Below are positions 1 through 64,000 of a DNA stretch of 64,000 nt, piece after piece (position 1 is the first letter of the stretch; each line of letters starts with the position of its first letter). Origin of the DNA: Anadara kagoshimensis (taxonomy: Eukaryota; Mollusca; Bivalvia; Arcoida; Arcidae). The translations under genes were made by a program, and so were the position numbers. The stretch covers positions 58,922,866 to 58,986,865 of the forward strand of contig CM037871.1 in NCBI GenBank assembly GCA_021292105.1, written 5' to 3'. Below the pieces are notes generated by a model. It worked only from the letters and a program-made list of their open reading frames with translations, ran no database searches and had not been told where the DNA came from.

Positions 1-660
1 ACTCATGACAAAACAAGGAATATTCTTGACAGACACGAAATATTCTTGACTAGGATTACAAAAATTAATTTAATTTAAGTGGATATATTGTTATAATCGT
101 GAAATCAAACATATTTGGGAATAACTGATTTAAAAGTCGCGTAATTTGCTCATAACAGATGATCTCCGATGGTTTGTATTGTGCATTGAATCGCGATTAT
201 TAATCAACAAACACTTTTTAAAAATATTTTTTTATGAAATAAACAACACAAAAAAGTAATTTTTATTATATTTTATTACGGATTTTACAATAATTCTGTG
301 TCCATCAATGTTTATTTTGTCCCATGAATGAAATCGGGAGGTCACCTGGGTACTAGTATATCCTCGGGCAGTGTCGACACACTCCGATATTACACAGATT
401 TACCTGCCGATAATTAGACGGTCTTGCATTCACACCTTAGATAATCATCTGACTCTACTCATAGTAATTAACACCGGCCGTTAATTACTTTGTTTATTTA
501 GTGACACTCGCCGATCCGTCACTGGCTTCAATTTGTTATCACCTGTTAAGTACAAGTGGTGACCAGGAATTTACAAAATGTTGATTAAAACTAAACTTCC
601 TGATATTTTTCCTCTTGTGTTCTTTGCAAGTCATGTTATCTGTTTATGAAAAGATCCTGC
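1..660. other. Left-end non-coding stretch
   Basis: I see no gene, RNA or recognisable repeat here. It is AT-rich and leads up to the Ulp1-PHD fragment that starts at about 680. The sequence just before that fragment ends in a pyrimidine-rich run and CAG (about 665-675), so a splice acceptor is possible. Confidence 0.4.
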
Positions 661-682
661 AACTTTTTTCCATCAGAGAGAA

Positions 683-955
683 ATGAGAGCCCATCTGGTT
701 AAATGGTTGGAACAACAAGAATTTACCTCATTTCCACATTTCCTAAAGCCAAATCGACGAAACATTACAAACATGTCCAGCAAAAAATCGAAATATTGCC
801 ATTGCAGAAATATCTACGATCAGAAAACAGCTGAAATGGTAGAAATTGTGGGGAATGGTACTATGTTTCTTGTATAACTTCTGGGCCCATTGAGTCTTTA
901 GCAAAGTCTGATTCAAAATATTTTTGCAGTGACGTTTGTGAAACTGAACAGCAAT
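683..955 (+). pseudogene. Fragment of an Ulp1 (C48) protease-PHD finger protein, transposon relic
   Basis: The first residues (MRAHLVKWLEQQEFTSFP) align with the segment just after the Ulp1 domain of the transposon protein at 34105-36654 (MRKHLMKCLQQRKFEPFP). Both are followed by a short linker and a Cys-rich finger. Here the finger begins with CHC and runs through a stretch resembling the first half of a PHD zinc finger. The frame is then lost near 844. The second half of the finger (NCGEWYYVSC, later YFCSDVC) reads in another frame up to about 950. I see no Ulp1 catalytic region upstream, although a CAG acceptor just before 680 would allow a spliced exon. It is most simply a decayed end of a related Mutator-like element. 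A host gene exon with a sequencing error is the alternative. Confidence 0.55.
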
Positions 956-959
956 CTAA

Positions 960-1567
960 AATTTTAAATTTCTTGTAAATGTGTAAATATTTGTTAGTAA
1001 TTTTTAAGTAATTATTTTAGAAGTGAATTTGTAGGGACCGGTACAGTAAATTTCTGAGGTGATCAGTTGCGACTTTGTTCGTGAGATCCACTCTCTTTGT
1101 GTAACTTCAGAGACATTAATTGTCCATAAATTTTGTCATATATTAGTTATCTATTTTAATTTATATACTATCACAAAAAGCTTCTAAAATTCTCATTTTC
1201 TCTTTAATTCTAAATCATTGTGATGGATAACTAATCAAATAGTCCCGTGAGAACCACGTCCCCGTCGTGGGATATGGAAACATGTTCAGTTATTATACGT
1301 CATATAAATAATTAAATTAATTTAATATTTATCAACAGTACCATGTTTTGAATAATTAAATAATTTTTTATTACATAATAATGGCATATGACATTATGTA
1401 ACCATTCACCGCAAAGTGTTCTCGATATATTAGCCGATATACTTCACTGAACACAACCTTGCCCTTATACAGCTGATATTAGTTATCGTATTGCGCATGC
1501 GTAAGTGTAAATAACGCCAGCCTACTACCTGCATTATACGGCCTTAAGTGTAAATAACGTTTGCCAA
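960..1567. other. Non-coding, no feature recognised
   Basis: AT-rich sequence between the Ulp1-PHD fragment and the first SINE. No reading frame or repeat structure could be supported. Confidence 0.35.
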
Positions 1568-1865
1568 AATTGAATGATTGACTGACATTTTATGTCCCAG
1601 TCGAGAATATTTCACATATACATGCAGAGATGTCATTGGGGCAGAAATTTTTACCTTTGAAGTGCACTCTGGGCAATATAAAGGGATGATTCGTTAAAGT
1701 TTCGTGACTGCAGTGAAAAGACCCAAGACTTCATTTGAAGTTTTCTAAATGTCCAGTGCTTGGCAAAAGAAAAGTCATGCACTACCCTGTCCCTGGTAAG
1801 GATTCGAATCCACAACTTCCCAAATACGACATGTCACTCTACCATCTGAGCTACCGTAGTGGTGG
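1568..1865 (-). repeat. tRNA-derived SINE, family A (minus)
   Basis: On the minus strand the right end starts with a tRNA-like head containing an A-box-like GTAGCTCAGATGGTAGAG region and a B-box-like GGATTCGAATCC. The body includes the family mark CTTTTGCCAAGCAC, and the 3' end lies at a GGGACATAAAATG-like tail next to a short TCAATCATTC-type repeat. Related copies lie at about 5530-6080, 10640, 12552, 24048, 47845 and 53765. Confidence 0.7.
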
Positions 1866-2887
1866 CTAAATTCGAGACTGGTCTCTATTAATTCCAAATT
1901 TAATTCTTACCTATAACTCAGACCGATCAGGGAAGGGATATGACTCAGCCTTGGCTTTATAAACGGTCCACATTTCACTTTGCATTGATGATTTAGCTTT
2001 ACCCTCCATCCAAAATCTGGGACTCCCTGGATTTTTTCTCTCGGGGTCGTGATACTTTGATCAGGACCGTACGGAGGCTGAGCCATTTAAATGCCGGGTA
2101 GATCTTGTTTTGTTATAAAAGCACACTTGTTTCTCTGGCATGTATTTTCTTGTCAGGAAACGTACCCATACTAAAACATACCCAACTAGAACGGGTTTAT
2201 ACACAAAACGTACCCATGTCAAAACGTACCCTACCAGAAGTACACATTTTCGGACGAAACGTACCAAACGTACCGCCAAAACGTATCCACCATAACATCA
2301 ATATGTATATCTTATATTTGTATGTTGAATCTTTGATTTTTTATAACAAAATGGTTCTTTTATTGCTTCCTATATATATTTTTGTAATAGATAAAAATAA
2401 CAATGGAGAGGAGTACTGGTAATTGCTTTTATGTGTCATATATTTACCAAAATGTACCCACACTCACTGTATTTCCATAGTTTATCTACCTAGATGTATG
2501 TTCTTATAGCGTCTATGTACAAATGTGTATCATTTAGTTTAAAAAATAAAAATTGAAAACGATTAATTACAACTTAGATCCTTTCATATCAAGGGATAAC
2601 CCTTATTGGTCCAAAGATTACTGATTTTCAAAATCTAAATAAAATAAACGTAGCTAATGCAAGCAATGTTGAAAGTGTCATAAATGATAGAAATATGTCA
2701 TGATAGTATCCTACTATACATTCTTTTTTCTTATAATAATTGAAAAAAGAGACCGACGAGGCAGACCTGTGGTGGACTTTCATTAGCTTTAATGTCATTT
2801 TTTCTTAAAAAATACAAAAAATATTTATTAGTAATTAAAGAAAAAATATTACGATCGATATATGCTACTACTACTTACTGTTTGGTA
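1866..2887. other. Non-coding stretch with degenerate ACGTACC repeats
   Basis: Positions about 2155-2295 hold several imperfect copies of a unit around AAAACGTACCCA, spaced irregularly. The open frames crossing it on both strands are by-products of this repetition. Nothing else is recognisable. Confidence 0.4.
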
Positions 2888-3118
2888 TGAAGGCCGGTGA
2901 CCTAAAGTGTGTGCTTAAGGACCATTCAATGCCCAGGTTCGAACCCCACTCAGCACACATCCTTATATGAGTATGATTGTCAATTTGCTTGCTGAAGTCT
3001 GGTGATTTTCTTAAGGCAATCTGGTTTCCTCCACCATCCCTGAACTGGCCGCCTCAATATAGATAAAAAAAAATCTGAACTCCATGGGAATTAAGTAAAA
3101 CATCATTACTCCACTCTT
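2888..3118 (+). repeat. tRNA-like SINE, family B (plus)
   Basis: A head with a B-box-like GGTTCGAACCCC (about 2936-2948) is followed by a body with TGGTGATTTTC, a TTTCCTCCACCATCC block and a tail near TAAAACATCATTACTCCACTC. A second copy at 13712-13955 shares this order, and a tail-only fragment is fused to a family A fragment at about 5725-5850. Confidence 0.6.
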
Positions 3119-3266
3119 CTGAAAAACATACTGACAATGCAACCAAGAACACAAGACACCACAAACCTCAAGGTGATAAAATGAATACTAGTACATGTAC
3201 TATAAAAGACAAAAATGTATAGGGACCACTGATTATACAATTCTAACTTTACATGTGACTGGTGTA

Positions 3267-3474
3267 ATTGATGTTTCGTCGACCACGCCCAGTGTTCCGA
3301 TACTGGCCGCCATCACGGTACTAAAGCAGTGTCAAGGCAACTTATGACATACTAGTGTCAGTGATGTCATTAAACGGCACAATTCAAGCCGAGTTTTCAT
3401 TCTTTTTGTATGTCTAATTCAAGCATGCCGGGCCTTTGTCAGAACATTGTGGGCGTGGCCAGCAATATGTCAAT
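3267..3474. mobile_element. TA-flanked MITE, family 1, copy A
   Basis: Terminal inverted repeats ATTGATGTTTCGTCGACCAC and, read inverted from the right, ATTGACATATTGCTGGCCAC are bounded by TA on both sides. Two further copies are at 52984-53180 and 57369-57576. There is no coding capacity. The TA duplication suggests mobilisation by a Tc1/mariner-type transposase, which is an inference. Confidence 0.7.
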
Positions 3475-3837
3475 TAAGTTGAGTGCTAACAGTAATACTG
3501 CAAGTGTTATTTGTTTTGATCCAAACTTGAGAATGTGTATATTGGTCGCCGGTTTTAACTGCAAAACATTTGGTTGATAAGACGCCACCAGTTGTGGTCA
3601 GTTTTCAGTTTTTGGTTACCAAAGTAACAGAATATGAAATAATTAAAATGAAATATAGTATTTAAGTCTTCTAAATAAATAATGTCTAATACTTACTGAT
3701 CAGTCCATTTGTATGGTTGAAATTTTAGTGTAAGCCTTGTTTTACGCAGTGAAAACAAAAATCATCTGTTTGTATCAGATACTTTACATGTTAACTCTGT
3801 GTTGCTTGCAAATTAGTATCCAAATACATGTACATAC

Positions 3838-4003
3838 ATATTATATACACAGTGTGTATGTACAACCCTCAGTATCAGGTCGAGTCCTTTTTCGTAGCCG
3901 TATCACTACGAGTCGTGCTTGCATGACTCGTAGTGATACGGCTACGAAAAAAGGACTCGACCTGATACTGAGGGTTGTACATACACACTGTGTATATAAT
4001 ATT
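3838..4003. repeat. Large near-perfect hairpin (foldback)
   Basis: Arms of about 80 bp are almost perfectly complementary around a spacer near GTGCTTGCAT (about 3916-3925). The left arm includes CCTCAGTATCAGGTCGAGTC and the right arm its inverse. The only difference I see inside the arms is one extra A in the right arm's A-run. No coding content. Confidence 0.85.
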
Positions 4004-4171
4004 TTTATCTAACATTTCCAATTAGGTTATTTAAAATAATAAAAAACAATACTTTATGTGAAAAAATTACATTTTACCACAGAAAACCACTGAACTATGT
4101 TATGACATTTTTCAACATTCTCCCTAATGACGTCACAATGAGAAAGTGCACGTGCACTTTACCGCCAATGT

Positions 4172-4198
4172 TGTATCACCACACTGTGGTGATACAAG
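4172..4198. repeat. Short palindrome
   Basis: TTGTATCACCACA is followed by its reverse complement with one shared central base, giving a perfect stem of 13 bp. It lies just downstream of a GTGCACGTGCAC palindrome. Confidence 0.6.
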
Positions 4199-4750
4199 AT
4201 TCTGTATCATGCGTGTTCGATAAAACTTGTATTTCGTCAAATCAGATAGAAAAACTAGTCTAATATTAGATAAATGGAATTTATTTGAAAAACACAAAAA
4301 TTCAGTAAATTTTCTTTAATTGTAGTGTTTATGTTGTCATGGCAACAGATACATCAATATTATTTACCTAAAAGGGAAATATGGTTGATGTCAATATAAA
4401 CATGTACATGTATATATGGGTTGGTTTTCAGCATTTACAGCAATTAAATGCCCCCAAAATTTGCATTGAAAATACAGTTCACATTTCAGTTGTTTTTCAA
4501 TCTTTCTCTCCCAGTTACAACTTAACATGAATTTTAATTACGGTATAAAGACAAGTTACCCTTGCTTGCTTTTTATGTGAGAGGTCCTGGATTCGAACCC
4601 TGACTGGTGCCCGACAAATATTTGAAAATAGATAAACTGTATTCATTACTACTAAAGCTACGTGTATCAGAGAGTGTAGCCACATTATACAAAAAATTAA
4701 CAATTTGTTTCTAGTTGTACCATTTTATTAGGAAGTGACCTTCTGTACTA

Positions 4751-5396
4751 CTGTAAATCACTTTAATTTCGCGGCACTTTTTTTTCGCGAATCCATAACA
4801 AAACCTATTTCGCGACATGAAATTTTCGCGATTCCCCCAAAGGTAACCCCTCATTAAATTTATTTGCTATATATTATGGGACGTCACCAAAAGACATTAA
4901 AATTGACTTAAAATTGACAACAGTCAAACCGCTACATGCACGTTGGATGTTAACAAGCTATGATAATTGAAATGTAAACCGGAGGTGTGGTTAACAGGCT
5001 GGAGAAAATCTGGAATTTTGGGACTGCTATAACTCCTATCTTAATAGTTTTCATTGATGGATTTATTTCCTAGATTATAAACACACTGGTGATTTTATTC
5101 ACATGACTAAATGTATGATACTTTTAATCAGTTTTAAGAAATAGTAGTTTTACACATTTTATTGATATGTGGATTTATGTAACAATAAAGTAAGTACAAA
5201 TAGAATGAAATAAAAGGATATGTAAATAATATATTACCCGTATTAGCGTCCAGCTTCTTTGGTAAAATGCATAGAAAACTTCGATTTAACTTTATAAAAA
5301 ATCACTTAAATTTCACGACACTAAATTTTCGCGAGTTGTTACCGAGTCGCGAATATCGCGAAAATAAAGTGCTCGCGAAAATTAAGTGATTTACAG
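4751..5396. mobile_element. 646-bp TA-flanked MITE with CGCGAAA-rich ends
   Basis: Left end CTGTAAATCACTTTAATTTC matches the inverted right end CTGTAAATCACTTAATTTTC. TA flanks both sides (4749-4750 and 5397-5398). Several TTTCGCGA motifs lie inside both ends. No transposase frame is present, so it is non-autonomous. Confidence 0.75.
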
Positions 5397-5530
5397 TATG
5401 TCAGTCTCAGCTCAAAAATCCTATTTCAAAAAGTCTGCAAACTGTGTACATACTATGATTTTCAATTTCACTCCAAACTGAAACTACTCCAAAGTTTGTA
5501 CAATGTGGCTATAATCTCTGGGTTTTAGTA

Positions 5531-6080
5531 ATAATGGATATGCTTTAGTGACTGTTCTTTCGCAAAGTGCTTGCATTTAGAAATTAAAGTCACTGAGTCC
5601 TTCGGAAGAGACCTTAAAAACGAATGACATGTGTCGCTGCAAGTATGGCACTTTAAAAACCTTCTCTGCACATTGCTATAAGCATACCGCAAAGGTCAAA
5701 ATCGTCTTTTGACCGTCTTGTTGCTGAAGGTAAGTGTTTTTCTCTGTGTACTTCAGTTTTCTCCACCATCCGAGAACTGACCACCCCCAAATAGATGGAA
5801 CTTGGGAATATTTACCAGGCATTAAATACCATTACTTCACTCCACTCTAACACCACTACGATAGCTTAAGGTTGGTAAAGTGCTCGCTCCGTATGTGGGA
5901 AGTAGTTGGTTCGAAGCCCTTCAGGGGTCTGACCAAGAATTTGATATAGGTAATGACTATTCTTTTGTCAACCACTGCAGAGGTAAAAATTTCAGCCACT
6001 TCACCTATAGATGGTGACATCTTGATATAAGTGGAATATTCTTTACTTGGACATAAAACCCCATTCAATCAATCGCTCCA
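5531..6080 (+). repeat. Composite of SINE fragments (families A and B)
   Basis: Positions 5531-5720 match the family A body (CTGTTCTTTCGCAAAGTGC), 5725-5850 match the family B tail (TTTTCTCCACCATCC), and 5851-6080 are a nearly complete family A copy with a tRNA-like head and B-box-like GGTTCGAAGCC. The tail ends in CATTCAATCAATCG. Confidence 0.6.
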
Positions 6081-7150
6081 CTCAACTTTAACTTGCAGCT
6101 GGTGAAGTCTTAAAATAATTAATCTTAAATGTGACATACTATTATTGTACCAGTCCTGGTGATTTTTGTTAAATTTTAAAATGAATCTGAATCCTATGTT
6201 TATGGATTGGCCCTTAAAATCTGTATTTTGAGCTTGTGTATGGATCCCCAGATTGTTTTTGTGAATGTTTACAAATTAGTTTCTTTCTAGAAATTCCATT
6301 CCTTTGACATGTAAGTTTTCAGATGAATGATGTTTAAAACTTCATTAAATTATTTTTACTCTTTATTTCAGACTAGACAACCTTGAATCACTTAATATAC
6401 ATTTATATAGCAAAGTTGAAGACTCGGAATAGACTGGAAGATACATATATAGAAATATTCCCTACAAAGAACAATTAAAGATATAGCTGTTATTCCAGTA
6501 AATGATCATGGATATGTATTAGCACATAACATAAAATAGACATTATCCATATCAGCTGACTTTATTTTTGCTACAAGTTAAATTATGATAATTTGTCACA
6601 ATAACTGGGTCAACGAATCTCATATAAAATCGTATATATTATACCGGTACCTAGAAATAAATATACCATCAGTTACTTCAAAAAACAAATTGCTACTGAG
6701 GAGAAATTATCAGTGTGTCAAGTTTGACCTTTGACAGTGGCCTAGCTAAGTAAAATAAATGTGTACTCCCGGCCAGAGGTCTGGGAATCATTTAAGGTCC
6801 CAAGCAGATCCAGGGCAGTGCTCTGGTGGGGGCAAACGCCAAAGATTAAAGCTTTAACTTGGTGCATTGTTGTGCATAAGAATGTCTTCGCACTTCTAAG
6901 AAAACTGAATAAGCATTTAGCTGTCCCTGTTGCTACCAACATACTAGTATTCAGTAGTTAAAAGCAATGTCAATATTGACCAAATACATGGATAAAACCC
7001 TCTGTTTGTAACACCATTAGGTGGCAAACTCTAGCAGATAATCTATTGAACTACTTCAAATATTCATAAAACTTCAGATTGAATTGTCATTAAAATACAA
7101 CAGTGTCAGAGAACAAATATTTTTTGTTGTCATTTTAAAGTGTATGCATG
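6081..7150. other. Non-coding, no gene recognised
   Basis: AT-rich intergenic sequence. A GTGTCAAGTTTGACC end near 6716 resembles the terminus of the GTGTGTCAAG repeat at 9621, but its partner end could not be placed with confidence. Confidence 0.35.
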
Positions 7151-7388
7151 CGCGTGTTGGCGTGAATGTAGCTACACCACTGTTTGATTTGAATATTCAT
7201 ACAGACATATCCATTGTGTAGTTTAGGAGCTACATAAAATTTATTAATAAGGAGAGATGATAGTAATACTGGGTACTGGGTGTTACAGTAATGAAACAAG
7301 CTGTCTTACCTATATCACAGTCTAAGAGCTCAATCTAATATTCAAATTAAATGTGAAAAACAGGTCAAACATGACACACTAAACTTGA
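7150..7388. repeat. Copy of the GTGTGTCAAG-ended repeat (degenerate)
   Basis: The internal block (GATGATAGTAATACTGG, then CTGTCTTACC, then CAATCTAATATTCAAATTAA) matches 9665-9840 in order, and the right end reads CATGACACACTAAA. The left end is not well preserved. Confidence 0.5.
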
Positions 7389-7861
7389 CATCATTTAACC
7401 ATTTTGCTCATCATGCCAATGAGAAGCATTTGGCATGGAATGCTAGCAGGTAATCCGCTACATTTTACTGGCAAAAAGATTGTTTCTACATAAAATTTTT
7501 GATGTAGTGATGTCATAATTTCTATAGATTCAGTGTTTTTGGGAGACATAAACTAACTCCATGGCAATTAAATAATCTGATCCTGAGATTGATTCACGCA
7601 AAATATCTCTCATTGTTCTTGTATACAGAAATAACAAATTTATGACTGTCACATGACAAGAATGACTATTATGTCAATATTCAATGACAAGTTTCAATAA
7701 ATAGATAACTTATGAAGGCAAAAAGACATTGACATTTCAAATAAAAAATAAAGCAAAATACTGGTAGTGTTGAATTTTGATGTACTATGACATACAATGT
7801 ACCCGGTATATACATTATAATGTTCATATTTATCATACTTTCTTTGTGAATTCACAATAAG

Positions 7862-8106
7862 GTCAAACATGTCTATAAAGTCCACACCAGAGAACCAGTA
7901 AAGTGGTCTTCATGGGCAGGTGGGCCTTATGTACAGTTTTAAATGAGATGAATAAAGAGCAATTGGGATATAATTTCACTAGCCTTTAAAAGCAGATTGT
8001 CCTTATTCTTAGGTTTAAATAACATGAATTAAGAGCAAATGGGATAACATTTTACTGGCTTTGAAAGCAGATAGCCCTTATACAGCCTTTTAGATAGGTT
8101 TGACTG
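7862..8106. mobile_element. TA-flanked MITE, family 2, degenerate copy
   Basis: Resembles the copies at 9434, 12344, 51272 and 56708 (GTCTATAAAG...CCAG..AAAGTGGTCTT, a GGGATAAAATTCTACTGG-like core, and an end AGGTTTGACTG followed by TA). The core is duplicated here and the left end is altered. Confidence 0.55.
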
Positions 8107-8560
8107 TAATTAATACTTATTGGCAAAACTTTACTTTAACCTATAATGGATGATGTTACTGTTTAAAGTAAAATTTAATTATTGTGTATTTGAATCTGAG
8201 TCGTATCTCTGGGTGACACAAATTACCTACAACAATAAGTTAGCAAGTAAAAATTCCAAGATGGAGATGGGTCATGAATTGCAGATGAACAACACCGAAC
8301 ATCCAAGGATAGCTTTAACATAGCAACCATCTGAAGGAAAGAGGAAAAGAGGACGGACAAAAGAGACCTGTCGTAGGACAATAGAAAGGGAAAGGAAAGA
8401 CAAGTAATAGGAAAGATAATTAGCCCAATTCTCCACCAGGAGAGATGGCATTAAATCAAGACACAAATTAGTAGTGAACTATTGGTTACTTATGTCACAA
8501 GTGCTTTCATGCAAGTAAAACTGGATATAATGTCTAATATGGAAGACTTGAATATTACAT

Positions 8561-8790
8561 ATAGTCCGTCAGCGATATTGTGGCAGAGTGTTTGTAAACA
8601 GGGGCGAGTTTATTGTACACCAATAGGTATTACCGGTATACCGTGTTATCGTATACGTATATTCACGCCTTCATGCATTTATTTGTCACTTCCACATTTA
8701 TAGATCCCTATCGTAGGTTGTATACATTATATAGACTCTTCCTTATTTATAAACACTCTGCCACAATATTGCTGACGGACTATACTAGTG
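8561..8790. mobile_element. TA MITE, family 3 (TATAGTCCGTC ends)
   Basis: Terminal inverted repeats of about 33 bp: left TATAGTCCGTCAGCGATATT continues to GTGGCAGAGTGTTT, and the right is its near-perfect inverse. No coding content. A diverged copy is at 29653-29813. The element lies immediately downstream of the HSCB 3' end. Confidence 0.75.
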
Positions 8791-8884
8791 TTTAAAAGTA
8801 AACAAACAAAACAGTCCTCATCATTCTACTGATATAAATAAGTATACGTAAAATAATAAAATATCTTTTAAAATGCCCGGTAGT

Positions 8885-11710
8885 TCATTCAAAAGTGTTC
8901 TGATAAAAGTCTTTGATTTTTTCATCAATATTGGAGAAATATTTCAGTTTTATCACAATATCTTTAGCTTTGTTAATGTCACCATGTTTAAAAGCGTCCG
9001 ACAACATCACATATCCATGCTCAAGTCTAATATTATTTTCTTCGTTAAAGGGTTTCATTTTTTCTACAGTGTTTATTTCAACTAATTGTTCGTTTATTTC
9101 CATAATCTCCATTAGGAATTCTTGATTAATATCACTGTTGTCTTCTTCTACTGGATGGCCGTGAAGTTCCAGTAGATACACTGCCCGGGATAATGGTTTT
9201 GATAAAACAGAGTAAGCCTTGTTCACAGCTGATGACTGTTCTTCTGAAAGCAGTTTTTCTTTCTACAATCGAATACAAAAATGTATCATTATTAATGATT
9301 TGATGTTAAATTTGATTTGTTTGTTCCATGAGAATGCACTTGTAGGATTTTACAATAAATATAATTTTTATCTCTGCACATATATGTACATTGTACATGT
9401 ATTAATTGTATTTCACATGGCAAAATAATATTACAGTCAAACCTTTCTATAAAGACCACCCAAGGGAACCAGTAAAAGTGGTCTTTATGTGCAGGTGTTC
9501 TTTATATACAGGTTCAAATGATATGTATAAAGAACAAGTGGGATACAATTCTACTGGTCTTTATAAGCAGGTGGCCCTTATATAGAGGTGGTCTTTAAGG
9601 CAGGTTGAACTGTATTACTAAAGTGTGTCAAGTTTGTCCTGGCCGTTTTACCTTTAATTTTAATATTCAAATGGACATATTCATTGAGTTGTTTAGGGGT
9701 TATATAAAGTTGATATATAAGAAGATGATAGTAATACTGGATACCAGGTGTTTATGGTTATGAAACATGCTGTCTTCCTTACATCACCCAGTCTATTATA
9801 TAAGCCCAATCTAATATTAAAATTAAAGGTCAAACAGCCAGGTCAACCTTGACACACTAAAGTATATAAGTATTCAAACAGAAACAACATTAACAGGCAA
9901 AACACCATTGGGGACATGAGGTGATTACCTCCCTAGAAGAAGACAACACACAAATGTACATGTATCTTATTTGAACATGTTCAAAGTGTTCAACTCGGAT
10001 GTATGATTCTCAATCTTATTGAAGATGTTGATCTAGTCAGTTATATCATATTTGATGTTATGGATAAACAATGATGACATTAATTATTATTCTTTTAATA
10101 AGTAGTTTTTGTTTTAAAATATGTCCAAACTGTGCAATATACTTTTTATCTTGATTACTGCAAGTGTGGCTTTATTAGTGGAATACTAATTTTTGCTACC
10201 AAATCATATATTTCAGCTGCAGATCATACTTTGTTGTAGCTTGGAAAGAGAAAAAATGCAAGGTCGGACCAGGGATCGAACCTGGGACCTCCCACACTAT
10301 AGGCGAGTGCTCTACCACTGAGCTACCCAGACCCTTCCTTTTTTTTCGATTCAACTCCCTTGAATCGAAACAACCAGGTTCCTCCCTGGGACCAACCTGT
10401 TGGTCAGCCACTTCCCAGGGTCGGACGAGCCCCCAAATGTAACAGGAAAGAGAAAAAATGCAGGGTCAGACCGGGGATCGAACCCGGGACCTCCCGCACT
10501 ATAGGCGAGTGCTCTACCACTGAGCTACCCAGTCAGCTACAATACCAATGAATGAAGGGATTGGGATCCTCCAGATTTAGAATTGGTTGATAGTAATTGC
10601 ACTATGTGGCCCCAGCCAAAACACAAAGTCTTGAAAGATTGATTGATTGAATGAGGTTTTACATCCCAATCAAGAATATTTCACTTATATCAAGATGTCG
10701 TCAACTATAGGTGAAGTGGCAGAAATTTTTACCTTTAAAGTGTGCCCAGGGCAATGTGCAGGTAGGGTTCTTTAACTTGCCATGTCTGCCATGACACAAG
10801 ACATCAGTTTTTAAGGTCTCTAACAAATTACCCTGTGACTTTCATTTCTAAATGCCAACTGCTTGGCAAAAGTACAGTCATCACATATTTTCAAGTCTTT
10901 CCAACCCACAACCTCCCACATAGGAAGCAAGCACTTGACCAAATGAGCTACTATGGTGGTCAAAGTCTTGAAAGAGATTAAGACACCAGACGCTCAAAAT
11001 GCTAGGCCTATCAGTCTGTAGACATCTCTGTATTCCTTGACTCCATCTAGAAGTTAAATACCCTCTGTCTTGTTGGTGACAATAAAAGGCAGTATGTTAG
11101 TTGATGCAGGTTAAAACATAGAAGAAAATCTAACAATTGTGCAAATTGGCCAAGTGATGGGCAAGCATTACAGAAAAATTATGATCCTTTAGTTTGAAGG
11201 TTAACTTAGGGCTATCAATCACAATGACCTCTCCCCCCATGTCAAATGTCATACACATTAATAAAACTGTAAAACCAATACCTCTGATTTAAGTGTGTAT
11301 TTATCTGGATGTAATATTTTCTGAAGTTCTTTAAGCCTTACAGATAAATCATTAGCATCAATGTCAAAGGTTTGTTCAATTCCAAAAAGTCTAAAGTAGT
11401 CCACTTCAGCAACTGATTGCACTACTCCACATTCACAGAAAAATAACTCTTGTTTCTCTGTTGTTCTTCCACATTTCCAGCACTGTCTTTCTGCTCTGTT
11501 TGTATGATTCCGATAAAAGAATAGAGTCTTTTGATGTTTGTTCAAAACCATTGGATTTCTACAAGTAAACACTGCATGTTTATTTGAAAGTTTTGGTAAC
11601 GACTTCGTCAGTGTCTTTAAAGTAGCGCAAGTATAACTTGTTGTACTAATTTTTGCAGCTCTCAAAATAATCTGAGATGAAACACGTACTCTGTTAGCTG
11701 TGCAAATCAT
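8885..11710 (-). CDS. HSCB: HSCB, mitochondrial iron-sulfur cluster co-chaperone (J-protein)
   Basis: Two coding exons: 11710-11282 (143 codons, phase 0, donor GAG|GTATTG) and 9262-8885 (acceptor TTGTAG, stop TGA), giving 268 residues. The first ~70 residues are basic with few acids, fitting a mitochondrial presequence. Next comes the metal-binding pair CWKC...CECG typical of animal HSCB, then a J domain with the HPD signature (ILHPDKY). Exon 2 supplies the last part of the J domain and the three-helix C-terminal domain (FLMEIMEINEQL, later LKYFSNIDEKIK) that in known HSCB binds the scaffold ISCU. The family stimulates the HSPA9 ATPase and passes Fe-S clusters from ISCU to recipients in the matrix. 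The length is a little above human HSCB. The intron holds a MITE, three SINE copies and other repeats. It is divergently arranged with LSM6. Confidence 0.93.
9434..9612. mobile_element. TA-flanked MITE, family 2
   Basis: Left end CAGTCAAACC and right end GGTTGAACTG are inverted repeats with TA on both sides. The interior alternates TCTTTAT and AGGTGG blocks. Copies at 12344, 51272 and 56708 keep the same ends and core. It lies within the HSCB intron. Confidence 0.7.
9621..9866. mobile_element. Short element with GTGTGTCAAG inverted ends
   Basis: AAGTGTGTCAAGTTTG at the left and CTTGACACACTAAAG at the right are inverted repeats. The interior is shared with 7190-7388. No coding content. It lies in the HSCB intron. 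Confidence 0.55.
10243..10535 (-). repeat. Two tandem tRNA-headed SINEs, family C
   Basis: Two heads on the minus strand (about 10333-10255 and 10535-10465) each read GTAGCTCAGTGGTAGAGCAC, then a T-arm with GTTCGATCCC. The first can be drawn as an almost complete cloverleaf. The right copy is followed by the family body (CTCTTTCCTGTTACA, ACCTGGTTGTTTCGATTCAA) and runs into the left head. The shared heads and bodies elsewhere (28608, 29150, 30216) mark them as SINE copies rather than single tRNA genes. Confidence 0.65.
10640..10965 (-). repeat. tRNA-derived SINE, family A (minus)
   Basis: Left end is the 3' tail (TGATTGATTGAATGAGG, TTTTACATCCC). The body includes CTGCTTGGCAAAAG. The right end is the degenerate tRNA head (ATGAGCTACTATGG). 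It lies in the HSCB intron. Confidence 0.65.
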
Positions 11711-11905
11711 GTCTATATCTTGTGTCCTTACATAAACATGTCAATGGGCGCAGACATCTTACATCTCGCGAATTCGGTCATGTGACACGCACCTGTTAGC
11801 AATAAAATTGAAAGCAAGTCTCGCGAGATTTCAAATCGAAACTAGACACGAGTTGTTCAACACACGTTTATTTATTGTTTCGTTTCATGTCACTATAGAA
11901 AGGAA
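11711..11905. promoter_or_regulatory. HSCB-LSM6 bidirectional promoter with TCTCGCGAGA
   Basis: The gap between the HSCB start codon (11710) and the probable first, non-coding LSM6 exon (donor GGAA|GTAAGT near 11905) is under 200 bp. A perfect TCTCGCGAGA palindrome lies at 11819-11828, and a half-match CTCGCGAA lies at about 11764-11771. This 10-mer is a known element of CpG-type bidirectional housekeeping promoters in animals. The local CpG content stands out against the AT-rich surroundings. Confidence 0.75.
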
Positions 11906-12235
11906 GTAAGTAGATATATAAACTTAGGGTCTGGATATTTTTGGTTGGAAAGCTTTGACAAATACATGCATTATTTTGACCCCTTACAACACTATCATGT
12001 AGATGCTATGATAACTGTTAAATGTAATCAAGAAACACAAATTATTGTTACAGTATAATTTCTAACTTCATTTAAAGCATTACCATTGGGAACTTTATCA
12101 AAGACATTACTGAAATTGAAGCATATGTAATTAATTTGCTGTCTTGCATTGATAGAGGCTCTTTGCAAAATCATAATAATTGTGTTAGGTTTACAAAAGT
12201 TCCAGTTTTATATATATTGGAGTTTATTTACAGTT

Positions 12236-15200
12236 ATGAGTAGGAAACAGACACCTAGTGAATTTTTAAAGCAGATTATAGGAAGACCAGTGGTGGTAAA
12301 ACTGAATTCTGGAGTGGATTATAGAGGTTAGTACATTGTATTACAGTCCAACCTGCCTTAAAGGTTACCTCTATAAAACGGACACCAGCTTTTAATGGCC
12401 AGTAAAATTTTATGCCAATTGGTCTTATTTTATGTTATTTGAGCTGTATCTGTCCATAAAGGACACAATTACTTGCTTCCTCAGTTGGCCTTTATATACA
12501 GGTTTGGCTGTATTTTACTAGTTTTGGACAAAACCTCCCTAAATTATGCAACCACTACAGAGGCTTAGTTGGTTAAGTAATCACTTCATATGTGGGAAGT
12601 CATGGGTTTGAACCCCTGCCAAATCTGACCAAGACTTAAAAATAGGTAATGACTGTTCTTTCAGAAAGCTTTCAAATTTAAGAAATGAAATTCACAGGGT
12701 CCTTTGGAAGAAACCTTTAAAAACTGATGCCCCATGTTATGGCAGGCGTGGCACAAAGAATCCTCCCTGCATATTGCCCTGAGTGCTCTGCAGAGTTCCA
12801 AATTTATGTCACTGGTGACATCTTGATATAAGTGAAATATTCTTGATTGGGACATAAAGCCTTCATTCAATCAATCAAATCAATCTGGTTTATGCCATTA
12901 CTTTTGTCAAAACATGAAGCAGTAAATCTATATTGTGCAAGATAGCTGGCAAATTATGATAACAGTGGTCTAGATTTATTGCAGTTAATTTGATATTAAA
13001 TTTTTTAAATCATTCACTTTTCATAAAAATATGAGGGGAAACTAAAGGAAAATTTAAAACACCTGGTATCTGTTGTGTTTTTATTGACTTCATTTAAAAA
13101 ATATGAAAAATTATTCCAAAGTTTCTAGGTTACATGCTACTTTTTTTTCCAAAATTAATAGGCTATTATAAATGATTCTCATTACCAGTAGATGCGTTAA
13201 ACAGAATTAAAGTCGCTATCTAATATTTCAGTTTTTTTTCAGAAATTGAAATTAGAGTCAATTTTACAGACAAAGAGTAGTTTTTGCAAAAAAAAAAAAA
13301 AAAAATGCAACAGAATTACTTATTTGCACTTAAATAAGAATAAAATATATATGCACACATATATATTAGTGTGTGATAAGGGAATGGCCAGGAAACAGAA
13401 CATAATTATTTTTTTAAGATTGTTCTTTTGGTTTCCACAAGGTAATGCTCAATTCTGTTATAAATATTGCAGGAGTATTGTCAACATTAGATGGATACAT
13501 GAATATAGCCCTGGAACAAACAGAAGAATATGTTAACGGACAACTTAAAAATAAATATGGTGATGCTTTTATCAGAGGGAATAATGGTGAGTTTGGATAA
13601 AGAGAGTCTGCTAAAAATGCTTATACAATCATGTAGTACCAAGAACTATCACCAGGTGCTGTGTGTCAGATACTGTAGTTCCTTTTGCACTATATAACAC
13701 CAGCCCAGTTTTGAGAAGGGGTCTCTGTGGCTGAGGGGTCTAAAGCATGCACTTATAGTGCTTCTCATTGCCTAAGTTAAAATCTCACTTGAGACAGATC
13801 TTAGTGTGAGAAAGTTTGTCAGTTTACTTGCTAAAGGTCAGTGGTTTTCTCTGGGAACTCTAGTTTCCTCCACATCTGTGAATTGACTGCCACAATATAA
13901 GTAAAAAAATTTTTTACTGTGGCATAAAACACCATTCTCTACTCTCTTTTGAGAGTTTTTTTTTTTTGCTGAAAGAAAAGGCTTAAATTAAACTGAAAAT
14001 AAGAATAAAAGAGTTTCAGAAAATAAATAAGTATTTCACCTACACAAATCAAGAGTGTGTATACTTAGTTTTAATTCCTGTTAGCATTTATATATGAAGC
14101 AATGCAAATACTGACATTGACTGTATAAGCTGGTGGCTGTGTCATTGTTCTCTTGCATTTGACTGAAAATTAACCTGCTGGAACTGAAAAATTGGATTTT
14201 ATACTATGTTTACAAATCAGTATTAGAAAATTCCACTTGTCAAAGCCAAAATACTATTTGTTGTCCTTCAACAAATAAATATTTTGTGTATAGGTACTGC
14301 TAATTTTTGTAGCAAAATCAAAGCGAAGAGATCTAATGGTCCTGGATTAGATTGATTCCACATGGATGACCATGTTCAGTTTTAACTCTTATTAGGTCAG
14401 CTGAGCCTTAGGCTTGTGGTGACTTATAGCCAACTGCTTTTGTCTTTTGTCATGTGTCATGCAACTTTTCACATTTCAATCTTTTTTCCCAAAACTGTCA
14501 GGCCAAATTTGATTAAAGTTGGTATACATCATGTCTGAGTAAAGTCCCTTCAGAATTGCTCAAATGAATGGGTTACTGTAAACATATATGTATGTTTGCA
14601 GTGTACTAATTTTCACTGATTTCATAGCTGTTTGTTATGCACGAAAAGTAATACAGAGTGAAAGTTATGCTTATTAGTCCCCTACCGGCGAAAGCAGAAG
14701 GGGACTTTATGTTTGCGCTCTGTCCGTCCGTCCGTCTGTCACGCCTCAGTTTTCCACACTTATTTTCTAAAATCTTTTAGATAATGAACTGATTTTTGGT
14801 ATGTGAGTCTACCATGATAAGTTGCAGATGAAGTTAGCGTTTCATTCTGGTCCGCAATTTTTTACATGAGTTATGGCCCTTTGAACTTTGAAAATTCACT
14901 GAAATTTCAGTTTTCCGCTCTTTTTTTCTAAATGCTTTTAGATAATGAACTGATTTTTGGTATATGAGTCTACCATGATGAGTTACAGATCAAGTTTACG
15001 TTTTGTTTCCATCTGCTAATTTTTAATGGAGTTATGGCCCTTTGATCTTTGAAAATTCACAGAAATTTTAGTTTTCTGCACTTTTTTTCTACACGCTTGC
15101 AGAAATGAAACTAATGTTTGGTATGTGACTCAACCATGATGAGTTACAGATCAAGTTTATGTTTCGTTTCCATCTGCTAATTTTTATGGGAGTTATGACC

Positions 15201-15935
15201 CTTTGAACTTTGAAAATTTACTGAAATTTCAGTTTTCCGCTCTTTTTTTCTACACGCTTGCAGTTAATGAATTGTTTTTTGGTATGCAGGTCAACCACGA
15301 TGAGTTACAGATCATGTTTACGTTTCGTTTCATTCCACTAGTTTTTATGGGAGTTATGGCCCTTTGAACTTTGAGCTTTACATCTTGAACAACACGTATA
15401 ATTTATAACTATAAATCTTTGTACCATATAATAAGGTACATTTTTCCTAAAACTTTGGGATTAGTGAAATATGCGACCGGTAGGGGACTATGTATTGTTT
15501 TGCAATACTCTCAGAATGCTTGTTATGCTTATTGTGTTATAGTGCATACTTCAATAACACGAAAATTTGTGTATATGTTTAAATTTCCTATACCGCGAAA
15601 ATAAACACAGACGAAATTAAATGAAATGGAGCCCCATAAAATGGAAAAATAGTTGAAATATTTAAAAATCTTCTTGTTAAAAGGTATGTGTCAGACATAT
15701 AAGATATTTCATTTAATTTAGTTTTTACCTCCCTGTCAGGTTAAGATTACCATGCACATGTAACATAACTAATAGAACCAGCTTATCACTTTACAAGATG
15801 GCCAATTTCCAAATCAAACCTGTCTTTTCATGAAAAACCTAGAAATCCAATATTGTGTATTATTTTAGGATAACCAGCTCTTCATTATTTTTATTTTCAG
15901 TTCTTTATATAAGTACCCAGAAAAGACGGATATGA
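12236..15935 (+). CDS. LSM6: LSM6, U6 snRNA-associated Sm-like protein
   Basis: Three coding exons: 12236-12326, 13473-13586 and 15901-15935, total 240 nt, 79 residues plus stop TGA. Junction phases agree (G|GA, then G|TT). A non-coding first exon probably ends near 11905 (donor GTAAGT). The product is nearly identical to animal LSM6: an N-terminal helix (TPSEFLKQIIGRPVVVKL), Sm1 with the LDGYMNIAL strand, then YGDAFIRGNN and the Sm2-type end VLYISTQKRR. LSM6 is part of the LSM1-7 ring (decapping, cytoplasm) and the LSM2-8 ring (U6 snRNA 3' end, nucleus). The only oddity is Ile as the last residue where human has Met. Introns contain a family 2 MITE, two SINEs, and the 161-bp tandem-core element in the last intron. 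Confidence 0.96.
12344..12510. mobile_element. TA-flanked MITE, family 2
   Basis: Ends CAGTCCAACCTG and CAGGTTTGGCTG are inverted with TA on both sides. It lies in LSM6 intron 2, only ~17 bp after the exon. Confidence 0.65.
12552..12888 (+). repeat. tRNA-derived SINE, family A (plus)
   Basis: Head GGCTTAGTTGGTTAAGTAAT with B-box-like GGTTTGAACCCC, the body mark CTGTTCTTTCAG, and tail TTGGGACATAAAGCC followed by TTCAATCAATCAAATCAATC. It is within an LSM6 intron. Confidence 0.7.
13269..13307. repeat. Poly-A run in LSM6 intron
   Basis: An uninterrupted A run of about 18 bases follows TTTTTGC, with no element recognised around it. Confidence 0.6.
13712..13955 (+). repeat. tRNA-like SINE, family B (plus)
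   Basis: Shares with 2888-3118 the order: head TCTGTGGCTGAGGGGTCTAA, GTCAGTGGTTTTCT, TTTCCTCCACATC, and tail GGCATAAAACACCATTC. It lies in the last LSM6 intron. Confidence 0.6.
14679..15490. mobile_element. TIR element with four 161-bp tandem core repeats
   Basis: The left end AGTCCCCTACCGG is matched by the inverted right end CCGGTAGGGGACT (about 15478-15490), with TA adjacent at both sides. The interior holds about four tandem units; the marker TTATGGCCCTTTGA or close variants recur at 14871, 15032, 15193 and 15354, a constant 161-bp period. A TCCG microsatellite (GTCCGTCCGTCCGTC) lies near the left end. No long frame. The layout resembles the bivalve elements with ~160-bp tandem cores (pearl type), but inverted ends with TA suggest a MITE origin. 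Confidence 0.7.
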
Positions 15936-18900
15936 GATATTAATGTTTATAAAGGTGGACATGCAAATATCAGAAAGATAACCAGCAAGTAAACGATGTG
16001 TGTTCAAGAGTAATGGACAGATAGTTTACCTCGGGATATAGAAAGATTTTATTTAAATATGTATAGAATGTGTTTGTAAAATTATGTGAATATTGGCAGA
16101 TGTGTGAAATTCAATAAGAAAACGGTTAAGCATGAACAGGAACGTCATATTCTTGTAAAAAATTTGCGTCATTGTTCGTTCATAATCTTCATCTTGCTCA
16201 TCATATACGACACATTTTAAAAATTCATATAAATAAGAATTCATTCATCAATGTCTTGTTAATAAATATGGTAGATCTGTAATATAACTTGTCTTGTTTT
16301 ATAAATACATGTTTAAGCAAACAACATTTACCTGTCCGTTTGACCTTATTAGGAATATTCATGTATGGTGATTCACCAAATACATAGGTAGTGTAAGGGT
16401 TCACTGTTAAAACATAAACTATGCACATTTCCATAATGTAGACAATATAAACACTAGTGACATCTATACATAAATGTACTGGTCAGTGATAAATATTTAA
16501 ATTAAAGGTTGAGCAGATAGGGCAATGTTGTTTTCCTATACATACATGATACACACACCAGCACTGTTGCTATCATTAGTTTGATGCATTTTTGTCAGTT
16601 CTACAATGTGGTCTAAGTATGCAGATATTCTCTCTTTCACAAGTTACATCTTTAAAGTGGTGTCTCTCATTGGTCAGTCCTACATGTGCCTCAAGGTTAT
16701 AATTAAGGGACAAACACATGACATTGTCTTACATCTTGTAGGAAAATGACTATTTTTATATTCACTATATTATACACCTTTAGTAAGCCTTAGATTTTTT
16801 ATGGTTTGCTTTTAAGCTTTGCTGGTGTCTATAGATCACACTAGGGTACCCTGATGTGACAAAGACTGACAGTGTGTATTCTGTGGCAATTGGTCCCTCC
16901 AAGATTTAGAAATTTTTAATGCCTTTCAAATGTTTACATGTACTGGGATTGTAGAATAAAGTTTTGTTTCCTAGTTTACTAGTATACATGCAGCAGATGA
17001 TGCTGAATAAATTAAATTTAGGCTCACTCTTTTCTTTTAAAGATAAATTTAGTTTTTAGTCAACATGGCACTGATTTTTCTATAAAGTATCAAACTTTGG
17101 AATTAAAATGGACGAAAAATCTTTGATTCTGAGTTCAATCAGAATTTGCAAACCTTGTCTATGCCAATATTTAAATCCTGAGACGAGATTTCCCTTATAC
17201 TTATTTGATAATGGATTGTTATAATCTAGGCAGTCCACTTCTTGTTTTGGTTTGATCTAAGATTGGTCTTTTGCCAATCACCTGGAACAGGTATATAAAC
17301 TGAAGTATAAGTCACAATGTTTGAGTGAGACCTAAAACACTGAGGAGAACACATGTGGCCTGATCAAGTCAATTACTAGATTTCAACATCAGCTCACTGC
17401 ATAGAACACCTATCATTGGGGTTCACTGCTGTACCACATGATCAATACCTCTTAACAAAATATTCTGCACAAACATTAACATTATAAATTCCTGGAATAA
17501 CATAGTTTTAACTAGAAAACATCATCTTATGCTATTCCATATCCATTGGTAATAAATGTTCTGCACAAAACTTATGGAGTATCATGTGGTTCAGCGGTAA
17601 ACTCCATTTCTGTGATTTTACTTAAGCTGGTAACATTTACATATAAAACTAACCATACTGATTGTGAAAGATAAATAACTCTATTCAACACACTTCAAGT
17701 AATACTCTCAATACATTACATGGCCAAGCCTAGTCAAGTAGGACTGAAGAACTGCTTTCCTTGTCAAAATGATACACAATCGTTGCATTAATTTCTTTTG
17801 TACATGTATTGCATGCATGTTTAAATGGATTATGAAGTTTTATCCAACACAATACATTATATATAAATTTCCATGGTAATGATACAAAAACAAATGTTAT
17901 AATACACATATCAAGTTTTATTGAAGCCAAATGTGTAATAAATAAACAGCGACTATTGCAATATTTAAATAAAACATTTAATTGCAGATCTTAACAAAGG
18001 AAACTTGTCTAACATATAGTTACAAATACAATGCACTTGTACAAGACTGAAGAGGATTGAAATAACAAAACTGACATCTAAAAATATAAATAATCTGCAA
18101 CCGTGCAAATGAACACATGGTGACACAAACCTTCAATAAAATTCAATCTCTTTCCTGGTTCAAGTTAATACATGTAATTATTATATTCTTTGTTAGTGAC
18201 ATGGATATAACTACATTGTGTACCGAAGTGACAGACATAAAAGGTATATAGTGGATCAATTGATATGAGATTCAAAGTGTCTTGTTAAGTGAAACATTGA
18301 GGAGTTTTTTCCAAGGGAACCAATACTGCCAATAAGCTCCATTTGTTGTAATTACTGCTCCTGACAACAATGGTTAAACGAGTTAAAAGTAAGACTACAA
18401 GTTATTATATCTCAGGAATTTCTATGATAATAGTCATATTACCAGAGGTTAACATTGCTGTTATACAACAATACTGACAAAGTGTTCCGGTGAATTTTTT
18501 AATGACATGTAATTGGTGCTTTAGAAATTTACACAAGGTATAAATTTCACATGGCTGAAGCGATATACCTGTATATTTTTCTGTCTTTCTATAAGCTAAC
18601 TTAAAATAAATTTATTATAGAACAATAATTTACATAAAAGCTTAAGATAGAGCATAGATTTGGTTTATTTTTTTAATTCATTTTAAATAAATGTTAAAAG
18701 TATATGATGGTATATTCTTTATTGGCATCTAATTAATCATTATGGTTAATGTGTACTTTTATATATGGAAAAAGGTACATGCATGAATTAAAACTAAAAG
18801 CTTATGTACAAATAATAAAATCACTAAATGATCATACTTAAAATATCACAGAGATGCTCTACAATCTGACAACATTGTGTGTACACCAGTGAGGAGAATC

Positions 18901-20105
18901 CTTGTAGTAAACATAACAGTATGTACTGGTAACCAGTTACTATTATTATTTGTTTGGCAATATTGTTTCCAACAACTTTGACTGTATTTTCACAATTTTG
19001 TAGTTGAGTTTCAGTCAACTCTGAAAATTATATGTGCTTCATTAAACAAGTTATTTTCATGTGAGCTTTGAATTTGTCTGTGTCAGAATGCGACTAATTA
19101 ATCCTATTTCCAAAGTCCATATGGGTATAAATAATTAAAGATGTATTAAAAAAGAATCTGGTAGTCTACATGCACTTCTTGTGATTTGTAAATTACAAAA
19201 AATTGTACAAGTGTCACTTCCGATAAATGTACCTTATGTATTGTACTTAGAAATTTAGAATTTTTTAAGAAACCTGGTATGAAATCGGTGTAAATTACAA
19301 CCCGGAGAAAAAAATGGCCTACGGTTATATAGGATTATAGGAAATGCTGATTGACGGTGAAACGGAAAGTGATTATCAACAAAACACACTTTGTGGATTC
19401 TAAAACGGAATTTCAAGTTAAACATGAAAATATAAAAAAATACTATAATATAGGAGTACTGCTTTTGTATCTTCTAAATCAATACAAGTTTTGTGAATAT
19501 CAAATATTCATAAAAATGGTATGCATGTATTAACAAAAATAACCTAACTTTGTACAGGTCTATAAATTTGCACTTTCTATCACTACAGTCTTCTACTTCA
19601 CATCTAACTCACAAGACCAACTGTAATATCACTAAGTTCCTCTTTTACAAAATTTAAACAGTTCAACAACTAAGAAATAAATTAATACATCAGTAACATA
19701 TATGCCTGTAAAAATGTCTACATGTATCATCTACACAGGAAAATGTTCTTATTTGATTCCCATACATTTAGGACTATATGGAAAACATGTGTACCTGGTG
19801 TACATTAACATATAAATCCATATCAACACGAAGAGCTTATTTAGGCCATCATACAGAAAACATATAAATAACATGTTTTCTGTACAATTTTCAGATGGTT
19901 CTCTAAAGCTGCTTTCCATGTAGTGAGTTTTTTCCCTGTACATATACCATGTACCTATTGTACAGATGAGACATTTAGGCTGTACTTCCCTGTAGTATTT
20001 TCCCTTTGTCTTTTATTTGTTCTGATATAGCACCACTCAGAATAATGAACTAGTCTCTTTGTTTTTATGAACAGTGAATGGTGTCAATTATTACTGTTGT
20101 TATGT
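15936..20105. other. LSM6-IDH3A convergent intergenic region and 3' UTRs
   Basis: The two genes converge on this 4.2-kb stretch. It is AT-rich with scattered short frames that resemble no protein I know. I saw no SINE or TIR element here, which contrasts with the flanking introns. The IDH3A 3' end probably lies near 20000. LSM6 polyadenylation could not be placed. Confidence 0.45.
20012..20017 (-). promoter_or_regulatory. Candidate IDH3A polyadenylation signal
   Basis: AATAAA on the minus strand, about 90 bp after the IDH3A stop. It is the first canonical hexamer I find downstream. Confidence 0.45.
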
Positions 20106-23100
20106 TCACTCAATGTCTCGAACACGCTTACATATTTCTGCAGTAAATTCTGAACACTTTGAACGTCCACCTAAATCACCTGTCAGAGTCTGAAATAAAG
20201 TAAATCTTTTGTTAAATACGTAATTACAAAATACACTGAACTTTGATAACTTGAAATGTTTCCTTAAAAACCATGGACTATTTTGTCCTAAAAGTGTTCA
20301 CTTGTGGTTTCCAATTCCAAATTTTGAAATTGTATATAAAGTCCCAAGGGGTTTCATTGCATCAGAAATCAAGTATATATACACTTTTGCTCAATTTGTT
20401 TTATGATTTGTCTTATCTTTTCAAAAGTATATAGAAATACATAATGTGTTGCAAAATTTATACCAAATCACTTTTCAGAATGTGGTATATGATGTGAATC
20501 AAATGCAAGATTTAAATGTTAAATGTATAAAGATGACATTTTTGCTAGGTTATAAGACACAATACCATGACTTGTTCATGTTGTTATTTGAATCATAAGT
20601 ATCATATATTGAAGAAACATCAAAACTGCTACAAAGTAGTCTGTTAACTTCTAACAGATTTTCCTCCTCAAATTTAAATTTTATATTACCACCAAAAAAT
20701 AAGTTAGAAAAAAATCTTTTCTTACTTTTCCATCTCGGATGACATCTAAAGCAGCAGTCTCTATCCTTCTGCCATATTCTCCTAATCCCATATACCTGAG
20801 CATCATTACAGAACTAAGTAACAGAGCAGTAGGATTGGCTTTGTCTTCACCGGCTATGTCTGGAGCTGTTCCATGTACCTGTTTGTAGAAGTATATCAAA
20901 ATGAAATGTATAAAGATTTGTACCTAACAATAACCAAAGCTATCAGGAACAAGCTACAATAGAGACAGAAAATAAATCTAAAACATAATAAATACATACT
21001 GAGATTACCAATTCCAAAAACCATGATGTCTGATTACATTTATTTTGTTATTTAAAAATTCTATGGGTATAAAAACATATTACGTTGTTGATGTTCCTGC
21101 AAGTTTATGACGACTTTAGCTGCATATTGTTACAACAAATCAGGCAATTCTATCAGTGCTTATATTCAACATAACATTAAAATACCTTGTAAGTTAACAA
21201 TAGCCTTGAAATAACATGAATGTATATAGTAAATGCTGTAATGCGTTTGTGTGTTATATTTTGGTCTAGACGTTATGTGTTTAAACCATATCAGGCACTA
21301 TAGCAATTTCAAACATTGTCTACATTACTCAATTTGAAAAATATATATATTGGTATTATCGGAACTGGAAACTCATTTCAAAATATGTATGTATCGTGAT
21401 ATATCGGTATACTGATAATACTGCACATCACTACTAGTTAGTACCTGCAAACAAAAGTGAACTTTAAGCAAGTGCCTCTCTCATTTAAAGACTGGGTTTG
21501 TGATTTTCATAAAAATAAACAGAGAATCTTAATACAGAAAAAATTCATAAATCAAAATAGAACAGATATACAAGTATTCCATAAACATTCATTTCCAGGG
21601 TGCACCATTTCCATTGCACACCTATTTCATGGTTAGGTGGACTTTAAGCATAATCTTTGTGACCATAATGCAAGATTTCCAATGTGATACACCTTGCAAT
21701 AAAATGTTTAAAGTATTGATATACATATATCTGAATAGCATAATCATGAGACAACTTACAGATTCAAATATGGCACCAGATTCCCCAATATTACCACTAG
21801 GCGTAACTCCAAGTCCACCGATCAGACCAGCACATAAATCACTAAAAATAAATTTATTTTAGAATAAAAGTTTTGTGACTAAAAGCATTCCTGATTTTCT
21901 TGTCATTGGTCTACTTATTTTTTATGTCATTATGCAAAACAAAGGGCGCAAACATAAAATGATACGGTCTCATTCTTTGATTTGTGTGTACACAAACACA
22001 CTCTTTCTAAAATTCAATTTGATATAACAGTTGTTTTAAAAAATATAACAGTACAAAGGAAAAAGAAGCAAGTTACTAGTCTGTTTTAATTCATTTAAAT
22101 TATTTTAACTGATAATTTGGTTTTAAGCAGTAAAATTTGTCCATTTCTTATTCCAAATTGATATGTAATAAAGTGAAACCCAGGTAACATGCCTAAGAAT
22201 TTTAAGTGCATATATTTGGATATTATATTCCACTGTTTTTACTGATATTGTTAATATAGACAAAACAAATAACATGTACCTGAGAATGTCACCATATAAA
22301 TTTGGCATAACTAATACATCAAATTGTGTTGGGTCTTGAACCATCTGAAAAAGAAAATACAAACATGATTACCAGTAACAGCGTAATATACACTTGTCAC
22401 ATGGTATAAATAGAAAGTCGAGTAAGCATTGTGAAATTTCAAACTGTAGATGTAAGTAACTACATGACTCAAATATCAAATATGATTTGGACTCTAGTCA
22501 TCTGTTTAAGAGTAAATTTAAGTTTTTGGTCGAGGGGAAATAACTCATTGGACATACCAAAATTAAAATGTGCGAGATATTTTGCTTATGAAGCCATTTA
22601 TATAAAATCATAAAAAAACATCTCTGTAATACTCAGATGGATACACAGATAATGCCATTACACAATGTATTCACTTTTTCAAAAGGAAGGATGGAATAAA
22701 TGATCAGGTACTGGCGGTTAAAAGACAAAACTTCAATTAATCTAGACAATGTTTTACTTTTACCTAGAGTGCAGATTTTATAAGACTCAATACAGTCAAT
22801 ATTTCTCATACACTGAGACATCACTAGTTATGGGTGAAGTTGCAACAAATTATGCTATATGGACTACTCATTTTAGCAACAACTTCCATAACACAGGGGA
22901 ATGTATAGGCATCATCTGAAGCTACTTATAGACAATGTTTGCTGAATTATATGACTACAATTTTGAAAGACCAAATTCCCATTTTAATAACAATAGAAAT
23001 CTTGCTAAAATTCTGCAGGCCTGAACAAAACTTCTGAATTAGACTGTATATCAACCCCTGGAAAATAGTTTTTACCCATGTTCACGTCTATAGTCAAATC

Positions 23101-26100
23101 AATTTCAACTCATTGAAATTGGTATTCTACAAATTCAGCAATACACATGGTATGAAACCATAGTACTGACAGAATGACAACCTCAAGTCAACAGGCTAAA
23201 ATAAGGGCAGTGATTTATAGATATACATACATTTAAACACACTGTATCTAGATACATCTCTCTAAATTTGATATCTTTACTTTTCTCTGCTACTTGTCGA
23301 CAACATTTTAAAAACAGACCATCTGACATTCTCCTGTAAAGTTAAAATTAAAGACTCAAAAGTAAACTTTATGTAAAGCCATGCAACTGCATCCATTATC
23401 AATTATTTCACTTGTATTGAAACATCACTAGCTAAAGGTGGAATTGCAAAATTTATGCCATGGAAATGAGCACGCATACTATGAAACATGACATTAGTTA
23501 CACTGATAGAATAAAGAACAATCACTACCGGGTACTTGTATTTGCCGTCTCAGGTCTTACAACTTACAGAGTGAACACTACCAGATAATCAATCCAGTGA
23601 GAAAGGTGATTCCTCTTGCTGTTGGGTCCAACCTTAAAAAAAAATCCCCAAAAATATTGCTGTACAACATACATAATATTAGATTTTTGAAGTGCTGCGA
23701 TAGTATTTCTGTTGTAAACTCTGAAAAACTTGAAATCACATATGGCCACTCTAAATGAAGCTGATTATGTAATTAACTTAATTATTAATACTCACATGAT
23801 ATTAGCTTTGTGTACTGCTGTGACAGTGCTTCTATTGTTATCCCTGGCATATTTGAAGGCATATTCAGCCACTCTCATTGAAGCTTGTTCAGTGATTAAT
23901 TTTATACTCTGAACTACACCATCAATAATCTGTAAAACGAAAAGTTACAGATAAATTAAGCTCATTTTTATGAATGGAAATGCATTGCAGAGTTAAGATT
24001 TAAATTCCGTAAAATAAATAAATAAATAAATTCGCTGATGAATCAAACTTTTCAATAAGTGAGTGAGTGAGTAATGGGGTTTAACGTCCCAGTCAAGAAT
24101 ATTTCACTTATATCGAGACGTCGCCAGCTATAGGCGAATGTGCAGAAATTTTGCCTGTGCGTTGCGCTGATGGCATTATACAGCAGGGTTCTTTATTGTG
24201 CCAAGCCTACCAAGACACGGGACCTCGGTTATTTTAAGTTCCCATCCGAAAGAACCGTGATTTTCATTTCGTAATGCCGAGTGCTTGGCGAAAGAACAGT
24301 CACTACCCACTTTTAAGTCTTGGGTCAGACGCGACCGGGGTTCGAACCCACGACCTCCCACTTACAGAGCGAGCACTCTACCAACTGAGCTTTTGACAAA
24401 ATATTTTGCTATTTAGTATAAAAAATATATGATTCAGAAATAAAGAAAATAGATATTTCCTTTAACTCATGTGAAAACAAATTATTATACAGATATGTAG
24501 CAAAAAAATAAATAAATCCATAAACTGCTTGAACTGTATTATGATAAATGAACAATAATAGTTTAGCTGTCAAAGCAGTTTCTATTCTAAAAAACAACAA
24601 GTTAGCAAGACAGTTTTCTAATCTGTATTAATTTGATGCTTGAACTAAAACTGGACATAGTCTGCACATTTGATGAAAGGCCACATGTAGATGTTAAACT
24701 TGGACAATCATAATAATAACCGGACATACCGTATGTTCAATACCACTGTACTCTCCTTCTGTGTTCTCTCTTATGGTGACTATATCAACATTATCATATG
24801 GAGTATTATAACCTTCTATGGATTTACATGGACGTACATTGGCATATAAACTAAAAGCCCTATAAATCAAAGAAAATATCAAACTTTTAGTGGCTCATCC
24901 ATAAAATACAAGAGGTCAAACAAGTTGTATTCCTCAAATTGACATCTAAAAGCCAAATCTGGTTTACAAGACATTTTAAGTTAGCTTAAATAGTGATAAA
25001 ACTTTATCAAGATTCAATATTCATCCGCATCATTTATAATGATTCAGCAATATATGGTATTATAGGGACTCGCAAATTTCGAGTCAACGAGGGACAATAT
25101 TTCACAATATCAGTTTAATAACCCTTTTATTATATAGCAAAATAAATTTTGTTTACTTCCGTCAAGAATTTCATCTAAAATATCATTTTGTTCTACAATA
25201 CATAAATATAACACTAGTTTTTGTAAATGGATATAAGAACTAGTGCAATATGAAAACAACACAGCGATGACGTCGAGAACAATCGTATGACGTCATAAGC
25301 GTGCAGTATGAAAAATTGATTCAGGAGATCTCGGACTGGAACAAAGTTAGTGTGCAAATATATGTATTTATTGCACACTAACACCTCGGGATTTATAATT
25401 TAATTTTTATGCGAGGCATATATTGCTATATAATACATCCGTATATGTTGTTTTAAATGGCATTTTCATGTTCATTTGTTTAAATTTGGCCGTTAACACA
25501 ACTTATAAGTTATGTATATTGAATTCAAATATTCAGTTTACTTACTCATACATTGTTACTTACATGATTTTACAATATACTCAAAAGACAAAAGTCTCTT
25601 TTAGACTTACAATATTTCGTACTTGAAATATTTATCATCTGTTCCCAGTGTTTTCCACAAGAGGTGGCAACAGGCAGATTTGACCGCCTAAAACTCCTAA
25701 TTGGCTGGTTAGAATTCATAAAATTGCCTTCAGAAGACCTGAAAACCTTTTCAGCCTAAGAGCCCCTCTTGACCCCTGACCTGTTGGGTTAGTCAATCTA
25801 ACTCCTGCTACAAATTTTAGGGAAATCACTGTGTACCATGTACCATACTCACTTTCGTAGTGCTAAATTAAGTGACTGGTGACCTTTTCCTATTGGTGTT
25901 GCTAAGGGTCCCTTTAGTCCAAGTTTTGTTTTTTCCATAGATTCAAATATCTTAGGTGGCAGTCTAAAATTACCATCAGGACCTTTGACTGGTGTAACAT
26001 CAACATCTTCCCATTCAATGGGTACCTGTTAAAAAGACATGCCATTAAAGATTAACTTGTACATTTACTAAAAACATGGCTCAATAATTTCATAACTGGC

Positions 26101-29100
26101 TAGCGTGTGTTATTCAGTTTGCTTTGCATGATAGTGGAAGTTTTAACATTGTAAACTCCTATTCTTGGGTTAATTTATATCATTTGTCTTTTTTCAGCAG
26201 CAGTAATTATATTTATCATTTATGGTACATTTTATAATGTTGCTGAACAGTACCGTAATTACAAAGTAAGTGTAGAAATTTGCAGCAAACTACCAAGATC
26301 AAGCCACGGCAAAACAAAGAAAATAAGACAGTGCATGTAAAATTATAAGAATGTATTATGAGTATCCATGTTGGATAAGAAAATCTCTCCTGAGGGGTTA
26401 AACATTTGTCAGAGACAATTTTTTTCTTCCATTTTAATGCCAATGTTTGGATTCAAATGATTTACATAGACATTGACTTCATATTTGAAAAATCTAAGTT
26501 TGTTATTCAATGTTTTACTTTAAAATAAGTATGACCATCAAACAGTGTACCTGATTCTGGTTTATACAATATGCATAAACTAGAAAACAAAAGTTATTCC
26601 TTCCTAGAATTAACATTTGAAAAGCACTAAAAATTTCTAAATTTTGAAGACTTTTGAGCAACATATTCTGTCTTTTAAAGATGTAGAAGTTACATGTATA
26701 TGCAAGTTAAAATAGAAAATGCGAGTCACAAGAAACTCTGCTACAAATGGATGTTTAATACAGATTTGTCAGATATATAGACAGTCTAGCAGAAATGAAT
26801 CTAGCCAGAACTTTGTACTTCTTTGTGTATGTTGTATACAGACAACTAAAATTTACAGTTGTCCTCATGTCGAGAACAGAAAGAACGGAAAACTTACACC
26901 TGCTGCTTGATATATTTCTTTAACAGCTATGGAAATTTCTGGTCCAATACCATCTCCTGGTATCATGGTTACCAGTCTCACCTACAAAATAAAGAGATAT
27001 AATAAAGCACTTAGTAGTTAACTGTCAATACAGGAAAAGACTTAACAAATGATAGCAATAAAGTGATGTTTTACTGTATCTGAATAACTAATTGGTGGAT
27101 TAAGATTGAAGTAATATAAATGTTGAAGATATTACATTGTATATATACTCACATCTGAAGACATATTTCTTCTTGGACCCGTACATACTTTATTTGTCTG
27201 AAAATACAATGAAATAACTAAAATTTTGTGTTATATAAATAGGCAAACACTGGGGAATTCTAGAAGCATATTTTACATATTTCTAGCTCCAAATTAACCA
27301 AGATCATTGATTTTTATTACTAGTGTAAGGATAACTGATTATCAGAGCTATTACCAGTATGCAGGTAAACAAAATCCTTACTTAAATTCCATAAATACAT
27401 TACTGATATTTACAGACATACCAGTTGTGTGATATGGCTAAGTTGACCTAAAATGGTTAACGGTAATTGTATAATAATCACTCTGATAACACATAATCAG
27501 TCTCACTGCCGCAATGGCTGCTTTATTACTGCACGAGGCATGCACATAAATCAATGACGTATTATTCATATGTGACGTCACATGACGTATATACACAGAC
27601 AAAGATACAATATTGTTACATCCTTCCTTTTATAGAAATAAAGATGAAGTACATCGCACATGCCTGAATGGCTATTTAGAATAAATCGAGACTAGTAAAT
27701 GTCACTGAATGTATCAGATTTTAAATGTCAATAAAGCACAAATCTTGTTGCCTGTAATCCTGAAATAAAGATCAAATTTCAAACAGAAATCAAATTACAA
27801 AATGTAAACTACAATACATTTCAAAGTACTGAACATCAATTTTCTATAAACCTAGCAGGTTTTCTAACAACTCGACTGGATCGCGCTACCGTGGTTGGCA
27901 GAGGCTCGCTCGATGTTGGCGATTCCGTAGAGAAAGCCGGAGGTAAAGTAACTGATTCCGGTTCTGGCGGCGGATTGCAAGGTAGTTCAGAAGTTCGGTT
28001 CTGAACTGGATTTTCGACCACTGGTTCACATGGTTCTAGATGTTCGGTTCTTAATCTATACGGTTCGGATGTCTTGCGCAAGTGATTCCGATTTCGGCGC
28101 AATGATTGTCCAGTATCGGTGATTACATTGTAAGACCTTGTGTCACATTTATCTTGTACTATAGCTTTTGTCCAAGGGGATTTGTCAGTTGGTTTAATCC
28201 TAACTACATCTCATAGTGCGACCATGCACGTTTGAATTTACGCCAGTTGCTGTCAACGTTACACGACAAGTCCAACTTACTTGGTATTGGTAAATTCGAA
28301 GGAATTTGCAGAATTGGTACCAGTTCCGGTTGTGCTTCATTCATATCTGCATAAAATTTTACAGGCGTGCATTCGGCTCAATCTGACACCATGTATAATA
28401 ATCACTCTGATAACACATAATCAGTCTCACTGCCGCAATGGCTGCTTTATTACTGCACGAGGCATGCACATAAATCAATGACGTATTATTCATATGTGAC
28501 GTCACATGACGTATATATACACAGACAGATATACAATATTGTTACAGTAATCAAGGAATATGTAACATAGAGGCATTCAAAATGTATTAGAATGTAATGG
28601 GCTGGATTTGACAGGTAGCTGATTAACTCAATCGGTTGAGTGTCCTGCTGGTATTGGGAAGGTCTTGGTTTTTGCGTAGATCCCTGCATTTTTTCCCTTT
28701 CATTTTACATTTTGGAGCTTGTCCAACCTTTGGAAGTGACCTACCAACGCAACAGATTGAGTCCAGGATGGAACCTGGTGGCTTTGATTCAAATCTCTTG
28801 AAAAAAAGAGGAGAGAAATGTGGCAGGTTGTACTCAACAGGTGGTTGTTTAGCTTGATTGGTAGAATGTCCTCCTAGTATTGTGAAGTTCTCTGGTTAAT
28901 GTTCTTTTTCAATTTCCTGTTACAAGAATGTAGAAATCTTTTATGAGTTTTGCACACCTTAATTATGAGTTTACCACTAGCATACTGATGAGTAAAAAAA
29001 GATTGGATAGCAGTCATAATTGGAAAAACTGCTCATTTTTTATCATTAGTTCTAAAATACAATTTATTTTTTCATAATTTTACAGATCCAGATTATGCAA

Positions 29101-30836
29101 ATGTTGGTCTTCTTCTCTTGGTCCATACAGATGTATACATGTAGTACTTGGTCTAGATAACTCAGTTGATAGAGCACTCATCTATTCATTGGTAGGTCAT
29201 GTGTTTGATCCCCAGTCCAACCCTGCATTTTTTCTCCTTCCTGTTACAGTTTGTTGACCAGTGTTAGGGCTTGGAAGCACAGGCACTCGTTCACATCAAT
29301 AAAATTTTTATCCCCAGGGCCATACAATACTAATATTAGGGCTGTCACAATTACCCGGATACCCGATAAACGGGTCGGTTCCATGCTGTAACCGGTTACA
29401 GAATCATTAACCGGGTAACCGACAATACGCTGTTCAAAATTCATAAATGCGCTTTAAAATCGTAATCATTCTGATAAACATTTTGAATGACGTTTAAAAT
29501 TCTGTGTTTTAACGAGTTTATCGTTAATGTTATTTGCATACATTGAATAAATTTTCAAGTTTGATTTCTTATTTTTGAAGTTATTAGTAACTTATTACGG
29601 CAAGTCAGCTTCTGGTTAACGAAGCGCATGCGTCATTATGAAAAAAACGTGTATAGTCCGTCGACGATATTTGGCAGTATTTATAAATATGGAAGAGCCT
29701 ACGTTATATATTGCTTAAGATAGGGATATATAACTGTGGAGTTGACAGATGACGGCGTGAATATGCGGTATTAACTAATTATAAACATTCTGCCGCGATA
29801 TCGCTGCCGGACTATTCACACGAGGTATACAGTTTGAAATATTAGACGTGCAAAGAAATAAATTCATTTTCAAGGTTAAGTTTATTTCTTAACTGACATA
29901 TATAACTGTGACACTTTGTTAAATATGGAAATCTTAATTAATTGTATAGAATATCGGGTAACCGGTCACGGTTCGGGTACCACATGTCGGGTACCCGGTT
30001 ATGAAAATTGCTAACCGCGACAGCCCTAACTAATATATATGTCATATATTTAGTATTGTATGGCCCTGGGGATAAAAATTTTATTGATGTAAACGAGTGC
30101 CTGTGCTTGGAAGTGGTAGACTGGCAATGTTGTGCAATATAAAGTCCATAAGAGGAAATTTGGACGAAATTTCCCACGTGGGTCCATGGGAAACTCGAAA
30201 ATAACGGAAGAAATGTAGTGGTCTGGGTAGCTCAGTTGACAGAGCACTCGCCTATAGTGTGGGAGGTCTTGGGTTTGATCACCAGTCGGATCCTGCATTT
30301 TTTCTCCATTCTATTAAATACTGTACAGAAAATTATCTGGTAAAATCATTATTAAATCTTACCAAACAAAATGATCAACTTGTTCTTAGATTTTTTAAGA
30401 ATTCTACTAGACCAGTTCCATGGCAGGATATTTTTTTGCCAAATGCAAGAATGTCCCCAACCTGTCATTGTGGGTGAAGAGGAGTGGAACCGGCGTGGTG
30501 ATTTGGATTTATTTTGGCGATTTCATTAATTAATACTGTATCGTAATGGACATATCATACAATGAAACCAAAAGATAGACATTTAACATCAATACTATCG
30601 ATAAACAACTGTAAATGAAAATCTAAATAATGTCCTATCAAAAAATCGTCTGCAACTTCACACACGTGTGTGATTCTCGAGAGGTTCCCTGTACGTTATA
30701 CCTAAAAAGGTAGAGTAGAGTGGGGATTTTAAAATTCAGGACTTTCAATAAAGAATAAAGTATCTAATTGTAAGTTTCTTATTCAAACCTGTGACGGAAT
30801 TTGGACGATTAACTTCCTCAGTAACCGTAAAGCCAT
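20106..30836 (-). CDS. IDH3A: IDH3A, NAD-dependent isocitrate dehydrogenase alpha subunit, mitochondrial
   Basis: Eleven coding exons (minus): 30836-30789, 27197-27153, 26981-26898, 26025-25853, 24859-24730, 23929-23796, 23333-23231, 22344-22280, 21841-21760, 20878-20726, 20189-20106. They total 1101 nt, 366 residues, the same length as human IDH3A, with matching phases and GT-AG introns throughout. Exon 1 ([16 protein letters not shown]) is an amphipathic basic presequence. Motifs follow in order: [55 protein letters not shown]; the metal-site loop NLYGDILSDLCAGL; and [16 protein letters not shown]. As catalytic subunit of the alpha2-beta-gamma enzyme it oxidises isocitrate to 2-oxoglutarate in the TCA cycle, in the matrix. 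A Mutator-like element lies 66 bp upstream of the ATG. Intron 1 holds an LTR element and nested insertions, and intron 5 a SINE. Confidence 0.97.
24048..24391 (-). repeat. Well-preserved tRNA-derived SINE, family A (minus)
   Basis: Best copy in the window. On the minus strand it opens with AGCTCAGTTGGTAGAGTGCT (A box) and GGTTCGAACCC (B box), continues with GTCTGACCCAAGACTTAAAA, CTGTTCTTTCGCCAAGCAC and a central CCTGCTGTATAATGCCATC, and ends at TGGGACGTTAAACCCC followed by a TCAC tandem tail. It lies in IDH3A intron 5. Confidence 0.85.
25262..25390. repeat. CRE-like motifs and small hairpin in IDH3A intron 4
   Basis: ATGACGTCG and TATGACGTCATAA (a perfect TGACGTCA) lie about 20 bp apart near 25267-25297. 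They are followed by a 12-bp-stem hairpin (GTTAGTGTGCAA and its inverse, about 25346-25382). No coding content. A function is not implied. Confidence 0.4.
27468..27620 (-). repeat. 3' LTR
   Basis: Copy nearest the polypurine tract. It contains a perfect CRE palindrome (TGACGTCA) in the block GTGACGTCACATGACGT, near the LTR start on the minus strand. Its near identity to the other LTR suggests a fairly young insertion. Confidence 0.85.
27836..28210 (-). pseudogene. Ty3/Gypsy-like pol C-terminus (integrase tail)
   Basis: The frame is open from about 28210 (just after a stop) to the stop at 27836. It begins [18 protein letters not shown], a small beta-barrel typical of the integrase C-terminal region. 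[10 protein letters not shown] and [10 protein letters not shown] follow, then a Pro/Ser-rich tail ending [14 protein letters not shown], a usual Gypsy-type pol terminus. Protease, RT, RNase H and the integrase core are absent. Confidence 0.75.
28392..28546 (-). repeat. 5' LTR
   Basis: Partner of 27468-27620. It has an extra TA in the TATATATAC stretch and a GACAGATATAC variant, and it also carries TGACGTCA. Followed inward by the primer-binding-site-like TGGTGTCAG. Confidence 0.85.
28608..28925 (+). repeat. SINE family C copies (plus)
   Basis: A head with ACTCAATCGGTTGAGTGTCC is followed by CCCTGCATTTTTTCCCTTTC and the family body (GGAACCTGGTGGCTTTGATTC). A second, shorter head starts near 28855. 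They lie in IDH3A intron 1. Confidence 0.55.
29150..29277 (+). repeat. SINE family C head, interrupted by a foldback element
   Basis: Head TAACTCAGTTGATAGAGCAC, T-arm-like GTTTGATCCCC, then CCTGCATTTTTTCTCCTTCC and CTGTTACAG. The body is cut at CTTGGAAG (29270-29277) and resumes at a second CTTGGAAG (30106-30113). Confidence 0.6.
29337..30028. mobile_element. Non-autonomous hAT-like element, 8-bp TSD ACTAATAT
   Basis: Ends TAGGGCTGTC and GACAGCCCTA, with subterminal ACCCGG/CCGGGT-rich inverted sequence. ACTAATAT is repeated exactly at 29329-29336 and 30029-30036. No transposase. A further MITE (29653-29813) lies inside. Confidence 0.88.
29653..29813. mobile_element. TA MITE, family 3, nested copy
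   Basis: Ends TATAGTCCGTCGACGATATT and, inverted, AATAGTCCGGCAGCGATATC match the copy at 8561-8790. It is shorter in the middle and lies inside the hAT-like element. Confidence 0.65.
30216..30305 (+). repeat. SINE family C head (plus)
   Basis: GGTCTGGGTAGCTCAGTTGA, GAGCACTCGCC, then GGTTTGATCACC and CCTGCATTTTTTCTCC. tRNA-like, but with mismatched T-arm pairs. Confidence 0.6.
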
Positions 30837-30902
30837 GATCAGAAAGGGAGATTGACCTTCACAGAAATCTCAATAATATCAAGTCTCTAAAACGTTTTAA
30901 AT

Positions 30903-30911
30903 GTGAAAGTA
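30903..30911. repeat. Target site duplication, left copy (GTGAAAGTA)
   Basis: Nine bases identical to 42141-42149, directly outside the transposon end GGTGGTCACG. Its near edge is 66 bp from the IDH3A ATG, in the IDH3A 5' UTR or core promoter. Confidence 0.95.
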
Positions 30912-32460
30912 GGTGGTCACGAATTTGTGTAGCATTTTGGTAGCATTTTGGTAGCATTTGTGTACCATTTTTAAAACGCCAATTTCACCTGAAGTAATAA
31001 ATATTGTTACTTTATTTTTGATATAAATGTGCTTATATATGTATATTTTACATATATTATATGAGTTTTTATTAACATGATACTTTTAATAATGAAATTC
31101 AACGAAATCGTAGGGGTGTAAACTGACTTCAGTTAAGGAAATATATCGATGTCCGGCCATTTTGGTAGCATTTTTTAGCATTTTCAAATGGCCATTTCTC
31201 TAAAAATACAAAATATCATAACTTTATATTTTATATAAATGTGTAATTATATGTTTTTTATACATAGATTATAAGAGTTTTCATTAATATGGCGGGTTTA
31301 ATAAAGAAATTGAACAAAAACGTAGGGGTGTTTACCGACTTCATATGGAGAAAATATATCGATGTCCGGCCATTTTGGTAGCATTTTTTAGCATTTTCAA
31401 ATGGCCATTTCTCTAAAAATACAAAATGTCATAACTTTATATTTTATATAAATGTGTTATTATATGTCTTTTTTACATTCATTATAAAAGTTTTCATTAA
31501 TATGGCGGGTTTAATAAAGAAATTGAACAAAAACGTAGGGTGTTTACCGACTTCATATGGAGAAAATATATCGATGTCCGGCCATTTTGGTAGCATTTTT
31601 TAGCATTTTCAAATGACAATTTATCTAAAAATACAAAATGTCATAACTTTATATTTTATATAAATGTGTTATTATATGTCTTTTTTACATTCATTATAAA
31701 AGTTTTCATTAATATGGCGGGTTTAATAAAGAAATTGAACAAAAACGTAGGGGTGTTTACCGACTTCATATGGAGAAAATATATCGATGTCCGGCCAGTT
31801 TGGTAGCATTTTTTAGCATTTTCAAATGGCTATTTATCTGAAAATACAAAATGTCATAACTTTATATTTTATATAAATGTGTTATTATATGTCTTTTTTA
31901 CATTCATTATAAAAGTTTTCATTAATATGGCGGGTTTAATAAAGAAATTGAACAAAAACGTAGGGGTGTTTACCGACTTCATATGGAGAAAATATATCGA
32001 TGTCCGGCCATTTTGGTAGCATTTTTTAGCATTTTCAAATGGCCATTTCTCTAAAAATACAAAATGTCATAACTTTATATTTTATATAAATGTGTTATTA
32101 TATGTCTTTTTTACATTCATTATAAAAGTTTTCATTAATATGGCGGGTTTAATAAAGAAATTGAACAAAAACGTAGGGGTGTTTACCGACTTCATATGGA
32201 GAGAATATATCGATGTCCGGCCATTTTGGTAGCATTTTTTAGCATTTTCAAATGGCTATTTATCTAAAAATACAAAATGTCATAACTTTATATTTTATAT
32301 AAATGTGTTATTTTATGTCTTTTTTACATTCATTGTAAAAGTTTTCATTAATATGGCGGTTTTAATAAAGAAATTGAACAAAAACGTAGGGGTGTTTACC
32401 GACTTCATATGGAGAATATATATCGTATGCCGACCATTTTGGTAGCATTTTTAAGTGGCC
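30912..32460. repeat. Left terminal inverted repeat with six 213-bp units
   Basis: The terminal segment (30912-31147) contains TTTGGTAGCAT-type motifs in quick succession. Then units start at GATGTCCGGCC at 31148, 31361, 31573, 31786, 31999 and 32212 (spacing 212-213), and a decayed start follows near 32425. Each unit has CCATTTTGGTAGCATTTTTT early and CGGGTTTAATAAAGAAATTG late. Units 2-6 are far more alike than the outermost one. Confidence 0.92.
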
Positions 32461-34104
32461 ATTTCTCTTTAAATACAAAATGCCATACCTTTATATTATC
32501 TAAAAATGCGTTATTATATTCTATTTGATATATATTATGACAACATTTATCGATATTATGTCTTTCATGAATCGACATAGACAGTATTATATTCCGAATG
32601 CAAGGGAGATCACTGCTATTAAAAAGAGTGAAAACGCTAAACACGTTGGCGTGGGGATCCTTTATTATATTATAATTATTAAGAGTTTTGAATGTCAATT
32701 TCTGCACATTTAAAAACAAATGGTATCAATTTTTTCCAAACAATAATTTGTTCAATGATTAGTTGCTTTAATAATAATAAAATAATAATAATAAAAATAA
32801 TAATAATATTAATAATATTTTAATTTAATTTACGAATCAAAATAATTTGATTTTAAACGAGAACTCTTAGCCATGTTCTTAAGAACATGTTACCAGACCC
32901 TACTACGTGGAAGTGGTTCTCACAGGATCCAAATTATTTGAGTAGTTGGTAATTTTTATTATGAGTTATAAATTATAAATTTATTTATTTTTAATAATTT
33001 AAAAAAAGTTGTTTATATAATATTTTAAAGTATTTAATAATATAGTAATAAAATTAGCACTTATATTTCTTAATAATAAAATTAGTTATTTATAATTATG
33101 GTATCATTGATATTAAAATTATAAATTTGTTTATTCACCATAATTTTGGAAAAATTTGTATTTATTTATAATTTATTTATTTGTTTATTTATTTATCATA
33201 AATTTTCAAAAAGTATTTATTTATATTAAAATTATACAATAATTTGAGAAAAATGTTAATGTATAATTTAAAAAGAATGTATTTAATAATATTCATAATT
33301 AGTTTATAAAATTAGTAATGTTATTTATTTATAATATAGGTAATAATTTATATTAAAGGTATTAAATTTAGAAAAATATGTATTAATTTATTATCTATTT
33401 ATCATTTAAATTTTTAAAAGTATTTACTTATTCATTATTAATTTATAAAATTATTAATTTTTCTATTTTATTTATTTATAATAAAATTTGTTATTTATAA
33501 TAAAAGTAATTGTTTATACTAAAATTATAAATTTATTTATTGACAGTAATTGGAAAAAAAAATTATGTATGTTTTATATAATAATTTGAATAAAGTTAAC
33601 TTATGTATTTATTTATAATTTTATTATTTATCATAAATTTTTAAAACATTTTATTTATTCTTGATTAATTTATAAGGTTAATAATCTAATTAATTTCATT
33701 TCATTTATTTATTTATTTATTTATTTATATATAATAAAATTAGTCATTGAAAAAAGTTCATCTATGTATTTATTTATTTTTAAAATAATGGGCAACCTAT
33801 TAATGGAAATTATTATATAATTACTACTTTTTAATTTATATTTTAGTCCACCGTTCATTAATATTTATATGCTATAGCATACAAAACGAAATAATGTAAC
33901 AGCAATGACAGAGAACAACATCAAATATAGCCAATAATCATTATAATATAAATCATGTCATTAAAATTGTTCTTATTTTACATTCTGGGTGTAAATAATA
34001 TCCAATGTACGGTTGATATAAATTTCAAATTAGAATAGATTTCATTTCAGATAATGGGGTAATGCAAGCACAGTTTAAAAAAAATTCAATGTTTAAGGCA
34101 AAAT
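32461..34104. other. AT-rich non-coding block inside the transposon
   Basis: From about 32735 to 33850 the sequence is almost entirely A/T, with TTTATTTATTTA and AATAATAAT runs. Beyond lies the 3' flank of the transposase gene. No gene or hairpin of note. Confidence 0.6.
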
Positions 34105-36654
34105 TTATGTACAACTACCGCACTGAAATATAAAGCTCTCTCTAAAATCATCATCTACTCCAGCACACGAATTATGAAACCATTTCATACATATTTCGCA
34201 AGCAACCATGTCTTCGAAACTGTTGGTCAGGGTGCATAATTCACACTCTGTCAGAATTTCTAATTCTAGTGGCAATTTCATAATGGATGATTTTGCATTC
34301 TTTGTTATTTTTGGAAACGGTTCGAACTTTCTTTGCTGCAAACATTTCATTAGATGTTTTCTCATTACATTTTTATCAAAAATGACGTTGCCGAATTCAG
34401 TAAGTGTAAAACAAAACTCGACCAAATTTGCTATAGCAAATACTCCACAATCTACACAATTATCTTGTTGTTGAATACGTGGCATAGTAACTTTAACTTT
34501 TTTGCCAATAGATTTTCTCCCGTATGCAGATGAAAGTTGGATTTCTAATGAAGTTGTTACTTGCATGTTTTTCTCTACTAATGAAATTAAACTGTCATAT
34601 AGATATATCTTTTCTAAATCTAATTGAACCGAAGTTACCCAATGTCCTTTTCCAGTAAAATGTATTTGGGCTGAAGGGGGTTCATTTGGCAGCATTGGGA
34701 AAGCATACCTCCATTTATCGCCATCTTTCTTTGGTACATAACATGTAAACCGCATACCATTAATTGCAGGGAATTGTTCTGTTAAAATATTTTGTGCAAA
34801 ATTTATTACAGATTGACATAAAGATTTATCATTTATAATATCATATTTATCTGAAAATGTTAAAAACGTACCATTTCCATGCGTAAGCCATGTACGACCT
34901 TGTTTCTTCTGTTGATTTTCTTGTTTTTCTTCAGTTGGAGAAGTTCCCTCATCGCGTATTTCAATTACCTCTTGAATAGGCGGGAATAAAACTTTAGACT
35001 TCTTTGGCAAAGATAATCTTCGTTTTTTATTTTTTATTGCTAAAGCTCTCATCTCGTGTTCCTCGATTTCAATGACAGAACCAAGGGTTTTGGTAGTTTC
35101 TTTATGCAAAGATTTTTTCACGTCATTAGATATATTCATGTTGTTATCAGTTTCGGGACTTACTACTACTTCTGTACAGTCCTCAACTATTTCAGACAGA
35201 TGTCGTTTTTTAATCATCGGTGTAGACGTACTAATTGGCGAATATATTTTCAAATCCACAGACTCTTTTTTTGAACATTTCTTTGATAATGATAATCGGT
35301 GTCTTTTTTTTTCTGGTAAAGTCGGTGTATCAAAATTAATCCTCTTTTTTGCTGTATGTGGCTTTTGCTTACCTGTCGTATTTTTAAGTATAGATTTTGG
35401 AGTATTTGGTAGGAAATTTGATGATGGTGTTTTAGCAGGTGTGATTTTATTATCAACATTCAAGTCCATTGCCATTTCATAATTTTCATTTTCCATATCA
35501 TGAAAGGTTGCATCTGGTGCTGGATTAACAGTCATATCTAGTTTATCGATAGGTCTAGGTTTTTTCTGACCAGCTTTCTTGTCTAATCTTTTCCTACTGT
35601 TTTTTCGTAATTTTGTAAGGTTGTACTCTCTCTTGAAATTTTGATCTTCCAAACCAATACTAATTTTGGCAGCCAAAATATGATAACACGTACCTGTTGA
35701 CGGACATTGACATTTTTCTCGAGGAAAGAGTTCTACTGCATACTTATCCCTTTTTGAACCTTCTACAATAAAAGCTTTTGCTTCAGCAACATGATGGACT
35801 TTGTTTTGTGCAACTGTAGCAATAGCTAATGATCTTTGACTGACACCTTTTCTTGGCATGTCATCATCTAGTCTTGTGGCATCTATACTGTTTCCAAGAT
35901 TACTAAGATGAGAGCTATCTTTTTCATTGGAATCTTTTGTTGGTGCCACATTTTCTTTAAGTTCGATCATTTTGCCTTTCACAAGATCGATGATGGCATC
36001 AGGAGCACAAACATCTTGTGGTACAACAATATCGTCTGGATCACGTTCTGCTGACTTATGAATCGATTTCAATTTGAATTCTCCAATGCCACATAAACCT
36101 CTTGAAATTTCGTGTAAAAAGAAATTTTGCAGGTAATAAAATGAGAGAATAATACTATCTAAAGGAACTTCTTTCCAATTTACTAACCTTTTCATTAACG
36201 AATTCATAGCTTCAGAAATGTTGTTGGTAATTCCCGAATAAGCATCATATATTTCTAAGTTCTCCAGTATCCACCTACCTGAGTGTTCCGAAATGCATTC
36301 CTTCATATGATGTTCAAAATATTCTGTCATTGGTTGACTCCAATTTCTAGATAATTCCTGATATTGTTTTTGGAAATCATCTTTTGTTTCAGCATGAAGA
36401 AGGTTCCTGATATTCTCCATGTATACAGTTAAATCATCAGAGCTTGCACCGTGATTCCTTAACCAACGTTTTGTGTCTTGAAGTAAATGGTTCCAGCAGT
36501 AGACAATGTATGCATTGGGAATGTTGGTTGAAATAGCATTCGTAATACTCTTCTCTCTGTCTGTTACGATGATTGTTTGCTTTTTCAAAAGATTTGGTAT
36601 TAATTTTTTTCTTGTTCCAGAAAAAGTCATGCACATCCGTAGATTTTCTGTCAT
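34105..36654 (-). CDS. Transposase C-terminal part: DDE end, SWIM finger, Ulp1/C48 protease, PHD-like finger
   Basis: An 849-codon open frame, the largest intact piece of the transposon gene. Its start is artificial, because it continues upstream after a 1-nt shift near 36610. In order: the second catalytic Asp (TIIVTDREKSI, ~36560), the MULE CxxH (YCWNHL) and the putative catalytic Glu (NNISEAMNSLMKR, ~36205). Next is a SWIM zinc finger (CQCPSTGTCYH, ~35700), then ~350 residues of basic, Ser/Lys-rich low-complexity sequence. An Ulp1-type cysteine protease follows with the family's His (GHWVTS), Asp (YLYDSL), Gln (QQQDNC) and Cys (VDCGVFA). Last is a Cys-rich finger CELC..CEIC.KWFHNSC..CGSC like a PHD. 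MULE transposases cut and paste DNA in the nucleus. The Ulp1 domain probably cleaves SUMO-like tags or the polyprotein itself (inference). Confidence 0.9.
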   Translation of the reverse strand: MTENLRMCMTFSGTRKKLIPNLLKKQTIIVTDREKSITNAISTNIPNAYIVYCWNHLLQDTKRWLRNHGASSDDLTVYMENIRNLLHAETKDDFQKQYQELSRNWSQPMTEYFEHHMKECISEHSGRWILENLEIYDAYSGITNNISEAMNSLMKRLVNWKEVPLDSIILSFYYLQNFFLHEISRGLCGIGEFKLKSIHKSAERDPDDIVVPQDVCAPDAIIDLVKGKMIELKENVAPTKDSNEKDSSHLSNLGNSIDATRLDDDMPRKGVSQRSLAIATVAQNKVHHVAEAKAFIVEGSKRDKYAVELFPREKCQCPSTGTCYHILAAKISIGLEDQNFKREYNLTKLRKNSRKRLDKKAGQKKPRPIDKLDMTVNPAPDATFHDMENENYEMAMDLNVDNKITPAKTPSSNFLPNTPKSILKNTTGKQKPHTAKKRINFDTPTLPEKKRHRLSLSKKCSKKESVDLKIYSPISTSTPMIKKRHLSEIVEDCTEVVVSPETDNNMNISNDVKKSLHKETTKTLGSVIEIEEHEMRALAIKNKKRRLSLPKKSKVLFPPIQEVIEIRDEGTSPTEEKQENQQKKQGRTWLTHGNGTFLTFSDKYDIINDKSLCQSVINFAQNILTEQFPAINGMRFTCYVPKKDGDKWRYAFPMLPNEPPSAQIHFTGKGHWVTSVQLDLEKIYLYDSLISLVEKNMQVTTSLEIQLSSAYGRKSIGKKVKVTMPRIQQQDNCVDCGVFAIANLVEFCFTLTEFGNVIFDKNVMRKHLMKCLQQRKFEPFPKITKNAKSSIMKLPLELEILTECELCTLTNSFEDMVACEICMKWFHNSCAGVDDDFRESFIFQCGSCT

Positions 36655-37102
36655 GAATATAAAATGCTGCTGGAATTATCTTGTTACCCTTAAATAAAAC
36701 GTGTCTGAAAACTAACGTAGAAACAAAGAAATCTCCCATACAAAAAGTAGTGTCATACGACATATACAAGGTTTCATCTGATTTTATCGTTAACAATTTA
36801 TTTAACTCTGCCAAAAGATCTGAACAGGCAGCTATGCATTTTAAGTCCGGCACTATAGCCAAATCGTGAATGAAACTATCTAAATGATAATGAAGTTCAA
36901 CTGTACTAAAAATTTCATCATGGCTGATTTTTCTTTGTTTTCGAACATTATGGTGATGGTCCCTAATTTGTCTTATAGTTTTGGGGTTCATTACTCCCTG
37001 GTATGTGCCTTTCACTGGATTTTCGGTAACCATTTTTTTGTATACATGGGCGGGCTCATTTACAATACACTGTTCTCTTATTTTTTGATGAGTCGTTGGC
37101 AA
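36437..37102 (-). CDS. Transposase N-terminal catalytic part (frame-shifted segment)
   Basis: The second frame of the same gene. It contains the pre-catalytic region (HDEIFSTVELHYHLD) and the first catalytic Asp motif (MSYDTTFCMGDFFVS, ~36750), followed by FIHDRKSTDVH-like sequence that leads into the DDE core. It opens right after the NADAR-bearing frame (1-nt deletion near 37180, in a GGG run) and passes to the downstream frame near 36610, in a run of seven A. Both shifts are single bases in homopolymers. Removing them would give one continuous protein. Confidence 0.85.
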   Translation of the reverse strand: MPTTHQKIREQCIVNEPAHVYKKMVTENPVKGTYQGVMNPKTIRQIRDHHHNVRKQRKISHDEIFSTVELHYHLDSFIHDLAIVPDLKCIAACSDLLAELNKLLTIKSDETLYMSYDTTFCMGDFFVSTLVFRHVLFKGNKIIPAAFYIHDRKSTDVHDFFWNKKKINTKSFEKANNHRNRQREEYYECYFNQHSQCIHCLLLEPFTSRHKTLVKESRCKL

Positions 37103-38107
37103 AGTTCGAATATATATGTTATTTTCAGATTTTGAATTTCCATGAGCCCTCGGTAAAAAACATGTTTCATCCCATAATAATGCACCAAAACGATACCCTC
37201 TCTACAATTTGTATATGTCTTTCGTTGAAATGTATCATCACCCTTTCTGTCACCCTTACCTTTTGAAATTTTATAATGCCGATTTATATAATCGGGATTT
37301 GGTGAATTTCGTGGAATGTCGTGCATACCTTTATTAATCCAAATATAACGATCTGCAGTCCAATCTTTCTGATATGTGGCACTGTCACTTTTATAAACAT
37401 ATATTTCACCTGCTTTAGGATACCTGGGAGGAATATTCGAAATCCTATCACTATTAATATTTGCAAATACAACAAGCGCCTGTTTGTGTGAAAAATGTTT
37501 AACATTATCCTCATATACAACGCATTTGTGTTCAGGTCCACCCCCTCTAACAACTTCAGTTGATAAATTCCTCGTTAACTTACCGTCATCCACAGTTGAA
37601 CATTCTATCGCTAATGTACTTACCTCAGATGAAGATTTAGTCTCTATCTTACAGACTAGCTCATCTCTAAGTTTCATCAGCAGTTTACCGAAATAATTCT
37701 TACCTCCACGTGACGAGCCCCAGAACGGATCAGCAACATTATGAAGCAACACTTTATCTTTTAAACTCACCAGTGTTTTATAAAGCAATGGTACCTGTTC
37801 CAATTTAATGCGCAGTATTTCTTCCATAACAGAATATCTCTGTTTTAGCCACTCTGTAGAACTTACCACTTGTTTGGAAATTAATTTTGCAGCTTTTGCA
37901 GATGGAGCACACCGTAAATTTGTTGCGATACTTACTTTTCCGTGAAATACGGCCTTCTTATACTGATACAAATGTTCTGTACTGTTAAACCGCCTACCTT
38001 TATAAACAATGTTACAAGGAAAAAAATTTGACAAAACTGTTGATTGGCCCTTAAAATAAATACGATTATTTATACCTGACTGAGTTGGAGTCTTCTGTAG
38101 AGTTGGC
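37078..38107 (-). CDS. NADAR domain and following conserved region of the transposon protein
   Basis: NADAR occupies about 38065-37650. It opens IYFKGQ and LSNFFPC, then FNSTEHLYQYKKA (the family's EH..Q..KA motif), DPFWGSSRGG.NYFGKLLM and ends KLRDEL. All hallmark blocks are present. NADAR proteins (YbiA type) act on ADP-ribosyl or riboflavin-intermediate N-glycosidic bonds. The next ~170 residues (YPKAGEIYVYKS, DRYIWINKG, VLVHYYG) form a conserved-looking region that I cannot name, placed just before the transposase. The same frame is open upstream through the TRPPT-type linker, so no separate start codon is needed. The annotated TTG at 38034 falls inside the domain and is not the real start. 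Confidence 0.85.
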
Positions 38108-38935
38108 GGCCGGTTTGGTCGTTGGGTCGATGCAACAGTTGGTCCAGTTGTCGGTTGGGTCGGCGGTTGACTTGACCGTTGATTTGGTGGTCGATTTGGT
38201 CGACTTGGCGGTCCAGTTGATGGTTTGGTAGGTGGCCGAGTTCGTCGAGTCGGTGGTTGAGATGGTGGCGGAGTTGGTCGTTGAGTTGGTGGTCGAATTG
38301 GTCGAGTCGGCGGTCCAGTTGATGATTTGGTTGGTGGTCCGGTTGGTCGAGTTGGTGGTTGAGTTGGTGGCCGAGTTGGTCTTCGAGATGGTCGAGTCGG
38401 CGGTTGACTTGGCCGTTGAATTGGTGGTCGAATTGGTCGAGTCGGCGGTCTAGTTGGTCGGATTAGTGGTTGAGTTGGTGGTGGAGTTGATCTTTGAGAT
38501 GGTCGTTGAGTTGGTGGTCGAATTGGTCGAGTTGGCGGTCCAGTTGATGGTTTGGTTGTTGGCCCAGTTGGTCGAGTTGGTGGTTGAGTTGGTGGCCGAG
38601 TTGGTCTTCGAGATAGTCGTTGAATTGGTGGTCGAATTGGTCGAATCGGCGGTTGACTTGGCGTTGTTGAATGGTTGGTTCGAATTGGTCGAATCGGCGG
38701 TCCAGTTGATGTTTGGTTGTTGGCCCAGTTGGTGGTTGAGTTGGTGCCCGAGTTGGTCCTTTAGGTGGCCGAGTTGGTTGCTGAGTTGATGGTCGATTCG
38801 GCAGACGTATTGATGGTCGAGGTTTTGGTTGACTTCGTGTTTTACTTGTTAATGAGTTACTTTTTCGTGGAGTTGATGGTCGAGTTGGTGGTCGAGTCGG
38901 TCTTATGGTTTGTGTATTGGTTGGAGGAACAATTT
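38108..38935 (-). repeat. Coding minisatellite: Thr/Pro/Arg-rich linker between SGNH-like and NADAR domains
   Basis: On the minus strand the repeated hexamer-like sequence reads TRPPTQPPT in the frame shared by the flanking domains. Longer sub-repeats of about 170-190 bp recur (for example around 38300, 38540 and 38700). The copy at about 38708 reads CAGTTGATGTTTGG where a sister copy near 38540 reads CAGTTGATGGTTTGG: one G is missing. That single deletion exactly explains the frame difference between the SGNH-like ORF and NADAR. The linker is probably an extended, protease-sensitive or glycosylatable spacer. Confidence 0.75.
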
Positions 38936-40049
38936 TCTGCTTAGAATCAATAAATACTGGTCCCCACACACTTTCCACAACAGTCTCCGTCTTTAAAGTG
39001 GCCATTCTTTTCATGTCGTCGAGACGTAGGTCAGTTACTTCGCGTACATGAAATCTTCCCAATGCTTCTGTATACAGTTTTGACGTACGGGCACTGGTGA
39101 AAATTTCAGGTACAAAGCTGTTTCTGTCCGTATGGCACACACGGTCCACTTCCACCAGGATGTTCTGCACCACCACCTTTGCACCCGCAAAAGAAAAATG
39201 TAAACCATCTCTGGCATACAAAGGTCTGTTCACGGGAACAAAAGTTGGATGGCCCACAACAGACAACCAACTCAGCCTCTGTGATTCACGAAAGAGGAGA
39301 TTATTAACATCACTAGCTCTTTCGTTTATCACAGAGAGGTTAGGCGTTTTTGTCCCTGGATGGAGACTGGGTGCTCTTGGAATAATTGAAGACACCACAA
39401 TCTTCATGCTTAAACAGAAAAAAACACATTTTATTAATAATTCATTATATAATTCAGAAAAATGTACTAGTACAATGACAGGCGGGCATTGCATTTATGA
39501 TTTTAAGGGGAAGTGAAGTTGTCCTGCAAGAACGAACGTTTGTAAGGTCGTCAAATGTAAAAATAATATATATATATATGTATGTACAAGGAATATATTT
39601 TAAATCAGCAATATGTACATTCACAACCTTATAGAAATGTAGTTAATGATAATTTTTTTAAAAAAGGTATATGACAAATTGAATATGAAATTCATACTGA
39701 GATAACCTTCTTTAAAAGTTTTTCGCCAACTCTGTAAAAAGTGTACACAATAACTTGAAACGTGACAGTGTATAGGATAATACGTACCCAGGCTTGGCCA
39801 TCCGAATGTCCGAAAACAATGTTTGGAACCGGCTAAATACCGTACCTGCATCCTCACATCCCAGGTTTTTGGCACCTATATGAAGCACAACAATATCAAA
39901 AGCGGGGATGAGGTCGGAAATAGCCCCAAACATCTGCTCCACCCGAAAACCAGGATGAAACGAGGTCATCACGTCACATCGTTGGGAATGATACCTAGAA
40001 AAGTATCTACCCTGCTGTGAGAGGCGATAAGGGTTGCCATCTTGAGTTT
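38936..40049 (-). CDS. SGNH/GDSL-hydrolase-like N-terminal region of the transposon protein (two exons)
   Basis: Exon ~40049-39788 carries RYFSRYHSQRCDV and IVVLHIGAKNLG, resembling SGNH block III. Its donor CCTGG|GTACGT joins in phase 2 to the acceptor TTTAAG before 39408, giving AKPG-MKIVVSSIIPRAP. The second exon supplies block V with the Asp/His pair (ARDGLHFSFAGAKVVV). It then continues into a TRPPT-type linker and NADAR. Block I (the GDS serine) is not visible and would be in an upstream exon. The usual block III Asn appears replaced by Lys, so activity is uncertain. Such esterase-like domains are known in ORF1 of some LINEs, but I do not know them in MULEs. Confidence 0.68.
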
Positions 40050-40499
40050 CTTATATATATAAGAGTAAATTGCAGAACAATTTGTAGTTTTATGTATACA
40101 ACATAAATTAGTTGATTAATGTTAAGGCCCTGTGTATATATATATACCTTTCAATCAGATGTCCTGTTCATCGATTGGTTCTCCCAAACGAACCAATCTT
40201 TAATCTGAGTGTCAGATTTTAGCAAATTAATTAATTAATTAATTAATTTTTTAATTAATTCAAGGATACTCCCTGGTAAAGCCCCCTTGGCGAAAGTCAG
40301 ATGTGAAATACTGAATAACGTATTGTAATAATATGTCACAAGTTTACTCAATATTAACGAACAAAGGGACATGATAGGATTACTCCCAGCTATTTGGGCT
40401 ACTGAGTCACTTTATGATAATTAATACTTCACGGTAAGTGTTAACAACTGTGTTGACACGTATAATTTATTAAAATTACGAAAATCAAAATATAGTATT

Positions 40500-40500
<1 letters not shown>

Positions 40501-40547
<47 letters not shown>
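40501..40547. repeat. CT microsatellite
   Basis: About 21 uninterrupted CT units within the transposon, in the presumed first intron of its gene. Confidence 0.9.
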
Positions 40548-40549
<2 letters not shown>

Positions 40550-40699
40550 TTTGTGTGGTTAATTATATTAATGCATTACTGTAAATTCTTGTGCGCTTGT
40601 GTATTCAAAATTCAGATTCAGCGTGTAACATAACTTAGTTTGCGATATGTTGATTCTCTAGATAGATTTAACTTAAATAAAAAAATAAAATAAAATAAT

Positions 40700-40930
40700 A
40701 AAAACTGTAGACACTTTAGCCGCTGAAAGGGGATTCTTTACGATGATACCCAAAATCTCATGTTTAGTCGATGATTTTCCCATATGAAAAACGATACCTA
40801 CAAGGCCATAGAACTTATTATTCACTAGGTACAGAGTGACCTCCCTTATGTGCTCGTCGACTACGGTGCTGTCTAAGAATATCGCTTCGTTGACATCGCT
40901 GGATTTCTTCACTAAACGCGTCATGTCCAT
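40700..40930 (-). CDS. Candidate 5' coding exon of the transposon gene
   Basis: From an ATG at 40930 the minus frame reads MDMTRLVKKSSDVNEAIF and on through VVDEHIREVTLYLVNNKFYG. Its composition (GTCGACGAGCAC-like, CpG-bearing) stands out from the AT-rich surroundings. It lies just inside the right repeat array, where a first exon would be expected. The donor is unclear: GTAAAG and GTATCG sites both exist, and only some fit the phase of the 40049 exon. I do not recognise the domain. Confidence 0.35.
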
Positions 40931-41029
40931 GGAACTCGTACAGTATATTTTAAGGAGACATATAATGACAAAATTATACATATTAAAATGCGCGGTATGC
41001 TGTATTTGTAAGAGAAATGGTCACTTGAA

Positions 41030-42140
41030 AATGCTACCAAAATGGCCGGAAATCGATATATTTTCTCCATATGAAGTCGGTAAACACCCCTACGTTTTTG
41101 TTCAATTTCTTTATTAAACCCGCCATATTAATGAAAACTTTTATAATCTATGTAAAAAAAACATATAATAACACATTTATATAAAATATAAAGTTATGAC
41201 ATTTTGTATTTTTAGATAAATTGTCATTTGAAAATGCTAAAAAATGCTACCAAAATGGCCGGACATCGATATATTTTCTCCATATGAAGTCGGTTAACAC
41301 CCCTACAAATTTGTTCAATTTCTTTATTAAAACCGCCATATTAATGAAAACTTTTATAATCTATGTATAAAAAACATATAATTACACATTTATATTAAAT
41401 ATAAAGTTATGGCATTATGTACTTTTAGATAAATTGTCATTTGAAAATGCTAAAAAATGCTACCAAAATGGCCGGACATCGATATATTTTCTCCATATGA
41501 AGTCGGTTAACACCCCTACAAATTTGTTCAATTTCTTTATTAAAACCGCCATATTAATGAAAACTTTTATAATCTATGTAAAAAAGACATATAATAACAC
41601 ATTTATAAAAATATAAAGTTATGACATTTGTATTTTTAGATAAATTGTCATTTGAAAATGCTAAAAAATGCTACCAAAATGGCCGGACATCGATATATTT
41701 TCTCCATATGAAGTCGGTTAACACCCCTACAAATTTGTTCAATTTCTTTATTAAAACCGCCATATTAATGAAAACTTTTATAATCTATGTATAAAAAACA
41801 TATAATTACACATTTATATTAAATATAAAGTTATGGCATTATTACTTTTAGAGAAATGGCCATTTGAAAATGCTTAAAAATGCTACCAAAATGGCCGGAC
41901 ATCGATATATTTTCCTCAACCGAAGTCAGTTTATACCGCTACGATTTTGTTTGATTTTATCATTAAAATCATCATGTTAATAAAAACTCATATAATATAT
42001 GTAAAATATACATATATAAGCACATTTATATGAAATATAAAGTAACAATATTCATTATTTCAGGTGAAATTGGCGTTTTAAAAATGGTACACAAATGCTA
42101 CCAAAATGCTACCAAAATGCTACACAAATTCGTGACCACC
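41030..42140. repeat. Right terminal inverted repeat with four 213-bp units
   Basis: Inverted relative to the left array. The marker ATCGATATATTTTCTCC recurs at 41052, 41265, 41478, 41689 and 41901 (spacing 211-213), then the terminal segment ends CACAAATTCGTGACCACC. It has fewer units than the left array, so the arrays have changed length independently. Confidence 0.9.
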
Positions 42141-42149
42141 GTGAAAGTA
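42141..42149. repeat. Target site duplication, right copy (GTGAAAGTA)
   Basis: Identical to 30903-30911 and directly outside the right transposon end. Confidence 0.95.
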
Positions 42150-42174
42150 ATATACAAATTGGGTATGATACGAA

Positions 42175-42195
42175 ACATAACCGGAAATCGAGCAC
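42175..42195 (-). promoter_or_regulatory. ETS-type site, probably the displaced IDH3A promoter
   Basis: The minus strand reads GATTTCCGGTTATG (ACCGGAAAT on plus, ~42180-42188), about 30 bp beyond the right TSD. Before the insertion it would have lain ~100 bp upstream of the IDH3A ATG. CCGGAA sites (ETS/GABP) are typical of animal genes for mitochondrial proteins, so this is a plausible original core-promoter element now 11.2 kb away. Confidence 0.4.
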
Positions 42196-43392
42196 CTGTC
42201 ATTTTATGATTTTGATATTACAATAAAAGTTGTCGTATTATGTTTGCTTCTCAATGGAAATTCTGGTAAAGTAAATTATTTGAAACTGAAGGATCTATTT
42301 CTCTGGACATATAAGTGAATAGTTCTTGAGTCGACTGGGATGTAAAACCTCATTCAATCTATTAACAAATATTCCAGTAATTATAGATAACACAGATAGT
42401 GACCATGTACATTATTATAGGAATGAAATAAATTTTTCTTTTTGTTATGAAAGTATGAAATAATTGGACATTTTACACATTTTAGGTGTGCAATTGTCTA
42501 ATTCTTTCATACTTTCATAACAAAATGAAAAATTAATTTCATTTCTTATAATTCAATTTTTAGAAAGGTTTCAACATGTAGCCAAAGCGATGAAAAAAAC
42601 AACGCTATGGCAAAGGAAATCAATTGCCTCTTTACATCATCAATAACAAGATGACGCCACCAAGAGTCATACGTAACAAAAAAATCTGACCAATCAAAAT
42701 GCTTTTAACAAATGAGAATTAAATTATTAACAGGTCTTTATAAATGAAAATTGTACAGCTATACTGTCCAGTAAACCATGCAATTGAGAAGATGGTCAGA
42801 AGGGCCATAGATGTCTAAAAGTTTTATTTTTCTTGATGAAACCAGTCCATTATTATAGAATATGTATATATTGATTGATGTAAGCTACTATACATACAAA
42901 CAACATATTAATAAGTCAAACATTGCTACAGCCCAGTAGCGTCCAATACCATCTAGTGGCGTCCAGTATTTAGACCTACCCATAATTTTATATCTAATGT
43001 TGTGACTGCTCTGAATAACAATATGCACCAGTAACCCATGTGATTTAAGTCGTGCTTCAAATTGCAAAACTGCTTTAAAACCACTCCTATATGATGAACA
43101 ACTTCTAATAAATAGTAAGAATGTTGAAGCCCCTTTCTTCTCAGCTACCACCAGTAATCAAGTTAACTGTGCCTTTTTCTTATTTGGACACATTCCCAGA
43201 GGTAAAAATTAAGGTTAGTTTATCATGTTTATTATAAGGAGGTTAGATGCCTGTAACTGCCTTTAGAGCTTAAAGAGGTTTTATGATGTCTGTTGTTTCA
43301 AATACTGTAAATGTATTTTTTTCGTGGTGTACTAATGTCTGCTTATTTCTCTTTTATTTGTTTTGCACGAAAAATTAATACAGAGCCAAAAT
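42196..43392. other. Ancestral upstream flank of IDH3A; foldback and no clear gene
   Basis: Contains a hairpin at 42423-42545 (listed separately) and a tail-like CATTCAATCTATTAAC fragment of SINE A near 42345. An 87-codon minus frame (42888-43151) resembles nothing I know. The stretch GCACGAAAAATTAATACAGAG near 43365 recurs in altered form near 14640. Confidence 0.4.
42423..42545. repeat. Foldback hairpin
   Basis: The left arm TTGTTATGAAAGTATGAAAT pairs with the right arm TCTTTCATACTTTCATAACA, extending outward through AATTTTTC/GAAAAATT to AAATGAAAT-like ends. The arms are about 48 bp around a short loop that includes CATTTTACACATTTTAGGTG. Confidence 0.75.
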
Positions 43393-46300
43393 GTTTTTTT
43401 TTATATTTATATCTTTATTCATTTCTATATGATATACATAGACATAAAAAGACATCAATGTTACACCATTCATACACACATTTACACACATATTTACACC
43501 AGGTTGTAATTTGATTTTTCATTTTATGTTGTATATATAACAAAGGATTATACAAGGGCATCAAATATGCCCCACTTTTCACAGTAAGAGTTACAATTTT
43601 TCTTGTGGATATATTCATCAATCTTTTTGTAATATAAAATTTCTTTTCTAGCTGTTTCAAAAAATGGCAGTGTTTTTTGCATTTTTGCTCTGTATATATG
43701 ATTTTTACATAATAGTATAATAAGGTTAAGAGCATATCTGTTTTTACAACAATAACCAAAAAGAATATCTAACAAATTGAAATCAATGTCAAGATTTAAG
43801 TTATCATTTATCCATTTGGCAACATTTTTCCAGAAAATAGTTGTAATTTTACAATCCCAAAAAATATGTATCAGTGTTTCAGATTGTTCATGACAGAAAT
43901 CACATATATCATGGTCTTTTACACCAATCTTGTATAAAAATGTATTTGTACATAATATTCTATGAACAATTCTGTATTGGAACCATGTTAATCTGGTGTC
44001 TTTTACATGTTTAACAGTGTAAAAATTACAAAGTTTCCACCATTTTGCACTAAACTGAGTGTCAAGGGTAATTTCCCATTTTACTTCGCTCTTAGGCTGA
44101 GAGTAAAGTTTCTGAATAAAAATATCATAAAAATCTCTGCTGCCTTTGTTATTTTTTGTTAATAATTCTACAAATTTTACTGACACTAAGTTAGATTCAT
44201 ATCTTATATGTTCAAATTTGTCATATAACATGGCAACTGACTTTTTAAGACCTAAGAACATAGTAAAGGCTGGAGAGAAATTATATTTCTCGCATAAGAG
44301 CTCATAACTGAGTAAATCACCATTTTCACTTAGTATATCACCAATATATAGTATGTTACGTTTAAAAAACGAGCTATAAAAAACTGGTTTATTATTAATA
44401 ACAATAATATCATTATACCATAATGGGATATGTTCATATACTTCTTCGTCAATATTAAGTCTAAGACTATATAGTGCTGAAAATACTTCGGCCCAAAAGG
44501 GGTTTTTTGTCGCTTGAGATAAGTGTTTACTGTACGCATTACCAAACTTTACAAAGTTTTTGAACAGAGTTGGCATGGTGTCATATAACAACTTCACCCA
44601 GGAAGATTCAGATGTAATCAATCTTCTTATCCATGTTAGTTTCAGACTTTTAATAAATGAAGGAGTGTGCACCATTCTTAAACCACCGTTAGTGAAATCT
44701 TGTACTAATAGTTTCCTAGAAATCCTATCAACTTTATTATTCCATATAAATTTGAAAAAAAGTTTTTCTAGTTTCTGTAGTATCATCCGAGATGGTGAGG
44801 GGAGACTGATAAACAGATGTGTAAGTTTAGAGAGCAAGATAGTTTTAACTACAGTTATTTTACCAATAGGTGTCAACATTCTCTTAGACCAGACAAAGAT
44901 TAATCTCTCAATTTCACTAATTTTGTTTTCATAATTGAGATCAACCATTTGGATCAGATTTAGTGAGAAGATAATACCCAAGATAACAATAGGGTTACTT
45001 GTCCATTCCAAATTATAGTCTTCACAAAGTTTGTCAGTAGAATATTTTTTTGAGCCAATCCACATGCATTTAGTCTTTTCATAGTTAGGTTTTAACCCTG
45101 AATATTTTGAGAACTGGTAAATCAGAGACAGTGTATTACGCAAAGAAGCTTCTGAACCATCAAGTAAGATAACAGTATCATCGGCATATTGTGAAAGCTT
45201 ATACTCATTACCTTTGATACAGATGCCTTTTATCTCACTATGATTTCGTAACATAATAGCCATTATTTCAGCACAAATAATGAATAAGTACGGTGAAATT
45301 GGGTCACCTTGACGGCAGCCACGACCAATATTAAAGAATTCTGAAAAGTAGCCATTCTGTATTACACAGAGTTTTACATCATTCAGTATAATCTGAATCC
45401 AGTGTTTAAAATAATCACCAAAATTAAAAAATCCTAAAGTTTTAAAAATAAAATTCCAGGACACTGAGTCAAATGCTTTTTCAAAATCAATGGAAAGCAT
45501 AATTCCAGGTATATCATTTTCTTCAGTTGAATGGATTACATCATATAAAAGCCTTGTGTTTTCCCCAATATATCTGCCTGCTATAAACCCTTTTTGATTT
45601 TCATGGATAATTAAATTCATGACAGTTTTTATTCTATTCGCCAGGACTGTAGATAATATTTTATAGCTAACATTTAGCAGTGAAATAGGTCTCCAGTTCT
45701 TAAGGAGTTCTCTGGGTTTATTGCTTTTTGGGATTAGAGTTACAATTCCAAGTTTTTGTGTGTGAGATAATTCTCCTGTTTTAAAACTGTATATTAAACT
45801 TCTATATAAAAAATCACCTATATCAATCCAGAAAAATTTATAAAATTCTGCTGAAAAACCATCAGTTCCTGGGGTTTTATCATTTTTTAGATGCTTTAGA
45901 GCTATTAATACTTCATGTTTAGTAATATCTTTATCAAGGTTTTGTGTATCGGTACATGTTAGTTTTGGAATGTTTACATTTCCTAAGAGCTCCTCCAGGT
46001 CAACATTCTCAAGTTCAATATCTTTATTTGCATATAAGTTTGCATAGAATGTTTTAATTTCTTGTAAAATTTCTTTCTGACTATAGAGAACATCTCCATT
46101 TTGCTTTTTAAGCTTAGTTACACTTTTATCAACAAAGTTTCGTTTTTCTAGGTTACAAAAATATCTTGTAGGCTTCTCGCCATCTTCAATCCATTTAGAG
46201 CGGGTTCTTAGCAAAAGACCTTCTAATTCTGATTTTCTTAATTCCTCTTGTTCTGATTTTAGTTCACATAGTATGTTATTTAAAAGACTATTATTAGTTT

Positions 46301-47560
46301 CATCTACAATTGCTTGTAAAAATTTAATCTGATGAATAAATGAATTATTTTTTATATTTCTTTCTTTTTTTTTACTTGATGTATAGGGAATTGTCATTTG
46401 TCTTATTTTCATTAACAGAACTTCCAAAAAAGCATGATCGCTAATTAAAAATTGTAAATTTCCATTTGACGGCTCTGAAATAAAGTCTAGAGTATATACT
46501 GGAATTGCATATTCTTTTTTAACTTGCAGAATAATATCTTTTACCTTTTGTATATAAACCGGGTCCTTAAGAAGTGAGTTATTAAAGCGCCAAAAACCCC
46601 TACCCCTTTCAATATCTGAAATTCTAATTTGTATTTCAATTATTGAATGATCGGTCCTATATCCAGGGGATATATCTATTTTTTCAATTAAGGATAACAG
46701 TTCCTCTGAAATTAAAAAAAAATCCAGGCGGGCTTTTTTAGTTGGATTGCTTCTAAACCAAGTGTATCGCTTTTTATTTGGATAATAATTTCTCCATGGA
46801 TCAATCAAATTGAATTCTTTTTTCAGGTCCTCAACAGCTTCTTTATTTTTGGGATTATTTACTTGTGTGTAATTAAAACAATCTAGATTAAAATCTTGGA
46901 CTATATTCCAGTCACCACAAATAATGACGAACTCATTCTGAAAATCATCAATTATATCTCTTAATTTAACATAAAAATCTGTATTTTCTTTATTAGGTCC
47001 ATAAATATTAATTAAGGTTATGTTATATGAAGATATTTCGATTGAAAGTGCTAACAAATTACCAATATCATCCATCCTTTCTTTTTTCAGCTTGTAATCA
47101 AAATTATTATTAAAAAATGTGGCAACTCCCCTAGAGTTAGCAGTACCAGGACTTAATAGACAGTCGAAGCCCCACTGTGACCTTACAGTGTTAGCATCTG
47201 AATGACAGAAATGTGTATCCTGAAGACAATATATTGATCCATTTTTTTCTCTTAAATATTTAAAAACATCTTTTCTTTTCTCATTATTTTGTAGCCCTCT
47301 ACAATTGAGGGACATAATTTTGACAATATTACTCATCTATATGTATAATGAAACCAATATAATTAAGCATAAACTACAACCTGCTACACCCCACTCATAC
47401 CTACATAAACATACAAAAAACATTAAAACATACATTGTACTTTCAGTTAGCATGACGTAATACTTTATGCACCATATGTAAATATAAGAACTGTTAACAT
47501 GAATGGTTTTACTGCCATTCATGCCAATATTTTAGTTTTATAAGGTAGCATTGGTGCAAA
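43393..47560 (-). mobile_element. L1/Tx1-like LINE, ORF2 plus 3' end
   Basis: The minus-strand element carries ORF2 (43548-47336), a short 3' UTR, AATAAA at 43414-43419 and an A-rich tail at about 43393-43402. No ORF1 lies upstream: past 47336 there are only ~500 bp before a SINE. The copy is therefore truncated just 5' of ORF2, or ORF1 is missing. I could not find a target duplication. Confidence 0.8.
43548..47336 (-). CDS. LINE ORF2 protein: endonuclease, reverse transcriptase, zinc knuckle (intact)
   Basis: An uninterrupted 1262-codon frame. An AP-like endonuclease fills residues ~1-235 (MSLNCRGLQN, CLQDTHF, ICGDWN, RLDFFLIS, TDHSIIEI). Reverse transcriptase spans ~480-770, with LIPKSNKP, NWRPISLLNVSYKI, GFIAGRYIGENTRLL, SIDFEKAFDSVSWNF, GCRQGDPISPYLF and QYADDTVILLDGS (catalytic YADD, ~717). 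The C-terminal knuckle is CDFC...H....C near 1145. This set and order place it in the L1/Tx1 group of non-LTR elements. The enzyme nicks target DNA and copies its RNA there. One oddity is Asp in LQDTH where L1-type endonucleases usually have Glu; it is found in relatives, so it may be functional. An intact frame of this length points to recent activity. Confidence 0.95.
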   Translation of the reverse strand: MSNIVKIMSLNCRGLQNNEKRKDVFKYLREKNGSIYCLQDTHFCHSDANTVRSQWGFDCLLSPGTANSRGVATFFNNNFDYKLKKERMDDIGNLLALSIEISSYNITLINIYGPNKENTDFYVKLRDIIDDFQNEFVIICGDWNIVQDFNLDCFNYTQVNNPKNKEAVEDLKKEFNLIDPWRNYYPNKKRYTWFRSNPTKKARLDFFLISEELLSLIEKIDISPGYRTDHSIIEIQIRISDIERGRGFWRFNNSLLKDPVYIQKVKDIILQVKKEYAIPVYTLDFISEPSNGNLQFLISDHAFLEVLLMKIRQMTIPYTSSKKKERNIKNNSFIHQIKFLQAIVDETNNSLLNNILCELKSEQEELRKSELEGLLLRTRSKWIEDGEKPTRYFCNLEKRNFVDKSVTKLKKQNGDVLYSQKEILQEIKTFYANLYANKDIELENVDLEELLGNVNIPKLTCTDTQNLDKDITKHEVLIALKHLKNDKTPGTDGFSAEFYKFFWIDIGDFLYRSLIYSFKTGELSHTQKLGIVTLIPKSNKPRELLKNWRPISLLNVSYKILSTVLANRIKTVMNLIIHENQKGFIAGRYIGENTRLLYDVIHSTEENDIPGIMLSIDFEKAFDSVSWNFIFKTLGFFNFGDYFKHWIQIILNDVKLCVIQNGYFSEFFNIGRGCRQGDPISPYLFIICAEIMAIMLRNHSEIKGICIKGNEYKLSQYADDTVILLDGSEASLRNTLSLIYQFSKYSGLKPNYEKTKCMWIGSKKYSTDKLCEDYNLEWTSNPIVILGIIFSLNLIQMVDLNYENKISEIERLIFVWSKRMLTPIGKITVVKTILLSKLTHLFISLPSPSRMILQKLEKLFFKFIWNNKVDRISRKLLVQDFTNGGLRMVHTPSFIKSLKLTWIRRLITSESSWVKLLYDTMPTLFKNFVKFGNAYSKHLSQATKNPFWAEVFSALYSLRLNIDEEVYEHIPLWYNDIIVINNKPVFYSSFFKRNILYIGDILSENGDLLSYELLCEKYNFSPAFTMFLGLKKSVAMLYDKFEHIRYESNLVSVKFVELLTKNNKGSRDFYDIFIQKLYSQPKSEVKWEITLDTQFSAKWWKLCNFYTVKHVKDTRLTWFQYRIVHRILCTNTFLYKIGVKDHDICDFCHEQSETLIHIFWDCKITTIFWKNVAKWINDNLNLDIDFNLLDILFGYCCKNRYALNLIILLCKNHIYRAKMQKTLPFFETARKEILYYKKIDEYIHKKNCNSYCEKWGIFDALV

Positions 47561-47844
47561 CTAGCTCCGGACGGTCAATTGACGTCCACCATGATTTACT
47601 GCGCAACCGGAAGTCCCGATGTTTTAGTAAATTATACTATTGTGTTTTTGTGCAAATTTAAAAAACACGCAAATTTAACTATGCGGAAATGTCTAAATGT
47701 CATATACCTCAAAAATAAATACATGTTTACAGTAATACAAATGTACAGTTATCATCAAATCTTCCAGACATGTAACCACTACCATAGCTCCTTTGGTGGT
47801 GCTTAATTTGTAGATGAATGTCACTAGATGAAAACAGACAGATC

Positions 47845-48065
47845 TTGGCAAGATTGGTCTCTTGGTAGTCCGTAAGTGGGAGGTCATGGGTTTGAACCCT
47901 GACTGGGTCTGACTTAAGACTTGAAAGTGGGAAGTGACTGTTCTTTCACCAAGCACTCTGCATTCAAAAATAAAAGTCACGGTTCATTTCGGATGGGAAC
48001 TTAAAATAAATGATGTTAAACATCCTTACTCAACTCAAATCTCTTGGTAGTGACTTATCCTTTAT
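47845..48065 (+). repeat. tRNA-derived SINE, family A (plus, 3' part incomplete)
   Basis: Head TCTCTTGGTAGTCCGTAAGT, B box GGTTTGAACCC, GTCTGACTTAAGACTTGAAA, body CTGTTCTTTCACCAAGCAC and a short tail CATCCTTACTCAACTC. Confidence 0.7.
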
Positions 48066-48280
48066 CAAACTCTTGCCTTTAGACATGGAATTCACAAATG
48101 CTCAAGATTAAAGTTTTTGCATCAATGCCTTAATGGTGCAAAGGTACAATTTGGCCTGAAAAAGCATTTGCATGAGAACATTGTAAATGTATAAATTTCT
48201 AGTCTTCCAATAACTGGTGACGTCTGGATAAAAGTGTAATAACCTCGATGGGAATGTAAAAATAAAATACAAATGAGTGG

Positions 48281-49495
48281 AGTGGAGTAATGGAGTTTTA
48301 CGCCCTCGTCAGGATTCTTTAACTTATATCTAATGAATGGTGTGACCGGAGTGCCTGAAGAAAGTCACAGCTGACCTATGGCAAGCTGACACATTATTTT
48401 TTCAGTGGAGTAATGGAGTTTTACGCCCTCGTCAGGATTCTTTAACTTATATCTAATGAATGGTGTGACCGGAGTGCCTGAAGAAAGTCACAGCTGACCT
48501 ATGGCAAGCTGACACATTATTTTTTCAGTGGAGTAATGGAGTTTTACGCCCTCGTCAGGATTCTTTAACTTATATCTAATGAATGGTGTGACCGGAGTGC
48601 CTGAAGAAAGTCACAGCTGACCTATGGCAAGCTGACACATTATTTTTTCAGTGGAGTAATGGAGTTTTACGCCCTCGTCAGGATTCTTTAACTTATATCT
48701 AATGAATGGTGTGACCGGAGTGCCTGAAGAAAGTCACAGCTGACCTATGGCAAGCTGACACATTATTTTTTCAGTGGAGTAATGGAGTTTTACGCCCTCG
48801 TCAGGATTCTTTAACTTATATCTAATGAATGGTGTGACCGGAGTGCCTGAAGAAAGTCACAGCTGACCTATGGCAAGCTGACACATTATTTTTTCAGTGG
48901 AGTAATGGAGTTTTACGCCCTCGTCAGGATTCTTTAACTTATATCTAATGAATGGTGTGACCGGAGTGCCTGAAGAAAGTCACAGCTGACCTATGGCAAG
49001 CTGACACATTATTTTTTCAGTGGAGTAATGGAGTTTTACGCCCTCGTCAGGATTCTTTAACTTATATCTAATGAATGGTGTGACCGGAGTGCCTGAAGAA
49101 AGTCACAGCTGACCTATGGCAAGCTGACACATTATTTTTTCAGTGGAGTAATGGAGTTTTACGCCCCGTCAGGATTCTTTAACTTATATCTAATGAATGG
49201 TGTGACCGGAGTGCCTGAAGAAAGTCACAGCTGACCTATGGCAAGCTGACACATTATTTTTTTCAGTGGAGTAATGGAGTTTTACGCCCTCGTCAGGATT
49301 CTTTAACTTATATCTAATGAATGGTGTGACCGGAGTGCCTGAAGAAAGTCACAGCTGACCTATGGCAAGCTGACACATTATTTTTTCAGTGGAGTAATGG
49401 AGTTTTACGCCCTCGTCAGGATTCTTTAACTTATATCTAATGAATGGTGTGACCGGAGAGCCTGAAGAAAGTCACAGTTGACCTATGGCAAGCCC
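48281..49495. repeat. 123-bp minisatellite, about ten copies
   Basis: Units start AGTGGAGTAATGGAGTTTTA at 48281, 48404, 48527 and onward at a 123-bp period (one copy lacks a base in CCCTCGTC, one has an extra T). Copies are almost identical except the last, whose end decays (GGAGAGCCTG, AGTTGACC). The monomer resembles the 3' part of SINE A in minus orientation. The sequence right of the array (to ~49605) resembles a degenerate tRNA head, so the array may be an expanded internal segment of a SINE. Confidence 0.95.
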
Positions 49496-49609
49496 ACAAA
49501 TTTTTTCACACAAGAAATTGCCTTGACTGGGATTCCAACCTAAAGGATGAGAGAGTTAGTGATCTGTAAAAACACACTTGAGATCACTCAGGTCACCAAG
49601 GCTCCCTGA

Positions 49610-50112
49610 AACACAAGACAAGTCATACAGTTTACATTACACTTTATTTGACGACTCGACATGCTGTTTTAATGTCCATATTTCACATACACTTTACCTT
49701 ATGTATATATAAATATGTATATCATGTGTGTTGTGGTATGACAATGTCAGACGAAATAAAACTATAAAACTCAACTTAAACATCAAGCTTTAACATGACA
49801 GAACTCAATAATAATAAACAAAACGAAAATATCTTATTTATCATATGTATGTATTTGGAATAATTTATAAGCAATATCACATTTATAAGATAAATCATTA
49901 CAACAACCATAGAAACAATAATAATAATAGCAAACAGTATGGTCAGATTGTAAATTGTAAAACATTAATTTAGGTTAAGGATGTAGGGAACTGAGTCTGC
50001 AAGTCTTATCAGGACCCTATAATGGGATTGCAAATCTTAAGAGACCACAATTTATTCTTGAAATGACAGGGATTTCAAAATTGTTTACAAGTAAAAATCA
50101 CAAGATTTCCCT

Positions 50113-50161
<49 letters not shown>

Positions 50162-50556
50162 GAGATTTAATAGGGTCAAAATCACCAAAAGTTCTTGAAA
50201 ATAGAAGTTTTTTTTCAAAATGATTCAAAGTATGACAGAATTTAAAAGGATCAAAATCTGGGACGTCCTAGATAGTCCTTGTTGGAAAGACATTTGTTCT
50301 CCAATGTCAAATTACATATCTGTTTTTTAAATAAGATATACACAAAGACTCTTTTTACTTCAAAATCTCTTAAAAGTTTTGAAATGTAGTAAACGTTAAC
50401 ATATGATATAAATTAAGATATAAATATAGGGCCATTACTCTAGTCAAATGTAGCAAAAATAAATTTGATATGTAGCAACATATTATAAAAGCTATATCAT
50501 CATAACCTCAAGCATATACATATTATAGTGATAGAGGATTCTGCACTTGTATGTAT
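49610..50556. other. Non-coding stretch with long G run
   Basis: AT-rich and without a recognisable gene. It holds the 46-base G run at 50115-50160 (listed separately). Confidence 0.4.
50115..50160. repeat. Uninterrupted run of 46 G
   Basis: A pure G homopolymer preceded by CCCTTT and followed by AGAGATTT. No neighbouring repeat explains it. Confidence 0.9.
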
Positions 50557-50560
50557 TTAA

Positions 50561-50898
50561 CCCTCTTGTTGCCAAATTGAATTTCAAGTGTTAACATGGC
50601 CGGATTGAATTTCAGCTCAATGCTGGCAGAGCCAAATTAAAGTTTACAATAGGTTTTGATGTCACATGCTTCTTGTAGTCATTTGGCATCATTAGTTAAT
50701 GATAGTTTTTACCATAATTGCAATAGTCAATATTTGCCATTTCTGGTTTTCTTTACAAAAAGATTTTTTAAATGAAGAGTTGTCAGTTCCATTGAAAAGA
50801 CATACGTGTCTGCATGTCAGGCTGCCAGTAGATGACACATATGACCATGTGGTAGGCTATTGGTAGAGGATACATGGGTTCATTTGGCAGCAAGAGGG
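50561..50898. mobile_element. piggyBac-like MITE (TTAA target)
   Basis: TTAA lies at both edges (50557-50560 and 50899-50902). The ends CCCTCTTGTTGCCAAATTGA and, inverted, CCCTCTTGCTGCCAAATGAA are matching inverted repeats that begin with CCC, as piggyBac elements do. It is 338 bp with no transposase. Confidence 0.85.
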
Positions 50899-51271
50899 TT
50901 AATATGCAATGTATTACACATTTTCAAGTAAGTCATTGTATTTGCCACTCCCCTTGATAAGTGACACATACAAATTATTCAACAAGTTTAATAAAATTCA
51001 TTGTCTGGGTATATAAAGTACCATGTCATTTAAGATACAAAATTTTCCCATTACTTTCCAAGTTAAATTCACATTTTTCCATAAATTGTCACTAATTTCA
51101 TTTACTGTAGTTATTTTTCCAAAGCATGTCACATTTGGTAAACATAATATCTCATTAAGAAATCAACCATTTAAACCTTACATTGTCAAGCTTATAGTCT
51201 TTGAAAATCTCATAGCAAGTTAGTATGCTGCATTGATTATGAAGCATTAAGAAAAATCAAATTTCTGTGTA

Positions 51272-51450
51272 CAGTCAAACCTGTCTATAAAGGCCACCCA
51301 AGGGAACCAGTAAAAATGGCCTTTATGGGCAGGAGGCCTTTATATACAGATTCAAATGATATGAATAAAGAACAATTGGGATAAAATTCTACTGGGCTTT
51401 ATAAGCAGGTGGCCCTTATATAGAAGTGGCCTTTAAGACAGGTTGGACTG
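51272..51450. mobile_element. TA-flanked MITE, family 2
   Basis: Ends CAGTCAAACCTGTCTATAAA and, inverted, CAGTCCAACCTGTCTTAAAG, with TA at both sides. One of the two best-preserved copies. Confidence 0.8.
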
Positions 51451-52983
51451 TATAAAGTTGTTAGAACAGAATACATGTATTGCACTTAAGATTACTTTTT
51501 GTTATTAATGAAATAATGAACATTTTTTATCAAAATTTAAGATAATTTTAATTAAAACTTAGGCCATATTAAGTAAAATAAATAAATAAAAAGATTATCA
51601 TTTTAAAACTAAAGCTGTCTCTAGAGAGCCAACCAATATTGATAACCATTACAGTAAGACCTCATTAACATGCCATTTAACCTCTAATCAATCTTCTTAC
51701 CCTTCACCTCTCCATCCCCATATCATGATTTGATGACTTATGTTCGTTTACAAAAATAAATGCATGTATTAGAGAGATCATACTTGTAAAATTAACACAA
51801 ATTATGGGTGATAAATAACGATAAATCATCTGATCATGCCAAGTGCAATGTTAAAGGTTTTACAATCATATGTCATTGATAAATCAATAATTTCATTAAT
51901 TAATGAAAATTTCCTTTTTGGCATTCAAAAAGATTCTTTTCTTATAGAAAGATTCCAGTTTAAGACATTAAAATCATGTATGTCAAAATGATTCCTGAGA
52001 AATTCTCTAAACTTTGTGCCTATAGCTTGGCCAAAGAAGGAAAATGAAGATTATTCAAGTGAATTTTTATGACAGTTGTCAAAAGCAATTATGAGATATA
52101 GCCTGACATGATTTTACATGGACAGATGGACAGACAGACATGTTTATTCCTTTATACCCCCCTCAAACAATAGGGGGAGGGGGCTATAAAAATACAGATA
52201 CTTCACTACTATCCTTTTCAGCAATTTTTAAACCTATGGTATCACTAAATTTTTGGTATCAGGGAACATTATAATGGTACATAATTACAAGTACTTTCAC
52301 CAAGAACAAAATACACCACATATAAATACACATTTGAATCATGCATTTACAACAAAACAAAAATTAATAGTTTTAGATTTATGGAAAATGGAAAAAAAAG
52401 TTTATTAAGGTGGCTTACTGTACCTGATTAATAGATAATTGTACTATATAACAAAATTTTGTTATAAATGTATTAACAAGCAGTAAATTAGGATCCCCTG
52501 CCAGCAAGTCATTTTTTGGGATTTGCACTTATGTTCAAAGGGTAATAACTCTCAGGAAAATGAGCAAACCAATTCAGGTAATCAATTTGCACATCTCCTA
52601 TCAATGTTGATGCTTTGCACCAAGTTATAAAATAGTGACTCAAAGTTTTGGAGAATTTGCAGACAAGAATTTTGGACGAACAGACGTGTGGAAACTCGGA
52701 CATGTCCAGATCAACTGAGATCAGCTGAGAATATTTTATAAAAGTGCACACTAAAGACATCTCTGTAGAGTTTGAAACAAAAGTAGGCCACCTGTGGCCA
52801 CTATAAAGGATGTATACAACTAAAAGTGACAGAACAAACTGAGCAAAGTAATAGATATCATAGTTAACAGAGTCTTGTTAAACATAAAGTCAAATCATTT
52901 ACTTTCCTGGTGTCTCAATTTTCATTGTTTACATAGACACTCTGATCCATAAATTTACATGTCAACAAATTAGTGTATAAATA
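51451..52983. other. Non-coding intergenic sequence
   Basis: No gene recognised. A minor GACAGATGGACAGACAGACA simple repeat lies near 52120. The 83-codon minus frame at 52509-52760 has no recognisable features. Confidence 0.4.
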
Positions 52984-53180
52984 ATTGACGGATCGTCGGC
53001 CACACCCACAATGTTCTGACAAAACATCTGCATGCTTGAATTACACACAAAAACAATGAAAACTTGGCCATTTAATGATGTCACTGACACTAGAACGTCA
53101 TTAGTTGCCGTGACGCTGCTTTAATACCATGATGACGTTCAGTGTGGGAACATGAAAGGCATGGCCTGCGATAAGTCAAT
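52984..53180. mobile_element. TA-flanked MITE, family 1, copy B
   Basis: Ends ATTGACGGATCGTCGGCCAC and, inverted, ATTGACTTATCGCAGGCCAT, TA on both sides. The orientation is opposite to copy A. The interior shares TGATGTCACTGACACTAG with the other copies. Confidence 0.75.
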
Positions 53181-53764
53181 TAATGTAAGGTAATTAATTA
53201 TTAATTAGTATATCAAATTATGCCTTAACTACAAATTAACCACAGAATAAAATGGTGTCTTTTGAGAACAACAGAGATTAGAGACTACAAAAATATACAA
53301 TTCCACAGTTTGTGTATTTGTTTCAAGCACTGTACTGTTCATCACTTTGGCTTCATGATAACCTTGTTTATGTTTGAAAATCAATTAATTTATGAAAAAC
53401 TGGTAAATCTTTAAACACCAATGGAATAAATTAAAATGAACAATGAACTATTTGACAGAAATATGATTATTATGCAATGCTTATAAATACTGTTTCTGAA
53501 TTGGAATATAATTTGAAACTCATAGTTATAAAATTAACCAATCACCAAGTAGCAATTATATCAACTGAGTGTTACAGTAACTGATTACATGATAATGTCA
53601 ACAACATCAACTACAAGGATTTTTGTTGTCCATAAAAATTAACATTTGTCCATAAAAAAACTATAACAATAATCACTGCCACTCATAACAAGGGTTTAAG
53701 TATATCAATGGGGTAACTGTATTTTACACTCCAGTCAAAATTATTTCATATACATATATGTATA

Positions 53765-54118
53765 TCAAGACTGTGGTAGGTCAGTTGGTAGAGTGCTCGC
53801 TCCGTAAGACTAAGTGGGAGGTCGTGAGTTTGAAGCCCGAACCCAGTCTGACCCAAGACTTGAAAAGTGGGAAGTAACTGTTCTTTTGCCAAGCACTCCA
53901 CATTACAAAAAGAAAGTCATGGTTCTTTCAGAGGTGAACTTTAATAAATGAGGTCTGGGTCATGATAGGCATTGCATGATAAAGAAACCTGCTATATATG
54001 TATAATGCCATCAGTACAATGCACAGGCAAAATTTCTTCACCTTCGTCTATTGCTGGCAATGTCCCGATATAGGTGAAATATTCTTTATTGGAATGTTAA
54101 ACACCATTACTCAACTCA
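53765..54118 (+). repeat. tRNA-derived SINE, family A (plus)
   Basis: Head GGTCAGTTGGTAGAGTGCTC, a B box split by a short duplication (GTTTGAAGCCCGAACCC), GTCTGACCCAAGACTTGAAA, CTGTTCTTTTGCCAAGCAC, a central ATAATGCCATCAGTACAATG, and tail AATGTTAAACACCATTACTC. Confidence 0.8.
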
Positions 54119-55254
54119 AGCAGTCAAAACTCTGAGATAACTGGATAATACAACTGTCCTGAAAAGCTTTCTCACACTAAGATCTGCCTAGATTGGAACC
54201 TAGCTTGTAAGAGATGGTGTGATCCATTTGCCAGCACTTTAGACAAATAAACCACCATAGTCCTGTTCGTAAAGACCTCTGGTACATAATACATGTATAT
54301 CCTAAATTACCACTCGATAATGTTGCCACCTCGCTTATTACCACACTATTTTGAAGTCAAAAATTTAATTTGTTTATGTTTCTCTTTATCTGCCTCTCCT
54401 AATTTATTGCCCAACCTCTTTATAATGCCACAATTTGACTGAAGATATGGTGGCAATGAATCAAGATTTTACTGTAGTTCTATTTTAACATTGTTACCCT
54501 TACAACCCCAGTAATTTCAGCATGTAAGATCAATTTTTTGTCTACATCAATAAGACAAGTAACCAGTCTATGGTACTGGAGATCAAATGAATGTACATAA
54601 GCTCACATATATATTAACACAAATCAAATAAATGCCATTTATATCATAAATTATATAAAATCAATCATTTTTATCCATAATTCATCAAATGAGTATTTTA
54701 ACCACCATGGCCATGTTTAATGAAAATGGAGATAACTTGATTAAAATAGGATTTTTTTTTACAAAAACATTTAATGAATAAATCGAGTTTATAAGTTATA
54801 TGCAATGTTCCAAACACTTGTTTTTTATTCTCGACCAGGTCCCAGTTTCACGATCATTTCTTAAGTAATATTTTCCTTAACTTAATTTAAGCTAAGTTTA
54901 GTACAGTAATCCTTATTGGAACTACATGTACTGATAAATATTTTTGACAAAACTAGGAGCAAATATTTTAGCTAGAAATGATCTTCAATTAACACTTTAA
55001 ATTAGGAATACTAGTATCTTGAAAATTAACAAAAATTATAAATATTAGAAATTTTGCCAGATTAAGGAGAATCATAGTAAAGGAATGATTGTAAAACTGT
55101 GACCTGTAACTTTTGAAATGAAAAAATCCAGTGATTTAAGATCAGTGATATATCTGAGCCCTGATAGTATGTCTGATTACTGAAGGAGTTTGAATTGGAT
55201 ATTTTGAAGTACAAACCACATCCATAAAACTTTTAAGTATTATCTACAGTTATG
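54119..55254. other. 3' flank of the MAP kinase gene
   Basis: AT-rich, with no gene or repeat recognised apart from a SINE B-like snippet (TTTCTCACACTAAGATCTGC, near 54165). It probably includes the kinase 3' UTR. Confidence 0.4.
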
Positions 55255-60661
<5,407 letters not shown>

Positions 60662-61033
60662 CTATAACAAGATAAAGAGAAATTATATTAACAAGTACAT
60701 GAAGAACCATGTAGAATGAAATTTATCAAAATCAATGGTCCCACATTTATAATTATCATAACTTCTTATTCACAAATAAACTTCACAATTACACAGTACC
60801 GGTAGATTGAAATAAATATAAATACTCATCATTTAAAAATATACTGTGTGTAAATACATGTAATTGTATTTGGGTATTCTACTGTGAATTTCAAAACACT
60901 AGCAAGTATTCCTCAATACAATGTTCCTTGGTTGTCTTTTCTGCTTCAACAAATCATTATTATTAACTGAAAGAATTATCATGTTTACAAACAGAGAAGT
61001 TTTTAAAATCACAGACTCATGAGTCAAGGTCAC

Positions 61034-61210
61034 TGAAAGAAATTTCAAAGTAAATGAGAGAAATGTCAAGGTTACTGGCAGAAATGTAAAGGTTACTGAT
61101 TGAAAAGTCAAGGTTACTTGAAGAAATGTCAAGTATGCCAAGTGAAATGTCAAGGTTACTTGGAGAAATGTCAAGGTTGCCGAGAAAAATGTGAAGGTTA
61201 AATATGAAAT
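61034..61210. repeat. 21-bp minisatellite, about eight copies
   Basis: Degenerate units around GAAATGTCAAGGTTACTTGGA at an exact 21-bp period. Because 21 is a multiple of three, it creates a false open frame on the minus strand (repeating VTLTFL). Confidence 0.85.
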
Positions 61211-62090
61211 AAAATGGGAGATTTTACTTTTTGCTTTTTCATTGGTTTGAAACATAAGCCCTAATACCCTTTGTCTTGAAATCACTGGCAACATGTGTCA
61301 TCTGATGACTAATTACATGTGATATTACTGACAAGTGTAATCTTGTGTTTTGTTGAACATGTGATGTTACTGACAAAATGTAAACAGATTATACTGTAAA
61401 AACAAAACACATGTACTTTATATTAGGACCCTTACTTCCTCAAATCAACATTTAACTTATCCTCTTAACTTCCTGTTTACTCAGACAATATAACAACAAT
61501 TAAGGTCAAAAACAGACTAGACTTTATTGTTGAGTTAATACTTAAACACAAAACTATATTATACTATAAATTATTTTCCTATGCTGACACTCTGCCATAA
61601 GATTATGTATACCATTACATAACATAGAGGTGAGCTAAAACTGCCTACCCATAATGTTATATTCTAAAAGTCATATGAACTAAAATTACAAAAAATTATA
61701 GTTATTGTTCATTTGGCCATTCCAATGATTCTGACATGTGACCCTCAATATTAAATGCCACATAAAAACTATTTTAAAAAATATGTAACCCTTTTATTCG
61801 TCTCTGTTGTATCTTACAAAACTTTTTTTGTAATTCATGTTTTTATTGTCCCAGACATTAAATAGGGATGGTCAAGTGCCAGGGTTGGGGCCACTGGGTT
61901 CACTTGCCGGGTAACAAAAGGACAAGTTTACAAATACAACACATCTATATATATATACCACACCATCAAGCACCTAAGTAAATGACAAATATATATTTTT
62001 GTTTCAAATATTACAACCTTTTATATATTATATTTCCTTTGGTATTGTACTTGTATATTCTTTTCAGTTTTGTATGGGTTTTTGTTTATA

Positions 62091-62096
<6 letters not shown>

Positions 62097-62149
<53 letters not shown>
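62097..62149. repeat. TG microsatellite
   Basis: About 26 uninterrupted TG units. Confidence 0.95.
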
Positions 62150-62150
<1 letters not shown>

Positions 62151-62342
62151 AACCCCTATGAGATTCAGATACAAACAGTATATATAATTCAGATACAAAC
62201 AGTATATATTATACATTTTCATGATAAAGGTATAGTTCTAAGCATCAGGAAACATTTTATACACTATAAATGTTGGTGATTTATTTCTACTACCACTTCT
62301 GCAGTACTAACACCACAGTCACATCAGATGAAGAAAGTATAT

Positions 62343-63817
62343 CATTCGTCAAAGATATTGATCCATGGGTCCCAAAATTCCAGAAATTTGGCATAAAGAT
62401 TATTTTTTATTGCAATGATTTTTTCAATATTAATCTGATATTTAAGACTCATTTTCCATGTACTTAAATTTGGCAGTTTTTTATCAATTCTACACTTATA
62501 TATGTAAAGTCTGGTAGTTAAAAATAGAAAATTTTGAGGTTTATATTTTTGTTTTTGGTCTATAAGTCCAAAGATAGCACTTTCCCTATAGATATTGATG
62601 TAGCGATTTATTTTTTATATATAAAATCCTCTACTTCCATCCAAAAGTTATTAACTATCTCACAATACCAAAACAGATGTTCTATTTTTTCAGCTGTATT
62701 GTTACAGAATGTACAGAGATTATTATCCCTTAGTTTAATTTTGAATAAAAAATCATTTGTAGAAATTATTCGTTGGTTTATCCTGTATTGAAACCATTGT
62801 AATTTGGTATTTTTACAAGTTTTAAAGGGGATATTATATAGTGATTTCCAGTCAATATCAAGGTCTAGAATGGATTTCCATTTTTCTTGACTTTTGACAA
62901 TTGTGTTGTTATTATTAAATACATTGTAAAAGTCCTTACTCCCTTTTTTACTCTTAAAAACTATTCTGAAAAAATATGGCATATCAATTTGTAATAAATT
63001 AACTGGTTGGTTTTGTATATTTAAACTTTTAATATATGATTCAATGGTGGACTTTATACCATTATATTCAACAAAGTTTGACCTGACAGCAGCATATCTT
63101 CTATTAAATTCTCTATATGAAATTATATTTCCATCTTCATTAAGTAAATCTTTTATGAAATATATGCCACAGTCAGACCAAGACTTGTAGAATACTGGAC
63201 TTTTATTTATACAGATATCTTTATTGTACCAGATACTTACATCTTTAACATCATTTATATTTTCAGGTTTTTGTCTCATAGACAAGAAATTCCAGGCATC
63301 AAAAACATTATTCCAAAAACAATTATTAGGATTATTTTGTTTTATTTTATTAAAATAATCATTTCCATACTTTAAGAAATTATCAATTTTAGAATATGAA
63401 ATCTCAAATAATTTTCTGTATTTGGATTCAATTTGAAGTAGTCTTCTAATCCATGTTATTTTGAGTGATGCTATAAAATGTTTGATGTCTATCATTTTTA
63501 AGCCTCCTTTTTCATAGCTCTGTGACATTAACTCTCTTTTTATGCGATCATTTTTATGTTGCCAAATAAAGTTAAAAAACATTTTGTTCAGTTTTGTTAT
63601 TATTTCCAGCGGTGGATTTGGAATAGCAATAAATAAATGGTTTAGTTTGGAAATTATCAGTGTTTTCAAAATGGTTATTCTACCTAAAGGAGTTAAAATT
63701 CTTTTTGACCACTGTTTTAAGCTTTTTTCTATTTCTTGTATTTTATTATCATAATTTATTTTTATCATTCTGTCCAAATCAACAGAAAAATTTATTCCAA
63801 GCAATGTAAATGGACCT
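62343..63817 (-). pseudogene. 5'-truncated L1/Tx1-like LINE ORF2 fragment
   Basis: The 398-codon frame (62608-63804, open back to ~63817) matches the C-terminal third of the intact LINE at 43548: LLGINFS, WSKRILTPLGRITILKT, FFNFIWQHKNDRI, GGLKMID, LQWFQYRINQRI and the knuckle CTFC...H....C. It stops after FIYKK in a run of six A. One base later, in the next frame, the C-terminus continues (INIYRESAIFGL, LYIYKCRIDKKLPN, FLEFWDPWINIFDE) to TGA at 62343. The identity level suggests a related but separate sublineage. The cut at ~63820 is a typical 5' truncation and abuts an 85-bp tandem repeat. Confidence 0.88.
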
Positions 63818-63831
63818 TACAAAACTTAATA

Positions 63832-64000
63832 CCTTATACATTTGTGGGGGCCTTGCTGGCCTAGTGATCTTCAACAACAACTTACAGTCCACAACACCTC
63901 ACTGGCTAGACTCATACCTTATACATTTGTGGGGGCCTTGCTGACCTAGTGATCTTCAACAAGAACTTACAGTCCACAACACTCTTCACTGACTAGACTC
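63832..64000. repeat. 85-bp tandem repeat running off the window
   Basis: TTTGTGGGGGCCTTGCTG starts at 63841 and again at 63926. Both copies continue CTAGTGATCTTCAACAA and CTTACAGTCCACAACAC. At least two units, and the right edge is outside the window. Confidence 0.85.

Follow-up and report, generated by a model that had tools for sequence, protein, structure and literature searches.

The element at positions 30912-42140 of the window (the whole 64,000-nucleotide stretch of Anadara kagoshimensis DNA analyzed here) raises the question of whether a single transposon gene can join a transposase with SGNH, NADAR and Ulp1-type protease domains, and what the resulting protein might do. The exact 9-bp target site duplication (TSD) GTGAAAGTA flanks the element on either side, and its terminal inverted repeats (TIRs), ∼1.11 kb long, agree at 1052 of the 1111 bases that could be aligned (Table 1), which bears out the sequence-only reading of a Mutator-like (MULE) transposon. 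When up to three mismatches were allowed, the two termini were the sole occurrences of the TIR end sequence within the window, and no occurrence was found in viral contigs. The combination expected for the MULE superfamily, that is, inverted ends with a TSD of 8–11 bp and a MULE-type DDE transposase, is present, and another copy (C10) is flanked by a 9-bp TSD of its own, GATCATTTC. The features that define Rehavkus anatomy (9-bp TSD, PHD finger and a minisatellite within the inverted ends) also occur together in the window element. It is a recently mobile MULE-class DNA transposon, represented in the window by a frame-broken copy, and it is Rehavkus-like by anatomy only.

The element has a single leftward gene with two exons. 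The likely intron between them shows identical signals in the four copies compared (window, C5, C10 and C3), while the SGNH domain of the sister families C1 and C17 lies within a single frame. Earlier, the frames had been described as continuous apart from three 1-nt shifts; the single leftward gene stands, but exon 1 carries an additional break and the two SGNH halves are probably separated by an intron. None of the copies seen is fully open, C5 being broken in the protease (C48) domain and the window copy upstream of it. C5 has one uninterrupted frame of 1592 codons that runs from the C half of SGNH through NADAR, CG-1 and DDE to SWIM, and the window has an uninterrupted 856-codon frame from inside DDE through PHD; thus, the domain fusion could be demonstrated without mending any frame. 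The expectation that SGNH, NADAR and DDE would share an open frame in other copies was realized in C5 for the C half of SGNH, and elsewhere order and orientation were unchanged. All domains listed previously (SGNH, NADAR, MULE, SWIM, Ulp1 and PHD) were supported, but the CG-1 domain had been overlooked.

Table 1. Features of the transposon, by position in the window
Feature	Positions	Strand	Basis
Left TSD, GTGAAAGTA	30903..30911		
Left TIR, mainly 213-bp tandem units (array 30944-32526)	30912..32025	+	
C-terminal PHD finger	34108..34263	-	Pfam 2.3e-5
Ulp1/SENP-type cysteine protease (C48), H-D-Q-C present	34291..34893	-	Peptidase_C48 1.9e-7
SWIM-type CxC..CxH zinc finger	35539..35829	-	Motif alignment with relatives
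MULE DDE transposase core	35839..37171	-	YDTTF, TDRE and SGITNN..E motifs (by eye)
CG-1 (CAMTA-type) DNA-binding domain	37171..37458	-	Pfam; NAC/GCM/WRKY-like model
Gly-Gly-Gly motif (VVRGGGPEHK), candidate Ulp1-type cleavage site	37537..37545	-	Cleavage inferred
NADAR domain	37627..38076	-	Pfam 7.8e-20
Pro/Thr-rich tandem-repeat linker; frame break inside it in window copy	38100..38930	-	
Exon 2, SGNH esterase C half, DGLH block	38931..39404	-	
Likely GT..AG intron, 379 bp	39409..39787	-	Splice signals and reading frame (inference)
Exon 1, SGNH esterase N half, frame-broken in window	39788..40040	-	
Right TIR with 213-bp tandem units (array 41028-42108)	41027..42140	-	
Right TSD, GTGAAAGTA	42141..42149		

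A NADAR plus CG-1 probe gave ten matches in the genome, seven of which were NADAR-MULE copies of the window family, two of them (window and C10) with intact TSDs. The genome also contains a second NADAR-MULE family, decayed and divergent (identity between the families 52–55% in NADAR and 38–42% in DDE). Chance capture of a host NADAR gene by one copy is excluded by the seven copies and the second family. In the sister families C1 and C17, the order is SGNH-CG-1-DDE-SWIM-C48-PHD, without NADAR; the relatives C2 and C33 show CG-1-DDE-C48-PHD with no SGNH or NADAR match, and C8 and C15 are decayed pieces only. A TSD search resolved none for C1 and C2. In the protein database, one protein of Ruditapes (P0013) and one of Mytilus (P0016) combine CG-1, MULE, C48 and PHD, and subsets of these domains occur in proteins of Pinctada, Crassostrea, Mercenaria and Hydra. 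NADAR was found in 0 of the 88 database relatives, and a word-based search of predicted proteins gave no NADAR-bearing MULE at E 0.001 among 1873 candidates. As NADAR is lacking in C1 and C17 and was found in none of these relatives, it is not needed for transposition. It should be noted that one row without NADAR in the tree (F_C13_11) is uninformative on NADAR loss, because its 5' part is missing and CG-1 was not found in it. The possibility raised earlier that NADAR or SGNH would be separate, reversed or missing elsewhere was thus realized in one respect: NADAR is optional, but the other copies agree in order and orientation, and seven carry it.

The window NADAR scored 72.2 bits in Pfam against a cut-off of 35.1 and matched YbiA (2b3w) and NADAR (8bau) structures; judged from its sequence, it is a predicted ADP-ribosyl hydrolase. 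Its conserved blocks are present in five of six aligned contexts, the remaining one being shortened. In scans that detect close relatives only, no relatives were confirmed in viral contigs (viral origin) or in genome contigs (prokaryotic origin). For SGNH, the Pfam scan of the window frames gave no match. Matches below the cut-off were obtained for C5 exon 1 (0.029), for sister C17 (Lipase_GDSL_2, 1.9e-4) and, again to Lipase_GDSL_2, for the relatives P0066 and P0086; the frame of L044 gave a match above it. All four of what we take to be the Ser, Gly, Asn and His blocks could be recognized by eye in C5 and C10; the window has Lys at the Asn position that these copies keep. An N-terminal SGNH domain was found in eight database relatives, five by pairwise match, P0086 by Pfam, and P0002 and P0023 by eye. 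The SGNH block of P0002 is degenerate. The dN/dS values against other copies ranged from 0.09 to 1.14 for NADAR, within or above the values for the DDE parts (0.06 to 0.89), and were ∼1 for the SGNH C half (1.07 vs C5, 1.01 vs C10); the copies are decaying, so these ratios neither prove nor exclude selection.

On the evidence of sequence profiles, the DNA-binding domain of the element is of the CG-1 (CAMTA) type, newly recognized here. In the whole window frame, its Pfam match (7e-5, 23.0 bits) lay just under the cut-off of 23.5; the domain scanned alone reached 6.1e-6 and 26.4 bits, and of the 24 rows given, which comprised the window and 23 of the 32 trimmed relatives, 22 matched at E ≤0.1. 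WRKY scores were weaker than CG-1 scores, and the predicted model is NAC/GCM/WRKY-like. There was no CAMTA CG-1 structure among the listed matches of the fold search, and phmmer with the CG-1 stretch alone gave no match in PDB. In CAMTA proteins, CG-1 is accompanied by TIG, ankyrin repeats and IQ motifs. No Pfam match to any of these companions was obtained in the window frames or 18 relatives, and the element protein is therefore a CG-1 protein, not a CAMTA. One paper matching CG-1, WRKY, GCM1 and transposase (PMC3169594) was set aside, Cg-1 there being judged to denote a nematode gene. The MULE match of the window (8.3e-5, 23.4 bits) fell below the cut-off of 27.6 because the frame is broken (near 37171 and near 36617 in the DDE core); the frame of C5, truncated where the locus ends, scored 23.2 bits. 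PF10551 was above the cut-off in seven of nine relatives, and the catalytic D, D and E were invariant in all nine aligned, with identical motifs in the window. SWIM was weak in Pfam for P0013 (0.029, below the cut-off), and PF04434 was precomputed for P0059.

The active-site H, D, Q and C of the protease domain were invariant in all 15 rows, which comprised the window and 14 of the 17 trimmed relatives, and its predicted model (pLDDT 87.7) has a SENP-like fold, the best PDB matches in Foldseek being SENP5, SENP3, a desumoylating protease, Ulp1, SENP2 and SENP1 (E down to 1.2e-5). A Gly-Gly motif lies between NADAR and CG-1 in the window and is present in all seven copies. It was also found upstream of CG-1 in 15 of the 17 proteins with ∼50 or more residues there (missing in two), and in none of the 10 members with just 20–49. 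Of the 17 relatives extended at the N terminus, 14 had it 20–90 residues upstream of CG-1 (shuffles: mean 2.1, maximum 7). Hydrophobic-x-Gly-Gly was found upstream of CG-1 in 13 of 17 (2000 shuffles: mean 1.9, maximum 7). The members are related, however, and both sets of shuffles overstate their independence. The earlier suggestion of a polyprotein can now be given a candidate cleavage site and a protease with a SENP-like model, and the glycines could be the place where the Ulp1/SENP-type protease releases the SGNH-NADAR part.

We consider it probable that the MULE gene gives one polyprotein, that Ulp1-type self-cleavage frees SGNH-NADAR, that NADAR removes host ADP-ribose, and that the cassette is exchangeable. 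The order would be SGNH esterase, Pro-rich linker, NADAR, Gly-Gly-Gly, CG-1, DDE, SWIM, Ulp1/SENP-type protease and PHD. CG-1 would bind the repeated inverted ends, DDE would carry out cut-and-paste and PHD would read histones at the target site, while the protease would cut after Gly-Gly and separate SGNH-NADAR from the transposase. The freed NADAR might then undo the ADP-ribosylation of guanine (or a related adduct) that host enzymes had placed on element DNA or RNA. NADAR is reported to hydrolyze guanine-N2-ADP-ribose, and the clam enzyme CARP-1 to write that mark (PMC11543638, in part); the physiological role of animal NADAR domains has been called unclear (passage of PMC11125620).

It seems to us somewhat unlikely that the polypeptide stays whole, with an Ulp1 domain that removes SUMO (or NEDD8) from the transposase or from silencing proteins of the host, and a Gly-rich stretch that is just a flexible linker. 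The C48 protease may indeed target host SUMO or NEDD8 instead, its model matching SENP and NEDP1 enzymes, and plant MULE Ulp1 domains can even be reversed relative to mudrA, where self-cleavage is inapplicable (passages of PMC2528002). The stretch could also be a conserved linker before CG-1, as the residues following the glycines are partly conserved too (by eye). However, the glycines recur at a module boundary within an otherwise variable segment, and downstream only 4 hydrophobic-x-Gly-Gly sites were counted, spread over 3 of 24 long members. Production of at least two separate proteins by splicing or internal starts, with the long frame incidental, is improbable: the 5' part probably contains one intron or more and several database members begin at or near CG-1, but the 1592-codon frame of C5 crosses the junctions, and these members are predicted proteins, many on short contigs. 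Least plausible, and in our view very improbable, is that NADAR and SGNH are captured gene pieces carried without function as in Pack-MULEs: MULEs tend to pick up host gene fragments (PMC6446971, in part), two sister families lack NADAR and dN/dS gives no clear selection signal, but both domains share orientation and the long frame with the C5 transposase, the NADAR blocks are largely retained, SGNH is N-terminal in the eight database relatives, and the SGNH-NADAR pair recurs in the second MULE family.

The polyprotein reading, with its exchangeable cassette, also draws on the rest of the genome, where NADAR occurs at no fewer than 150 places. Of the four that were read, one belongs to the second MULE family, one to a LINE and one to a 2-kb element with inverted repeats and NADAR-SGNH-Ulp1, and the fourth lies in a 1598-codon SGNH-NADAR frame. 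NADAR, SGNH and C48 share a 368-codon frame, where C48 (0.0029) is below the cut-off. No TSD of at least four bases was found for the C16 element. As a lead only, L044 has a ubiquitin-like stretch ending in Gly-Gly-Gly (sole match E 0.43, no Pfam match). Since it is shared with further elements in this genome that are likely mobile, the SGNH-NADAR cassette appears to be an exchangeable accessory module. A bolder and improbable version would have the Ulp1/SENP-type cut after Gly-Gly(-Gly) free SGNH-NADAR as a counter-defence, NADAR erase CARP-1-type guanine ADP-ribosylation on bivalve DNA (or remove ADP-ribose from transposition intermediates), the modules be traded among MULEs, LINEs and others, and the CG-1 of CAMTA and WRKY share an origin with MULE DNA-binding domains. 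NADAR packed into several kinds of mobile element in one genome, together with a clam guanine ADP-ribosylation enzyme, suggests an arms race over animal DNA ADP-ribosylation. If true, release of an accessory module from a transposase by the SENP-like protease of the same protein would be a mode of expression unusual among DNA transposons. The CG-1/WRKY-like domain offers a lead on the origin of CAMTA DNA-binding domains, and the fusion of transposase, NADAR, esterase and protease hints at how elements could resist the host.

Our literature searches found no description of the SGNH-NADAR-MULE-Ulp1-PHD architecture, in agreement with the earlier statement that no MULE was known with NADAR or SGNH in the same polypeptide, and no NADAR in a DNA transposon, Gypsy and Tx1 cases having already been reported. 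New here are the CG-1 domain, the Gly-Gly upstream of it and the at least 150 NADAR places, including other mobile elements. By anatomy, the closest known system is MULE/Rehavkus, which shares the 9-bp TSD, one ORF, a PHD finger and great length (passages of PMC6446971 and PMC10218199). Rehavkus-1_TC, as described there, is 9.5 kb long with 164-bp tandem units in its inverted termini, compared with 213-bp units here; unlike the window element, the Rehavkus passages mention no CG-1, Ulp1, SGNH or NADAR. Other animal MULE groups (Phantom, Ghost, Spectre and MULE-Mollusca) share the MULE DDE core, with TIRs and 8–10 bp TSDs where given and SWIM in some; in the portions of PMC6446971 concerned, no zinc finger or other motif is given for MULE-Mollusca, the main text lacks peptidase, protease, SGNH, GDSL, CG-1 and NADAR, and both PHD mentions concern Rehavkus. 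Ulp1-carrying plant MULEs (Kaonashi and others) likewise combine a MULE with an Ulp1-type protease, in either orientation according to passages of PMC2528002, whereas that of the window element is fused after SWIM and before PHD. A LINE with a NADAR frame is also present in the A. kagoshimensis genome. In the relevant parts of PMC12477816, a YbiA-family NADAR lies in a mobile-element protein, as here (Ectocarpus Gypsy; Crassostrea gigas Tx1 LINE ORF1), but those carriers are retroelements and ours is a DDE DNA transposon. Finally, SGNH/GDSL esterases of retroelements (passages of PMC5408684; PMC3905857) provide an SGNH hydrolase as an accessory domain or ORF, whereas here it is fused to a MULE transposase.

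The element lies on contig C15 of the host genome searched (G000, 1.115 Gb). As the sequence-only reading had claimed, its target-site duplication (TSD) is exact and its ends are inverted repeats, the termini (∼1.11 kb) being alike at 1052 of 1111 aligned positions; 213-bp tandem units make up most of both ends. The proposed order of the single leftward gene also held, but its frame has four breaks and not only the three 1-nt shifts proposed: one in exon 1, one in the linker and one each near positions 37171 and 36617. In sister families C1 and C17, the SGNH domain lies within a single frame. Pfam searches of the window frames detected NADAR (7.8e-20), Peptidase_C48 (1.9e-7) and PHD (2.3e-5) and matched neither SGNH nor SWIM, which are assigned here, as are the motifs of the DDE core, the esterase and the protease, by known features of these families. 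An open frame of 856 codons in the window starts within the transposase core (DDE), continues through SWIM and the Ulp1/SENP-type protease (C48) and ends with PHD, and a frame of 1592 codons in copy C5 runs from the SGNH C half through NADAR, CG-1, DDE and SWIM until it is interrupted within C48. Thus, the two frames together show the domain order in one polypeptide without mending, and SGNH (as its C half), NADAR and DDE do share one open frame, a point that the earlier reading had left to be checked. None of the copies seen has a full-length open gene.

Features of the element and of its surroundings in the window
Feature	Position	Strand	Remarks
Transposon	30912-42140		both flanks carry GTGAAAGTA
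Exon 1, SGNH esterase N half	40040-39788	leftward	
Likely intron, GT..AG	39787-39409	leftward	splice signals identical in 4/4 copies compared
Exon 2			order: SGNH C half, Pro/Thr-rich repeat linker, NADAR, CG-1, MULE DDE, SWIM, Peptidase_C48, PHD
LINE ORF2	43548-47336	-	1262 codons, Tx1/L1-like by eye
LINE piece	62608-63816		
tRNA-Tyr-like predictions	10260-10334; 30220-30293	-; +	anticodon ata; tRNA-derived SINEs possible
160-codon frame	11258-11740	-	by a motif, resembles a piece of the gene for an HscB-type iron-sulfur co-chaperone

A DNA probe of NADAR plus CG-1 gave 10 matches in G000, seven of which contain NADAR, CG-1 and DDE: C15 (the window), C5, C10, C3 and three copies on C13. This recurrence excludes chance capture of a host gene in one copy, which had been named as a possible refutation. 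Among the seven, the SGNH C half was found in six, C48 in four (in C10 as a 21-residue start only) and PHD in three. Two, the window copy and C10 (with GATCATTTC), have both termini, each flanked by the same 9-bp duplication; an end search at ≤4 mismatches found one end each in C5 and C3 and none in the C13 copies. The window family was probably active recently, because the window copy, C5 and C10 are near-identical. Two further matches, on C6, are SGNH and NADAR remnants with no DDE within the 16 kb examined, and the C17 match belongs to a sister family, in which NADAR was not found. On the reverse strand of C6 (joined loci L023 and L024), a 192-codon frame with a shortened NADAR fused to an SGNH start (by eye) adjoins window-type SGNH and NADAR remnants, and this arrangement recurs ∼5.6 kb away.

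A second NADAR-MULE family was identified as a decayed element (C6:24642800-24653300) with SGNH, NADAR, DDE, SWIM, C48 and PHD matches in the window-family order. A tblastn search for CG-1 found nothing in this element, but the C-terminal end of the domain is legible by eye just before DDE. The two families are 55% identical in NADAR and 38-42% in DDE, whereas sister families C1 and C17 reach ∼68% in the first DDE part, yet lack NADAR. Such a pattern would fit module exchange or repeated loss.

CG-1 was absent from the domain list of the sequence-only reading; with the domain alone, it scored 26.4 bits against a cut-off of 23.5. Pfam on 24 rows found CG-1 in 22 (best 1.2e-10) and WRKY in six (best 7.9e-5). 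Foldseek with an AlphaFold2 model of the domain (pLDDT 88.8) ranked NAC domains top (probability 0.97, E 0.026), with none at 0.001. A second structure comparison gave SSR4 7.6, 4m8b 7.4, GCM (1odh) 6.7, NAC 6.3 and WRKY 5.5, values that the tool regards as middling (<8) and that may reflect merely a common arrangement. We propose that CG-1, WRKY, GCM and NAC domains share a common ancestry with MULE DNA-binding domains.

Database relatives of the encoded protein numbered 88 (nine from one protein search, 87 from an alignment search), the named ones being from bivalves (Ruditapes, Mytilus, Pinctada, Crassostrea and Mercenaria) and Hydra, which makes a bivalve the likely host. CG-1, MULE and C48 profiles built in this analysis recur among them, and PHD was present in 5/9 and 4/9 of two Pfam-scanned sets, the remaining relatives being mostly truncated. 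NADAR was found in none of the 88 (phmmer), and a NADAR plus CG-1 protein query returned none at E 0.001 among 1873 candidates. An N-terminal SGNH was observed in eight: five by pairwise match to the window C half (P0006, P0013, P0015, P0018 and P0066), P0086 by a Pfam match below cut-off, and P0002 (a degenerate block) and P0023 by eye. In the DDE tree (88 rows), C5, standing for the window family, groups with F_C13_11 of its own genome, next to P0001, P0006, P0011, P0050 and P0056. SGNH-bearing members are scattered over several parts of the tree; because many of the unlabelled rows lack N-terminal sequence, SGNH gains and losses are not countable.

SENP/Ulp1 enzymes cleave after Gly-Gly. 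The model of the C48 domain best matches SENP5, SENP3, a desumoylating protease, Ulp1, SENP2 and SENP1, and its H, D, Q and C are invariant across 15 rows. In 17 proteins (window included), CG-1 is matched and preceded by ∼50 or more residues; of these, 15 have Gly-Gly upstream of CG-1 and 13 have hydrophobic-x-Gly-Gly (2000 shuffles: mean 1.9, maximum 7), and Gly-Gly lies 20-90 residues upstream in 14 (shuffle mean 2.1, maximum 7), although the members are related and the shuffles therefore overstate independence. Gly-Gly was seen in none of 10 members having just 20-49 upstream residues, and past the CG-1 start, three of the 24 long members contain hydrophobic-x-Gly-Gly, at four sites in all. 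VVRGGGPE is kept in all seven window-family copies; its position holds a Gly run in C1 and C17 and GGG in C2, and no such motif was seen in the frames examined of C13_19 and C33. The upstream Gly-Gly is thus a candidate cut site for the C48 protease.

A NADAR protein probe gave 453 first-look candidates in G000, 150 of which were scored and listed, fragments and window-family copies included; NADAR occurs in at least 150 places, all at E 2.1e-18 or better among the matches listed. Four further places were examined, the second MULE family being one. At L045 (G000:C13:650900-654400), a LINE by eye, a 152-codon NADAR frame with near-identical matches across many contigs precedes the endonuclease frame, like the oyster Tx1 described in passages of PMC12477816. 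No NADAR frame was seen directly upstream of the LINE ORF2 in the window. L046 (G000:C16:34138300-34142300) contains at 315-2383 two 130-bp inverted repeats (97.7% alike, ∼2 kb apart), with no TSD found, and a 368-codon NADAR-SGNH-C48 frame whose GDSL and C48 matches are below cut-offs; near-equal NADAR matches with 335-codon frames on C2, C9, C13 and C17 point to an element present in several copies. The fourth (L044 and L050, G000:C11:8399900-8408400) is a 1598-codon frame with SGNH above cut-off, NADAR and a long, unassigned C-terminal part; a weak ubiquitin-like stretch there ends in GKGGGKRG.

According to passages of PMC11543638, NADARs take ADP-ribose off guanine and the clam enzyme CARP-1 attaches it to guanine N2, NADAR action on CARP-1 products being assumed by the authors but not confirmed; a passage of PMC11125620 describes the animal NADAR role as open. 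LINEs, Penelope-like and LTR elements carry SGNH esterases as accessories (passages of PMC5408684). We propose that the SGNH-NADAR part may serve counter-defence or repair; dN/dS values for pairs of copies did not decide for or against such a function.

The earlier reading knew of no described MULE with NADAR and, in agreement, NADAR or CG-1 in a DNA transposase was not found in the passages covered. As far as the passages describe them, MULE/Rehavkus elements share with the window element a 9-bp TSD, a PHD finger and tandem repeats within inverted termini; by this anatomy, the element may be called Rehavkus-like, a description and not a class membership.
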